Positions 1 to 49,605 of a DNA stretch of 49,605 nt are shown here, in pieces. The stretch is from NCBI GenBank assembly GCA_016873775.1, contig VGWC01000011.1, forward strand, positions 1 to 49,605, given 5' to 3'. Position numbers and translations under genes: made by a program. How positions within the stretch are numbered: position 1 is the first letter of the stretch; every line of letters starts with the position of its first letter. Source of the stretch: Ignavibacteria bacterium. Lineage in GTDB: Bacteria; Bacteroidota; Ignavibacteria; UBA10030; F1-140-MAGs086. Below the pieces are notes generated by a model, which worked only from the letters and a program-made list of their open reading frames with translations, did not search any database and was not told the origin of the DNA.

Positions 1-1
1 A

Positions 2-418
2 AAAGCGTACGAAAAGTTTTTGCAACTTGTGAAAAAACAAAACGGCGATGTTTCGTTTATTGAAAATGTAGAAAAGTATTCAAAGAGTAAATTTGCTGTT
101 GAAGTTGTTGCGAAAGAAAATGGTTTTGTTACAACGATTGATTCGCTTGAACTTGGATTGACTTCTATTTCGCTTGGCGCGGGAAGAATGAAAGTGGACG
201 ACGTGATTGATATGAAAGCGGGAATTATGTTGAAGAAAAAAGTCGGCGATGAAATAAAACACAACGAAGTTCTTGCAACTTTTTATACTGATAATTCTTC
301 CGTTCTCGATTCAGCGAAAGAGAGAATACAAAAAGCATTTACAATTGGAATGGAAAAGCCGAAGAAAGAGAAATTGATTCGCGCAATTGTGGATGAAAAA
401 GGAGTGAGGGAATTTTAG
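2..418 (+). CDS. pdp: Pyrimidine-nucleoside phosphorylase, C-terminal part (5' end outside window)
   Basis: The reading frame is open from base 2 (KAYEKFLQLV...) to a TAG at 416-418, so the gene enters from the left edge. The visible 138 residues match the C-terminal PYNP_C domain of thymidine/pyrimidine-nucleoside phosphorylases. They include the segment GLTSISLGAGRMKVDDVID, with its Gly-rich turn, and the hallmark MLKKKVGDEIKHNEVLAT, where family members carry a K-x-G-D-x-V-x-x-G/N-x-x-L-x-T hammerhead-like strand. The enzyme cleaves pyrimidine nucleosides with phosphate to base plus (deoxy)ribose-1-phosphate in the cytosol for nucleoside salvage. The catalytic N-terminal alpha domain is not in the window. 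Whether it is the Pdp (uridine and thymidine) or DeoA (thymidine) subtype cannot be decided from this tail. Confidence 0.85.
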   Translation, partial: KAYEKFLQLVKKQNGDVSFIENVEKYSKSKFAVEVVAKENGFVTTIDSLELGLTSISLGAGRMKVDDVIDMKAGIMLKKKVGDEIKHNEVLATFYTDNSSVLDSAKERIQKAFTIGMEKPKKEKLIRAIVDEKGVREF

Positions 419-430
419 AATTTAGAAGTC

Positions 431-476
431 AGATTTTAGATTGTTGTTGCGTAATGAAGCAATCTCTTGAAAATCT
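431..476. repeat. Imperfect hairpin downstream of the phosphorylase gene
   Basis: Bases 431-437 (agatttt) pair with 470-476, and 438-443 (agattg) pair with 460-465, with a 4-base bulge. The flank 415-440 also has a tandem look (repeated tttaga). There is no T-run after the stem, so this is more like a degenerate palindromic repeat than a classic terminator. Confidence 0.35.
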
Positions 477-515
477 AATATATTTACCGAAGAGAAAAGT
501 TTAATAACAAACTTT

Positions 516-806
516 ATGGAAAACGAACAATCAAAACTAATTTTTACAAACGTTATCGTTAAAGAGAAAAATGGATTGAGTGCATTATGTTTGGATGTAG
601 ATGTTGCTTCCGAAGGTGAAACAATTGCCGAAGCAAAAGAAAACCTTCGCGAAGCGGTGAGTTTATATGTTGAATCTGCAATCGAAAGCAATCTTCCAAT
701 AATTCGTCCTGTTCCGGCAAACGATAATCCGATATACACACGTTCAAAGGATGTAAAAGAAATATTCAAAATTTCTCTTGACGTATCGGTTCACACGTAT
801 GTCTAA
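516..806 (+). CDS. hicB: HicB-family antitoxin
   Basis: This 96-residue protein has the HicB partial RNase-H-like fold: an N-terminal strand, the GLSALCLDVDVASEGETIAE segment (family pattern with a Gly/Ser-rich, acidic turn), then the helix AKENLREAVSLYVES. In the family it binds and neutralises the HicA mRNA interferase. The C-terminal third (residues 62-96) has no evident ribbon-helix-helix or HTH DNA-binding domain, unlike many HicB proteins, so autoregulation by this protein is doubtful. The ATG at 516 follows an A/T-rich leader with no Shine-Dalgarno. The last 8 bases overlap the start of hicA, which suggests translational coupling. The antitoxin-first order is the less common arrangement for hicAB loci. 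Confidence 0.8.
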   Translation: MENEQSKLIFTNVIVKEKNGLSALCLDVDVASEGETIAEAKENLREAVSLYVESAIESNLPIIRPVPANDNPIYTRSKDVKEIFKISLDVSVHTYV

Positions 807-1017
807 ACTTCCTGTTGTAAAACCGAAAGAAATAGTTTCAACATTAAAGAGAAACGGATTTATTGAATTGAGAAGTAAAGGAAATCATTTGCAACTGAAA
901 AAAGGAAATTTGCTCGTAACTGTTCCGATGCACAATAAAGATTTAAATCCTGAAACATTGAAATCTATTTTACGGCAAGCAAAAGTAGAAGTTGAAGAAT
1001 TGAAAGAATTATTGTAA
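799..1017 (+). CDS. hicA: HicA-family mRNA interferase toxin
   Basis: This is a 72-residue protein starting at the ATG at 799 (MSKLPVVKPKE), which lies inside the last codons of hicB. A longer in-frame start at 778 (TTG) is unlikely because it would add residues unlike the family. The dsRBD-like HicA fold is clear: VKPKEIVSTLKRNGFIELR, then GNHLQLKKGN with the conserved His that acts in RNA cleavage (usually G-S-H), then TVPMHNKDLNPETLKSILRQA. HicA toxins cleave mRNA when free and are inhibited by HicB. Length and motif order are normal, so the toxin looks intact. Confidence 0.87.
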   Translation: MSKLPVVKPKEIVSTLKRNGFIELRSKGNHLQLKKGNLLVTVPMHNKDLNPETLKSILRQAKVEVEELKELL

Positions 1018-1074
1018 CTATATAAACGAAATTGAAAGAGTTTGTGAAAGTGTAAATCATATCAAACATCCTTT

Positions 1075-1293
1075 ATGAAAATAAGTTACGATAAAGAAAT
1101 TGATGCAATGTATATTCGTTTGGTCGAAGGCAAACACGAATGTCGCACACTTCGACTGAACGATGAAATAGCACTGAATATTGGCGCAAATGAATTACTC
1201 GTTGGAATCGAAATTCTCGACGCAAAAGAAACATTGGGAAAAGGAGAATTGCCAAAAGTGATTCTTGAAAATGTTCAACATGCACTTCAATAA
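1075..1293 (+). CDS. DUF2283 domain protein
   Basis: This 72-residue protein is almost entirely the small DUF2283 domain: MKISYDKEIDAMYIRL at the start, then the acidic strand LNDEIALNIGANELLVGIEILDA in the middle. The function of DUF2283 is not established. These genes are often found beside toxin-antitoxin or HicB/DUF4258-type genes, which fits its position 57 bases after hicA. It may be co-transcribed with hicBA, but nothing in the sequence shows that it is a third component. Confidence 0.75.
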   Translation: MKISYDKEIDAMYIRLVEGKHECRTLRLNDEIALNIGANELLVGIEILDAKETLGKGELPKVILENVQHALQ

Positions 1294-1296
1294 AAA

Positions 1297-1383
1297 CTCT
1301 GCGTAACTCAGCGACCTCCGCGCCTCCGCGTTTCAAAATTTTAAATCGCAGAGTCGCAGAGAACGCGGAGAATTCGCAAAGAA
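1297..1383. repeat. Palindromic intergenic repeat (ctctgcg / cgcagag type)
   Basis: The left arm (1297-1330) is made of ctctgcg, ctcagcg, cctccgcg-type words. The right arm (1346-1383) is made of their complements cgcagag, gcagagaacgcggag, cgcaaag. The arms flank a short AT spacer (tttcaaaattttaaat). The element fills the gap between the DUF2283 gene and lemA. Its word structure is closely related to the palindrome at 2049-2108 inside the next gene. Confidence 0.7.
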
Positions 1384-1423
1384 ATAATTTTTATAATCAT
1401 TATTTACAAACACAACACACATT

Positions 1424-2029
1424 ATGAAAAAGTCAACTATCATTATACTCGCCATAGTCGGCGTTTTATTAATTACTGCATTCAGTATTATTTCGTGGGG
1501 AGTTTCCACATACAACTCGCTCGTTGGACTCGATGAAGGAGTGAACGGAGCGTGGAGTCAGGTTCAAAATCAATACCAACGGCGATTTGACCTTATTCCG
1601 AACTTAGTGGAAACAGTAAAGGGATATGCTGAACACGAAAAAGAGGTTCTCGTTGGTGTAACCGAAGCGCGTGCAAAAGTTGGACAAATGAACGTCTCGC
1701 CGGAAATTTTGAAAGACCCGCAAGCGTTTCAGCGATTTGAGCAAGCGCAAGGTGGATTGTCGAGCGCGCTCTCACGCTTGATGGTCGTGATTGAAAAATA
1801 TCCAGACTTGAAAGCGAATCAAAATTTTCTTGCGTTACAATCGCAGTTGGAAGGAACGGAAAACAGAATTTCCGTTGAGCGAAAACGATTTAACGAAGTT
1901 GTTCAGGAATTTAACACGACCGTGAGAAAATTTCCCGCTTCATTTATAGCCGGCTTCGGTGGTTTTTCACAGAAAGCATATTTCAGCGCGGAAACTCAAG
2001 CGCAAACTGCACCGAAAGTAAAGTTTTAA
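1424..2029 (+). CDS. lemA: LemA family protein
   Basis: This is a 201-residue LemA-family protein. An N-terminal membrane segment (about residues 5-25) is followed by the family signature YNSLVGLDEGVNGAWSQVQ, then QYQRRFDLIPNLVETVKGYA, a long helical region, and ENRISVERKRFNEVVQEFN near the C-terminus. The length is typical. LemA proteins are membrane-anchored helical-bundle proteins of poorly defined role and are commonly encoded next to TPM-domain proteins, as here: the next ORF starts 3 bases after the stop. Translation starts at the ATG at 1424 after an A/T-rich leader. Confidence 0.93.
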   Translation: MKKSTIIILAIVGVLLITAFSIISWGVSTYNSLVGLDEGVNGAWSQVQNQYQRRFDLIPNLVETVKGYAEHEKEVLVGVTEARAKVGQMNVSPEILKDPQAFQRFEQAQGGLSSALSRLMVVIEKYPDLKANQNFLALQSQLEGTENRISVERKRFNEVVQEFNTTVRKFPASFIAGFGGFSQKAYFSAETQAQTAPKVKF

Positions 2030-2032
2030 AGA

Positions 2033-2821
2033 ATGAAACTTTTTGTTCTCACGCAAAGACGCAAAGACGCTAAAGAAATTTTTTTTGCATCTTCGCATCT
2101 TTGCGTGATTTATTTTTTGTTGTTCACTACATCGTATGCGCAAAAGATTGACGTTCCCAAACTTGAACGATATGTAACTGACCAAACGAATACTCTTTTA
2201 TCATCCGAAACGCAACGACTTGAACAAGCGCTGATTTCTTTTGAAGAACAAACTTCTAATCAAATAACAGTTCTCATTATTCCAACACTTGGCGAGGAAA
2301 GTTTGGAAGATTATTCTATTCGTGTTGCAGAAAAAAATTTAATTGGACAAAAAAAGAGAGACAACGGAATTTTATTTCTCATTGTAAAAGATGATAGAAA
2401 AATCCGCATTGAAGTTGGTTATGGTTTGGAGGGAGTTTTAACTGATGCGTTGACTTCAGAAATTATTCGTAATATCATCGCACCAAATTTTCGTGATGGA
2501 AATTATTCTATAGGAATTTTCTATGCTGTTGATGCAATTATGCAAGCGACAAAAGGAGAATACATAGGTGCAGGGAAAAAACATCGAAGTCGAAATGGCG
2601 GAAACGATTCAGTATTGATTTACATAATTGCCATCATTGCATTTTTTTTGTTCAACGGAATTTTTAGAAAACGAAGAGGATTTATCGGTTCAAGTCGTGG
2701 GTGGAATTCTTCCGGAATGTTTCTCGGTGGTTTTGGAGGAGGAAGTGGTTTCGGAGGTTTTGGTGGGTTCAGTGGGGGTGGCGGAAGTTTTGGCGGTGGT
2801 GGCGCAAGTGGTTCATGGTAG
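2033..2821 (+). CDS. TPM-domain (YgcG-type) membrane protein with Gly-rich tail
   Basis: This 262-residue protein contains a TPM domain at about residues 42-165 (YVTDQTNTLLSSETQRLEQ ... ITVLIIPTLGEESLEDYSI ... KIRIEVGYGLEGVLTD). A membrane segment follows at about 195-212, then a Gly/Ser/Phe-rich tail (225-262, GGFGGGSGFGGFGG-type) ending in GGGGASGSW. This is the standard YgcG-like layout, found with LemA. The role of these proteins is unsettled; TPM domains have been linked to photosystem repair and acid phosphatase activity in plants. The N-terminus is odd. The usual cleavable signal is interrupted by LTQRRKDAKEIFFASSHLC, which is encoded by the palindrome at 2049-2108. Hydrophobicity resumes only in VIYFLLFTTSYAQ, which ends in a plausible signal-peptidase site. 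Confidence 0.88.
   Translation: MKLFVLTQRRKDAKEIFFASSHLCVIYFLLFTTSYAQKIDVPKLERYVTDQTNTLLSSETQRLEQALISFEEQTSNQITVLIIPTLGEESLEDYSIRVAEKNLIGQKKRDNGILFLIVKDDRKIRIEVGYGLEGVLTDALTSEIIRNIIAPNFRDGNYSIGIFYAVDAIMQATKGEYIGAGKKHRSRNGGNDSVLIYIIAIIAFFLFNGIFRKRRGFIGSSRGWNSSGMFLGGFGGGSGFGGFGGFSGGGGSFGGGGASGSW
2049..2108. repeat. Palindromic repeat inside the signal-peptide region of the TPM gene
   Basis: The arms 2049-2066 (tcacgcaaagacgcaaag) and 2091-2108 are inverted copies matching at 16 of 18 positions. The left arm is a tandem of the word acgcaaag, which continues to 2075. The element is read in frame as LTQRRKDAKEIFFASSHLCV. It shares its word structure with the intergenic repeat at 1297-1383. Confidence 0.8.
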
Positions 2822-2857
2822 TAGTTTCAGAAGTCATAGCGGAATCCAGTATAAAGA

Positions 2858-3319
2858 ATGTTCTTAAAAAATAGAATAGATTCATTTCTTTCCAAAACAG
2901 AAAGAAATGAAATAGCGAACTTCATTCACTCGTTAGAGGAAAAAACTTCGGGAGAAATACGCGTTGCAGTAACTTTCAAACGAGGTTTTTTTGAGAAGAA
3001 GAAATCTCTTCAAGAACTTGCATTGAAAGCATTTTTTCGTTTGAAGATGAATAACACGCGAGACAAAACCGGCGTGTTGCTTTTCATTCTTGTTGGAGAA
3101 AAACAGTTTCACATTGTTGCTGATGAAGGAATTAACAAAAAAGTGGAAGATGGAACGTGGCAAAAAATTGCAACCGAACTTTCAGATTTTTTTAAGAATC
3201 AAAAATATAAAGATGGAATTATCTGCGTGCTGGATCACATTGGGAAAATTTTGTCGTTGAATTTTCCAAAGAAAAGCGATGATGCAAACGAATTAACGAA
3301 CGAAATTAGTTTTCAATAA
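2858..3319 (+). CDS. Second TPM-domain protein, soluble type
   Basis: This 153-residue protein consists mainly of one TPM domain: RIDSFLSKTERNEIANFIHS, EEKTSGEIRVAVTF, DKTGVLLFILVGEKQFHIVA, DEGINKKVEDGTWQKIATEL and a final DGIICVLDHIGKIL helix. There is no signal peptide or Gly-rich tail, so it looks like the cytoplasmic partner often encoded after LemA and YgcG-type genes. The 36-base gap to the upstream gene and the same orientation suggest one lemA-tpm-tpm operon. The biochemical activity is unknown. Confidence 0.85.
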   Translation: MFLKNRIDSFLSKTERNEIANFIHSLEEKTSGEIRVAVTFKRGFFEKKKSLQELALKAFFRLKMNNTRDKTGVLLFILVGEKQFHIVADEGINKKVEDGTWQKIATELSDFFKNQKYKDGIICVLDHIGKILSLNFPKKSDDANELTNEISFQ

Positions 3320-3392
3320 ATATATTTCGTTCAATCTCAAAAATTATTAGTACTTTTTCAGAAAAAAAATATCATTTATCTATATTACATTT

Positions 3393-3833
3393 ATGCCAAA
3401 TACAATTTTTGTCAACGAAAACAAAACCGTTGAACAACCAGGAATTACTAACATTAGAAAACTTGCGATGAAAAATGGAGTTCAACTCTATAGCGGCATT
3501 GACGTTTTGTTGAATTGTCGCGGAAATGGCTTATGCGGAACGTGTCGCGTTGAAGTACTTGATGGAAAAGGAGTATCGCCAATGAAACCGATTGAAGAAG
3601 GTTCGATGATGGGGTGGATTCCTTTTTATGTTCGCAGCGTTCCGAAGCATCATCGCCTTGCTTGTCAAATGGATGCTGTCAATGATTGCCAAATAAAGAC
3701 GCACCCTTTGTATGAAATTGACAGACAAGCATCGAAAGAACGAAGACAAATGTTTTTTGCGTGGAGTTTTTTTGGAGGAATATTTACCGCGATGATGATT
3801 TGGATGTTGTTGGATATGGTTCAAGTAGTGTAA
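3393..3833 (+). CDS. [2Fe-2S] ferredoxin with C-terminal membrane anchor
   Basis: Of 146 residues, the N-terminal 100 form a ferredoxin-like domain. The cluster cysteines are C42, C48, C51 and C91 (NCRGNGLCGTCRVEV ... RLACQ). The C-x5-C-x2-C spacing is that of adrenodoxin-like or bacterial redox ferredoxins. A basic linker (RQASKERRQ) and a single membrane helix at about 121-143 follow, putting the Fe-S domain on the cytoplasmic side if the positive-inside rule holds. It probably passes electrons at the membrane, but no partner gene is adjacent. The transcript ends at the hairpin at 3861-3899. Confidence 0.8.
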   Translation: MPNTIFVNENKTVEQPGITNIRKLAMKNGVQLYSGIDVLLNCRGNGLCGTCRVEVLDGKGVSPMKPIEEGSMMGWIPFYVRSVPKHHRLACQMDAVNDCQIKTHPLYEIDRQASKERRQMFFAWSFFGGIFTAMMIWMLLDMVQVV

Positions 3834-3860
3834 CGATAATTTTCTGAGAAATTGAATGAA

Positions 3861-3899
3861 GTTCAAAGCAATTGATTTATTGCTTTGAACTTTTTTTTT
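3861..3899 (+). terminator. Rho-independent terminator after the ferredoxin gene
   Basis: An 11-bp perfect stem, gttcaaagcaa (3861-3871) with its complement at 3880-3890, is followed directly by nine T residues. Confidence 0.93.
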
Positions 3900-3921
3900 G
3901 AATTAGTGGAAACATTTATGG

Positions 3922-3943
3922 ATTTTCACAAGTGAAAATTTTT
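3922..3943 (+). other. Short perfect hairpin upstream of transketolase
   Basis: The 8-bp inverted repeat attttcac/gtgaaaat has a 2-base centre and is followed by four Ts. It could be a weak second terminator or an operator-like palindrome. The rest of 3944-4086 shows nothing recognisable. Confidence 0.3.
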
Positions 3944-4086
3944 GCTTGCAAACATGAGAAAGAGCGGTAAAATTTTATAGAGATTGAAACTTAAACGCAT
4001 TTTTATAGTTGGCATACATTTCGCAATAATCATATACGTACAACTGAAATATGCATTACGAAAATAATTACTAAAAAAATTACGCT

Positions 4087-6102
4087 ATGGCACTAATAGA
4101 TTCAAAAACAGGAAACATTATCAGAGAATATTCAATTGATGAACTGAAAGAAAACGCACGATTTATGCGAGGATATAATCTTGTTGCACTTCATGCGGCT
4201 GGTTCAGGACATTCCGGCGGAACGCTTTCGATAATGGATATTACTGCGGCGTTGTATTTGCGAATAGCAAATGCAGACCCTAACAATGCTTTGTGGGAAG
4301 AAAGAGATAGAATAATTTGGTCAACTGGACACAAAGCACCGAGTTTGTATTTAGGTCTTGCGTTTGCCGGTTATTATCCGAGGGAAGATGTAATGCTCCT
4401 CCGCAAACTCTATTCGCCATTTCAAGGACATCCACATTGGTTAAAAGTTGCTGGAGTAGAGGCGTCAACCGGTTCATTGGGACAAGGACTAAGTATAGCA
4501 GTGGGAATTGCATTAGCAGGAAAATTGAATGGGAAAAATTATAAAACGTTTTGTATTATGGGAGATGGAGAGCAACAGGAAGGACAAATTTGGGAAGCAG
4601 TAATGGAAGCATCGCATTATCAACTCGATAATCTAATCGGAATCGTTGATTGTAATCGTTTGCAAATAGATGGTCTTGTAAAAGATGTAATGAATGTTGA
4701 ACCGCTCGAAGAAAAATATAAAAGTTTTGGATGGAACGTTCTTCGCATTGACGGACACGATATGCAACGAATTGTTGACGGATTTGAAAAAGCAAAAAAA
4801 AATACCGACGGGAAACCTTTGGTAATACTTTGTGATACGATTAAAGGAAAAGGAGTAAGTTTTATGGAAGATGTTGCGGGGTGGCACGGAAAATCTCCGA
4901 GTTATGAAGAAATGATAAAAGGGCTTACTGAACTTGGTTTAAATGAAAAACTTCCCGTCAATGATTTGTTGGAAAAATCAAAAACATATCAAAAAGATGT
5001 CGAAAAAAAACTGGAAGCAAAACATCCGAAGTTCGGAAAAAATTATTGGTGGAATTCTGAAGCAACAATGAAAGTGAAAATGGAGCCAACACGAAAAGGT
5101 TTCGGAAATTCACTTGCGGAAAACGGCGATGATGAGAGAATTGTTTGCTTAGGACTTGATATTTCCGGCTCCATCACTATAAGCGATTTTTATACTTCAA
5201 AACCGGAACGAAAGAAACGATGGCTCAGTATGGGAATTGCAGAACAATCAGCAACAGCTGCAGCCGCCGGTTTAGCAAAAGAAGGAAAAATTCCTGTTCT
5301 CGGAACATACGGAACGTTTGCCGCCGCAAGAAATCTTGACCAAATTCGCACGTCGGTTTGCTATGGAAATTTTGATGTGTTAATTGCCGGCGCGCACGGA
5401 GGAGTTTCCGTTGGTCCTGATGGAGCAACACATCAAGCGTTGGAAGATTTATTTGCAATGTGTGGTTTACCGAATATGTCTGTAATAGTTCCGTGCGATG
5501 CTATTGAAACGAAAAAAGGAACGACATATTTTCTCTTGAAACATTTTGGTCCGGAATACATACGATTTGCCCGCGAAGCAACTCCGGTTGTAACAAAAGA
5601 AAATACTCCATTTGTGTTTGGCAAAGCGAATATCATTCGGTTGAGGAAGGAAGCCGATAATTTTGTTGACGCATTCGAAACAATTCTTGCTTCAGAATAT
5701 AAAAACGAATTAGAGCATCTTACGATTATCGCTAGTGGACCAATGGTACCGGAAGCAATGCGCGCTGCGTATATTTTGAAAAAAGAGTTTGAATGGGAAA
5801 CAAGAATTATCAATATGCACACGTTGAAACCAATTGATGAATCTGTTATTGTTCAATCGGCAAAAGAAACCGGAATCATTATAACTGCCGAAGAACATCA
5901 AATTGGCGCTCTTGCGTGGCGAGTCAGTGAAATAATAACTTCAAGCAAAGAACTTTATGGTTTACCGATTATTACGGGAGCGATAGGAGTAAAAGACCGT
6001 TTTGGTGATTCCGGTGCGCCGTGGGAATTAGTAAAGGAATTTGAAGTGAGCGCGGAATATATTGCAGCAAAAGCAATTGAATTGATGAAAGTCAAGAAAT
6101 GA
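4087..6102 (+). CDS. tkt: Transketolase
   Basis: This is a full-length, single-chain transketolase of 671 residues. The N-terminal thiamine-diphosphate domain carries GSGHSGGTLSIMD, GSLGQGLSIAVGIALAGK and the ThDP/metal motif beginning GDGEQQEGQIWEA (Gly159-Asp160-Gly161) with the downstream Asn in IVDCNRLQIDG. The middle PYR domain shows GLDISGS, MGIAEQSATAAAAGLA and GAHGGVSVGPDGATHQALED. The C-terminal domain runs from about residue 545 to the end. It transfers two-carbon ketol units between sugar phosphates in the non-oxidative pentose phosphate pathway. The ATG at 4087 has no Shine-Dalgarno, only an A-rich leader. The gene stands alone between two terminators. Confidence 0.96.
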   Translation: MALIDSKTGNIIREYSIDELKENARFMRGYNLVALHAAGSGHSGGTLSIMDITAALYLRIANADPNNALWEERDRIIWSTGHKAPSLYLGLAFAGYYPREDVMLLRKLYSPFQGHPHWLKVAGVEASTGSLGQGLSIAVGIALAGKLNGKNYKTFCIMGDGEQQEGQIWEAVMEASHYQLDNLIGIVDCNRLQIDGLVKDVMNVEPLEEKYKSFGWNVLRIDGHDMQRIVDGFEKAKKNTDGKPLVILCDTIKGKGVSFMEDVAGWHGKSPSYEEMIKGLTELGLNEKLPVNDLLEKSKTYQKDVEKKLEAKHPKFGKNYWWNSEATMKVKMEPTRKGFGNSLAENGDDERIVCLGLDISGSITISDFYTSKPERKKRWLSMGIAEQSATAAAAGLAKEGKIPVLGTYGTFAAARNLDQIRTSVCYGNFDVLIAGAHGGVSVGPDGATHQALEDLFAMCGLPNMSVIVPCDAIETKKGTTYFLLKHFGPEYIRFAREATPVVTKENTPFVFGKANIIRLRKEADNFVDAFETILASEYKNELEHLTIIASGPMVPEAMRAAYILKKEFEWETRIINMHTLKPIDESVIVQSAKETGIIITAEEHQIGALAWRVSEIITSSKELYGLPIITGAIGVKDRFGDSGAPWELVKEFEVSAEYIAAKAIELMKVKK

Positions 6103-6130
6103 AAAAAGGAATTCTTTTTTACAAAATGAA

Positions 6131-6165
6131 AAAGTTCAAAGTACATTTTACTTTGAACTTTTTAA
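6131..6165. terminator. Bidirectional terminator between transketolase and tRNA-Ser
   Basis: A 13-bp stem, aaagttcaaagta (6131-6143) and its complement at 6149-6161, has a 5-base loop. T-rich sequence follows it on the plus strand (ttttaattttt) and A-rich sequence precedes it (aaaatgaa), so it can serve both the plus-strand tkt and the minus-strand tRNA. Confidence 0.88.
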
Positions 6166-6187
6166 TTTTTAACTTTTAACCGTTTTG

Positions 6188-6275
6188 CGGAAAGGGTGGG
6201 ATTCGAACCCACGGTCCCCTTTAGGGGGACACACGCTCTCCAGGCGTGCCAATTCAACCGCTCTTGCACCTTTCC
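6188..6275 (-). tRNA. tRNA-Ser, anticodon GGA
   Basis: Read on the minus strand, all arms fold. The acceptor stem is GGAAAGG/CCTTTCC, the D arm closes CAA/TTG, and the anticodon stem is CACGC/GCGTG with loop CTGGAGA (anticodon GGA, reading UCC/UCU). The long variable arm is GTCCCC/GGGGAC, which is diagnostic of a class II tRNA. The T arm is GTGGG-TTCGAAT-CCCAC and the discriminator is G, as expected for serine. The 3' CCA is not encoded (CAA follows), so it must be added after transcription. Confidence 0.96.
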
Positions 6276-6354
6276 GAAAATCCGTTTTTTTATATTGTTA
6301 AAAATTTTCGTGTCAAATATACTATTTACATTTATCTCATAAAAAATATTCGCT

Positions 6355-8166
6355 ATGAGAAATCTATTTTGTTTTATCATTTCGTCCTTTATTATCTTTA
6401 GTACCTACGCATTATTTTCGCAGGAAAAAAAAGAACGATGGCTTACTCCAGCAGAAATTTCGAATTTTCAGGAAACGCCTCGGTATGCAGAAACAATGAA
6501 CTTTCTTAGAAATATGGAGCGTGCTTCAAAATCCATTCGCATAATGAATTTGGGGAAAACGCCTGAAGGACGAATGTTGCCGCTCATCGTCGTTACGTCG
6601 AAAACAATCGAAGTAAATCCCAGCAAAGCGCAATCATCCGGGAAAGCAATTGTTTTGATTCAAAATGGAATTCACGCTGGAGAAATTGATGGAAAGGATG
6701 CTTGCTTGATGTTGTTGCGAGATATGTGTATTCTAAAAGAAAAAGAATATCTGCTTGATAAAATAATTTTGCTCATTCTTCCGTTCTACAATCTTGATGG
6801 GCACGAACGAGTTGGAGTATATAACCGCATAAATCAAAACGGACCACGGGAGATGGGATGGAGAACAACATCGCAAAACTTAAATTTGAATCGAGACTAT
6901 ATGAAAGCAGATGCGCCGGAAACAAGGATGTGGCTCAAGATGTTCAATGAATGGTTACCAGATTTTTTTATTGATTGCCACGTTACCGATGGAGCGGATT
7001 ATCAATATGTAATTACTTACGCAATAAGCGACCAAATGAATGTTCCATGGAGCGTGCGCAATTGGATAAAAAATGAATTTTTATCTTCGATTCAAACATC
7101 AATGAGCCAAAAAAACACACTGATGTCGCCGTATATTCTCTGGAAAGAAGAACACGATGTTACCAAAGGATTAATTGGTGGAGTTGCACCTCCGCGTTTT
7201 AGCACTGAATATTGCGTACTTCAAAACCGTCCCGGTTTTTTGATTGAATCGCATATGCTGAAAGATTATCAATCTCGTGTGAATGCTACGTACCAACTCT
7301 TGGTTTCTCTCCTTGAAAAAATACATTCCGATGCGGGAAAATTACGACTTGCAGTTCGCGAAGCGGATGAAGAAATAATTTCTGCTGGCGAAACAGCAGA
7401 TGGAACATTTTCACTTCCGTTGGATTATGAACTTGAAATGAATGAAACCAATGATTCACTGTTGTATTTAGGGTATCAATACCATCTTGAAAAAAGTGAA
7501 GTTTCAAATGGAACATGGATACAATTTTCCAATAAACCTGCGAATGTAACTATCCCGTTTTTCAATACCGTAAAACCAACCGTTGAAATTCAACTTCCGT
7601 ATGCGTACATCATTCCAAAACAATGGACGAAAGTTATTGAGATATTGCAAGCGCATACTATTAGATTGAATCGTTTAACACGGGAAACAGAACTGGAAGT
7701 AGAAACGTATAAATTTTCTCAGCCGAAATGGAATGAACGACCGTATGAAGGAAGGCACACGGTAAATTTTAAGACCGAAAAAATTTCCGAACGAAAATTA
7801 TTTCCTGAAGGTTCGTTGGTAGTATTGATGAATCAACGTACTGCAAAAGTTGCGGCACATTTGTTTGAACCGCAAGCGCCTGATGCCTTAGTCCGTTGGG
7901 GATTTTTTGATGCTGTTTTTGAACAAAAAGAATACGGCGAAAGTTATGTTCTCGAAAAACTTGCGCGTGAGATGATGGAAAAAGATGCAGCGTTGAAGAA
8001 AGAATTTGAATCGAAACTTGCTTCCGATTCTTCATTTGCAAAAAATTCGTATGAGCGATTGAATTTCTTTTACAAAAAATCTCCCTATTGGGATTACCGC
8101 AAAGATGTGTATCCTGTTGCTCGGATTCCTAAAAAAATTGTGCTTCCTCTGGAATTGAAAAAATAA
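6355..8166 (+). CDS. Secreted M14-family zinc carboxypeptidase
   Basis: This 603-residue protein has a signal peptide (residues 1-22, ending near LFSQE). Metallocarboxypeptidase hallmarks are present: the zinc motif H107-A-G-E110 in NGIHAGEIDGK, the substrate-carboxylate site NLNRDYMK (R170), the third zinc ligand H209 in FIDCHVTDG, and the catalytic Glu E298 in GFLIESHML. After the catalytic domain (about 40-320) there is an approximately 280-residue C-terminal extension, probably beta-rich, of unknown role. No T9SS sorting domain is visible. It likely trims peptides in the periplasm or at the surface. The ATG at 6355 is used and the leader is A/T-rich. Confidence 0.9.
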   Translation: MRNLFCFIISSFIIFSTYALFSQEKKERWLTPAEISNFQETPRYAETMNFLRNMERASKSIRIMNLGKTPEGRMLPLIVVTSKTIEVNPSKAQSSGKAIVLIQNGIHAGEIDGKDACLMLLRDMCILKEKEYLLDKIILLILPFYNLDGHERVGVYNRINQNGPREMGWRTTSQNLNLNRDYMKADAPETRMWLKMFNEWLPDFFIDCHVTDGADYQYVITYAISDQMNVPWSVRNWIKNEFLSSIQTSMSQKNTLMSPYILWKEEHDVTKGLIGGVAPPRFSTEYCVLQNRPGFLIESHMLKDYQSRVNATYQLLVSLLEKIHSDAGKLRLAVREADEEIISAGETADGTFSLPLDYELEMNETNDSLLYLGYQYHLEKSEVSNGTWIQFSNKPANVTIPFFNTVKPTVEIQLPYAYIIPKQWTKVIEILQAHTIRLNRLTRETELEVETYKFSQPKWNERPYEGRHTVNFKTEKISERKLFPEGSLVVLMNQRTAKVAAHLFEPQAPDALVRWGFFDAVFEQKEYGESYVLEKLAREMMEKDAALKKEFESKLASDSSFAKNSYERLNFFYKKSPYWDYRKDVYPVARIPKKIVLPLELKK

Positions 8167-8201
8167 TTTTCATTGTGCATTGTAAATTTTTGATTTCTTT
8201 T

Positions 8202-9488
8202 ATGAAAAGAACTGTTTTCTATTTCATCGTTTGTATTTCGTTAGCAAATGCTCAGCAACATTGGAGCATCAGTAACAGTCCAACTTCTTTAAATCTTTCA
8301 GAAGTTTTTTTTAGAGATAGTCTTTTCGGATGGATTGGAGGCGATTCCGGAATGATATTTCGTACAACAAACAGCGGAAATAGTTGGGAAAAACAAATGA
8401 GTGGCGTAACGACAAAATTGGTAGATATTTATTTTCTTAACAACAATCTTGGATGGGCTTTGACGTGGACATCGGATTCACCGCCGTTTCGAACACAAAT
8501 TGTAAGCACTACTGATGGCGGGATTCATTGGCTCGTGCGGGATTTTGCGCAGGAAAATATATTTATGAACGATATATATTTCAGCGATTCGGAGAACGGA
8601 TGGCTTGGAGGACACGATGGCGCATTAGCGAAAACAACGAATGGGGGAAACGATTGGAGAATGATTACTGTTGGCGGAACGTGTTCGGGATTATCTATTC
8701 AAAGTCTCGGAATATTTTCGCCGAAGCGCTCCTTTGCTTCCGGTGGATTATTTGATTTTGCAGGAGTACTATGGAAACAATCTCACGATGGAGAACAATG
8801 GACTGCTGCGTGTCTTGTTCCGGAACCGGTGCAAAAACTTGCGTTCATTGATTCGTTGAATATTATTGGAGTTGGAGGAGATTATGAATTTGGCGCAAGT
8901 GTTATTCGTTCAACGGATGGTGGAGAAACATGGAACTATTCTACAATGCAGATTTTTGGAATTGCTTCTGCGCTTTCGTTCCGAACGTCGTATGAAGGAT
9001 GGGCGACGTTGGGTGCGGTGCAAGAATTAATTTTTACAAAAGATTCAGGAAAAACGTGGAATGAAATTTTCACTCCCGATAGTTCTGTCATCGTAGATAT
9101 AATTTTTCCGGATTCGATTCACGGGTTTGCTGTGGGATTACGAGGTGTTGTATGTAAGTACAACATCATTTCCAATACAATTGGAGAACGAAATTCGGGA
9201 AAAGATTTCATGAGTTTTCATTTGCAACAAAATTATCCCAATCCAATGAATTCGACATCAATATTTTCATTTGAGTTATCGATTTCATCGTTTGTTGAAT
9301 TACACGTTTTCGATCTATCAGGAAGGGTTATCGAAACGATTGTGAACGAATATTTGCTTCCGGGAAGTTATTCGAAAATGTGGCGAACCGAATCGTTAGC
9401 GAGTGGAGTGTATTTTTATCGTTTACAAACGGCGAACAGCGATGGCAAAAGGTATTCGGAAACAAAAAAAATGTTGCTTATGAAATAA
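8202..9488 (+). CDS. YCF48/BNR-type beta-propeller protein with T9SS sorting domain
   Basis: The start is placed at the ATG at 8202 (MKRTVFYFIV...), which gives a clean signal peptide ending near ANAQ. An upstream in-frame GTG at 8175 would add nine residues before it. Several propeller blades carry Asp-box-like turns: TTNSGNSW, TTDGGIHW, TTNGGNDW, STDGGETW and TKDSGKTW, each followed by a hydrophobic strand (DIYFxxxxxGW). The C-terminal approximately 85 residues begin QQNYPNPMNSTSIFSFEL and end SGVYFYRLQT...KKMLLMK, the type A T9SS sorting domain. It is therefore predicted to be exported to the cell surface. The ligand is unknown. It converges with the next gene with a 1-base gap. Confidence 0.87.
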   Translation: MKRTVFYFIVCISLANAQQHWSISNSPTSLNLSEVFFRDSLFGWIGGDSGMIFRTTNSGNSWEKQMSGVTTKLVDIYFLNNNLGWALTWTSDSPPFRTQIVSTTDGGIHWLVRDFAQENIFMNDIYFSDSENGWLGGHDGALAKTTNGGNDWRMITVGGTCSGLSIQSLGIFSPKRSFASGGLFDFAGVLWKQSHDGEQWTAACLVPEPVQKLAFIDSLNIIGVGGDYEFGASVIRSTDGGETWNYSTMQIFGIASALSFRTSYEGWATLGAVQELIFTKDSGKTWNEIFTPDSSVIVDIIFPDSIHGFAVGLRGVVCKYNIISNTIGERNSGKDFMSFHLQQNYPNPMNSTSIFSFELSISSFVELHVFDLSGRVIETIVNEYLLPGSYSKMWRTESLASGVYFYRLQTANSDGKRYSETKKMLLMK

Positions 9489-9489
9489 G

Positions 9490-11106
9490 TTAACGAATGA
9501 CAACGAATTTTTTTGTTTGTACAAATGTTTCTGTTGCGAAACGATAAAAATAAATTCCACTAGGAATATTCGCTGCATGAAAACGGAATTCGTGATAGCC
9601 GGATTCCAGAATATTCTTTTCAAACAACGTGAGAATATGATTTCCTTGTATATCGAAAATTTTTAGCGATGCGTTATGCTGAACTTGTTGCAATTGCAAA
9701 CGAATAATTGTTTCCGGGTTAAACGGATTTGGATAATTACTTATGATACATATATTCTTCGTATTCTTGCTCGTATCTTGAACATTCAGTATTGTTACAT
9801 CAATTCTTGTTGTCCATATTTGATACACACCGCTTGAATTATCCATCCAAAGAGGAAGCAAACAATTATCGGAAGAAGTGAGTGAAATATTATCTCCCTG
9901 ATATCCTTGTCCTAATCCCCCGATTGGTTCAGGACGAAAATTATGGTCGCTGACGAGATAATCGCTCCATGAGTTACCTCCGTCAAGTGAACGGGAAAGA
10001 AAAACATTTGCCGAATCGCTGGACGTAGTTCTATCGTCGTAGTAAATAATATTAACTGCTCCGTAGTCGTCAATATGAATTGCAGGAAAGTATTGAATTT
10101 TTCCATTGTTCAACGCATCTTGATTGACACGAATTCCATTACTCCATGTATTTCCATCATCCGTGGAACGATGTAGAATAATATCCGCATCACTTCCAGC
10201 AGGGGAAAGATTTTTTTCTGCGGTTACAATATACAACCATCCGTTTCGTTCTCCTCCGCTGTTATCCATTGCGATTCTTGGCAATCCATTCACGCGTATG
10301 TTTTGTTTTTCCGGAAGCAGTCCTTGAATGCCTTTCATCGCAAACGCATTTTCTTTTACAAACCACGTTGTTCCTCCGTTTGAAGAGGAAGCAAAACCGG
10401 TAAATATTTCGATGATGGGAGATGCAGTAGTAACAACTCCCCAACACACAAAAACGTTTCCGTTGTTTGCAATGACAATATCGCCTCCGCTGCAACGTTG
10501 CGAAGGATTATTGATTGCTCTCGGTGAACTCCAATCAACTGCACCGTTTATTGTGTACGAAAATGCAATAGGAAATGGAGGAACAAATTTTGCCCACGCA
10601 GAGTACGTTCTTCCATAATAATTACTTGTGGGATTTGCATCGGAAGCAAGCACTGCACGCTCCAAATCATCAGTGGTTATTGATTTTTGTGAAGACCAGT
10701 TTTGTCCACTATCAACCGAATAGTGTGAAAATAAACCGTAGAACGGAGCGCGCCCAAGTCGTGTAAGAATGTATTTTCCATCTTTATCTATTGCAATTCC
10801 AGGGTCGCCTCCGTGCGAAGGGATATAGTACCCGTTGCATGTATCGTTTCCACTCCAGGAAATTCCTGCATTCGTAGAAACGTAAACTCCTTCACTAATG
10901 AATAAATTTGGCTGAAAGCGAATGGTATTTGCCGAGGCAAACACAATATTCTTTTTAAAGGGATGAACGGTAACGAATACTTCCGTTTGTGTCGTGTTAC
11001 TCGGGTGAATTCTGAAATTTTGAGAGATGCGTATTTCCTGACTAAAAGCGAAAGTTGATAAAACAACGGTGAAATACGAATACCGTTTCAAAAGCATTAA
11101 GTTCAT
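9490..11106 (-). CDS. Sialidase-like (BNR/Asp-box) exported protein with T9SS sorting domain
   Basis: This 538-residue protein starts at the ATG complement at 11106 with a signal peptide ending near TFAFSQ. At least six Asp-box-like turns are visible: STNAGISW, SVDSGQNW, SSNGGTTW, STDDGNTW and SLDGGNSW, plus a weaker INGAVDW. They indicate a six-bladed sialidase-like propeller. The Arg triad of true sialidases is not obvious, so enzyme activity should not be assumed. The tail SNYPNPFNPETIIRLQL ... SGIYFYRFAT...KKFVVIR is a T9SS type A sorting domain. It is on the opposite strand to the preceding propeller gene and may be independently expressed. Confidence 0.86.
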   Translation of the reverse strand: MNLMLLKRYSYFTVVLSTFAFSQEIRISQNFRIHPSNTTQTEVFVTVHPFKKNIVFASANTIRFQPNLFISEGVYVSTNAGISWSGNDTCNGYYIPSHGGDPGIAIDKDGKYILTRLGRAPFYGLFSHYSVDSGQNWSSQKSITTDDLERAVLASDANPTSNYYGRTYSAWAKFVPPFPIAFSYTINGAVDWSSPRAINNPSQRCSGGDIVIANNGNVFVCWGVVTTASPIIEIFTGFASSSNGGTTWFVKENAFAMKGIQGLLPEKQNIRVNGLPRIAMDNSGGERNGWLYIVTAEKNLSPAGSDADIILHRSTDDGNTWSNGIRVNQDALNNGKIQYFPAIHIDDYGAVNIIYYDDRTTSSDSANVFLSRSLDGGNSWSDYLVSDHNFRPEPIGGLGQGYQGDNISLTSSDNCLLPLWMDNSSGVYQIWTTRIDVTILNVQDTSKNTKNICIISNYPNPFNPETIIRLQLQQVQHNASLKIFDIQGNHILTLFEKNILESGYHEFRFHAANIPSGIYFYRFATETFVQTKKFVVIR

Positions 11107-11172
11107 TAGCGTAATTTATATTTGAGTAATGTTCTGCAATTTGTTTTTTGCATTTACGGAATGCAAAATATT

Positions 11173-13296
11173 TTAAAATAAATAACTCAATTTTAATCCC
11201 GTATAAAAATTTCTTGGTTCGCCAACTTCAAAAAACCTTTTGTTTGTCGAATTGATATTGATAAATCCGACGTATTTCTTGTTGAAAATATTATTGATGC
11301 TTTCCGTCAATAACAACGTAAACTTTGCCATTTGTATTTCAATCCCTGCAGTAGTACTGAAAACATTGTAGGAATTCGTTTCCAATGAATTTGCGTCGTC
11401 CATAAACATTGAACTAATGGAAGTATTCTGCGCTTTTACAACGCCTGAAATATTTTCAGAATACTGTTTCTTGTACGAACATTCGATAAACAAATTATGC
11501 TTAGGAACACTTGGTACGAAGTTATTCGAATACATTTTTGTAATGATAGTATCATGGATGAAAATATTTGTTGCATACTTCTCATAGTAAAATTTTGAAA
11601 ATGTGTATGCAAATTTTACGTTGAGATTTTCTATGATGTTCAATTCACTTCCAGTTTCAATGCCAATTCTTTTTGTTTGCGCAGAATTTCTAAAAAACAC
11701 TTCCGTATTGATTTCGAACGGAACAATTTCATCAGTGATGACAGAATGAAACAACGTGATTTCATATAAAATATTTTTTGCCCAATGCGAATTCACATTC
11801 AGAAAACTTCCCTTAATTCCTAATTCGTAGTTCAATGATTTTTGCGGTTTTAAATCGGGATTTAAAAGTGTGCCTCCTTGATTGGAACTTAGAGAATGAT
11901 TATCCAATTCATTCGATGCGGGAGAATCAAAACTCATTCCATACGATGTATAAAGTGCAACAAATGGAGTTATTTTGAAATTGAGCGCGGCTTTCGGTGT
12001 AAATTTTTCAAATCTGCGCGAATCGTTTTGCGATGAAAGCGTTTGATTGTTTGCTTCAAACATTACTTTGTCATAACGTCCTGAAATCATCAAGGAAAGA
12101 GAATTTTTGACTACGTCAAACGAATGTTGCACATAGAAACCGCTGTTTGCAATTGTTTCGTTGAAGAGATCTTCGAGAACATCATTCTTTTTACCGCCGA
12201 TATTTTTGTAAAATTCAATTGGTCCAGTTTGATAGAATACATCTCCACCGATAGAGAATTCATTTTGTCGTTCCCAGAAAATGTTCTTCCTAATGTATCG
12301 CGCACTTGCCCCAACACCGTAGCGATTAAAAATTCTATACTTTTTATCTTTTCGCTCGAAATATTTCATTGTGCTGTAACCGGTAATTTCCAGTTCGTCG
12401 TTTTTCTCTTTATCCAGAAATTGATTCCAACGAACGCCAATTCTTCCTTTTTTTGATAAACGGAGATAATCGTAATCAACTTCATTTTGTGCGGCTTCCA
12501 TTGGTGCGTTTTCATATTCTGAAATGTTGAGAGAACCGGGAAGTCGTATTGTTCCGTCAACGTAATACAGAAGCAGTTGAAATTTCGATAACGTATTCGG
12601 AGTAATTTCAAACACCGAATTGACGATTTTCCATTTATCATTACTGTGTTTTCGAAATCCACCATATTGGTGATTTGTCAACGAAAAAAGAAAACGAGTT
12701 TCATCGGAAACGATGCCGAATTTCAAACCATTTCTCTTCAATGAAAATGAAGCCACTTCGCTGAATATTTCTGCGAATGAATTTTGAAAATACACATCGT
12801 TGATGAAGTTAATGACGCCGCCGGGAGCGTTGGTGTACAGTGAAGAAGAATTTCCTTTAACAACTTCAATTCTGCCGATAGAATTAAAATCAATTGCTTC
12901 TATGCGCGTTTGCCCATCGGGTTCGCTTTCGGGAATTCCATCAAGTAAAATTCTCACTCCGCGGATTCCTGAATTCGAACGACTTCCAAAACCGCGAATA
13001 GAAATTCGCACATCGTGATTTCCGTATCGTGATTGCATAAATACTCCGGGAATATTTGACAACACGTCGCTGATTGCGATTTTCTTGTCAAATTTATATT
13101 CATAGTTTTCTATGCGCGTTACGGAATATGGAATGTCAATAATTTTTTTTGAAGTGCGTGTGCCGGTTATTATGACCTCTTCGAATGGGTACGTAATGAC
13201 GGAGTCCTGCGTCGTTGTGAACGTTGTATTTGTTTGAGAATGAATAGTGGCAAAAGTACAGAGTACGAAAATATGAATCAGTAAGATAAACTTCAT
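11173..13296 (-). CDS. TonB-dependent outer-membrane receptor
   Basis: The start is set at the ATG complement at 13296 (MKFILLIHIFVLC...). It gives a signal peptide ending near TIHSQ and a 707-residue protein. A longer open frame to 13461 would cross the promoter-like element at 13326-13357. The plug domain carries EEVIITGTRTSKKIIDIPYS, DVLSNIPGVFMQSRYG, IRGFGSRSNSGIRGVRILLD, GIPESEPDGQT and IGRIEVVKGNSSSLYTNAPG followed by GVINF. These are standard TonB-dependent receptor signatures. A beta-barrel with alternating aromatic strands follows, ending in FYTGLKLSYLF with a terminal Phe. It should import a siderophore, metal complex or other large ligand; the substrate is not deducible. The gene is read in the same direction as the small gene at 13511. 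Confidence 0.95.
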   Translation of the reverse strand: MKFILLIHIFVLCTFATIHSQTNTTFTTTQDSVITYPFEEVIITGTRTSKKIIDIPYSVTRIENYEYKFDKKIAISDVLSNIPGVFMQSRYGNHDVRISIRGFGSRSNSGIRGVRILLDGIPESEPDGQTRIEAIDFNSIGRIEVVKGNSSSLYTNAPGGVINFINDVYFQNSFAEIFSEVASFSLKRNGLKFGIVSDETRFLFSLTNHQYGGFRKHSNDKWKIVNSVFEITPNTLSKFQLLLYYVDGTIRLPGSLNISEYENAPMEAAQNEVDYDYLRLSKKGRIGVRWNQFLDKEKNDELEITGYSTMKYFERKDKKYRIFNRYGVGASARYIRKNIFWERQNEFSIGGDVFYQTGPIEFYKNIGGKKNDVLEDLFNETIANSGFYVQHSFDVVKNSLSLMISGRYDKVMFEANNQTLSSQNDSRRFEKFTPKAALNFKITPFVALYTSYGMSFDSPASNELDNHSLSSNQGGTLLNPDLKPQKSLNYELGIKGSFLNVNSHWAKNILYEITLFHSVITDEIVPFEINTEVFFRNSAQTKRIGIETGSELNIIENLNVKFAYTFSKFYYEKYATNIFIHDTIITKMYSNNFVPSVPKHNLFIECSYKKQYSENISGVVKAQNTSISSMFMDDANSLETNSYNVFSTTAGIEIQMAKFTLLLTESINNIFNKKYVGFININSTNKRFFEVGEPRNFYTGLKLSYLF

Positions 13297-13325
13297 AAAC
13301 TTAAGTAAGTGAATTATATATTTTA

Positions 13326-13357
13326 AAAAACTATGCTTTGTCACTCCGAATAGCAAA
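13326..13357 (-). promoter_or_regulatory. Bacteroidetes-type promoter for the TonB-dependent receptor
   Basis: On the minus strand, TTTG (13357-13354) is followed by exactly 20 bases and TAGTTTTT (13333-13326). This matches the Bacteroidetes -33/-7 consensus TTTG-N19-21-TAnnTTTG apart from the last base. It predicts a start about 23 bases upstream of the chosen ATG and supports that start. Confidence 0.5.
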
Positions 13358-13454
13358 TGAATATTATTTTTGCAAATCATATATGCAAGAAAAAACACTT
13401 CTGTCATTCGCGATTTGAAATGAATAGCGCGAGAATTATTCAGATGTTTTACTA

Positions 13455-13489
13455 TAAACAATTCTGCATCGCAACAATGCGATTGTTTA
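13455..13489 (-). terminator. Strong hairpin after the small membrane-protein gene
   Basis: Eight paired bases (taaacaat with attgttta) plus an inner 4-bp stem (gcat/atgc) sit just beyond the stop of the minus-strand gene at 13511. No T-run follows, so it is a possible terminator or RNA-stabilising hairpin rather than a textbook one. The rest of 13297-13510 shows only the receptor promoter. Confidence 0.4.
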
Positions 13490-13510
13490 CAGAGAGGTGA
13501 AACTACCCGA

Positions 13511-14041
13511 TTATGTTAATTCACTTCGCGGAGGAGGTAATTCGACAGGATGAAAACGTAAAAGGAGAGACGTTCGATGACCCAGAGATATGTAAGAAAA
13601 TAATACTATGGGTTCTACAATTTGAAATTCAGTTTTTAGAAATTGAAGAGTGATAATTTTTGCAAGTAAAAATTGTAATTGGTTAGTTTGAGTAGTAGGT
13701 TCAAAGTTTTCAAAAAAAGTTTCAAGATGTTCAAAAAGATTGTCTTCAAACTTATCTTGAATACAAGTAAGTGTGATGGAATCAATATCTCTATGCATTG
13801 CAACAACATCGTACATTTTTCCCTGATATCTAAATTCGTATTCTCGTGTTTGTAATTTCTTAAAATCAATGAGCGAGAGTTTTATTATACTCGTTTGAGC
13901 CGTATTATAATTTGCTGCTGCGTACAATTCCATTTTTTCGAAATATGTATTGAATCGAAGCAATTCAAACATCAGCAAAAATCCTCCAAGTAAAAAAAAA
14001 CTAAATACGAATATGAATGATGTTGAAAAAAATTTCTTCAT
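13511..14041 (-). CDS. Unrecognised small membrane-anchored protein
   Basis: I do not recognise this 176-residue protein. An N-terminal hydrophobic segment (about residues 7-28, rich in Phe) looks like an uncleaved membrane anchor or signal. The middle (about 45-110) reads as mixed strands and helices (REYEFRYQGKMYDVVAMHRD, DSITLTCIQDKFEDNLFEHL). A second hydrophobic stretch follows (LQFLLAKIITLQFL), and the end is Pro-rich, RFHPVELPPPRSELT. Its position, directly upstream of and co-directional with a TonB-dependent receptor, suggests an accessory role in the same uptake system, but the 214-base gap and the separate receptor promoter argue against strict co-transcription. It is divergent from the plus-strand cluster at 14149. 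Confidence 0.7.
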   Translation of the reverse strand: MKKFFSTSFIFVFSFFLLGGFLLMFELLRFNTYFEKMELYAAANYNTAQTSIIKLSLIDFKKLQTREYEFRYQGKMYDVVAMHRDIDSITLTCIQDKFEDNLFEHLETFFENFEPTTQTNQLQFLLAKIITLQFLKTEFQIVEPIVLFSYISLGHRTSLLLRFHPVELPPPRSELT

Positions 14042-14089
14042 AAATAATGTGATACAATATATTGAAAAAAAACAAGTTCAATTTTTCAC

Positions 14090-14120
14090 TTCTGTACATT
14101 CCTATTTTTTAGTAACTTCG
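14090..14120 (+). promoter_or_regulatory. Possible Bacteroidetes-type promoter of the 14149 cluster
   Basis: TTCTG (14090-14094), an 18-base spacer and TAACTTCG (14113-14120) resemble the TTTG/TAnnTTTG pair with one mismatch in each element. The element lies 29 bases before the first ATG of the cluster, in a divergent intergenic region. Confidence 0.3.
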
Positions 14121-14148
14121 CCCCGATTTTTTTCTAATTTACTACTAT

Positions 14149-14634
14149 ATGACACTTTATCTTCTCTCTCGACTCATACATTTCATCGGCATAGGAATTT
14201 TATCAACTTCACTAATCGGTGGATGGATTCTTCATTCAGCGTATTTGCGAGAAAAATCGCTGCAAACACAAGCGCAAATACTTCGTTACTTAAAACCGAT
14301 TGGTCTTCTTGGTCCCATTTCGTTGGGAGTAATGCTTCTCACAGGTATAACAAATATTATTGGATTAGGATTTTCAGGGATGAGCGAAACCATATCTATG
14401 AGATGGCTTGCAGAAAAACTTACATTATTTTTTATTGCGGCAATCAATGGAATTATATTCGGAATTCGTTCTGCAAAACGTGGAAAATTAGTAGCCGCGA
14501 TGCTTTCTGAAAATTGTCCTCCAGATGCGCAAATGCAAAAAGAAAAATTCGATAGAAGTGCAAAAATATTTTTCTATGTGCAAGCAGTATTATTTGTTGC
14601 TATACTACTTCGTTCAATATTAAAATATCAGTAA
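14149..14634 (+). CDS. Four-helix integral membrane protein (DUF2269/CopD-like)
   Basis: This 161-residue protein has about four membrane helices: LLSRLIHFIGIGILSTSLIG, IGLLGPISLGVMLLTGITN, LTLFFIAAINGIIFGI and FFYVQAVLFVAILLRSI. The conserved-looking His in the first helix (RLIHFIG) and the overall pattern recall small CopD/DUF2269-type membrane proteins, but I cannot assign a function. The ATG at 14149 is directly upstream of an aldehyde dehydrogenase with a 4-base gap, so the two are almost certainly co-transcribed. Confidence 0.7.
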   Translation: MTLYLLSRLIHFIGIGILSTSLIGGWILHSAYLREKSLQTQAQILRYLKPIGLLGPISLGVMLLTGITNIIGLGFSGMSETISMRWLAEKLTLFFIAAINGIIFGIRSAKRGKLVAAMLSENCPPDAQMQKEKFDRSAKIFFYVQAVLFVAILLRSILKYQ

Positions 14635-14638
14635 TACG

Positions 14639-16141
14639 ATGAGAGAATATCAACTCTATATCAACGGAGCATTTCAGGAAAGCACATCAAAAGAAACTTT
14701 TGATTCGCTCAACCCATTTAATCAAGAAATCGTCGCGCGGGTATCGCGGGCGAATGTTGTAGATACGAAGGAAGCAATTACTGCGGCAAGGAATGCGTTC
14801 GATACTTCAGATTGGAAACGTATTTCCGGTAACGAACGAGCGGCAATGTTGAAAGCGGTTGCCGATAAAATTAAAGAAAGAAAAAACGAATTAGAAATAC
14901 TGGAAATTGAAGACAGCGGTTCAACATTACGCAAAGCGAAAGAAGATATTTTTCTTTCGGGAAAAAATATGAATGTGTTTTCTCAGTATGCAGTAATGGA
15001 TTTCAACGAATCGCTCGATAGAGTTTCTAAAGCAGGGTTCAGTAAAAATTATTTGTATCGTGAACCCATTGGAGTTGTTGCGGCAATTATTCCATGGAAT
15101 TTTCCACTGAAGATGGCGATTTGGAAATTAGGTCCAGCACTTGCGGCAGGAAATACTGTTGTGTTGAAGCCAAGCGAAGTTACTCCTTGCACTGCAATGG
15201 AACTTGCAAAAATTTTTGACGAAGTCGGTTTTCCGAAAGGTGTTGTCAATATCATTCCAGGATTTGGCGAAGACGTTGGCGAAGAACTTGCAAAAAATCC
15301 ACTCGTTGATAAAGTTACTTTCACCGGTTCAACTGCAATTGGAAAGCGTGTGATGAGTTTGGCTTCGGTGAATTTAAAAAAGTGTACGCTCGAATGTGGA
15401 GGAAAATCCGCAAACATTGTTTTGGATGATGCAGATTTGGAAATGGCAATTGATGGAGCGATGTATGCAATTTTTTATCACCAAGGACAATGCTGTGAAG
15501 CAGGTTCACGTTTGTTACTTTCAGAAAAAATTCATGACGAGTTTCTTTCAAAACTAGTCGAGAAAACAAAAAAGTTAAAACTCGGAAATCCAAAAGATAA
15601 TACAACAGAAATTGGTCCTTTGGTTTCAAAAAAACAACAAGAACGAGTTTTAAGTTATATAGCGCAAGGCAAACAAAGCGGCGCGAAAATTGAAATCGGT
15701 GGAAACATTCCATCAAATTCTGAATTGCAACAAGGGTTTTTTGTCGAGCCGACAATTTTTTCAAGCGTAAATAATAAATCAACAATCGCACAAGAAGAAA
15801 TTTTTGGTCCAGTTCTTTCTGTAATAAAATTCAAAACAGAGCAAGAAGCAGTTCAACTTGCGAATGGTTCTATCTATGGGCTTGGCGCAGGAGTTTGGTC
15901 GAAAGATGCAGAGAAAGCAATGAGCGTTGCAAAACAACTTCGCGCTGGAACTGTTTGGATAAACGAATGGCATTTGCTTTCCGAACATGCACCGTTTGGC
16001 GGATACAAACAGAGCGGAATTGGAAGAGAATTTGGAATGGATGGAATGAAAGAATATTTTGAAACAAAACATTTGCACGTTGACGAAGTTGGCGAGCGTT
16101 CAAAAAAGTTTTGGTACGATACCGTTGTACCCAAAAAATAA
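14639..16141 (+). CDS. NAD(P)-dependent aldehyde dehydrogenase
   Basis: This 500-residue protein has all aldehyde dehydrogenase superfamily signatures: IPWNFPLKMAIWKLGPALAA with the oxyanion Asn, the cofactor motif FTGSTAIGKRV, the general base E252 in LECGGKSANIVLDDAD, the nucleophile in GQCCEAGSR (C286 by comparison with class 1/2 enzymes), EEIFGPVLSVIKF, and the C-terminal PFGGYKQSGIGREFG. It oxidises an aldehyde to the acid in the cytosol. The sequence is closest in style to betaine/aldehyde dehydrogenases of the ALDH1/2 class, but the substrate cannot be read from sequence. Downstream genes continue on the same strand. Confidence 0.94.
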   Translation: MREYQLYINGAFQESTSKETFDSLNPFNQEIVARVSRANVVDTKEAITAARNAFDTSDWKRISGNERAAMLKAVADKIKERKNELEILEIEDSGSTLRKAKEDIFLSGKNMNVFSQYAVMDFNESLDRVSKAGFSKNYLYREPIGVVAAIIPWNFPLKMAIWKLGPALAAGNTVVLKPSEVTPCTAMELAKIFDEVGFPKGVVNIIPGFGEDVGEELAKNPLVDKVTFTGSTAIGKRVMSLASVNLKKCTLECGGKSANIVLDDADLEMAIDGAMYAIFYHQGQCCEAGSRLLLSEKIHDEFLSKLVEKTKKLKLGNPKDNTTEIGPLVSKKQQERVLSYIAQGKQSGAKIEIGGNIPSNSELQQGFFVEPTIFSSVNNKSTIAQEEIFGPVLSVIKFKTEQEAVQLANGSIYGLGAGVWSKDAEKAMSVAKQLRAGTVWINEWHLLSEHAPFGGYKQSGIGREFGMDGMKEYFETKHLHVDEVGERSKKFWYDTVVPKK

Positions 16142-16179
16142 TACGAGAAAATAAATTCAACAATAGAAGATTCCCAATT

Positions 16180-17193
16180 ATGAAATCACTAAATTTATCT
16201 GCAACATTATTATTTCTTACTATAATATTACTTTCATGCTCGAAGCCGAAACCTGAAAAGGTAATCGTTAATGAATGGAGCGATTATCACGACCCTGCGT
16301 TTGGTTTCAAAGTGCAGTATCCGAAAAATTGGTATTCGATGGGTCAATCGGGCAAAGCGATATTTTATCTTTCCGAGGAAATAGCGAATAATTTTTTAGA
16401 TCCAGTGAACGGAAAAAGAACGGGTGCAGAAATTTCCGTACGTGCAGAACGTGCAGAAAATGGTATGACAATTGACCAACTATTACTTGATGCAAAAAAT
16501 GAACTCCAACAATTTGGCAACATTAAAGAAGAAACCAAAATAACGATAGCGGGAAATGAAGGTATAAAAGTAACGTTTGAAACTCCGATAACAACAAAAC
16601 TTTCTATTTGGGGATATTCTCTTTTTATTTCCGTAGATACGTTATTGTTTGAAATCGGATTTCGCGCTTTCGGAGATTATTATGAAGCGCATAACGATGT
16701 GTTTGCTGCTGTTGAAAAATCATTTGTTCCACCAACAATAATTCCGAAGACCGATAGTCGTCCGCGTCCTTCTGAACAATTTGATACGTACGATACGCAG
16801 TATTTTACGTTGGAATATCCATCGAATTTCAATTTTACGTCGCCGAGTAAAGGAAGCAATGAGTTTGTTATTGAATTAAAAGGTGAACGATTGGATTGCA
16901 CGATTCGCTTGGATATTTTTGGCGCCAATAAATGGACAGTCGAAAAAGTATTTGAAGATAATTTGAAGAAGTACAAATCTGTGAAATCGAAAAATGAAAC
17001 AGTGATCGATGGATTGAGAGCGATGTTTGTCAATTATTCGCCTGCAAATAATATCGAAAGCCGCGCATATTTTCTTGTGAAGAACAACAAAGTGTACCGC
17101 ATCACACTGAATTGGTTTGCGCCGGAAAAAGAATTGTATATCGGTGCATTTGAGAAAATAATTCAATCGCTGAAAATAAAAGACGTGCAATGA
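16180..17193 (+). CDS. Lipoprotein with two PsbP-like domains
   Basis: The start is set at the ATG at 16180 (MKSLNLSATLLFL...) because it gives a lipoprotein signal with lipobox LLSC (Cys19). The longer open frame from 16111 overlaps the aldehyde dehydrogenase and would bury this signal. The 337-residue protein contains two PsbP-like units: YHDPAFGFKVQYPKNWYSMG near residue 37, and QYFTLEYPSNFNFTSPSK near 208. Each is followed by a beta-sheet half and a C-terminal helix (AVEKSFVPP; FEKIIQSLKI). Such lipoproteins sit on the periplasmic side of a membrane, and their role is mostly unknown. Confidence 0.82.
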   Translation: MKSLNLSATLLFLTIILLSCSKPKPEKVIVNEWSDYHDPAFGFKVQYPKNWYSMGQSGKAIFYLSEEIANNFLDPVNGKRTGAEISVRAERAENGMTIDQLLLDAKNELQQFGNIKEETKITIAGNEGIKVTFETPITTKLSIWGYSLFISVDTLLFEIGFRAFGDYYEAHNDVFAAVEKSFVPPTIIPKTDSRPRPSEQFDTYDTQYFTLEYPSNFNFTSPSKGSNEFVIELKGERLDCTIRLDIFGANKWTVEKVFEDNLKKYKSVKSKNETVIDGLRAMFVNYSPANNIESRAYFLVKNNKVYRITLNWFAPEKELYIGAFEKIIQSLKIKDVQ

Positions 17194-17197
17194 TGTT

Positions 17198-17533
17198 ATG
17201 TTCAATCGAATGTTTATCACAACAGCATTCACACTCGACGGATATTCGATTACTCGAAACCTCGGTGTTGTGCGCGGAATAACTGTTCGTTCACGCTCAC
17301 TCATCGGAAATATTGGAGCGGTGTTTCAGATTCTTGTTGGTGGAAAAATTTCATTGTACCAGCAACTCTGTGAAAAAGCGCGTGAAGAGGCGTTTTCGAT
17401 AATGATTGAACACGCCGAAGAGATCGGCGCAAATGCAATCATCGGTATGCGATATGATGCGAATGAAGTTGCCGGTGGTGTTACCGAAGTGCTTGCGTAC
17501 GGAACTGCTGTAATTGTGGAAAAATGTAATTGA
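17198..17533 (+). CDS. YbjQ/UPF0145 family protein (DUF74)
   Basis: This 111-residue protein matches the YbjQ family, with the ITTAFTLDGYSITRNLGVVR start, the central RSLIGNIGAVFQILVGG, the helix YQQLCEKAREEAFSIMIEHA and GANAIIGMRYDANEV near the end. Members form pentameric or decameric rings annotated as possible heavy-metal-binding proteins, with the activity unproven. Translation could begin at 17198 or at the second Met at 17210, which is closer to the usual N-terminus. It starts 4 bases after the lipoprotein stop. Confidence 0.88.
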   Translation: MFNRMFITTAFTLDGYSITRNLGVVRGITVRSRSLIGNIGAVFQILVGGKISLYQQLCEKAREEAFSIMIEHAEEIGANAIIGMRYDANEVAGGVTEVLAYGTAVIVEKCN

Positions 17534-17562
17534 GTTTTATCAATAATCATAAAAATAATTCT

Positions 17563-18837
17563 ATGCCTCAATTTCTTCCCTTTAAAGGTATTCTGTACAA
17601 TCCTAAAAAAGTTTCTTTCGATAATGTCGTTTCTCCTCCGTACGACGTAATTGGCAATGAATACCAGCAAGAACTATATGAGCGCGACGCGTACAATTTT
17701 GTAAAAATAGATTTTCCGAAAGAAGAGGAGCGTTATGATATTGCATATCAGCGATTGAAGGAATGGGAAAGCAAAAATATTTTTGTACAAGATGCAGAAC
17801 CTACAATGTATTTGATGGAACAACAGTTTACTGCATTTTCCGGCTCGCATACTCGACGCGGGATAATCGGATTGTGCAAACTCGAAGAACTATCAGAGCA
17901 TTCTACAATTCGTCGTCACGAAAAAACTTTTCCCAAACCGAAAGAAGACCGATTGCGATTGCTCGAAACAACCTCTACGCATTTAAGTCAAGTGTTTTCA
18001 TTTTTTTCCGAAACTGAATTTCTCAACGACGAACACTTTGCGTTGCTTTGTCCAAAATCTCCGTTGATAGAATTTGAATTCGAGAATGTTACAACGAAAC
18101 TCTGGAGAATTACTGATAGTCGATTTCATCAACAGGTGAACGATAAATTTCAATCGCTTACGTTTGTTCTTGCAGATGGTCATCATCGCTACGAAACCGC
18201 TTTGGAATATCAACGAATGATGAAGAAAAACAATCCTCATCACAACGGTAACGAAGGATACAATTACGTAATGATGTATGCTACCAATATGGTAAATGAA
18301 GGACTAGTTGTTTTACCAACACACCGTATAGTAGAAAAGCAAATTGATATTGATGCGTTTCTTCATCAACTTCACGAAAATTTTATTGTGAAATATTTTT
18401 TTTCGCTGCACAAATTGCTTAAAGGAGTTCAACTGCGAAAGTATCTCTCGTTTGGAATAGTTCTGAAAGATTCACCAATCTATTATCTTGTCAATTTTAA
18501 GGACGAACGAAAGATTCGAGAGTGGCAAATGAACATCACTCCTGATTTGCAGCGGCTCGATGTTTCGATTGTTCATAATATTTTTCTTGAAAAGTTTCTT
18601 ACCATTTCGCAAGACGAACAATCATCAGAATCCGGTATAGAGTATGTGCGCAATCCCAGTGATATATCGAAAAAAATAAACAACGATAATGCGCAGATTG
18701 CTTTTATTCTAAATCCTCCAAGCATTAACCAGGTGTATAATGTCGCTGTTTGTGGCTCTACAATGCCGCAAAAATCTACATACTTCTTTCCGAAACTTCC
18801 TTCGGGAACCGTTTTGTTTGACACGAATAATTTCTGA
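17563..18837 (+). CDS. DUF1015 family protein
   Basis: The ATG at 17563 (MPQFLPFKGILYNP) gives the normal family N-terminus; an in-frame TTG at 17530 would add eleven residues without similarity. The 424-residue protein shows family signatures SPPYDVIGNEYQQELYERD, NFVKIDFPKEE, RRGIIGLCKLEEL, RRHEKTFPKPKEDRLRLLE and LADGHHRYETALEYQRMM. DUF1015 proteins are widespread, with suspected links to serine or sugar-phosphate metabolism, but the biochemical role is unproven. The stop TGA overlaps the next ATG (TGATG), so translation is likely coupled to the transporter. Confidence 0.9.
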   Translation: MPQFLPFKGILYNPKKVSFDNVVSPPYDVIGNEYQQELYERDAYNFVKIDFPKEEERYDIAYQRLKEWESKNIFVQDAEPTMYLMEQQFTAFSGSHTRRGIIGLCKLEELSEHSTIRRHEKTFPKPKEDRLRLLETTSTHLSQVFSFFSETEFLNDEHFALLCPKSPLIEFEFENVTTKLWRITDSRFHQQVNDKFQSLTFVLADGHHRYETALEYQRMMKKNNPHHNGNEGYNYVMMYATNMVNEGLVVLPTHRIVEKQIDIDAFLHQLHENFIVKYFFSLHKLLKGVQLRKYLSFGIVLKDSPIYYLVNFKDERKIREWQMNITPDLQRLDVSIVHNIFLEKFLTISQDEQSSESGIEYVRNPSDISKKINNDNAQIAFILNPPSINQVYNVAVCGSTMPQKSTYFFPKLPSGTVLFDTNNF

Positions 18838-19754
18838 TGTTTAGCGAACGTACGCTTATCGCTGCAGCGTTTATCGTAACGTGTGTTATATGGGGTTCAA
18901 CGTGGCTTGTCATTCGTATCGGACTTGCAACGATGCCGCCGTTTTTCAGTGCGGGAATTCGTTTTCTCATTGCTCTTCCATTTTTGTACGGTTATATGAA
19001 ATGGCAAAACGTTCACAATCCATTTCAACTGGAACAACGCTGGCTTATTTTCGTTATGGGAATATTTTCTTTTGGCATTGCTTTCGGGATGGTGTATTGG
19101 GGAGAGCAATATGTTCCTTCGGGATTGACTTCAATTTTGTTTGCAATCTATCCTTTTGTCGTCGCAATTTTTCAACATCTTCTGATGAAAAATGCCACAC
19201 TTACGTTACCGAAAACATTGGGAATCGTTTGTGGCTTTATTGGCATCGTAGTAATTTTCTATGGAGATTTTTCTGTTCGTGATTCGCAGATGATATTGGG
19301 AATGATTATGATTTTGCTAAGCGCCGTGATTCAAGGATTTGTTGTCATCCTCATAAAAAAATATGGACACGATGTTCACCCGTTTTCACTCAATTTCGGT
19401 GCAATGTCAATTGCTGCGCCATTATTATTGTTGACCAGTTTTATTTTTGAACGAGACGCACATATCGAATTTACAAGCACGGCAATTTTTTCCATACTCT
19501 ATCTTGCTCTCATCGGTTCGATAATAACGTTTGCCTCATACTATTGGTTGTTAAAAAGAATTGAAGCAGTGTATCTTTCACTCATTGCATTTGTTACACC
19601 GATATTAGCAGTATTTCTAGGCGCAATTGTGCTGAATGAAAAACTTGAATTGAAAACTTTTCTTGGAGCAGGAATTGTTCTTTCTGGAATTTTGATTGCG
19701 AATAGCGGAGAGTTTTTTAAGCGGATAACAAGGAGCGTAGAGCATAGAGCATAG
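18837..19754 (+). CDS. EamA/DMT-family transporter
   Basis: This 305-residue integral membrane protein has about ten helices in two EamA halves: AAFIVTCVIWGSTWLVIRIG and PPFFSAGIRFLIALPFL in the first, and VIQGFVVILIKKYG and LIAFVTPILAVFLGAIVLNEKL in the second. The GSTW and PILA/LxxxEKL motifs are family hallmarks. These carriers export or import small metabolites such as amino acids, nucleosides or sugars; the substrate is unknown. The last residues (RITRSVEHRA) and the stop codon are supplied by a tandem repeat at 19733-19756, so the native C-terminus appears to have been replaced. The start overlaps the DUF1015 stop by one base. Confidence 0.92.
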   Translation: MFSERTLIAAAFIVTCVIWGSTWLVIRIGLATMPPFFSAGIRFLIALPFLYGYMKWQNVHNPFQLEQRWLIFVMGIFSFGIAFGMVYWGEQYVPSGLTSILFAIYPFVVAIFQHLLMKNATLTLPKTLGIVCGFIGIVVIFYGDFSVRDSQMILGMIMILLSAVIQGFVVILIKKYGHDVHPFSLNFGAMSIAAPLLLLTSFIFERDAHIEFTSTAIFSILYLALIGSIITFASYYWLLKRIEAVYLSLIAFVTPILAVFLGAIVLNEKLELKTFLGAGIVLSGILIANSGEFFKRITRSVEHRA

Positions 19755-19756
19755 AG
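19733..19756. repeat. Heptamer tandem repeat forming the end of the EamA gene
   Basis: The array gagcgtagagcatagagcatagag is built from the 7-mer agagcat and related words. It supplies the last codons and the TAG stop. The same word family recurs inside uvrC at 21301-21331. Confidence 0.7.
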
Positions 19757-19801
19757 TTGTAATTATTCTAAATCTGTAATATAAAATTGTAATCTGAAAG
19801 A

Positions 19802-20212
19802 ATGTTCACTCGATTAAATCACATCGGTATCGCAGTAAAAAATCTTGATGAAGCGTCGAAGAAATTTTCTGTTGTGTTCAACAAAGATTTTTCCCACGCA
19901 GAAATTGTTGAAGAACAAAAAGTAAAAGTTTGTTTTGCTGAAACGGGAAATATGCGAGTGGAATTACTTGAACCAATTGCAAACGATTCTCCGATTTCAA
20001 AATTTTTAGAAAAGAGGGGAGAAGGGATTCATCATCTTTCTTATGAAGTTGATGATATTGAAAAAGAATTGCAACGTTTGAAAGAAAGCGGAATTCAACT
20101 CATAGACGAAAAACCAAAAGTAGGTGCGGAAGGATTTCTCGTTGCATTCCTTCATCCGAATTCTACGAATGGCGTATTGATAGAGATTAGTCAAAAGATG
20201 AAAAGTAGTTGA
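19802..20212 (+). CDS. mce: Methylmalonyl-CoA epimerase
   Basis: This 136-residue protein spans the glyoxalase/VOC double fold. The N-terminal RLNHIGIAVKNLDEA carries the metal ligand H7, RVELLEP carries E54, GEGIHHLSYEVDDIE carries H77/H78, and GVLIEIS carries E128, matching the divalent-metal site of methylmalonyl-CoA epimerases. It interconverts the R and S forms of methylmalonyl-CoA in the propionate/succinyl-CoA route. No mutase gene is visible in the window, so its pathway partner is elsewhere. A terminator follows closely. Confidence 0.92.
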   Translation: MFTRLNHIGIAVKNLDEASKKFSVVFNKDFSHAEIVEEQKVKVCFAETGNMRVELLEPIANDSPISKFLEKRGEGIHHLSYEVDDIEKELQRLKESGIQLIDEKPKVGAEGFLVAFLHPNSTNGVLIEISQKMKSS

Positions 20213-20235
20213 GATTTTGAGAAGTTGATAAAAGT

Positions 20236-20275
20236 AACTCTTGTTATACGAAAATTTGTAGCAAGAGTTTTTTTA
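20236..20275 (+). terminator. Rho-independent terminator after methylmalonyl-CoA epimerase
   Basis: The stem aactcttg (20236-20243) with caagagtt (20262-20269) is followed by a T-rich run (tttttatttta). The loop is 18 bases, which is long, but the stem and T-tract are clear. Confidence 0.75.
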
Positions 20276-20295
20276 TTTTATGCTCGAAATATTCT

Positions 20296-22293
20296 ATGAA
20301 CGAAGCGCTTAAACTTAAACTCGAAAGCATTCCGACAAATCCCGGCGTGTATCAATACAAAGATGCAGAAGGGAAAGTAATTTATGTTGGCAAAGCCAAG
20401 AATTTACGGAATCGTGTGCGTTCGTATTTTCAATCGTCAAAAAATCTCGATGCTAAAACGAAAGTGTTGGTTTCTAAAATTTCTGATGTTGAATTGATTG
20501 TTACTGATAACGAAATTGAATCACTTATCCTTGAACAAAACTTAATAAAGAAATTTAAACCGCGTTACAATATAATGTTGAAGGACGATAAAAGTTATCC
20601 TTTTATTGTTGTAACGAAAGAACCGTATCCGAGAATCTTTGTAACAAGAAGAATTTTTCGCGACGGTTCAAAATACTTTGGTCCGTACACGGATGTAAAA
20701 AATATGCGCGAGTCGTTGAAACTCATTCGGGAAATTTTCAAAGTGCGCAGTTGCAATTATTTTCTCGATGCAGAAGTAGTGCGAAAACGAAAAGTGCGTT
20801 TGTGTTTGGATTATCATATAAAAAAATGCGATGGTCCGTGTGAAGAATTGATTTCCGAATTGCAATACAACGCAATGATTGACCAGGCGAAACAAATTCT
20901 TAAAGGAAAAAGCGCGTCGCTGATTCAATCGTTGGAAGAGGAAATGCAAAAACTTTCCGACGAAATGCAATATGAAGAAGCGGCGGAAGTGCGGGATAGA
21001 ATTCGCGGTTTGCGGCAATACGCAGAAAAGCAAAAAGTTGTTGACCATGAATTTACCGATAGAGATGTGTTTGCACTTGCGATTGATGGCGATGATGCGT
21101 GTGGAATTGTTTTCAAAATACGGGAGGGAAAAATTTTGGGCAAGCAGCATTTTTATCTTTCCAACGCTGAAGGAAGAAACGAGTCGGAAATGCTCGAGCA
21201 AATTCTTCAACATTATTATCTCGAAGCGGATTTTATTCCGAGCGAAATTTTTCTTCCGAAAGAAATCGAGAATGAAGAAACGATTTGCAAATGGTTAAGC
21301 GAGTGTAGAGCAGAGAGCAAAGAGCATGGAGTTCGGAACGTGGAGATTGTTGTTCCGAAAATTGGCGATAAAGCGAAGTTAGTTGTGATGTGTGCAACGA
21401 ATGCGAAATTGTTATTGCAGGATTTGAAATTGCAAAAAGAAAAGCAAAAAAATTTCGTTCCGCATAACGTACGCTCGTTGCATAGAGATTTGCGATTGCC
21501 AAAACTTCCGAGAAGAATTGAGTGTTTTGATAATTCCAACATTCAAGGAAGCGACGCGGTTGCATCTATGGTTGTGTTTGTTGATGGAAAGCCGAAGAAA
21601 AGTGAATACAGAAAATTCAAAATCAAAACTGTAGTTGGAGCAGATGATTTTGAGAGTATGAAAGAAGTGGTGTTTCGCAGATACAAACGTGTGTTGGAAG
21701 AAAATCTTGAAATGCCTGATTTGATTGTGGTTGATGGAGGAAAAGGACAGTTGTCGTCAGCGATTGAAGCTTTGAACGAGTTGAATGTTGCGAGTTACGA
21801 GTTTCGAGTTCGTGGGGAGCAGGGGAGTAATGGAGTGATGGAGAAATGGAGAAGCGGAGTAACAGAGAATGAAACACCTTCCACCTTCCACCTAACACCT
21901 AAAATTACTGAACACGCAACTCGCAACTCGCAACTCGTAACTATCCCGATTGTCGGTCTTGCAAAACGACTTGAAGAAATTTTTCTTCCGAATGAAAGTG
22001 AACCGATTTTGCTTCCGCGTTCTTCTTCGAGTTTGAAATTGTTGCAGCAGATTCGAGATGAAGCGCATCGTTTTGCAATTGCGTTTCATCGTTCATTGCG
22101 AACAAAAAGAACATTACAAACGGAACTTGATTTAATTGAAGGTATTGGGAAAAAACGCGCGAAAGAATTGCTCGAAGTTTTTGGCTCGGTACAAGGAGTT
22201 AAATTTGCAACGGAAGAACAACTTATTGAAGTAGTTGGAGAAAAAGTTGCAGAGAGTATTAAGGAATATTTTGAAGAAGTTAGTGCAAAGTAA
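20296..22293 (+). CDS. uvrC: Excinuclease ABC subunit UvrC with two repeat-derived insertions
   Basis: This is the nucleotide-excision-repair nuclease that makes both incisions with UvrB. In order: the GIY-YIG domain (about 12-95; NPGVYQYKDAEGKVIYVGKA), a Cys-rich region with C153, C170, C178 and C182 in the spacing of the UvrC Fe-S cluster, the UVR motif (about 217-245) for UvrB binding, and the RNase H-like endonuclease domain (RIECFDNSNIQGSDAVASMV; DLIVVDGGKGQLSSAIEAL). A C-terminal helix-hairpin-helix (LIEGIGKKRAKELLEVFG) follows. The 665 residues exceed the usual length of about 600. The excess is explained by a block of about 11 residues near 336-347 and a 52-residue block at 498-549, both encoded by tandem repeats. 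Catalytic motifs on both sides are intact and in frame, so the protein is probably still functional. Confidence 0.95.
   Translation: MNEALKLKLESIPTNPGVYQYKDAEGKVIYVGKAKNLRNRVRSYFQSSKNLDAKTKVLVSKISDVELIVTDNEIESLILEQNLIKKFKPRYNIMLKDDKSYPFIVVTKEPYPRIFVTRRIFRDGSKYFGPYTDVKNMRESLKLIREIFKVRSCNYFLDAEVVRKRKVRLCLDYHIKKCDGPCEELISELQYNAMIDQAKQILKGKSASLIQSLEEEMQKLSDEMQYEEAAEVRDRIRGLRQYAEKQKVVDHEFTDRDVFALAIDGDDACGIVFKIREGKILGKQHFYLSNAEGRNESEMLEQILQHYYLEADFIPSEIFLPKEIENEETICKWLSECRAESKEHGVRNVEIVVPKIGDKAKLVVMCATNAKLLLQDLKLQKEKQKNFVPHNVRSLHRDLRLPKLPRRIECFDNSNIQGSDAVASMVVFVDGKPKKSEYRKFKIKTVVGADDFESMKEVVFRRYKRVLEENLEMPDLIVVDGGKGQLSSAIEALNELNVASYEFRVRGEQGSNGVMEKWRSGVTENETPSTFHLTPKITEHATRNSQLVTIPIVGLAKRLEEIFLPNESEPILLPRSSSSLKLLQQIRDEAHRFAIAFHRSLRTKRTLQTELDLIEGIGKKRAKELLEVFGSVQGVKFATEEQLIEVVGEKVAESIKEYFEEVSAK
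21301..21331. repeat. Short tandem repeat inside uvrC (agagca words)
   Basis: The stretch gagtgtagagcagagagcaa followed by agagcatggag is a degenerate 7-8-base tandem, read in frame as ECRAESKEHG. It adds about 11 residues between LSE and VEIVVPK, where other UvrC proteins have a short turn. The words match the array that ends the EamA gene. Confidence 0.65.
21787..21942. repeat. Composite palindromic repeat inserted in frame in uvrC
   Basis: This is a 156-base (52-codon) block between codons for ALNELN and IPIVGLAKR, which are adjacent in normal UvrC proteins. The left end (21787-21810) is a tandem of gttgcgag/gttacgag words. The right end (21913-21942) is the inverted complement (actcgcaactcgcaactcgt). 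The core holds two further arrays: ggagtaatggagtgatggag-type octamers (about 21822-21863) and caccttccaccttccaccta (21876-21899). The whole block stays open in the uvrC frame. Confidence 0.85.
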
Positions 22294-22323
22294 AGTGATA
22301 ATTTTTTACATAATAATGAATGT

Positions 22324-22354
22324 AGTTCTGTACCAAAATATTGTAAACAGAACT
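22324..22354 (+). terminator. Possible terminator hairpin after uvrC
   Basis: The stem agttctgt (22324-22331) with acagaact (22347-22354) has a 15-base loop, and there is no immediate T-run. It lies 31 bases after the uvrC stop. The rest of 22294-22502 holds only the promoter-like element below. Confidence 0.35.
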
Positions 22355-22397
22355 GGCTTTCATTACTGACAATTTCTTTTTATTGCCCACTGTTTTT

Positions 22398-22429
22398 CTT
22401 GCACAAAAAATAAGAGAGATGTATATTTG
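22398..22429 (+). promoter_or_regulatory. Bacteroidetes-type promoter of the giant surface-protein gene
   Basis: CTTG (22398-22401), a 20-base spacer and TATATTTG (22422-22429) match the Bacteroidetes -33/-7 consensus, with a perfect TAnnTTTG and one mismatch in TTTG. The predicted start is near 22436, leaving a leader of about 65 bases before the ATG at 22503. Confidence 0.5.
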
Positions 22430-22502
22430 CCGCGACTGTTGACAATTTTTTAATGAGGATTTTCTGTATTTCTCTTTGAGTTTTTATAACTTCAGCCATT
22501 TT

Positions 22503-25500
22503 ATGATACAATCTCGTGCACTACGAATTCTAAATCGTTTTTTTCTACTCTGTACATTATTTGTTGCTCTCGCATTTTATTCTTATCCCACGTTCGCACA
22601 GATAAAGAATGCGATAGATTCTGGCGATTGGAATAACCCTTCAATATGGAGTGGTAATGCAGTTCCTACAATAAATGATACTGTTGTTATCAGTGGTACA
22701 GATGAAAGTCCGATTACCGTCAATATTGAACAAACCAATGCATTGTGCGCATCATTATCAATTTTACTGACAGAAGGTTCTTCGCAAAATTCGAGTGTTT
22801 TGAAAATTACAACAAACAGAACACTAACAGTATCAGGGAATATTATCGTAGATGGCGAACTTCAATGCACGGGTTCTGAAGTTATCAATATCAGCGGAAA
22901 TTGGATAATGAGCGGAGATTTTATTCAAGGAAGCAGTACTGTACGTTTTTTTGGCGCACTGAATCAAACAATTGGTGGAGGTCCAACATTTTATAACTTT
23001 GTTGTTAATAAAACTGGAGGAATTCTATTGTTATCTGAATTGCATTGTTCAGTGAAAGGCAATTGGATTGATTCTGCAGGAATTGTGGATTTGGGAGAAT
23101 ACTTGATGAGTACGCCAAATGCTGTTGGAAATTTTGTTTTAGCAGGCAATACGAAATTACGTATCGGCGGTTCGAATCCGTTTCCTTCTGGATATGCTAA
23201 TTATTATTTGTCTTTAACAAGTATTGTAGAATATTACGGAAACGGCGCACAAACAATAAACAACGTTGGATACGGTAATTTACTTTTTTCCGGTGTTGGG
23301 AAGAAAAATGGAGAACAATCTTTAACTATCAATAAAGACTTAACCATTAGCGAGGGTGCAACATTTGATGGTAAGTCGCAAAAAACGCATCGTATTGCAG
23401 GAAATTGGTTGAACAACGGAACATACCTTACTGCTGCTGGAAATACCGTCGAATTTTTTGGTACTGATACGCAAAGAATTTTTGGTGCTGCGGAAACACA
23501 GTTCAGAAATTTACGTATTAGCAAACCAAGTGGTAGCGTACTGAAATTAGATACAAATGTTAAGATTGTCAGTAAACTTCAAGTCTATAGCGGCATTTTA
23601 GATTTATTCAATTTCACTGCGAACAGAACTACTGCCGGTATTCCTTTAACCGATTCGTTGACTGTGTTGGGGACTTCGCAATTACTTATAGGAGGTGAAA
23701 ATAATTTTCCTGTCAATTTTCCTAACGTTTATTTTTCTCCGACTTCTACTTGCAGATATTATGCAAATGGTAATCAATCAATCTCTTCGCAACATTATAA
23801 TCATCTTGAATTAAGTGGAGGTGGTATTAAGACCGGAAGCGGAAATATTGGTGTTGGAGGAAATTTCACTGTTGATGAAAATATACATTATGCAGATGGT
23901 GGTTTTACGGATTCATTGGGTGGAAATGTTTTCGTAGGTGCAAATGGTTCATTTTTAGCGACAGGAATTACAAAATTTAACGGAACAACGATACTCAACG
24001 GCAACGGAAATTTTACGTTTTATTCAGTTGAGATTTCTAATTTTATCAACGATAACGGGAAACAGTTTTTTGTAAATGGAAACTGGATAAACACAGGAAC
24101 ATACTCGGCGTTTGGAACTGCGGTATTTAGTGGAACTGGCAATCAAGAAATCAAAAGTAGTAATTTTTATAATATAGAATTCAATAATATTGGAAACAAA
24201 GTAATTAACGGCGCACTGCAAATATCAGGAAACTGGATAAATAACGGAGCCACGCTTACGCTTACGAACAATGTAACTTTCAATGGAATCGGAAATCAAA
24301 GCCTTACGAGTAGTGGAACAGTGTTGAAATCGTTAACTGTGAATAAAAACAATGGAACGCTTTTTTTAATGGATAATATAATTCTTGATAGCGCTCTTTT
24401 CGTTCAAATAGGAATAATGAACGACAACGGCAATCAAATTATAATCAAAGGAAATTTTGCCAATGATGGTACGTTTCAAGGTAATGACGTAATAATTTTT
24501 GACGGCAACACAGTTCTTTCCGGGAATGGAAATACAAAATTTACAAACGTAATCATTAGCAATTTACTTACTCATGACGACGTAACATTTTCCGTTTCAG
24601 GAAATTGGAATAATGCGGGAGTGTATCTTCCAAGTAGTGGAACAGTTATATTCAACGGAAACGAAGCAGGCGTACAAACAATAAGTGCTTCAATATTCTC
24701 CAACATTATTTTTTCAAATTCAACTCCTAAAAATATAACTGGTGAACTTGTCATCAACGGCGATGTATCTTTCAATAATGATGTTACTGTTACATTAGGA
24801 AATTTTTCGCATACGGTTAATGGAAATTGGACGACAAGTCCAAACGCAACGTTGAATGCACAAGGTTCGGTACTTCGTTTTAATGGAACAGATAATCAAT
24901 TTATTAACGGAGGAACATTTGATATCTTGCTTTTCTTAAATAGCGGCGTAAAAACAATTACAGGAAATATTTTCGTAGAAGATAGTATTGCGATTATTGA
25001 TGGCGCGGAAGTGAACGGCGGAAATGCAATAATAACGATTGCTGGAAATTTTCTAAACAATGGATTTTTTTCTTCTGCTACAAGTACGCTTTCATTCAAT
25101 AAAAACGGAACATCGTATCTTTTAGGCGACACGAATACTTATGCGTACAATATCTTCGTTGCAAACGGAACGACAGTTGAAGTAAAGAGTGGAAATATTT
25201 TGTTTCTTGAAGGAACGCTCACAGAGAACGGTTATATATTAGGAACGCTTGAAACCGAACAAAATCTCAGTTCAGCAAACACGTTGTATTCGTTTGGTGG
25301 AATTGGCGCCAAAATTTTATTCAATGGAAATACATTGGGATTAACAACGGTTCAAAGAATCAGCGGAATTATTCCTGATGGTTTTGATGGACAAGTTGTA
25401 AAAAGAAAATTTATTGTTGCTCCAACAAATGTTGGTCCGTTTGATGCACAACTTACATTACAATATCATCAGTCGGAAATCAACGAACAAACGGAGGAAA

Positions 25501-28500
25501 AAATTAAATTATGGCGCGCAGAATTAAATAGTTCTGTTTGGGAATTAAAAGGTTCAAGTTTTAAAATTACTGGTGAGCGTTCTGTTACCGATACCAACGT
25601 AACTCAATTTTCGCAGTGGGCATTTTCTTCCAATCTTATTCGAAGATTTGTAGTTAATAATAGTTCGTGGCACATTGATACTAACTGGAGACCCGTTGGA
25701 ATTCCTACAAGTTCAGATAGCGTGCTTATTCCTCTCGATGCACTTTGTACCATCGAAGAAGATTCAGTAGCGAACGCAGGAATTGTCAATGTACAAGGCA
25801 CATTGACGATGACAAATGTGTGTACGCTTAATGTTGCTGGTAATTTTCGATTAGGTGCTAATGCTTCGTTCAATGTTGGAAATGGTGTAATCAATTTTAA
25901 CGGAACAGAAACACAAGAGATCGATGCATTGAATTTTTACAATCTTTCTTTTGCAAATAGCGGAGAAAAAAAATTTAGCGACGATTTTTCTGTTGCAAAA
26001 AATGTAGTGATAGGCAATGGAGCCGTTATTAATATCGGCGAAAATAATGTTACTGTCGCAGGCGATTGGAAAAATAATAACGGAACATTGTTTGCAACCG
26101 GAAATTCTACCGTTACGTTGAACAATAATACGAATGGAAATCAAACAATTGACGGTGGACAATTCAGAAATCTCGTTTTGGGCGGAAATGGAAACAAAAC
26201 CGCAATTGGTGAAATTACAGTTTTCAGAAATTTTCAAATTGATGCAAATGTAACATTCATCGGTGGGAATAATACTCATCGTATTGGCGGAAATTTTTTG
26301 CAGAACGGAAATTTTGTTTCCGCTAATTCTTCAATATACTTCAACGGTAACACGCTTCAACAAATCACCGCTACGAATTTTCACAATATTCGTTTCGGCG
26401 GCGGAGATACGAAAACTATTTCCAATGCTTTGACCGTTACGGGTAATGTCGAAATAGATTCAGCGACCATGTTTGATGTCGCAAATTTTTCGCTGATTGT
26501 TGGTGGAAATTGGATAACAAACGGAATTGTTCAGAACGCCAATTCGCTTACAATGATTGGCGACGGAACTTCTTTTTCCGGCGCAACTTCCCCTACCATA
26601 AAAAATTTAGAAATTCAGGAAAACGTAACTGCTACGAGTGGAATAACTGTTACTAATTCACTGATTGTTGCAAACCAAAAAAGTTTTACACAAACTTATG
26701 GAACAACGCAATTCTCCGGTTTTATTTCACTTACGGGAAATGCAAATTTGTATTCAGCGAAAATAGTCGGTGGAAGTTCGCTAACACTTCAAACCAATTC
26801 GCTGCTCGGTATTGCAGATTCGTTTATCATACTTGGAAATTTTGATGCAACAACAAATTCGCCAACGTATGTGGAGTTCAATAAAGAAACTGACCAAACG
26901 ATCCCCGCTGGAAGTTACGATAACATTTCATTTCTTAATGGAGGAACGAAAACAGTAAATGGAAACATATCTGTGATGTCTGATTTTTTTATTGACGGAC
27001 AAACAACGTTCACTGACGGCGGAAAAACAATTACCGTGAAGAAGAATATTGATAACAATTATGCGTATGTTGGAAATGGCACGATTCACTTTACTGATAA
27101 TTCTTTGTTTTTGGGAAATGGAACATTTACTTTCACTGACGTTGTTGTAAATGCAAATAAAACGCTCAACGTTGGCGCAAGAGAAATTATCGTATTAGGA
27201 AATTATTCGAATGTTGGCGCGCTTATTTCAGATAGCACCGTAATTTTCAGCGGAAATACTCAGCAAACAATTTTTGCTTCTTCATTTAAGAATGTACTCT
27301 TTGGAGGGAACGGAAAAAAAATTTTACAACGTTCGCTTTCTGTAAAGGGAAATCTTGTTATTGAAGATACACTTGACGCGGCAGATTTTACTGTATCAAT
27401 TGCAGGAAATTGGATGAACAGCGGAACGTTCCTCAGCGGAGATAATTCTGCTGTTGTATTTAACGGTGCGGCGCAAACAATTTCTTCGAGCGATTTTCGG
27501 AATCTTACGCTTTCCGGAAATGGAAAGAAAACGTTAAACGGAAATCTGAATATTGACGGAGAATTTTCATTGAATGGTGTTGAATTTGATGCCAATGGCA
27601 ATACGATTTCTGTTGCCGGAAAATGGACGAACAACGGCACATTCGTTGCTACAAATTCAACAGTGATATTTGATGGAAATGGAAATCAATCCATTGAAGC
27701 AAGTAATTTTGCGCACGTTATTTTTGGCGGTGGTGGTGTTAAAACTTCAAACGGTGTGCTCGCTATTATAGGCGACGTACTTATTAGTTCTACTTTTTCA
27801 GCGGGAAATTTTCTACATACTATAGGCGGAAACTGGACTAACAGCGGTACATTCCATCCAAACATAAGTTCGTTTATCTTTACAAAAAACGGAACCGTAG
27901 AGTTTTCTGGAAATACGGCGTTCAATAATCTTACCGTAAATGCTGGCACAGTAATACATATTGCAGACGAAGATACTATTGAATTGCGAGGAAATATTTC
28001 GGAAAACGGATATGTTCGAGGAATAATTTTAAAACAAGAAAACCTCAATGCAGAAGGTTCATACGTGTTTGGAAATATCGGCGCAACTATTTCATTTACC
28101 GGAAATCTTCCGGGAATAACAACGATTACTCGTATCACAGGAAAATTTCCTCCAGGATTTGATTCTACGGAAGCGTTAAATCGTTATTATTCGATCCAAT
28201 CAGCATTTGCACCAACAGTTGCTTCAATAACATTAAAATATAATGAAGCCAATGAGTTTAATGTTGCATATCAAAAAGAAAGTCAGTTAACGTTATGGAA
28301 AGGAAATGCAAACGGAACATCGTGGTTCAATCAAACGCAAAGTATTGTAACAACGGTGAATAATTCCGTTCAGTTGAATAATGTTACGGAATTTTCTTTG
28401 TGGGCGATTTCATCAACGCGATTGAAGAGATTTGTTGCAACGAATGATACGTGGAATAATCCTGCAAACTGGTCGCCGCGCTCACTTCCAACGTCTATTG

Positions 28501-31500
28501 ACAGTGTATTTATTCCGTTAGGAACGAAAGCGACAATTGATGAAAACGCAGTTGCAATTGCCAAAGGAATGTATATTCAGGGAACGCTTTCGGGAAATAT
28601 GAGTTCTTCATTAGAAATTTTCGGTGAATGGCAAAAGAGCGGAACATTTACAGCAAACGGAACAACAGTAGAATTTCTTGGCGGCAATCAACGTATTTCT
28701 GCTTCCAATTTTGGTAATGTGGAATTTTCGGGAAATGGGATAAAAGTGTTTGCCGCATCCGTTTCCGTTGAAGGAAATATATTGATTGATACGAACGTTA
28801 CACTTTCTGCTGGAACGTTTTCGCATACGGTCGGTGGAAATTGGAACGACAATGGAATGTTGGATGCAGGAACATCAAAATTTGTTTTTACAAAAAACGG
28901 GAACGGAATAATTTCCGGAAAAACATATTTCTTCGACGTAGATATTTCAAATCAAAGTACAATGACCGTAAGTGCAGGAGATACCATTACAATCAGAGGT
29001 TTGTTGAATGAAATCGGGAGTGGCTATCTTCTTGGTAATGTACGTTCGATAAAAAAATTGAATGACCCGTTGACCTTTTACAATTTCAGTAATCTTGGCG
29101 CTACGATTAATTTCACTGGTCCAATTTCTCCGGAAACTACAATTGTAACACGAACAACGGGAACTGTTCCAACCGGATTTGCAGTGAATCAGGCGATTAC
29201 AAGATATTTCCATATTACGTCGCAATTTGCGCCTGTTTCGGCATCACTATCGTTTAAGTATAACGTTGTGCGCGATTTGCAAGGATTAGAAGAATCGCGA
29301 TTAAAATTGTGGAAGAGCACTAATGACGGAAATGAATGGTTTATTGAACAAAGTTCAGTAGATACGCAAGCGCATACTGTCGAAATTCTTGTTGCCGGAA
29401 GTTTTTCTTCGTGGGCAATTTCACCATCACAAGTACGTGTTGCAGGAAATGCTCAAACACAATGGGATAATTCTGTAGATTGGTTGCCAACCGGAATTCC
29501 CAATGTTTCTGACAGTGTTTTCATACCGACAAATTATGAAGTTACCATTCCGCAAACATATACTGCGCAATGCAGAAGCATTTATATTGCCGGAATGCTT
29601 ACAATGTCGGATGGAGCGTTGTCAATTTCAAGAAATTGGAAAAAAGAAACAACAGCAATATTTAATGCTGGAAACGGAACAGTTCTTTTTATCCGTAATG
29701 ATGGCGGAGTTCAAAATATCAGCGCAAGTAATTTTGCCAACGTTGCTTTTAAAAATAACGGAACAAAAAATATCCAAGGCAATATTGTTACAAGCGGCAG
29801 TATTTCCATTGACGAGAACGTTTTTGTTGACGCTTTTGATTATTCTGCAACCGTTGGAAAACATTGGCTCAATAATAACGGAGTTTTTTCTTCAACTGGA
29901 AACGTGTATTTCAACAGCGCAGATTCGCAAGCGATACGGTACGGAACATTTCGTGATGTGTACTTTATGGGAAACGGAATAAAAAAGTTGTTTAGCACCA
30001 ATATATTTCGGAACGTAGAAATTGATACAAATGTAACAGTAGACGGAGGAACTTCGACCGATTCTGTAAAAGGCAATTGGGTAAATAACGGAACGTTTAT
30101 TTCCAAAGGTTCTGTTGTTTTTGTTAGCAGCGAAGAACAACATCTTTCACAAAGTAATTTCAATAATATTATTTTTGTTGGGACGGGGAAAAAAATAGCC
30201 AACGGAGTTTTAACAATATCCGGGAACGTAACGTTCATTCAAGGTTCAACGTTTGCCGCAGGAAATTATACTCACACGGTGAGTGGAAGTTGGTTTAAGT
30301 TGGGCAATGCTGAATTTCAATCTGATGAGTCAACAATTGAATTTAATGCGGCAAGCGGAACGTCGCAACTTATCAGTAAAGGCAATTTCTATAATCTTCG
30401 CTTCTCGAATGAAGGTGGAAAAACTGCGCAAGACGATTTATTCATTGAAGGTAACGTTGAAATTCTTTCCAATTTTAACGGAGGAAATTTTACACATACC
30501 ATTGGTGGCAACTGGACTGATAATGGCTCATTCACTACAAATAATGGAAAAATAATTTTTACCAATTCAGACACGGCGTATTTCAAGGGCAATACAGTTA
30601 TCAATGCATTGCGAATTGAAGCGAATACGACGCTGAAAATAGATAGCGGAAGTTACATAACAATACTCGATACGCTCATTGAAAATGGATATGTGTTCGG
30701 AGAGTTACGTACGACGCAGCGTGTACATTCGTCATCGGATACGTATGTATTTAACGGCATTGGAACAACAATTACCATCCCTACGAATGATGATTCATTA
30801 GGAAATGTTATTGTAAAAAGAATGAGCGGTAAAATTCCGACGAACTTTAAGGATTCGACTGCAATTCTGCGAACGTACGAAATTCAAACAAGCCGAAGTA
30901 CTTTTTCTGCAAACATTGAAATGACATTCAATCGTGAAATAGAATTGAATTACCAGAAGAACGCTCACTTAAAAATTTGGTCAAGCAGTGATAATGGAGA
31001 AATATGGAAACGCCTTCCCGAAAGCACGTTTGATAGTGTAACGAATATATTTTCCCTCAACAATTTTGATTCCGATTCTCTCATTACATTTGCGTTTTCT
31101 TCGTTGATAGGAAGGAGTCCTGTTGTCCTGAACGGTTTGTGGGATAATCCCGATGTTTGGAAGCCGGGAGGAGTTCCTACATCAGCAGATTCGATTTATA
31201 TTCCTTCGGCAACGACGCTCATAATTCCGAATGGATATTCTGCTTCCGTTGGAACAATGAATATTGCTGGTACACTTACACACAATGGAGGCGACAGTGC
31301 AATTCACGTTTTTGGTAACTGGAGGAATTCTGGAATTTTTAATTCGGGAACAGGAATAGTGGTGTTTGAAGGTGCGAATCAACAAATTGGAAAATCGGAG
31401 TTTTACAACGTGAAGCTGAAAGGAAGCGGAGTGAAATCAGCAGTAGATTCACTGACGTTTGAGAATCTATCAATAAACGGCGTAACGTTTAACGATAATG

Positions 31501-34500
31501 GAAATCAAATACGTATCAACGGCAATATTGATATTGCTTCGGATTTCACTGCATCGGGAACGACGATTTTTGACGGAACAACAGTACTATCCGGGTCCGG
31601 CGATTACAATTTCAACAATGTTATCATTAATGGCTCATTAGATGATGGTGGAATCGGATTGAATGTTGCTGGAAATTGGAGAAACAACGGAACGTTTATT
31701 TCGAGCGGCAACGCTGTTTTAAAAGGAGCAACGAATCAACAAATCTCATCTGGAAATTTTTATAATCTGGAAATAGATAAACCGAGTGGAACTGTTCTGC
31801 AAAACGGAAATATTTTCATAGAGAATGATTTTGTGTTGTACAGCGGGAAATTTACAACACAAGGGAACAATCTGAATATTGGCGGTTCGTTTACGTTGCA
31901 TGATGATTCGCTGTTTGCAAATAACAGCACCATTAGAGTTGGTGGCGATTGGAATCGTAGCGGCGCATTTATTCAAGGAACTTCAACAATTGCGTTTAAC
32001 GGAACACAAACGCAAAACATTCTTGATTCGACTATGTTCCATCATCTTGTTGTCAATGGAACAAACAATAACATTCTTGCAAAAGAAAACATCACGGTTG
32101 ACGGTAATTTTACTGTTGCTTCCGGCAATTTTAACGATGATGGCAACATCGTTTCGTTGAAAGGTAATTTGCATGTGGATTCTAAATATTTTGGTTTTGG
32201 AACAATTCAATTTTTGGATTCGACATTTCTTTCCGGCAACGGACTAATTATTTTCAATAATGTAGAAATAGTAAATTATTTCAACGATGGCGGATTAACC
32301 TTTTCCGTGAAAGAACATTGGAATAAACATTCGTTTGCACAATTTGTTGCAACTGGAACTGTTTCGTTTAACGGAAGTAATTCTCAACAAATTTCTACTT
32401 CCCCTTTTCATCATATCGAATTTGCAAACAACGGTGTGAAAACAATTTCCGGTCAACTGAATGTATCTGGTAATATAGATTTTGTTGATTCCTCGTTGGT
32501 GAAATTGAATACGGTGCTGTATGTTGCTGGAAATTGGACGATAGATTCAACAGCATCATTTACTGCGATGCGTTCGACGGTAATTTTTAATGGAACAGAT
32601 ACGCAGCACATTAGCGAAAGTAATTTTTACAACGTACAGTTTGAGAACAGTGGAACAAAAATTGCTAATGGCAATTTCTTGATTGAAGGAAATTTCAAGA
32701 ATCAAAATCCGGCACCGTTTGTTGCAGGAAATTATACTCATACGCTTGATAGTAATTTTATCAACACTGGTACATTTATACCGGGTACCAGCACAATTAT
32801 TTTCAACAACGACGGCGATGCGTGGGTGCAAGGAATTTCTTCGCCGTTTTACAACATTGTCATCAATGAACAAACAACATTGCGCACGTCGAATAGTTTG
32901 AAAATCATTTTGTTACATTCACTCACGGAAAACATAGCGACGACGGGAGGCAATTTGTTTGGAAGAATTGAAAAAACGGAATCTGTTACGTTACCGGAAT
33001 CAACATATTCCTTTGGTAACATCGGAGCAGAAATGAAATACAGTGGAAATTCTCCGGGAGTAACGACCATAGAACGTATTTCTGGAGAATATGTTCGCGG
33101 GTTCGATAGCAATGCGGTTATTAATAGAGCGTACTTTCTTTCTGCCGAAGATTCTTCGATAAATGGTTCGTTAAAATTGTTCTACAATGTTCGTGAAGTC
33201 AACGGACAAGACGAAAATACGTTGTATTTGTGGAAATCGTTGGACAGTGGAAAACAATGGATAAAAATTGATTCGAGTAAAAAAACATATTTGGAACAAT
33301 CTGTTACAACGATGGGAGTAGATACATTTCAATACCTAACGTTTTCACCGTTTGTTAGTCGTATTGCAAGTGGATCGGGAGAGCTGTTTTGGAACAATCC
33401 GAAGAACTGGAGACCTGAAGGAATTCCAACCAAGAGCGATAGTGTGTTTATTCCTTTGGGAAAAGTAGTTACTATCGATTCTAATTCATCCAAAGCAGAA
33501 TGCGGAAATATTACGATTGATGGGCAAATCGGTTTTAACGGAAATTATTCATTGAACGTTTGGGGGAATTGGAAAAAGAACAATACTTTTTCTTTTCCTA
33601 ATGGAACAATAGTGTTTGCAGGAAAAAATCAATTTTTGAACGCAACGCAATTTAATAATGTTGTATTCGGTGGAAGTGGAATAAAAACTGCAAGAGGAGA
33701 AATAACAGTAACAAAGATTTTAGAAATTAAAAACGGCGTTTCATTTGTTGATAGCGGATATCAAGTAACTGTATCGAATAATGTCCATGTTGATGGTGAA
33801 TATCTTGGAAGCGGAATCTTATCGCTTGAAGGTAATACGACGTTGCTTGGCAATGGAACGTTTCGTTTTGGTACAGTAAAAATAAATTCAAGCGCAGTGT
33901 TAAATGATAACTGGAAAACTATTTTTGTATCAAAAAATTGGGAAAAAAATAACGGAGGAATATTTAATTCGAACGGTATTGTAACGTTTACAGGAATTGA
34001 TACACAAACTATTTCTGCAAGTAATTTCTACACTATTCATTTTAGCGGAATTGGTCGCTGTGGTTTGAGTGGAAATATTTTTGTCAATGGAAATGTGGCC
34101 ATCGGAAACGGAGCGCAAATTTTTCCTCAATCGTTTGGAGTTCGCGTGATGGGAACGTGGGAAAATAACGGTGATTACAATAGATTTGCAGCAGGTTCGG
34201 ATACTTTAAATGGAAACATTTCGGGAAATTCTGAAACAAAATTTAATAATCTCATCATAACCGACACTGTTTTTACTGCGTCAAGTTTTCAAATACAAAA
34301 ACGACTTGAAATAGAAAACAATGGAATGATTCAGCAAACCAATGGCGTGGTAACGTTCATTGGTTCCGATACATATATTCGAGGGAAAATGCAATTAAAC
34401 AATATTATCATTCCTCAACAGCATTCATTGAAAATTGAACCTGCTTCATATCTTCGCATATCGGGAAGTATTAATGGGAACGATTTGAACAACGTTATTA

Positions 34501-37475
34501 TTACAGCAGATACCTCATCAGTAATCGAATTTAATGGTTCTGGGGCGCAAACAATTCCTGCAATTGTTTATGGTGAACTTCGTTTGTCCAATACGGGAAA
34601 TAAAACTGCTTATGGTCCCGATAGAACACTCAAAATTTTGCGAGAACTCCATATTGATACACTTACAACGTTTAAGGATAACCGCGATTTAATCGTGCTT
34701 GAGGGTTCCATTATTAATAAAGGAAATTACGTTGCCTCCGGTACGTTAAGAGTAGATAACAATCAAAGTATATCAACGCTGTTTGGAACAGGTTCGTATC
34801 AGTTTAATCATATCATTATTCTTGACGACAATACACTATCTACTGAAAGTTTATATGTTGCAGTAAAAGGTAATTTACAAAACACCGGAATACTGAAAAC
34901 ATTCGGCACATTTGATTTTAACGGTGTTGATGTTTCGCAAGAAATTGAATCAAGCAATTTCTATAGCGTTCTAATCAGTGGTTCCGGTGTGAAAACAATT
35001 ACAGGAAAACTTACCATTGAAAAAGATTTAGTGATTACAACAAATGCGGAACTGGAACTGGGTTCTTCACGCCATACATTAAAAGGAAATCTCATCGTGA
35101 ATGGAACGCTCAACCCGCAAACGAGTAAAATATTATTTCAGGGAGATTCATTGCAGACGATTACCGGTTCAACAACAGTGCCATTTCATAAACTTCAATT
35201 GTTTAACGAAAATAACGTATCGTTGCATGCGCATATTATAGTAAAGGATTCATTAAGAATTGCCATGGGAAAACTTATCACCAATGCGTATTCTGTTTTG
35301 CTAGATACTTCAGCGAAATTGTATGAAATTTCCGGAAACGAAATTTTTGGAAAAGTTATTGCAGACAGAACATTACGATTGAATGAAAATAATACATTCA
35401 ATGATATAGGATTGGAAATTACTTCTTTTGCTCAGAATTCCATACGAACGAAAGTAGAACGAATAACCGGAACACAATTAAACGGTGTTGGAGATTCAAC
35501 GTTTGAAAACCATCATTCTATCGCGCGTTATTTTGACGTAGCATTTCAAACATCTACGAATTTTCGGGGAAATATTTTACTTCATTATAATCATGCAAAT
35601 GATACTATTGGACAAGAAGAAAATTCATTTCGGCTATGGACTTCTACTAACAACGGAGATTCTTGGTTCGGTTATACGAAAGAAAGCAGAACAAATCCGG
35701 TTTTTGGCGATAGTGTTATTGCCGACAGTGTAAATGTTATCGTTCCTTCTATGCGGTTTACTCTTGCTGATACGAATAATGCATTGCAAGGAAATAAAGT
35801 GCAGATTGTTTCTTATCGAGTAACTGATACGAATTTCGTGAATATGCTCAATCCGAATTTACAAAATTGGACATTTGAAATTCGTAAAGGAACAATCGGA
35901 GGGGAGTTGATAGGAGAAGTTCTGGCAAACGATTCGCTCACGATAAACAATATCAAAGATGGAAGATACTATGTTATTCAAAAAGATAGCATTCATTGGA
36001 AACACGTTGGTTATCGAGTGAGCGGCTATCAAATTGATGATACGATAGATAGCAGATTGAATAATATTTCGTTTGAAATTTATGGCGGAACTACATCAGA
36101 GATTTCGATATATAATTTTCACAAAAATATACTTACCGTTCGAACATTTCTTGACGAAGATAAATTGCTTTCAACGACTAATGACCAGCTTCCAATCGCG
36201 TGGAGATATATTCTTTATAAAGATGATATACGCCACAGTGATACGATTGCGGGCGTTTGGAATCTTGATAGATTAGTTGACGGAACGTACACAATAGAGA
36301 ATCACGATAGCACTGGATGGACACCGCTTGGATTCGCCTTGAATGGCATCATTAGCGTGGATACTTCAAGAAAAGTTACATTAAACATCAACAGCGGAAC
36401 CATAGATACGATAGATTTTATCAATTTTCCAACGCAAGAACGCTATATATCGTTTACACAGGAAAAATGGAAAATTATTCCTAAGAAACTTGCACGACAA
36501 TCCAATATTCCTGTTGCTATGCAACAAAAACCAACAATAGGAAACATTGCCGATAGCGCATACGCAAAAGTGTATGCAAAACAAAAAGACGGATTGCTGC
36601 TTGGAATTTCATTATCCAAAAACAGATTGAAAGAAGATACGCTTGCGTTCATCCAAATCGTTAACAAGGCGGAATATGTGCGTTCGTTCATTGGTCATAC
36701 GGGAACATCAAGAGGATATGAAAAGATGCAAGGTGTATATCGCAATCCCAAACGTATTTCGCTCTATAATAATAAACTTGCCGGAGAACTGTTAACACTG
36801 AAAATGAACATTGCAATGAGTGATGCTCGCATTGCATACCCGCACCTTGGAGAAATATATTATTATCCAACAGATACAACGAGTATTTTATACAAAAAAA
36901 CGTTAAGACAACTTGCGCGTACTGTTGACACTATGTTGACGTTCTGGAAATTCCATTCCGTCGGAAATAGTTCTGACATTACGTTTTATTCAGCATTATG
37001 TTCTTCGCTCGTTGAAATTAATCATGCATTTGATGTACCTGAATCTCAAGTTGAATTTGATACGGCAAACGGTGTATATTCACCCTTAAAAATAACGTCG
37101 AAAGGAAAACTGTTATATCGGGTTCCATTTCTGCGTCAAGATGTTACAAAAACAGATACCGTTGCAGAATCAACGTATGCAAATCCTACGACGTATAGAT
37201 TATTGCAAAATTATCCGAATCCATTTAATGTTACGACAACAATTCAATACGAACTTCCGTATGAAGCGCGCGTATCAATAAGTGTTTATAACATTCTCGG
37301 ACAACGAGTAGCAACACTATTTCAAGATGAATTGAGGTCTGCAGGTCCAGATGAAGTAATCTTCGATGCGTCGCATTTTTCCAGTGGGGTATATTTTTAT
37401 CGAATGTCAGCAAAAGCAACGGAAAATTATACAGGAGAATTTATTGAAGTGAAGCGTTTCGTATTGCTTAAATAA
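22503..37475 (+). CDS. Giant modular surface protein (about 4,990 residues) with T9SS sorting domain
   Basis: This is a single uninterrupted frame of 14,973 bases. The ATG at 22503 (MIQSRALRILNRFF) gives a signal peptide ending near PTFAQ; an in-frame TTG at 22476 would place nine residues in front. Residues about 35-4,430 consist of six modules. Each opens with a header of the type WNNPxxWxxxGxPTxxDSVxI, continues with a variable number of beta-rich units of about 70-80 residues (GNWxNNGTF, STVxFNGxxxQxI, SNFYNxxFxxxGxKT), and closes with a footer (ENGYxxGxL, YxFGxIGA, TTIxRxSG, RYFxI, WAxSS). Residues about 4,440-4,890 are a distinct C-terminal region with prealbumin-like strands. The last approximately 95 residues, starting LLQNYPNPFNVTTTIQYEL, are a type A T9SS sorting domain. 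No enzyme motif is visible. It is probably an adhesin, matrix or sheath protein at the cell surface. Confidence 0.93.
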   Translation: MIQSRALRILNRFFLLCTLFVALAFYSYPTFAQIKNAIDSGDWNNPSIWSGNAVPTINDTVVISGTDESPITVNIEQTNALCASLSILLTEGSSQNSSVLKITTNRTLTVSGNIIVDGELQCTGSEVINISGNWIMSGDFIQGSSTVRFFGALNQTIGGGPTFYNFVVNKTGGILLLSELHCSVKGNWIDSAGIVDLGEYLMSTPNAVGNFVLAGNTKLRIGGSNPFPSGYANYYLSLTSIVEYYGNGAQTINNVGYGNLLFSGVGKKNGEQSLTINKDLTISEGATFDGKSQKTHRIAGNWLNNGTYLTAAGNTVEFFGTDTQRIFGAAETQFRNLRISKPSGSVLKLDTNVKIVSKLQVYSGILDLFNFTANRTTAGIPLTDSLTVLGTSQLLIGGENNFPVNFPNVYFSPTSTCRYYANGNQSISSQHYNHLELSGGGIKTGSGNIGVGGNFTVDENIHYADGGFTDSLGGNVFVGANGSFLATGITKFNGTTILNGNGNFTFYSVEISNFINDNGKQFFVNGNWINTGTYSAFGTAVFSGTGNQEIKSSNFYNIEFNNIGNKVINGALQISGNWINNGATLTLTNNVTFNGIGNQSLTSSGTVLKSLTVNKNNGTLFLMDNIILDSALFVQIGIMNDNGNQIIIKGNFANDGTFQGNDVIIFDGNTVLSGNGNTKFTNVIISNLLTHDDVTFSVSGNWNNAGVYLPSSGTVIFNGNEAGVQTISASIFSNIIFSNSTPKNITGELVINGDVSFNNDVTVTLGNFSHTVNGNWTTSPNATLNAQGSVLRFNGTDNQFINGGTFDILLFLNSGVKTITGNIFVEDSIAIIDGAEVNGGNAIITIAGNFLNNGFFSSATSTLSFNKNGTSYLLGDTNTYAYNIFVANGTTVEVKSGNILFLEGTLTENGYILGTLETEQNLSSANTLYSFGGIGAKILFNGNTLGLTTVQRISGIIPDGFDGQVVKRKFIVAPTNVGPFDAQLTLQYHQSEINEQTEEKIKLWRAELNSSVWELKGSSFKITGERSVTDTNVTQFSQWAFSSNLIRRFVVNNSSWHIDTNWRPVGIPTSSDSVLIPLDALCTIEEDSVANAGIVNVQGTLTMTNVCTLNVAGNFRLGANASFNVGNGVINFNGTETQEIDALNFYNLSFANSGEKKFSDDFSVAKNVVIGNGAVINIGENNVTVAGDWKNNNGTLFATGNSTVTLNNNTNGNQTIDGGQFRNLVLGGNGNKTAIGEITVFRNFQIDANVTFIGGNNTHRIGGNFLQNGNFVSANSSIYFNGNTLQQITATNFHNIRFGGGDTKTISNALTVTGNVEIDSATMFDVANFSLIVGGNWITNGIVQNANSLTMIGDGTSFSGATSPTIKNLEIQENVTATSGITVTNSLIVANQKSFTQTYGTTQFSGFISLTGNANLYSAKIVGGSSLTLQTNSLLGIADSFIILGNFDATTNSPTYVEFNKETDQTIPAGSYDNISFLNGGTKTVNGNISVMSDFFIDGQTTFTDGGKTITVKKNIDNNYAYVGNGTIHFTDNSLFLGNGTFTFTDVVVNANKTLNVGAREIIVLGNYSNVGALISDSTVIFSGNTQQTIFASSFKNVLFGGNGKKILQRSLSVKGNLVIEDTLDAADFTVSIAGNWMNSGTFLSGDNSAVVFNGAAQTISSSDFRNLTLSGNGKKTLNGNLNIDGEFSLNGVEFDANGNTISVAGKWTNNGTFVATNSTVIFDGNGNQSIEASNFAHVIFGGGGVKTSNGVLAIIGDVLISSTFSAGNFLHTIGGNWTNSGTFHPNISSFIFTKNGTVEFSGNTAFNNLTVNAGTVIHIADEDTIELRGNISENGYVRGIILKQENLNAEGSYVFGNIGATISFTGNLPGITTITRITGKFPPGFDSTEALNRYYSIQSAFAPTVASITLKYNEANEFNVAYQKESQLTLWKGNANGTSWFNQTQSIVTTVNNSVQLNNVTEFSLWAISSTRLKRFVATNDTWNNPANWSPRSLPTSIDSVFIPLGTKATIDENAVAIAKGMYIQGTLSGNMSSSLEIFGEWQKSGTFTANGTTVEFLGGNQRISASNFGNVEFSGNGIKVFAASVSVEGNILIDTNVTLSAGTFSHTVGGNWNDNGMLDAGTSKFVFTKNGNGIISGKTYFFDVDISNQSTMTVSAGDTITIRGLLNEIGSGYLLGNVRSIKKLNDPLTFYNFSNLGATINFTGPISPETTIVTRTTGTVPTGFAVNQAITRYFHITSQFAPVSASLSFKYNVVRDLQGLEESRLKLWKSTNDGNEWFIEQSSVDTQAHTVEILVAGSFSSWAISPSQVRVAGNAQTQWDNSVDWLPTGIPNVSDSVFIPTNYEVTIPQTYTAQCRSIYIAGMLTMSDGALSISRNWKKETTAIFNAGNGTVLFIRNDGGVQNISASNFANVAFKNNGTKNIQGNIVTSGSISIDENVFVDAFDYSATVGKHWLNNNGVFSSTGNVYFNSADSQAIRYGTFRDVYFMGNGIKKLFSTNIFRNVEIDTNVTVDGGTSTDSVKGNWVNNGTFISKGSVVFVSSEEQHLSQSNFNNIIFVGTGKKIANGVLTISGNVTFIQGSTFAAGNYTHTVSGSWFKLGNAEFQSDESTIEFNAASGTSQLISKGNFYNLRFSNEGGKTAQDDLFIEGNVEILSNFNGGNFTHTIGGNWTDNGSFTTNNGKIIFTNSDTAYFKGNTVINALRIEANTTLKIDSGSYITILDTLIENGYVFGELRTTQRVHSSSDTYVFNGIGTTITIPTNDDSLGNVIVKRMSGKIPTNFKDSTAILRTYEIQTSRSTFSANIEMTFNREIELNYQKNAHLKIWSSSDNGEIWKRLPESTFDSVTNIFSLNNFDSDSLITFAFSSLIGRSPVVLNGLWDNPDVWKPGGVPTSADSIYIPSATTLIIPNGYSASVGTMNIAGTLTHNGGDSAIHVFGNWRNSGIFNSGTGIVVFEGANQQIGKSEFYNVKLKGSGVKSAVDSLTFENLSINGVTFNDNGNQIRINGNIDIASDFTASGTTIFDGTTVLSGSGDYNFNNVIINGSLDDGGIGLNVAGNWRNNGTFISSGNAVLKGATNQQISSGNFYNLEIDKPSGTVLQNGNIFIENDFVLYSGKFTTQGNNLNIGGSFTLHDDSLFANNSTIRVGGDWNRSGAFIQGTSTIAFNGTQTQNILDSTMFHHLVVNGTNNNILAKENITVDGNFTVASGNFNDDGNIVSLKGNLHVDSKYFGFGTIQFLDSTFLSGNGLIIFNNVEIVNYFNDGGLTFSVKEHWNKHSFAQFVATGTVSFNGSNSQQISTSPFHHIEFANNGVKTISGQLNVSGNIDFVDSSLVKLNTVLYVAGNWTIDSTASFTAMRSTVIFNGTDTQHISESNFYNVQFENSGTKIANGNFLIEGNFKNQNPAPFVAGNYTHTLDSNFINTGTFIPGTSTIIFNNDGDAWVQGISSPFYNIVINEQTTLRTSNSLKIILLHSLTENIATTGGNLFGRIEKTESVTLPESTYSFGNIGAEMKYSGNSPGVTTIERISGEYVRGFDSNAVINRAYFLSAEDSSINGSLKLFYNVREVNGQDENTLYLWKSLDSGKQWIKIDSSKKTYLEQSVTTMGVDTFQYLTFSPFVSRIASGSGELFWNNPKNWRPEGIPTKSDSVFIPLGKVVTIDSNSSKAECGNITIDGQIGFNGNYSLNVWGNWKKNNTFSFPNGTIVFAGKNQFLNATQFNNVVFGGSGIKTARGEITVTKILEIKNGVSFVDSGYQVTVSNNVHVDGEYLGSGILSLEGNTTLLGNGTFRFGTVKINSSAVLNDNWKTIFVSKNWEKNNGGIFNSNGIVTFTGIDTQTISASNFYTIHFSGIGRCGLSGNIFVNGNVAIGNGAQIFPQSFGVRVMGTWENNGDYNRFAAGSDTLNGNISGNSETKFNNLIITDTVFTASSFQIQKRLEIENNGMIQQTNGVVTFIGSDTYIRGKMQLNNIIIPQQHSLKIEPASYLRISGSINGNDLNNVIITADTSSVIEFNGSGAQTIPAIVYGELRLSNTGNKTAYGPDRTLKILRELHIDTLTTFKDNRDLIVLEGSIINKGNYVASGTLRVDNNQSISTLFGTGSYQFNHIIILDDNTLSTESLYVAVKGNLQNTGILKTFGTFDFNGVDVSQEIESSNFYSVLISGSGVKTITGKLTIEKDLVITTNAELELGSSRHTLKGNLIVNGTLNPQTSKILFQGDSLQTITGSTTVPFHKLQLFNENNVSLHAHIIVKDSLRIAMGKLITNAYSVLLDTSAKLYEISGNEIFGKVIADRTLRLNENNTFNDIGLEITSFAQNSIRTKVERITGTQLNGVGDSTFENHHSIARYFDVAFQTSTNFRGNILLHYNHANDTIGQEENSFRLWTSTNNGDSWFGYTKESRTNPVFGDSVIADSVNVIVPSMRFTLADTNNALQGNKVQIVSYRVTDTNFVNMLNPNLQNWTFEIRKGTIGGELIGEVLANDSLTINNIKDGRYYVIQKDSIHWKHVGYRVSGYQIDDTIDSRLNNISFEIYGGTTSEISIYNFHKNILTVRTFLDEDKLLSTTNDQLPIAWRYILYKDDIRHSDTIAGVWNLDRLVDGTYTIENHDSTGWTPLGFALNGIISVDTSRKVTLNINSGTIDTIDFINFPTQERYISFTQEKWKIIPKKLARQSNIPVAMQQKPTIGNIADSAYAKVYAKQKDGLLLGISLSKNRLKEDTLAFIQIVNKAEYVRSFIGHTGTSRGYEKMQGVYRNPKRISLYNNKLAGELLTLKMNIAMSDARIAYPHLGEIYYYPTDTTSILYKKTLRQLARTVDTMLTFWKFHSVGNSSDITFYSALCSSLVEINHAFDVPESQVEFDTANGVYSPLKITSKGKLLYRVPFLRQDVTKTDTVAESTYANPTTYRLLQNYPNPFNVTTTIQYELPYEARVSISVYNILGQRVATLFQDELRSAGPDEVIFDASHFSSGVYFYRMSAKATENYTGEFIEVKRFVLLK
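22612..35820. repeat. Six header-units-footer modules within the giant gene
   Basis: Module headers begin at about 22615, 25655, 28438, 29452, 31131 and 33372. Examples are WNNPSIWSGNAVPTINDTVV, WNNPANWSPRSLPTSIDSVF and WDNPDVWKPGGVPTSADSIY. Footers begin at about 25195, 27978, 28987, 30658, 32908 and 35325. Module lengths are roughly 3.0, 2.8, 1.0, 1.7, 2.2 and 2.4 kb. The difference lies in how many short units sit between header and footer. The modules are diverged at nucleotide level, so this is old duplication rather than recent slippage. Confidence 0.8.
37191..37472 (+). other. Type A T9SS C-terminal sorting domain of the giant protein
   Basis: The domain runs from TYRLLQNYPNPFNVTTTIQY through VSISVYNILGQRVATLFQDE and SSGVYFYRMSAK to the basic end VKRFVLLK. 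The order of motifs is that of proteins exported by the type IX system and then processed or anchored at the surface. Confidence 0.9.
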
Positions 37476-37563
37476 TAAAAGTGTTTTACCTTTATGTTCA
37501 ATGAAGGTGACTCAATAATAAATAACAAATAAAAATCATCATAAATCAAATAAGGATATCTTT

Positions 37564-37860
37564 ATGGCAGAACCAACCCCGAGTACCGGGAAATTAACTA
37601 TTCAAGCAGAGATTGAAAAACTTGCAAAATCCTGCGCCTCACTCAAAGACACAACAAACAAAGTCCGTGATAAACTCACTCCCGTGTTGCGTCGCGAACA
37701 AGCAGGAAAAGGTCCCGCTGGTATTTCTACTGAGTTAGCAGCGCAACTTCGTGAAGCAAAACAATCATCACCAATGTTGGAATCACTTCTTCTTCAAGAT
37801 GAAAAAATCTCCGAAGTGCAGAATACATTGAGCGATGTTTTATCTGCTCTCGATTTCTAA
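37564..37860 (+). CDS. Small helical protein of unknown function
   Basis: I do not recognise this 98-residue protein. It has no signal peptide or membrane segment. Apart from a short N-terminal tail (MAEPTPSTGKL) and a Gly/Pro break at about residues 57-60 (GKGPAG), it reads as amphipathic helices: TIQAEIEKLAKSCASLKDTT, DKLTPVLRREQ and EKISEVQNTLSDVLSALDF. This suggests a helical hairpin or coiled-coil oligomer. The ATG is preceded by an aaggatat purine run, one of the better Shine-Dalgarno-like leaders here, and a strong terminator follows, so it may be well expressed on its own. It follows the giant gene by 88 bases with no terminator seen between, so read-through is also possible. Confidence 0.75.
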   Translation: MAEPTPSTGKLTIQAEIEKLAKSCASLKDTTNKVRDKLTPVLRREQAGKGPAGISTELAAQLREAKQSSPMLESLLLQDEKISEVQNTLSDVLSALDF

Positions 37861-37926
37861 ACACTTGGCGAATTTCTGAAAAGAAATTCTCTTTCCATCT
37901 CTTGCAAGAGAAGTACTCTGGTACGA

Positions 37927-37958
37927 AAAGGCGATTCTTCCCGAATCGCCTTTTTTTT
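37927..37958 (+). terminator. Strong Rho-independent terminator
   Basis: An 11-bp GC-containing stem, aaaggcgattc (37927-37937) with gaatcgccttt (37943-37953), has loop ttccc and ends in eight Ts. It separates the small helical-protein gene from the convergent Fe-S oxidoreductase gene, and a shorter T-run exists on the opposite strand. Confidence 0.93.
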
Positions 37959-39945
37959 AACTATTCGAATGTTTCATTGCTTCGGAAACGATTTCTGCAA
38001 CATCCCTCACATTCGTACGTTCACTTGCTTCCTTCGCTTTTACACCATCTGTCATCATCGTCATACAAAAAGGGCACGCCGTAGCAATTGTTGAAGGATT
38101 AAGCGAAAGCGCTTCTTCTGTGCGTTCAATGTTCACTCGTTTTCCAATAGTTTCTTCTAAAAACATTCTTCCTCCTCCTGCTCCGCAGCAAAATCCTTTG
38201 TCTTTTGAACGCGGCATTTCAAGTAATTGTAATCCACGAATGGATTGCAATGTTTTTCGTGGCGAGTTATAGTTATTATTGTATCTTCCGATGTAACACG
38301 AATCGTGATAGGTGATTGCTTCTCTGATTTCGTTTGATAACGTTATTCTTCCTTCTGCAATCAGTTGCGAGATAAATTCTGTGTGATGCAAAACATCATA
38401 ATTTCCTCCGAATTGTGGATACTCATTCTTAAAAATATTAAAGCAATGCGGACAAGATGTAACAATGATTTTGAAATTGTATTTCTTCATTGTTTCAATA
38501 TTTTCTCGCATTGAGAGTTGCGCAAGGTATTCATTTCCGAGTCGTCGTGCAACATCACCGTTACATTTTTCTTCCAAACCAAGTATTGCAAAATCAATGT
38601 TCGCTTGTTGCATTATTTTCACGAACGCTTGCGTTACTTTGATATATCGGGCATCGTACGAACCCGCGCAACCTACCCAAAACAAAATTTCTGCATGTTG
38701 CTTTTCTGCAAAAGTAGGAACAGTGAGACCTTGTGCCCACGCAGTGCGTTCCGAGTGACTAAAATTCCAAGGAGTAAAATTTCGTTCAAGATTTGAAAAA
38801 GTAGTTTGCGCTTCTTTCGGAATGCGCGATTCATTTAATACTAAATACCGCCGCATATCAACGATAGAATCTATATGTTCGATTTGAACGGGACATTCTT
38901 GAACACATGCCATACACGTTGTACACGCCCACAATTCTTCTTCAGTAATGTATCCGTCAAGTAGCGGTTTGCTTAAATTTACTTGTTCGCTCTTGATGGA
39001 ACTGTACAACAATGATGCTTTTTCCATAGTGCGTTTTCTGATGTCTTCAATAATTTTTTTCGGAGAAAGCGGTTTTCCCGTGATGTTCGCAGGACATGAA
39101 TCCGTGCAACGACCGCATTCTGTACACGTATATCCATCAAGCAGTTGTTTCCACGATAAATCGTCCACATCATTTGCACCGAACTTTGTTGCATTTTCAT
39201 CTTCAAGGAAGAGTGGTTTGAGTGTACCTCGTGATGAGAATTTTGCAAAGTACACATTGAAGAATGAAGTTATTATGTGGAGGTGTTTTGAATACGGAAG
39301 AAAGTTGAGAAATCCGAAAACAAAAACTATATGCATCCACCAATAAAATGCAAACCAAAAATGTGCATCGTGAAAAACAAGAGGAGCAAACAGTGACGAA
39401 AAAACACGCATCGAATCCGAAGACGTTGGATGCACAAACATTCTTGCGGAGTTTTGTCCGAACATTGAAAACATAATGCAGAATATGACAATGAGCACAA
39501 AGGCGGCTTCTATTTTTTCTCTTTTCGTGCCTCGTAAACGTTTCGGAACAAAAACAAATCTTCGAACTAATGATAAAAACACTGCAACAACTACGAGAAA
39601 AGCAAGTACCTCTTCTAAAAAAATTAATGGGGCATACAATCCGCCAAGAAATGAAAATGAGAATCCAGCAAATAATCCTTCTCCGATTGATTCCAAAACT
39701 GCAAGAAGTAAAATATTAAATCCCCAAAAAATGCAAACATGTAAAATCCCAGCATACGGTTCGCGAAGCAACTTGGTTTGTCCCAAAGCGACAGCAATAA
39801 CATTGTCCATGCGTTTTTCATAATTATTGAATCGTGATTCATCAGGCTTGCCGATGCGAAGGTACAATATTAATCGGCGTACGTTGTAAGCGAAGAATGA
39901 AAGGGAGGTAATAAGAAATACAAAAAAAAGTATTGGTGTGTTCAT
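37957..39945 (-). CDS. Membrane-bound Fe-S oxidoreductase (HdrD/GlpC-like, CCG domains)
   Basis: This is a 662-residue protein. The N-terminal 250 residues hold about five membrane helices resembling the NarI/HdrE-type cytochrome b region, with His residues in helices (HVCIFWGF; HDAHFWFAFYWWMH). Two [4Fe-4S] ferredoxin motifs follow: CTECGRCTDSCP (about 274-286) and CTTCMACVQECP (about 338-349). Two CCG domains come next: WVGCAGSYD with SCPHCFNIF, and HDSCYIGRYN with FCCGAGGGRMF and CPFCMTMM. This is the layout of membrane Fe-S oxidoreductases that pass electrons between a soluble donor, such as an electron-transfer flavoprotein, and the quinone pool. No ETF genes are in the window, so the donor is unknown. 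The gene immediately upstream on the same strand is 6 bases away. Confidence 0.92.
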   Translation of the reverse strand: MNTPILFFVFLITSLSFFAYNVRRLILYLRIGKPDESRFNNYEKRMDNVIAVALGQTKLLREPYAGILHVCIFWGFNILLLAVLESIGEGLFAGFSFSFLGGLYAPLIFLEEVLAFLVVVAVFLSLVRRFVFVPKRLRGTKREKIEAAFVLIVIFCIMFSMFGQNSARMFVHPTSSDSMRVFSSLFAPLVFHDAHFWFAFYWWMHIVFVFGFLNFLPYSKHLHIITSFFNVYFAKFSSRGTLKPLFLEDENATKFGANDVDDLSWKQLLDGYTCTECGRCTDSCPANITGKPLSPKKIIEDIRKRTMEKASLLYSSIKSEQVNLSKPLLDGYITEEELWACTTCMACVQECPVQIEHIDSIVDMRRYLVLNESRIPKEAQTTFSNLERNFTPWNFSHSERTAWAQGLTVPTFAEKQHAEILFWVGCAGSYDARYIKVTQAFVKIMQQANIDFAILGLEEKCNGDVARRLGNEYLAQLSMRENIETMKKYNFKIIVTSCPHCFNIFKNEYPQFGGNYDVLHHTEFISQLIAEGRITLSNEIREAITYHDSCYIGRYNNNYNSPRKTLQSIRGLQLLEMPRSKDKGFCCGAGGGRMFLEETIGKRVNIERTEEALSLNPSTIATACPFCMTMMTDGVKAKEASERTNVRDVAEIVSEAMKHSNS

Positions 39946-39951
39946 AACTGT

Positions 39952-40836
39952 TTATGTTGTAGGAGAATACAAATTGAGTGCGGTTAAAACTTTTTTGTTT
40001 TTAATAAAGAAAAGAAAATTATCCTTTAAGTAAAACGAATCGTGCAGTACCATTATTGCGTTTTGCGCAATGAGATCGCTAAATACTTTTTTGAACGATT
40101 TTTGTTTATTGAAAATATGCAGTTGCTGATTCAGTTTCGGTGTCAATAGTGATTCGCTTATATTTTCGTAGTAAGAAATAATTGCAAAAGTATCGTTCTC
40201 AAAAAATTCGATTTCATCTATTATGCGATGAGAAAGAAAATATTTTTTCAACCCATGCAATCGCTCTTGTGATACTATACTATTCAACGAAAAAACTGTT
40301 GGTAATTGCAAATAGTGATATGTTTGCTCGCGTTCCGCATCCTGCGTAATGATATCAAGTTGTTGATTCTCATTTTCAAATTCACGAATGATAGTTCCCG
40401 AATGAATATCGAGTACGACCAATGTTCGTGAAGCAAAGGTATCTTTGGTAGCATAAACGCAATTATGCAGAGCGCAAAGAAACCGCAGTTCTTCATTTTT
40501 CCACAAGAGTTTTCCGTTTCGTGCATCAACTGCGTAAATTTTTCTTTTTTCTGGAAGTGAAGGTGATTTGAATTCGTGAAAGAAAATCGTATTTGCAACG
40601 ACACAATCTACACTAATCCAAAACGATTCCTCGAATGCGAGTTTGCTCCAGAGAACGGTACCGCGTTTTTCTTCGATACAAAAAAAAGAAACAGTTTTTT
40701 TTTCCGTATCACGGTCTTCGCCAATTATCAACCCATTGTCACTTACCTTCATACGCCAAAGAATTCCATCGCAATGAAATTGCCAGGCGGGAACGATTTT
40801 TTGTTTTCGAAAAAAAGAAGGAACGCGAATGCTCAT
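39952..40836 (-). CDS. DUF4905-like beta-propeller protein
   Basis: This 294-residue protein has no signal peptide. The N-terminal PAWQFHCDGILWRMKVSDNG, IGEDRDTEKKTVSFFCIEEK and RGTVLWSKL, followed by KRKIYAVDARNGKLLWKNEE and LVVLDIHSGTIIREFENEN, look like PQQ/WD-type propeller strands and match what I recall of DUF4905, a family typical of Bacteroidota relatives. The function is unknown. It is transcribed just ahead of the Fe-S oxidoreductase gene (6-base gap), so both are likely in one operon. This makes a role linked to that redox protein possible but unproven. Confidence 0.6.
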   Translation of the reverse strand: MSIRVPSFFRKQKIVPAWQFHCDGILWRMKVSDNGLIIGEDRDTEKKTVSFFCIEEKRGTVLWSKLAFEESFWISVDCVVANTIFFHEFKSPSLPEKRKIYAVDARNGKLLWKNEELRFLCALHNCVYATKDTFASRTLVVLDIHSGTIIREFENENQQLDIITQDAEREQTYHYLQLPTVFSLNSIVSQERLHGLKKYFLSHRIIDEIEFFENDTFAIISYYENISESLLTPKLNQQLHIFNKQKSFKKVFSDLIAQNAIMVLHDSFYLKDNFLFFIKNKKVLTALNLYSPTT

Positions 40837-40967
40837 AAAAATGACAAGTAAAATTATGAAAAATTCGTTGAGTGTATAACGTTATCTCAAGTATTGAATT
40901 TCTTGTAAGTCTCTTTATTTCTTCTTGAAATATTACTAAATTTTCTCACAAAATTTTAAAAGAACTT

Positions 40968-42026
40968 ATGCATTCAACTACTCGAAGAAATTTTCTTAAA
41001 CAAACATCATTCCTTGCGGCAACGTCGCTTCTCCCTTCATTTTCAGTCACAGAAAATTCCGAAGAAAAAAAATTACATACACGTAAACCAATTGTCATTT
41101 CCAGTTCAAACGGAATTCCTGCGATTACCAAAGCAATGGAAATTATTCAGCAAGGAGGCGACGCACTTGGCGCAGTTATCGCGGGTGTAAATATTGTAGA
41201 AGATGACCCGAATGATACAAGCGTTGGTTTAGGAGGATTGCCTAATGAAAACGGCATTGTAGAACTTGATGCAGCCGTGATGCACGGACCTTCGCATCGA
41301 GCAGGCGCAGTTGCATCGCTTCGCAATATTAAAAACCCATCAAAAGTTGCGAGGCTTGTTCTTGAACGAACTGACCATATTCTCCTTGTTGGAGAAGGAG
41401 CATTAAATTTTGCAAAGGCGCATGGTTTTCAGGAAGAAAATTTGCTTACAGAACGAGCAAGACAAGAATGGTTACAATGGAAAGAAAATATGAGTACAAA
41501 TGATGATTGGCTTCCGCAACATTCAATTGAAGAAAAAAATATTGGTGGGAATTTTGCTCCATACTACCGGAACTATGGAACAATTCATTGCAGCGCGTTG
41601 GATTCATTTGGGAATCTTTCGTGCGTAACGACGACGAGCGGACTTGCATACAAAATTTCCGGAAGAGTTGGAGATTCACCAATTATCGGTGCGGGGTTGT
41701 ATCTTGATAACGAAGTAGGTTCTGCTGGCTCAACAGGAAGGGGAGAATCGAATCTGTTTAATTGCAGTTCGGTGATGGTTGTGGAATGGATGCGACAGGG
41801 AAAATCTCCGGAAGAAGCGTGTATGCGTGCGTGTCAGCGAATTGTTGACAGAAATAAAGAACAACGTTTGCTCGATGAGAAAGGTCGTTACAAACATCAA
41901 GTAAAATTTTATGCTATCAACAAAAAAGGAGAATATGGAAGCGCGGGTATTTTAAAAGGCGGCGTATTTACTTTGCACGATGGAAAGGAAGCGAAGAACT
42001 ACGATTGCGCGTATTTGTACGATTGA
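40968..42026 (+). CDS. Tat-exported isoaspartyl peptidase/asparaginase-family Ntn hydrolase
   Basis: This 352-residue protein starts with a twin-arginine signal (TRRNFLKQTSFLAATSLLPS), so it should be exported folded. The body matches the glycosylasparaginase/isoaspartyl-peptidase family: DPNDTSVGLGGLPNENGIVE with LDAAVMHG, the AGAVASLRNIKNPSKVARLV segment, and the substrate-site segments GRVGDSPIIGAGLYLDNEVG and GSTGRGE. The presumed autocleavage and nucleophile Thr is T205 in NYGTIHCSALD. In characterised enzymes this site reads HDTIG, so the flanking Asp (here Gly) and following Gly (here His) differ while the Thr is kept. Such enzymes cleave N-GlcNAc-Asn or isoaspartyl bonds. The next gene starts 30 bases downstream on the same strand. 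Confidence 0.88.
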   Translation: MHSTTRRNFLKQTSFLAATSLLPSFSVTENSEEKKLHTRKPIVISSSNGIPAITKAMEIIQQGGDALGAVIAGVNIVEDDPNDTSVGLGGLPNENGIVELDAAVMHGPSHRAGAVASLRNIKNPSKVARLVLERTDHILLVGEGALNFAKAHGFQEENLLTERARQEWLQWKENMSTNDDWLPQHSIEEKNIGGNFAPYYRNYGTIHCSALDSFGNLSCVTTTSGLAYKISGRVGDSPIIGAGLYLDNEVGSAGSTGRGESNLFNCSSVMVVEWMRQGKSPEEACMRACQRIVDRNKEQRLLDEKGRYKHQVKFYAINKKGEYGSAGILKGGVFTLHDGKEAKNYDCAYLYD

Positions 42027-42056
42027 TGTTTTTCTTGTATTCTTAAAATATATACC

Positions 42057-44213
42057 GTGAAATATATTTTTCTCACATTATTTTTCTTGCTTGAAAGTTC
42101 GTTTGTTTTTTCCCAAGAACAGGAAGCAGTATTAGGAGGAAAGGGCGAACAATTGCAATTGTACGATAACAGTTGGGCAATACTTGTTGGCATTACTTCG
42201 TACAATGATGCATCCGTTTCGACAAGAAAATTTGCCGTTGAAGATGTTAAAACATTAGCATCGTTATTTTCGAAACTTCAATTTCCTAAGCAGAATATTA
42301 TCATACTTCAAAACGAACAAGCGACGTTATTGAAAATTCGAGAGTCGTTAAATGATTTAGGTAAAAAAATCCGTAGCAATGATAGGTTTTTATTGTATTG
42401 GGCGGGCGCAACGGAAACTGCAACCGAGAAAGGAAAAGAGGTTGGATATTTGATACCGAGCGATGGGAGAAAAAAATTATTACCAACAACGAGTATTTCT
42501 CTGGATGAAATTTGTAGATTGTCAGACAATATCAGCGCGAAGCACATCCTTGTAATCATAGATAATTGTATGAGCGGATTTCCCAATCTCCAAGTAAAGA
42601 TTCCTCCAAAAATTTCTTCGACACCAATCAAAACAATTATTTCTTCGCGGGGATTTCAAGTTATTACTGCGGGAAGAAAGAATGAGCGGCATTATGAGAG
42701 TTCAATATTGAACCAAAGTATTTTTTCAAAAGCAATGAAAAATGCATTTTGGATTGGTTTATTAGATGTCGACAAAAATGGTTTAATTACGGCTGAAGAG
42801 TTGTATAATTATCTTGTTCCATCGGTTTCTGAACTTGCGAAGCAGGAAAATTTTATTGTGCAACATCCTGTGTATGCAACTTCAGCGTTGTTAGATGGTC
42901 AATTTATTTTTCCGCTGAAGGGACTTTATTATTCACTTGTCATAAGAGATTTACCGAAGAAGAATACTGTAAAAGTTAACGGGAAAATTATTTCCGAAAA
43001 TAAGCCGTCTGTGAAAAAAGCATACGAAAGCGGAACGCTTACATTGGAGATTGAATCTCCGGGAAAAAAAACGTTTTCAGAAATAGTAGCATTGAACGGC
43101 GATAAAACTATTGTTCCAAAACTTGATACACTTATTGAGTATTCGCTGGATACAAATCCCATCGGTGCCAATGTGAAAATTGATGATGAAAATGTTGGAA
43201 CAACTCCTTTCATAAAGCGTTTGAGCGTAGGATTGCATCGTATAGAAATTTCTAAAGACGGTTATCTACCGCTTGCATTTGACGTTCACATTTCGTTGGG
43301 GCATACGTTTGATAAAAAAGACCTTGTAAAACATACTGATATTACTCTCACGATTTCCGAGTTACCCGATAGCAGTTCTGTTTTTCTCGACGGAAACGTG
43401 ATTTCAAAAAACAAAGAGTTGCACAAACAGTTGTTGCAGAAAGGAATTTATACTCTTGAAATTCACGCTCCACATTATGATGTATATTCGCAAACAATCA
43501 CGTTGAACGAAGATGAAACTTTGATTCCCGAGATGAAGCGTCTAAGCGAATATCATCTTGAAACTGTTCCGTCGGGAGCAACAGTAATTCTTGATGGGAA
43601 AAAAGTTGGACAAACTCCGTTTCAATCTACGATAATTTCCGGCACGCATACGATTTTACTTACAAAAGATTTGTATGACTCATTGTTTTTTACCACAGTT
43701 GTTTCCGCTGATAATCATTATGATAAAAAATATCTTACCGTAACAACAGCAATAAAAGCGACGACGCAAAAAGATACATCCAATAGAATGAAATATGAAA
43801 ACACGTTCACTGATGCACAAAGAATGCATATACAGGAAGAATTTCGTGGTAGCACACCGATAACGATGCTTGATATTCACGTAAAGCCGCAAACCGCAAA
43901 ATTATTCATAGACGATAGACAATATGAATTGGAAAATGGAAATGCGATTGTCAGCGTTCAGAAAGGAAAACACAGAATTGTAGTATTTAACGCAGGATAT
44001 GAAATTTATGATGGACTTGTAGAAATAGAAGAAGGAAAAATTAAAGAAATAACGATTGTGTTGGAAAGCGCTTCAACGACGATGTGGTGGATTTACGGAG
44101 GCGCATCAGCTGTAATTGCAGGAACAGTAATTTTATTATACAAGAATATCATCGAAGAAAAAGTAGTTCTTGATCCGTATGGAAATCCGCCGCAATTTCC
44201 TCCGCAACCATAA
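42057..44213 (+). CDS. Caspase-fold protein with PEGA-type repeats, expected catalytic His replaced
   Basis: A GTG start at 42057 is chosen because it gives a signal peptide (MKYIFLTLFFLLESSFVFSQ). No ATG precedes the mature region. Residues about 36-285 form a caspase-like (C14) domain: SWAILVGITSYND, a Cys motif IIDNCMSG (C151), and an EF-hand-like DVDKNGLITAEEL (237-249) that is common in this family. Where the His of the GHG motif should be, the sequence is YWAGATE, with Ala118. About five PEGA-like beta units follow (about 290-350, 361-410, 431-487, 498-545, 603-660; for example SGATVILDGKKVGQTPF). A membrane helix (about 681-699) comes next, then a short Pro-rich tail. The protein is probably membrane-anchored with most of its mass outside the cytoplasm. 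Catalysis is doubtful without the His. It sits between the asparaginase and a giant surface-protein gene. Confidence 0.87.
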   Translation: MKYIFLTLFFLLESSFVFSQEQEAVLGGKGEQLQLYDNSWAILVGITSYNDASVSTRKFAVEDVKTLASLFSKLQFPKQNIIILQNEQATLLKIRESLNDLGKKIRSNDRFLLYWAGATETATEKGKEVGYLIPSDGRKKLLPTTSISLDEICRLSDNISAKHILVIIDNCMSGFPNLQVKIPPKISSTPIKTIISSRGFQVITAGRKNERHYESSILNQSIFSKAMKNAFWIGLLDVDKNGLITAEELYNYLVPSVSELAKQENFIVQHPVYATSALLDGQFIFPLKGLYYSLVIRDLPKKNTVKVNGKIISENKPSVKKAYESGTLTLEIESPGKKTFSEIVALNGDKTIVPKLDTLIEYSLDTNPIGANVKIDDENVGTTPFIKRLSVGLHRIEISKDGYLPLAFDVHISLGHTFDKKDLVKHTDITLTISELPDSSSVFLDGNVISKNKELHKQLLQKGIYTLEIHAPHYDVYSQTITLNEDETLIPEMKRLSEYHLETVPSGATVILDGKKVGQTPFQSTIISGTHTILLTKDLYDSLFFTTVVSADNHYDKKYLTVTTAIKATTQKDTSNRMKYENTFTDAQRMHIQEEFRGSTPITMLDIHVKPQTAKLFIDDRQYELENGNAIVSVQKGKHRIVVFNAGYEIYDGLVEIEEGKIKEITIVLESASTTMWWIYGGASAVIAGTVILLYKNIIEEKVVLDPYGNPPQFPPQP

Positions 44214-44244
44214 TAACTATTTCCTATTTTATAAAATTACAATA

Positions 44245-47200
44245 ATGATGCTACTTCGTTTTTTCATTTCGATAATTTTATTTTTTTGTTTTTGTCGAAT
44301 ATCAACGTTTAGCGATACGACAACTGTTGGCGGAAATATTACAACGAATACTACGTGGAGTACAGTGAACAGTCCTTATCGTGTTATTAGTGAAGTACTT
44401 GTTTTCAATGGTGCGATGTTAACTATTGAAGCAGGAGTAACGGTTTTATTTGACAGTGGAACTGGATTACGAATTGGGAAATCGGGAAGTTTTAATTCCG
44501 ATGCAGGTTCATTGATTGCACTCGGAACAGCATCGGATTCAATCCGATTTACCTCGAGTTCAGAAGATACGGCACAATGGAAAGGAATTGTATTTGATAA
44601 CGGAAGCGACGTAGGGGGAAGTAACTCAGTCCTTGCCTTTTGTGTATTCGAGCGCGCTGGTGAAACAAATACGAATGCGGATAATGAAAAAGCAAACGTG
44701 TTTTGTAAAAACACGAATACTCCTTCTATTGCAAATTCAGCGTTTAGAAATTCAGACAAGTACGAATTATATTGTTCGAACGCAAATCCGAGTATTACGC
44801 AGAGTTCGTTCAGTAACTCTACGACTGTTTCAACGCTTGTGTTGCTCAAATCGAATTCATCGCCAACATTTTCACATAGCAGTTTTTCAAGTGCAAGCGC
44901 AACGCATTTGTTGTTTTGCGATTCTTCTTCTTATCCGACGCTTACGAATAATTTTTTTATCAGTGAGAATGCAAAAGCAATGCGAGTTGGAATTCTCTCA
45001 CTCTTCAGCGCAAATAATTTTTCCGCTCTTGCACATAAAGGTATAGAAATCATCGGAGGTACGTTAAACGCGAACAGAATTTGGAGTAAGCAAATTTCTG
45101 AATCTACGTATATCGTACTTCAACGTGACATTTCTGTTTCCAATGGAACGAATCCTACGCTAACAATAGATTCCGGAGTTGTTGTAAAATTTTCCAATGT
45201 CGGATTACGTATCGGAGGAATCTCAAATTCGAACGAAGGAAAACTCATAGCAAACGGAACGGTAACGGATTCCGTTCGTTTCACGAGCGAGAGTGGAAAT
45301 ATCAATGGATGGAAAGGTATACTATTCGACGACGGAAGCGATAAGGGCGGCGATAGTTCCGTGATAAAATATGGTATTATCGAAAACGCGGGATTACCGA
45401 ATGTGTATAATATTTCTTCAAACATACATACAAAATTTTCCACAAGTACGGTAATTTCAAATTCAACCATTCGCAATGCGAATGGATACGAATTGTTTTG
45501 CGATAGTAGTGCGTCGGGGAAATTTGTTCGTACCGATTTTTCTCATTCTACGTATGTTTATTCGATTGTTTATTTAAAAAATAATTCCGCCCCAACTTTT
45601 TACAATTGCACATTTGTTACTGATAGTTCATCGTACGTGATATATAGTGAACTTTCAAATTGCACTCCAATTGTATCAGAATGTATATTTTCAAATGCCT
45701 ACGGAAAATCTTTTCGTGTTGGTGTTCTTTCGCAAATAATTGATAACAATGTATCTCGTGTTGCAGTAAAAGGAATGGAAATTCTCGGAGGAATTTTCAA
45801 TCAAAACAGAACGTGGAAAAAGCAACCAGGAGATTCTATGTATGTAGTATTGGGAAATGATATTTCTATTCGCAACGGAAATAATCCAACATTGACATTA
45901 GATTCAGGAATTATCGTAAAATTTTTAGGTGTTGGTTTAACCATTGGTGGAAGCACCTCAACCGACGAAGGAATCTTGATTGCAAATGGAAGTGCATCAC
46001 AACCGGTGTATTTTACAAGCGCATCGGGAACAAGCGGAGGATGGAAAGGTCTATTGTTTGAAAGTGGCAGCGATTACAATACTGCAAGTTCGTTGCTTTC
46101 ATATTGTGTTATTGAAAATGCCGGACAATTAAATACGTACGGAGCAGCAGCGAATATCTATTGCAGGAATACGAGAACTCCGGTCATTCATTTTTCGACA
46201 ATAAAAAATTCCAGCGGCATTGGTGTATATTGTTCCGCCTCATCGCCGACATTGAAAAATTCACAAGTCATCTTTAATACGCAATATGGAATTGATGTTT
46301 CAGCAAATTCAAGTCCCCTCTTGGGAAATACATTACAATATTCCAATGATATTTATGGAAACGGACAGTACGAAGTATATGTAGAAGGGACACAGAATAT
46401 CAATGCGCGTTATAACTATTGGGGGACAACAAATCAGGATATAATAGCATCAAGAATTTTCGATAAAACGGATAATGCTTCTCTTGGCGAAGTGCTGTTT
46501 AAACCGTATACTGATAGTTCAAGAACAGTATTACTTCCCGATGTAACTCCTCCCATAAATCCAACAATCGCAAACGGATTTTCTGATTCGTTACAAACAT
46601 TACAACTTATTTCAGCTCGCGCATACAACTATTCGCACCCGTACTTTATCTGGAATAGCGGAAGAGACAGTAATTCATTTGTTGCGGGATATGCTATTGC
46701 ACTTACTTCCGATAGTTCAGATACTTTACTGCGAATAATAACAACCAATGATACATCATTAACTGTTGTTGATGATTTAACCAAAGAGACAAACTATTAT
46801 TTTCGTATACGAACAAAAGATGTTTATGAAAATTGGAGTAATGCGGTTACGTTGTTTCGTTATTATTACGACTCGCTTGCACCTGTTGTTCCGCTACTTC
46901 TTTATGCCAACGGAGGAAACGGAAACGTAACACTCCGATGGAATAAAAATATTGATGGAGATTTTTTCCGTTACCGTATTTTTCATGGTATCAATCCTAA
47001 TCCGTCAATACAAGTCGATTCAGTTTCGAACAGAAATGATACGATGAAAACAATTTCGAATTTACCGAACGGAACAACACAGTACTTTCGTATCACTTCC
47101 GTAGATACACTATTCAACGAAAGTAGTTTTTCCAACGAACTCAGCGCAACGCCAATTCAACCACCATCCATTCCAACATTATTTTCTCCCAATAATGGAG

Positions 47201-49605
47201 CGACACATCAATCAGTACTCCTATCATTTGTTTGGAACAGTGCTGTTGGAGCACAGACATATCGGTTGCAAGTATCTCCCGATTCGAATTTCGCGGCAAC
47301 ATTTTTTGATGACTCAACCATCACTGAAACATCGCAACAAGTAGAAACGCTTTCTGTTGCGACGAATTATTACTGGCGCGTGAAAGCAAAAAACGCCGGA
47401 GGGATCAGTGATTGGTCGCAACGATGGAAATTTAAAACTGTTTCGCTTCCTAAGTTTTCAATCAATAAAACTTTTATTTTGTTTGATAGCGTGTATGTAG
47501 ATTCTACGCAAAGCGATAGTGTTGTTATTTCTAACACCGGAACAGAACTACTGCATCTTACTTCTACTTCCGAGAATAATCATTTCAGCGTTATTCCAAC
47601 GATTGACAGTATTTCACCATCAGCGGCGAAAACTTTTTTTGTTTCATTTCATCCTACTTCTTTGGGAAATAAAACTGGAAAAATAATATTTATTCACGAT
47701 GGTTTAACTTCCCCAGACACAATTTTCGCAGCAGGAGCGGGAATTGCACCTTCCATTTCGTTATCTACATTGCTCCTCTCACTTGATTCCGTACTTGTGA
47801 ATACGAGCAACACCGATTCGTTTTTTATTTCGAATCCCGGATCAGCAACGCTTAACGTTACCAATGTTTCTTGTAATACCAATGCATTCATAGTTACTCC
47901 CAATAATTTTTTCATTGAACCCGATGATACGCAAAAAGTATTCGTAACGTTCACTCCTTCGAACGCAATTTCGTACAACGGAATAATTACTATTGAACAT
48001 AATGCTTCTGGAAATCCTACATCGTTACTTGTTACGGGAACAGGAATTACGCCTTCTGTTTTCATTTTTCCTGCAACTCTTTTTTTCAGTGAAGTTATAG
48101 TGAACACAACAAAACTTGATTCAATAACAATTACCAATACTGGAACTGCAGAACTTGTTGTAACAAATATTACCAGTACACATTTTACGTATTCCGCTTC
48201 ACCGACAAATTTTATTCTTTCTCCGAATCAGAATAAAAAAATCTATATATCATTTTCACCCGTTGCGCGTGGAACGATCAATGCATCAGTGAAAATATTT
48301 CATAACGCTGTTGGTGGTTTTTCAAGTGTGAGTGTTTCAGGTTTAGGGATTGCTCCACAAATCGTATTAGTACCTACGTCGCTTTCGTTTGGAAATGTTA
48401 TCGTGCATCAGTTCAAACAAGATTCTTTCAGTGTTGCGAATTCAGGCGCGGCTCCGCTTGAAGTTACCAATATCATCAGTTCAGATTCAACGTTTTCTAT
48501 TCACCCAACAAATTTCACGGTTGCGCCGAGCGAAAACCGAATTGTCATAGTTACCTTTTCTCCGGCGACAACTGGAAATTTATCAGGACATATTGTTCTT
48601 TCGCATAATGCAACGGGAACTCCGGATACAGTTTTTATTTTCGGAAACGGAAGTCCTCCGCCATCGCCTGCTCTTTCATATTCTCCTCAAACAATTTCAT
48701 TTGATAGTGTCGTCATTCAAACGCAGAAACGTGATTCTTTTTTTATTTCCAACGGAGGAAACGCGCAACTTATCGTCTCAAATATTTTTTCCGATAATAC
48801 TGTTTTTTCAGTTGATACAAATACATTTTCACTTTCACCTTCAACAAATAAAAAAATTGATGTAACATTTTTCCCCGCTACTCTTACTACGTATTCAGGT
48901 AATATTATATTTCTCCATAATGCATACGGAAGTCCCGATACATTGAAAGTTTTCGGAAAAGGAATTCCCCCACCTTCGCCAACATTATTCCTTACGAACG
49001 ATTCTCTTTCTTTTGGCAACGTACGCTTACACGCAAGTAAAAAGGATTCGATGACAATTCGAAATTCCGGAACAGCATTGTTGACAGGAAAATTATACAA
49101 CAGTGAATCGGCTTTTGTTTTGTCAACTGATACGTTCTTTTTACAACCGAATAAAATTAAAAATATACCCGTTACATTCTCTCCTGATTCTGCAAAACAA
49201 TACATTTCCAAAATTCAAATTACACACAATGCAAGCGGAAGCCCCGATACGGTAATTATCCTTGGAAGAGGGTATCCATTCCCAATAATGTATGCGCCCG
49301 ATACTGCCATTTGGTTTGGAAGCGTATTAGCAGGTAATACAAAAACAGATACAATTATTTTCTACAATCAAGGGACTGCGCCATTGTATATTTTAAATAT
49401 AGATATAAGCAATACTATTTTTTCAACGGAAGATAATTCATTTACCGTTGCGCCGAATGATTCTCATTTGCTCATTGTTCAATTTACACCTGTCAATGAA
49501 GGTGTGTTTCAATCATCGCTTGTACTTTCACACGATGCAGATGGAAGTCCTACAACTATTCTCCTTTCTGGTGTTGGAAAAAAAAGAATGAATGACGGCG
49601 AAATG
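44245..49605 (+). CDS. Giant extracellular protein: beta-helix, FN3-like and HYDIN/choice-of-anchor-D repeats (3' end outside window)
   Basis: An ATG at 44245 (alternative at 44248) begins an open frame of 1,787 codons that reaches the right edge without a stop. A hydrophobic signal (LLRFFISIILFFCFC) leads the protein. Residues about 28-760 form three right-handed beta-helix modules, each opening with a TLTIDSGVVVKF-type strand and containing RFTS..GxxxGWKGIxFDxGSD. The last ends in YNYWGTTNQDIIASRI, a common beta-helix terminator motif. FN3-like domains follow at about 765-1,065 (YFRIRTKDVYENWSN; YWRVKAKNAGGISDWSQRW). From about 1,070 onward there are seven approximately 100-residue HYDIN/ASH-type repeats (SLSFGNVIVHQFKQDSFSVA). 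The gene starts 31 bases after the caspase-like gene. A T9SS sorting domain would be expected beyond the edge but cannot be seen. Confidence 0.9.
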   Translation, partial: MMLLRFFISIILFFCFCRISTFSDTTTVGGNITTNTTWSTVNSPYRVISEVLVFNGAMLTIEAGVTVLFDSGTGLRIGKSGSFNSDAGSLIALGTASDSIRFTSSSEDTAQWKGIVFDNGSDVGGSNSVLAFCVFERAGETNTNADNEKANVFCKNTNTPSIANSAFRNSDKYELYCSNANPSITQSSFSNSTTVSTLVLLKSNSSPTFSHSSFSSASATHLLFCDSSSYPTLTNNFFISENAKAMRVGILSLFSANNFSALAHKGIEIIGGTLNANRIWSKQISESTYIVLQRDISVSNGTNPTLTIDSGVVVKFSNVGLRIGGISNSNEGKLIANGTVTDSVRFTSESGNINGWKGILFDDGSDKGGDSSVIKYGIIENAGLPNVYNISSNIHTKFSTSTVISNSTIRNANGYELFCDSSASGKFVRTDFSHSTYVYSIVYLKNNSAPTFYNCTFVTDSSSYVIYSELSNCTPIVSECIFSNAYGKSFRVGVLSQIIDNNVSRVAVKGMEILGGIFNQNRTWKKQPGDSMYVVLGNDISIRNGNNPTLTLDSGIIVKFLGVGLTIGGSTSTDEGILIANGSASQPVYFTSASGTSGGWKGLLFESGSDYNTASSLLSYCVIENAGQLNTYGAAANIYCRNTRTPVIHFSTIKNSSGIGVYCSASSPTLKNSQVIFNTQYGIDVSANSSPLLGNTLQYSNDIYGNGQYEVYVEGTQNINARYNYWGTTNQDIIASRIFDKTDNASLGEVLFKPYTDSSRTVLLPDVTPPINPTIANGFSDSLQTLQLISARAYNYSHPYFIWNSGRDSNSFVAGYAIALTSDSSDTLLRIITTNDTSLTVVDDLTKETNYYFRIRTKDVYENWSNAVTLFRYYYDSLAPVVPLLLYANGGNGNVTLRWNKNIDGDFFRYRIFHGINPNPSIQVDSVSNRNDTMKTISNLPNGTTQYFRITSVDTLFNESSFSNELSATPIQPPSIPTLFSPNNGATHQSVLLSFVWNSAVGAQTYRLQVSPDSNFAATFFDDSTITETSQQVETLSVATNYYWRVKAKNAGGISDWSQRWKFKTVSLPKFSINKTFILFDSVYVDSTQSDSVVISNTGTELLHLTSTSENNHFSVIPTIDSISPSAAKTFFVSFHPTSLGNKTGKIIFIHDGLTSPDTIFAAGAGIAPSISLSTLLLSLDSVLVNTSNTDSFFISNPGSATLNVTNVSCNTNAFIVTPNNFFIEPDDTQKVFVTFTPSNAISYNGIITIEHNASGNPTSLLVTGTGITPSVFIFPATLFFSEVIVNTTKLDSITITNTGTAELVVTNITSTHFTYSASPTNFILSPNQNKKIYISFSPVARGTINASVKIFHNAVGGFSSVSVSGLGIAPQIVLVPTSLSFGNVIVHQFKQDSFSVANSGAAPLEVTNIISSDSTFSIHPTNFTVAPSENRIVIVTFSPATTGNLSGHIVLSHNATGTPDTVFIFGNGSPPPSPALSYSPQTISFDSVVIQTQKRDSFFISNGGNAQLIVSNIFSDNTVFSVDTNTFSLSPSTNKKIDVTFFPATLTTYSGNIIFLHNAYGSPDTLKVFGKGIPPPSPTLFLTNDSLSFGNVRLHASKKDSMTIRNSGTALLTGKLYNSESAFVLSTDTFFLQPNKIKNIPVTFSPDSAKQYISKIQITHNASGSPDTVIILGRGYPFPIMYAPDTAIWFGSVLAGNTKTDTIIFYNQGTAPLYILNIDISNTIFSTEDNSFTVAPNDSHLLIVQFTPVNEGVFQSSLVLSHDADGSPTTILLSGVGKKRMNDGEM
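47455..49590. repeat. Seven tandem HYDIN/choice-of-anchor-D units
   Basis: Units begin at about 47457, 47752, 48055, 48358, 48670, 48979 and 49288, so the spacing is about 300-312 bases. Each has the pattern LxFDSVxVxxxxxDSxxIxN, then G-x-A-x-L, F-x-V-x-P, VTFxP and HNASGxPDTVxVxGxG. They are diverged in sequence and may continue beyond the window. Confidence 0.85.

Follow-up and report, generated by a model that had tools for sequence, protein, structure and literature searches.

A single reading frame of 15 kb lies in the window analysed here (the whole 49,605-nucleotide stretch of DNA from an uncultured Ignavibacteria bacterium) and raises the question of whether so long a gene is real and, if so, what kind of protein it encodes and what this protein might do for the cell. 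The frame (22503..37475, forward strand) runs from an ATG at 22503 to a stop at 37475, with 4,990 codons, no internal stop and a 540-kDa product, exactly as the original prediction had delimited it. The only alternative, longer start upstream of this ATG is a TTG at 22476. With the base composition of the window, the probability that 4,990 codons are free of stops by chance is about 10^-161. The G+C content of the gene is 37.0%, against 37.3% in its surroundings.

A collapsed or artefactual array was the main technical concern. A repeat scan found no tandem DNA repeats within the gene, and its longest interspersed DNA repeats measure about 50 nt at 60-76% identity, which makes collapse or expansion during assembly very unlikely; the protein repeats themselves are only about 25-40% alike. 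An artefact was also rejected on the existence of a full-length counterpart in a sister species of the same genus, Ignavibacteriales bacterium CROMO_A_84 (G001, contig JAGXRH010000026.1; the genome under study is G000). This counterpart (5,078 residues, G001:C26) aligns end to end with the giant, a single local alignment spanning residues 1-4990 at 42% identity (44% over the globally aligned positions), and it has all the modules described below in place. The lengths of cap plus solenoid in the two species are 893/862, 804/845, 211/213, 423/425, 615/625 and 655/674 residues for modules 1 to 6. The UvrC proteins of the same two species are 81% identical, which indicates that the sequence of the giant diverges fast while its length is kept. 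In a second genus of the same family (G002), the homologue is 5'-truncated and apparently has one module fewer, around module 5. Judged on these comparisons, the gene encodes a real and conserved protein, kept end to end in the sister species, whose export and fixation at the cell surface are predicted.

A perfect TAnnTTTG element upstream of the gene had been pointed out. The element is present, but this motif occurs 54 times in the window against 62 expected, i.e. at chance frequency, and it was therefore dropped as stand-alone evidence. What makes it credible is its context: it belongs to a promoter-like block (22394..22445, forward strand) composed of a TTG (22399-22401), a 20-nt spacer and TATATTTG (22422-22429), and this 52-nt block is conserved in front of the counterpart gene in G001, where 43 of the 52 bases are the same (alignment score 68 vs a maximum of 39 among shuffles). 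The gene that precedes the block differs between the two species (uvrC in G000, another giant gene in G001).

The encoded protein consists, from the N- to the C-terminus, of a putative signal peptide, six modules, two CnaB/SdrD-like domains, a helical domain of about 220 residues and a type A sorting domain. The signal peptide (22503..22598, residues 1-32) was recognised by inspection of the sequence and looks typical (RALRILNRFFLLCTLFVALAFYSYPTFA|Q, ending in ...YPTFA|Q), with likely cleavage before Gln33. Each module is built on the same plan: a G8-like cap, 2 to about 12 diverged units of about 70 residues and an Ig-like tail of about 120-150 residues that closes the module. A profile made from the protein's own repeats detects 47 diverged units in the giant and 48 in the G001 protein, spaced mostly by about 70 residues inside the modules. 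Concerted evolution of the units is unsupported: for 27 of 45 units, the best-matching unit of the G001 protein occupies the equivalent position.

The modules can be delimited as follows. Module 1 (22599..25640, residues 33-1046), defined by the repeat profile and of a length kept in G001, contains a cap, solenoid units and an Ig-like tail; its cap gives no match to the G8 profile, though it resembles those of modules 2-6. Module 2 (25641..28424, residues 1047-1974) has a G8-like cap, a solenoid and a tail, and module 3 (28425..29423, residues 1975-2307) a G8-like cap, two units and a tail. Module 4 (29424..31112, residues 2308-2870) was modelled as a parallel beta-solenoid plus a beta tail; it is followed by module 5 (31113..33362, residues 2871-3620), at the level of which the G002 homologue seems to lack one module, and by module 6 (33363..35777, residues 3621-4425), which has the strongest cap match (best stretch 3636-3686). 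The whole protein scores 38.9 bits against G8 (PF10162; cut-off 22.9), while single caps score 16.1-22.7 bits and match mostly the first half of the profile.

AlphaFold2 was applied to residues 2300-3060, with an input alignment made of the other modules and the G001 protein, and gave a model of high confidence (mean pLDDT 90.7, pTM 0.76) in which short strands recur every 19-20 residues with a super-period of 70-71 residues. The predicted fold of a module is thus a parallel beta-solenoid that ends in a beta-rich tail, in agreement with the beta-rich scaffold originally proposed. At E <= 0.001, Foldseek retrieved nothing from the PDB for the module; the best of the weak neighbours, all above this value, are beta-helix surface proteins (phage tailspikes, HxuA and Ag43), and a dextranase and an alginate lyase are also among them. 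About 3,600 residues belong to caps and solenoids and, at 20-24 residues per coil, we estimate a span of about 70-90 nm for the solenoids by themselves, with the Ig-like tails adding to this. Such dimensions would allow a reach beyond the envelope, in line with the earlier suggestion of a molecule perhaps long enough to bridge cells or coat the envelope. As had also been anticipated, no enzyme family was detected in the giant with Pfam or NCBIfam, and no ligand site or specific binding domain was found.

In the model of the C-terminal region (residues 4421-4990, pLDDT 80.7), two Ig-like domains are followed by a largely helical domain, from which a linker of low confidence leads to the sorting domain. 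We assign the Ig-like pair (35778..36428, residues 4426-4642) to the CnaB/SdrD-B type because its Foldseek matches are the B domains of SdrD (1.5e-8) and SpaA-type pilins. The T9SS type A sorting domain (37185..37472, residues ~4895-4990) is recognised by PF18962 (34.8 bits, cut-off 27) and by TIGR04183 (type A, 43.1 bits, cut-off 23), and it is the most conserved part of the giant (71% identity to G001). Of the two export signals in the original prediction, the sorting domain is thus borne out by curated models, and the signal peptide is a plausible candidate as judged by eye.

Between the Ig-like pair and the sorting domain lies an undescribed, mostly helical domain of about 220 residues (36429..37157, residues ~4643-4885), here called the pre-sorting domain, for which no relative was found in Pfam or the PDB. 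When it was searched with a six-row alignment whose query excluded the sorting domain, it was found in 21 named loci, all attributed to Ignavibacteria(e), Ignavibacteriales, Bacteroidetes/Bacteroidota or an uncultured bacterium. In 41 of 44 proteins it precedes the sorting domain's PNPF motif by 11-58 residues; of the three others, two are cut by the end of the locus and one has a variant motif. Among 296 genomes of the phylum it was found in only three, all within the order of the giant, and in the sample of this order the extended match was obtained in families f1-f3 and not in f4-f6. An equivalence with the "long CTD" of Prevotella intermedia was considered and rejected, as those are beta-sandwiches of 69-82 residues (PMC11969387) with no separate helical domain. 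The pre-sorting domain constitutes a concrete new domain family, associated with T9SS cargo within one order of Ignavibacteria. It is also present, together with a T9SS sorting domain, in a 943-residue frame (L044, 1-2833) whose N-terminal part resembles, by eye, a phospholipase D-like nuclease. Other families of the order repeatedly show adjacent pairs of T9SS genes of about 800 codons in which both members encode the pre-sorting domain (L052, L053, L054, L055, L062 and others).

The giant is flanked by uvrC, by a small gene and by a gene for an Fe-S protein. The small gene (37564..37860, forward strand) encodes 98 residues with no signal peptide by inspection and no Pfam match, and directly follows the giant gene at 88, 88 and 89 nt in G000, G001 and G002, respectively. 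It is absent from the other 57 of the 60 genomes of the order that were searched. Its product is 85% identical in G001 and 63% in G002, against 42% for the giant in G001. A hairpin followed by a T-run (GGCGATTC-TTCCC-GAATCGCC-T8, 37930..37958, forward strand), seen by eye and missing from the scan listing, is a likely terminator; its position after the small gene suggests that the two genes are co-transcribed. The clade-restricted pre-sorting domain and this conserved partner gene are the newest pieces of the locus and the parts most worth following. One could imagine, rather speculatively, that the former is a lineage-specific module for T9SS export or anchoring and that the 98-residue protein is a dedicated cytoplasmic helper (e.g. 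a holdback chaperone or a regulator) for the secretion of a 540-kDa cargo; we consider this combined proposal doubtful. Further downstream, the window contains a gene (42057-44213) for a 718-residue protein that combines PEGA repeats with a caspase-like domain of peptidase family C14. It adjoins another long frame, cut by the contig end (44170-49605, at least 1,812 residues), in which a beta-helix region occurs alongside numerous Ig domains of the ASH/HYDIN/Cep192-like kind.

The giant is not isolated in its genome. Paralogues include tandem genes of 3,435 and 2,143 codons on contig C24 (G000:C24:13000-31794) and further frames of about 3,790, 2,861, 1,868, 1,805 (open) and 1,303 residues. The 3,435-residue protein has an end-to-end counterpart of 3,411 residues in G002 (45%), and contigs C35 and C26 of G001 together look like a row of three giant genes (2,143-type, 3,435-type and the 5,078-residue gene) through a putative join. 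Since the giant belongs to this broader set of giant T9SS proteins, the statements that such proteins are rare and that this one has a central role in the lifestyle were overstated: in this genome alone, several relatives measure 1.3-3.8 thousand residues and the sorting domain (Por_Secre_tail) is matched about 100 times, and, in the genomes searched, full modules are restricted to three genomes of the giant's own family.

The genome encodes SprA, PorU and PorV, all above curated cut-offs, with PorU at C3:4295-7621 and a PorV-family gene just downstream (C3:7772-8827). By its sorting domain and this machinery, the giant is classified computationally as a T9SS type A cargo. In Porphyromonas gingivalis, PorU removes type A CTDs and attaches A-LPS (PMC9143113). 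By analogy, we propose that the chain would enter the periplasm by Sec and cross the outer membrane through SprA, that PorV would carry the cargo and that PorU would exchange the sorting domain for a lipopolysaccharide-type anchor. The helical pre-sorting domain might then form a foot at the membrane, with the two CnaB-like domains above it as a short stalk, from which the six capped solenoid modules would point outward with their Ig-like tails as joints. Such a rod may act as an adhesin or a scaffold contacting other cells or a surface, a role suggested by fold and length. We give a probability of roughly 70% to this reading of the giant as a type A cargo forming an LPS-anchored, rigid rod of about 0.1 micrometre with an adhesive or scaffolding function. 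The computation itself establishes that the gene is intact and conserved end to end, that a solenoid is predicted, that the sorting domain is of type A and that the genome encodes SprA, PorU and PorV; export, anchoring, orientation and adhesion are inferred from established knowledge of the T9SS (PMC9143113), and the length of the rod is an estimate.

Type A cargo of the T9SS may be either released or anchored, and the giant could instead be a released protein or part of a surface coat or biofilm matrix. The abundance of sorting-domain proteins and of giant relatives in the genome would fit a shared coat, as would the lack of a specific binding domain in the giant. Against this stand the presence of PorU together with PorV and the finding that, within the genus, the number and the length of the modules are strictly conserved, which suggests that reach matters; we regard release or coat formation as unlikely, though it is the most serious competitor of the anchored rod. 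If its solenoid held an active site, like those of beta-helix lyases and tailspikes, the giant would be a cell-surface enzyme or a sugar-binding protein, and the tailspikes, dextranase and alginate lyase among the fold neighbours recall such an activity; the E-values of all these neighbours, the silence of the enzyme models and the fast divergence of the giant relative to UvrC make this very improbable.

The SprB adhesin of Flavobacterium johnsoniae, a 669-kDa T9SS protein whose sorting domain is of type B and which needs a cognate SprF (PMC9143113), suggests another function, in which the T9SS motor would move the giant along the surface during gliding. Both are giant, repetitive surface proteins encoded by single genes and exported by the T9SS, and both come from the same broader group of phyla; SprA is present in the genome studied here. 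However, the sorting domain of the giant is of type A and does not match the type B model, and no PorP/SprF-like gene flanks the giant; membership of the SprB type was rejected on sorting-domain type and neighbouring genes. The search for GldM gave no match, but its control was equally silent. A gliding adhesin is as improbable as a surface enzyme, and the anchored rod remains our preferred reading.

Other systems resemble this rod in part. Giant1-5 of Apilactobacillus kunkeei are extracellular proteins of 3,000-8,000 residues encoded in tandem clusters of giant genes, for which purifying selection has been reported, and several have a beta-solenoid domain (PMC12863079). They differ in coming from a Gram-positive bacterium and in architecture, a single solenoid at the N-terminus being combined with a long helical rod and an SH3b-like C-terminus, whereas the Ignavibacteria giant combines six solenoid modules with T9SS export. 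As in G8 (PF10162) proteins, modules 2-6 each open with a G8-like cap, after which come beta-helix repeats, but the profile match is partial (mostly the first 40-55 of its 124 positions) and each cap alone is at or below the cut-off. The autotransporter Ag43 and the TpsA protein HxuA, weak fold neighbours of the module, are likewise parallel beta-helix surface rods; they use type V secretion, give no significant fold or sequence match, and the giant has no passenger/translocator architecture.

Finally, giant bacterial genes have been described, in the work of Reva and Tummler as cited in PMC11573180, as strain-specific and of unusual composition. The gene studied here contrasts with this description by its conservation in two species, its ordinary G+C content, its constant module number and length at 42% identity and its small, slowly evolving partner. 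It therefore offers a test case for why the length of a rod stays constant on the cell surface.
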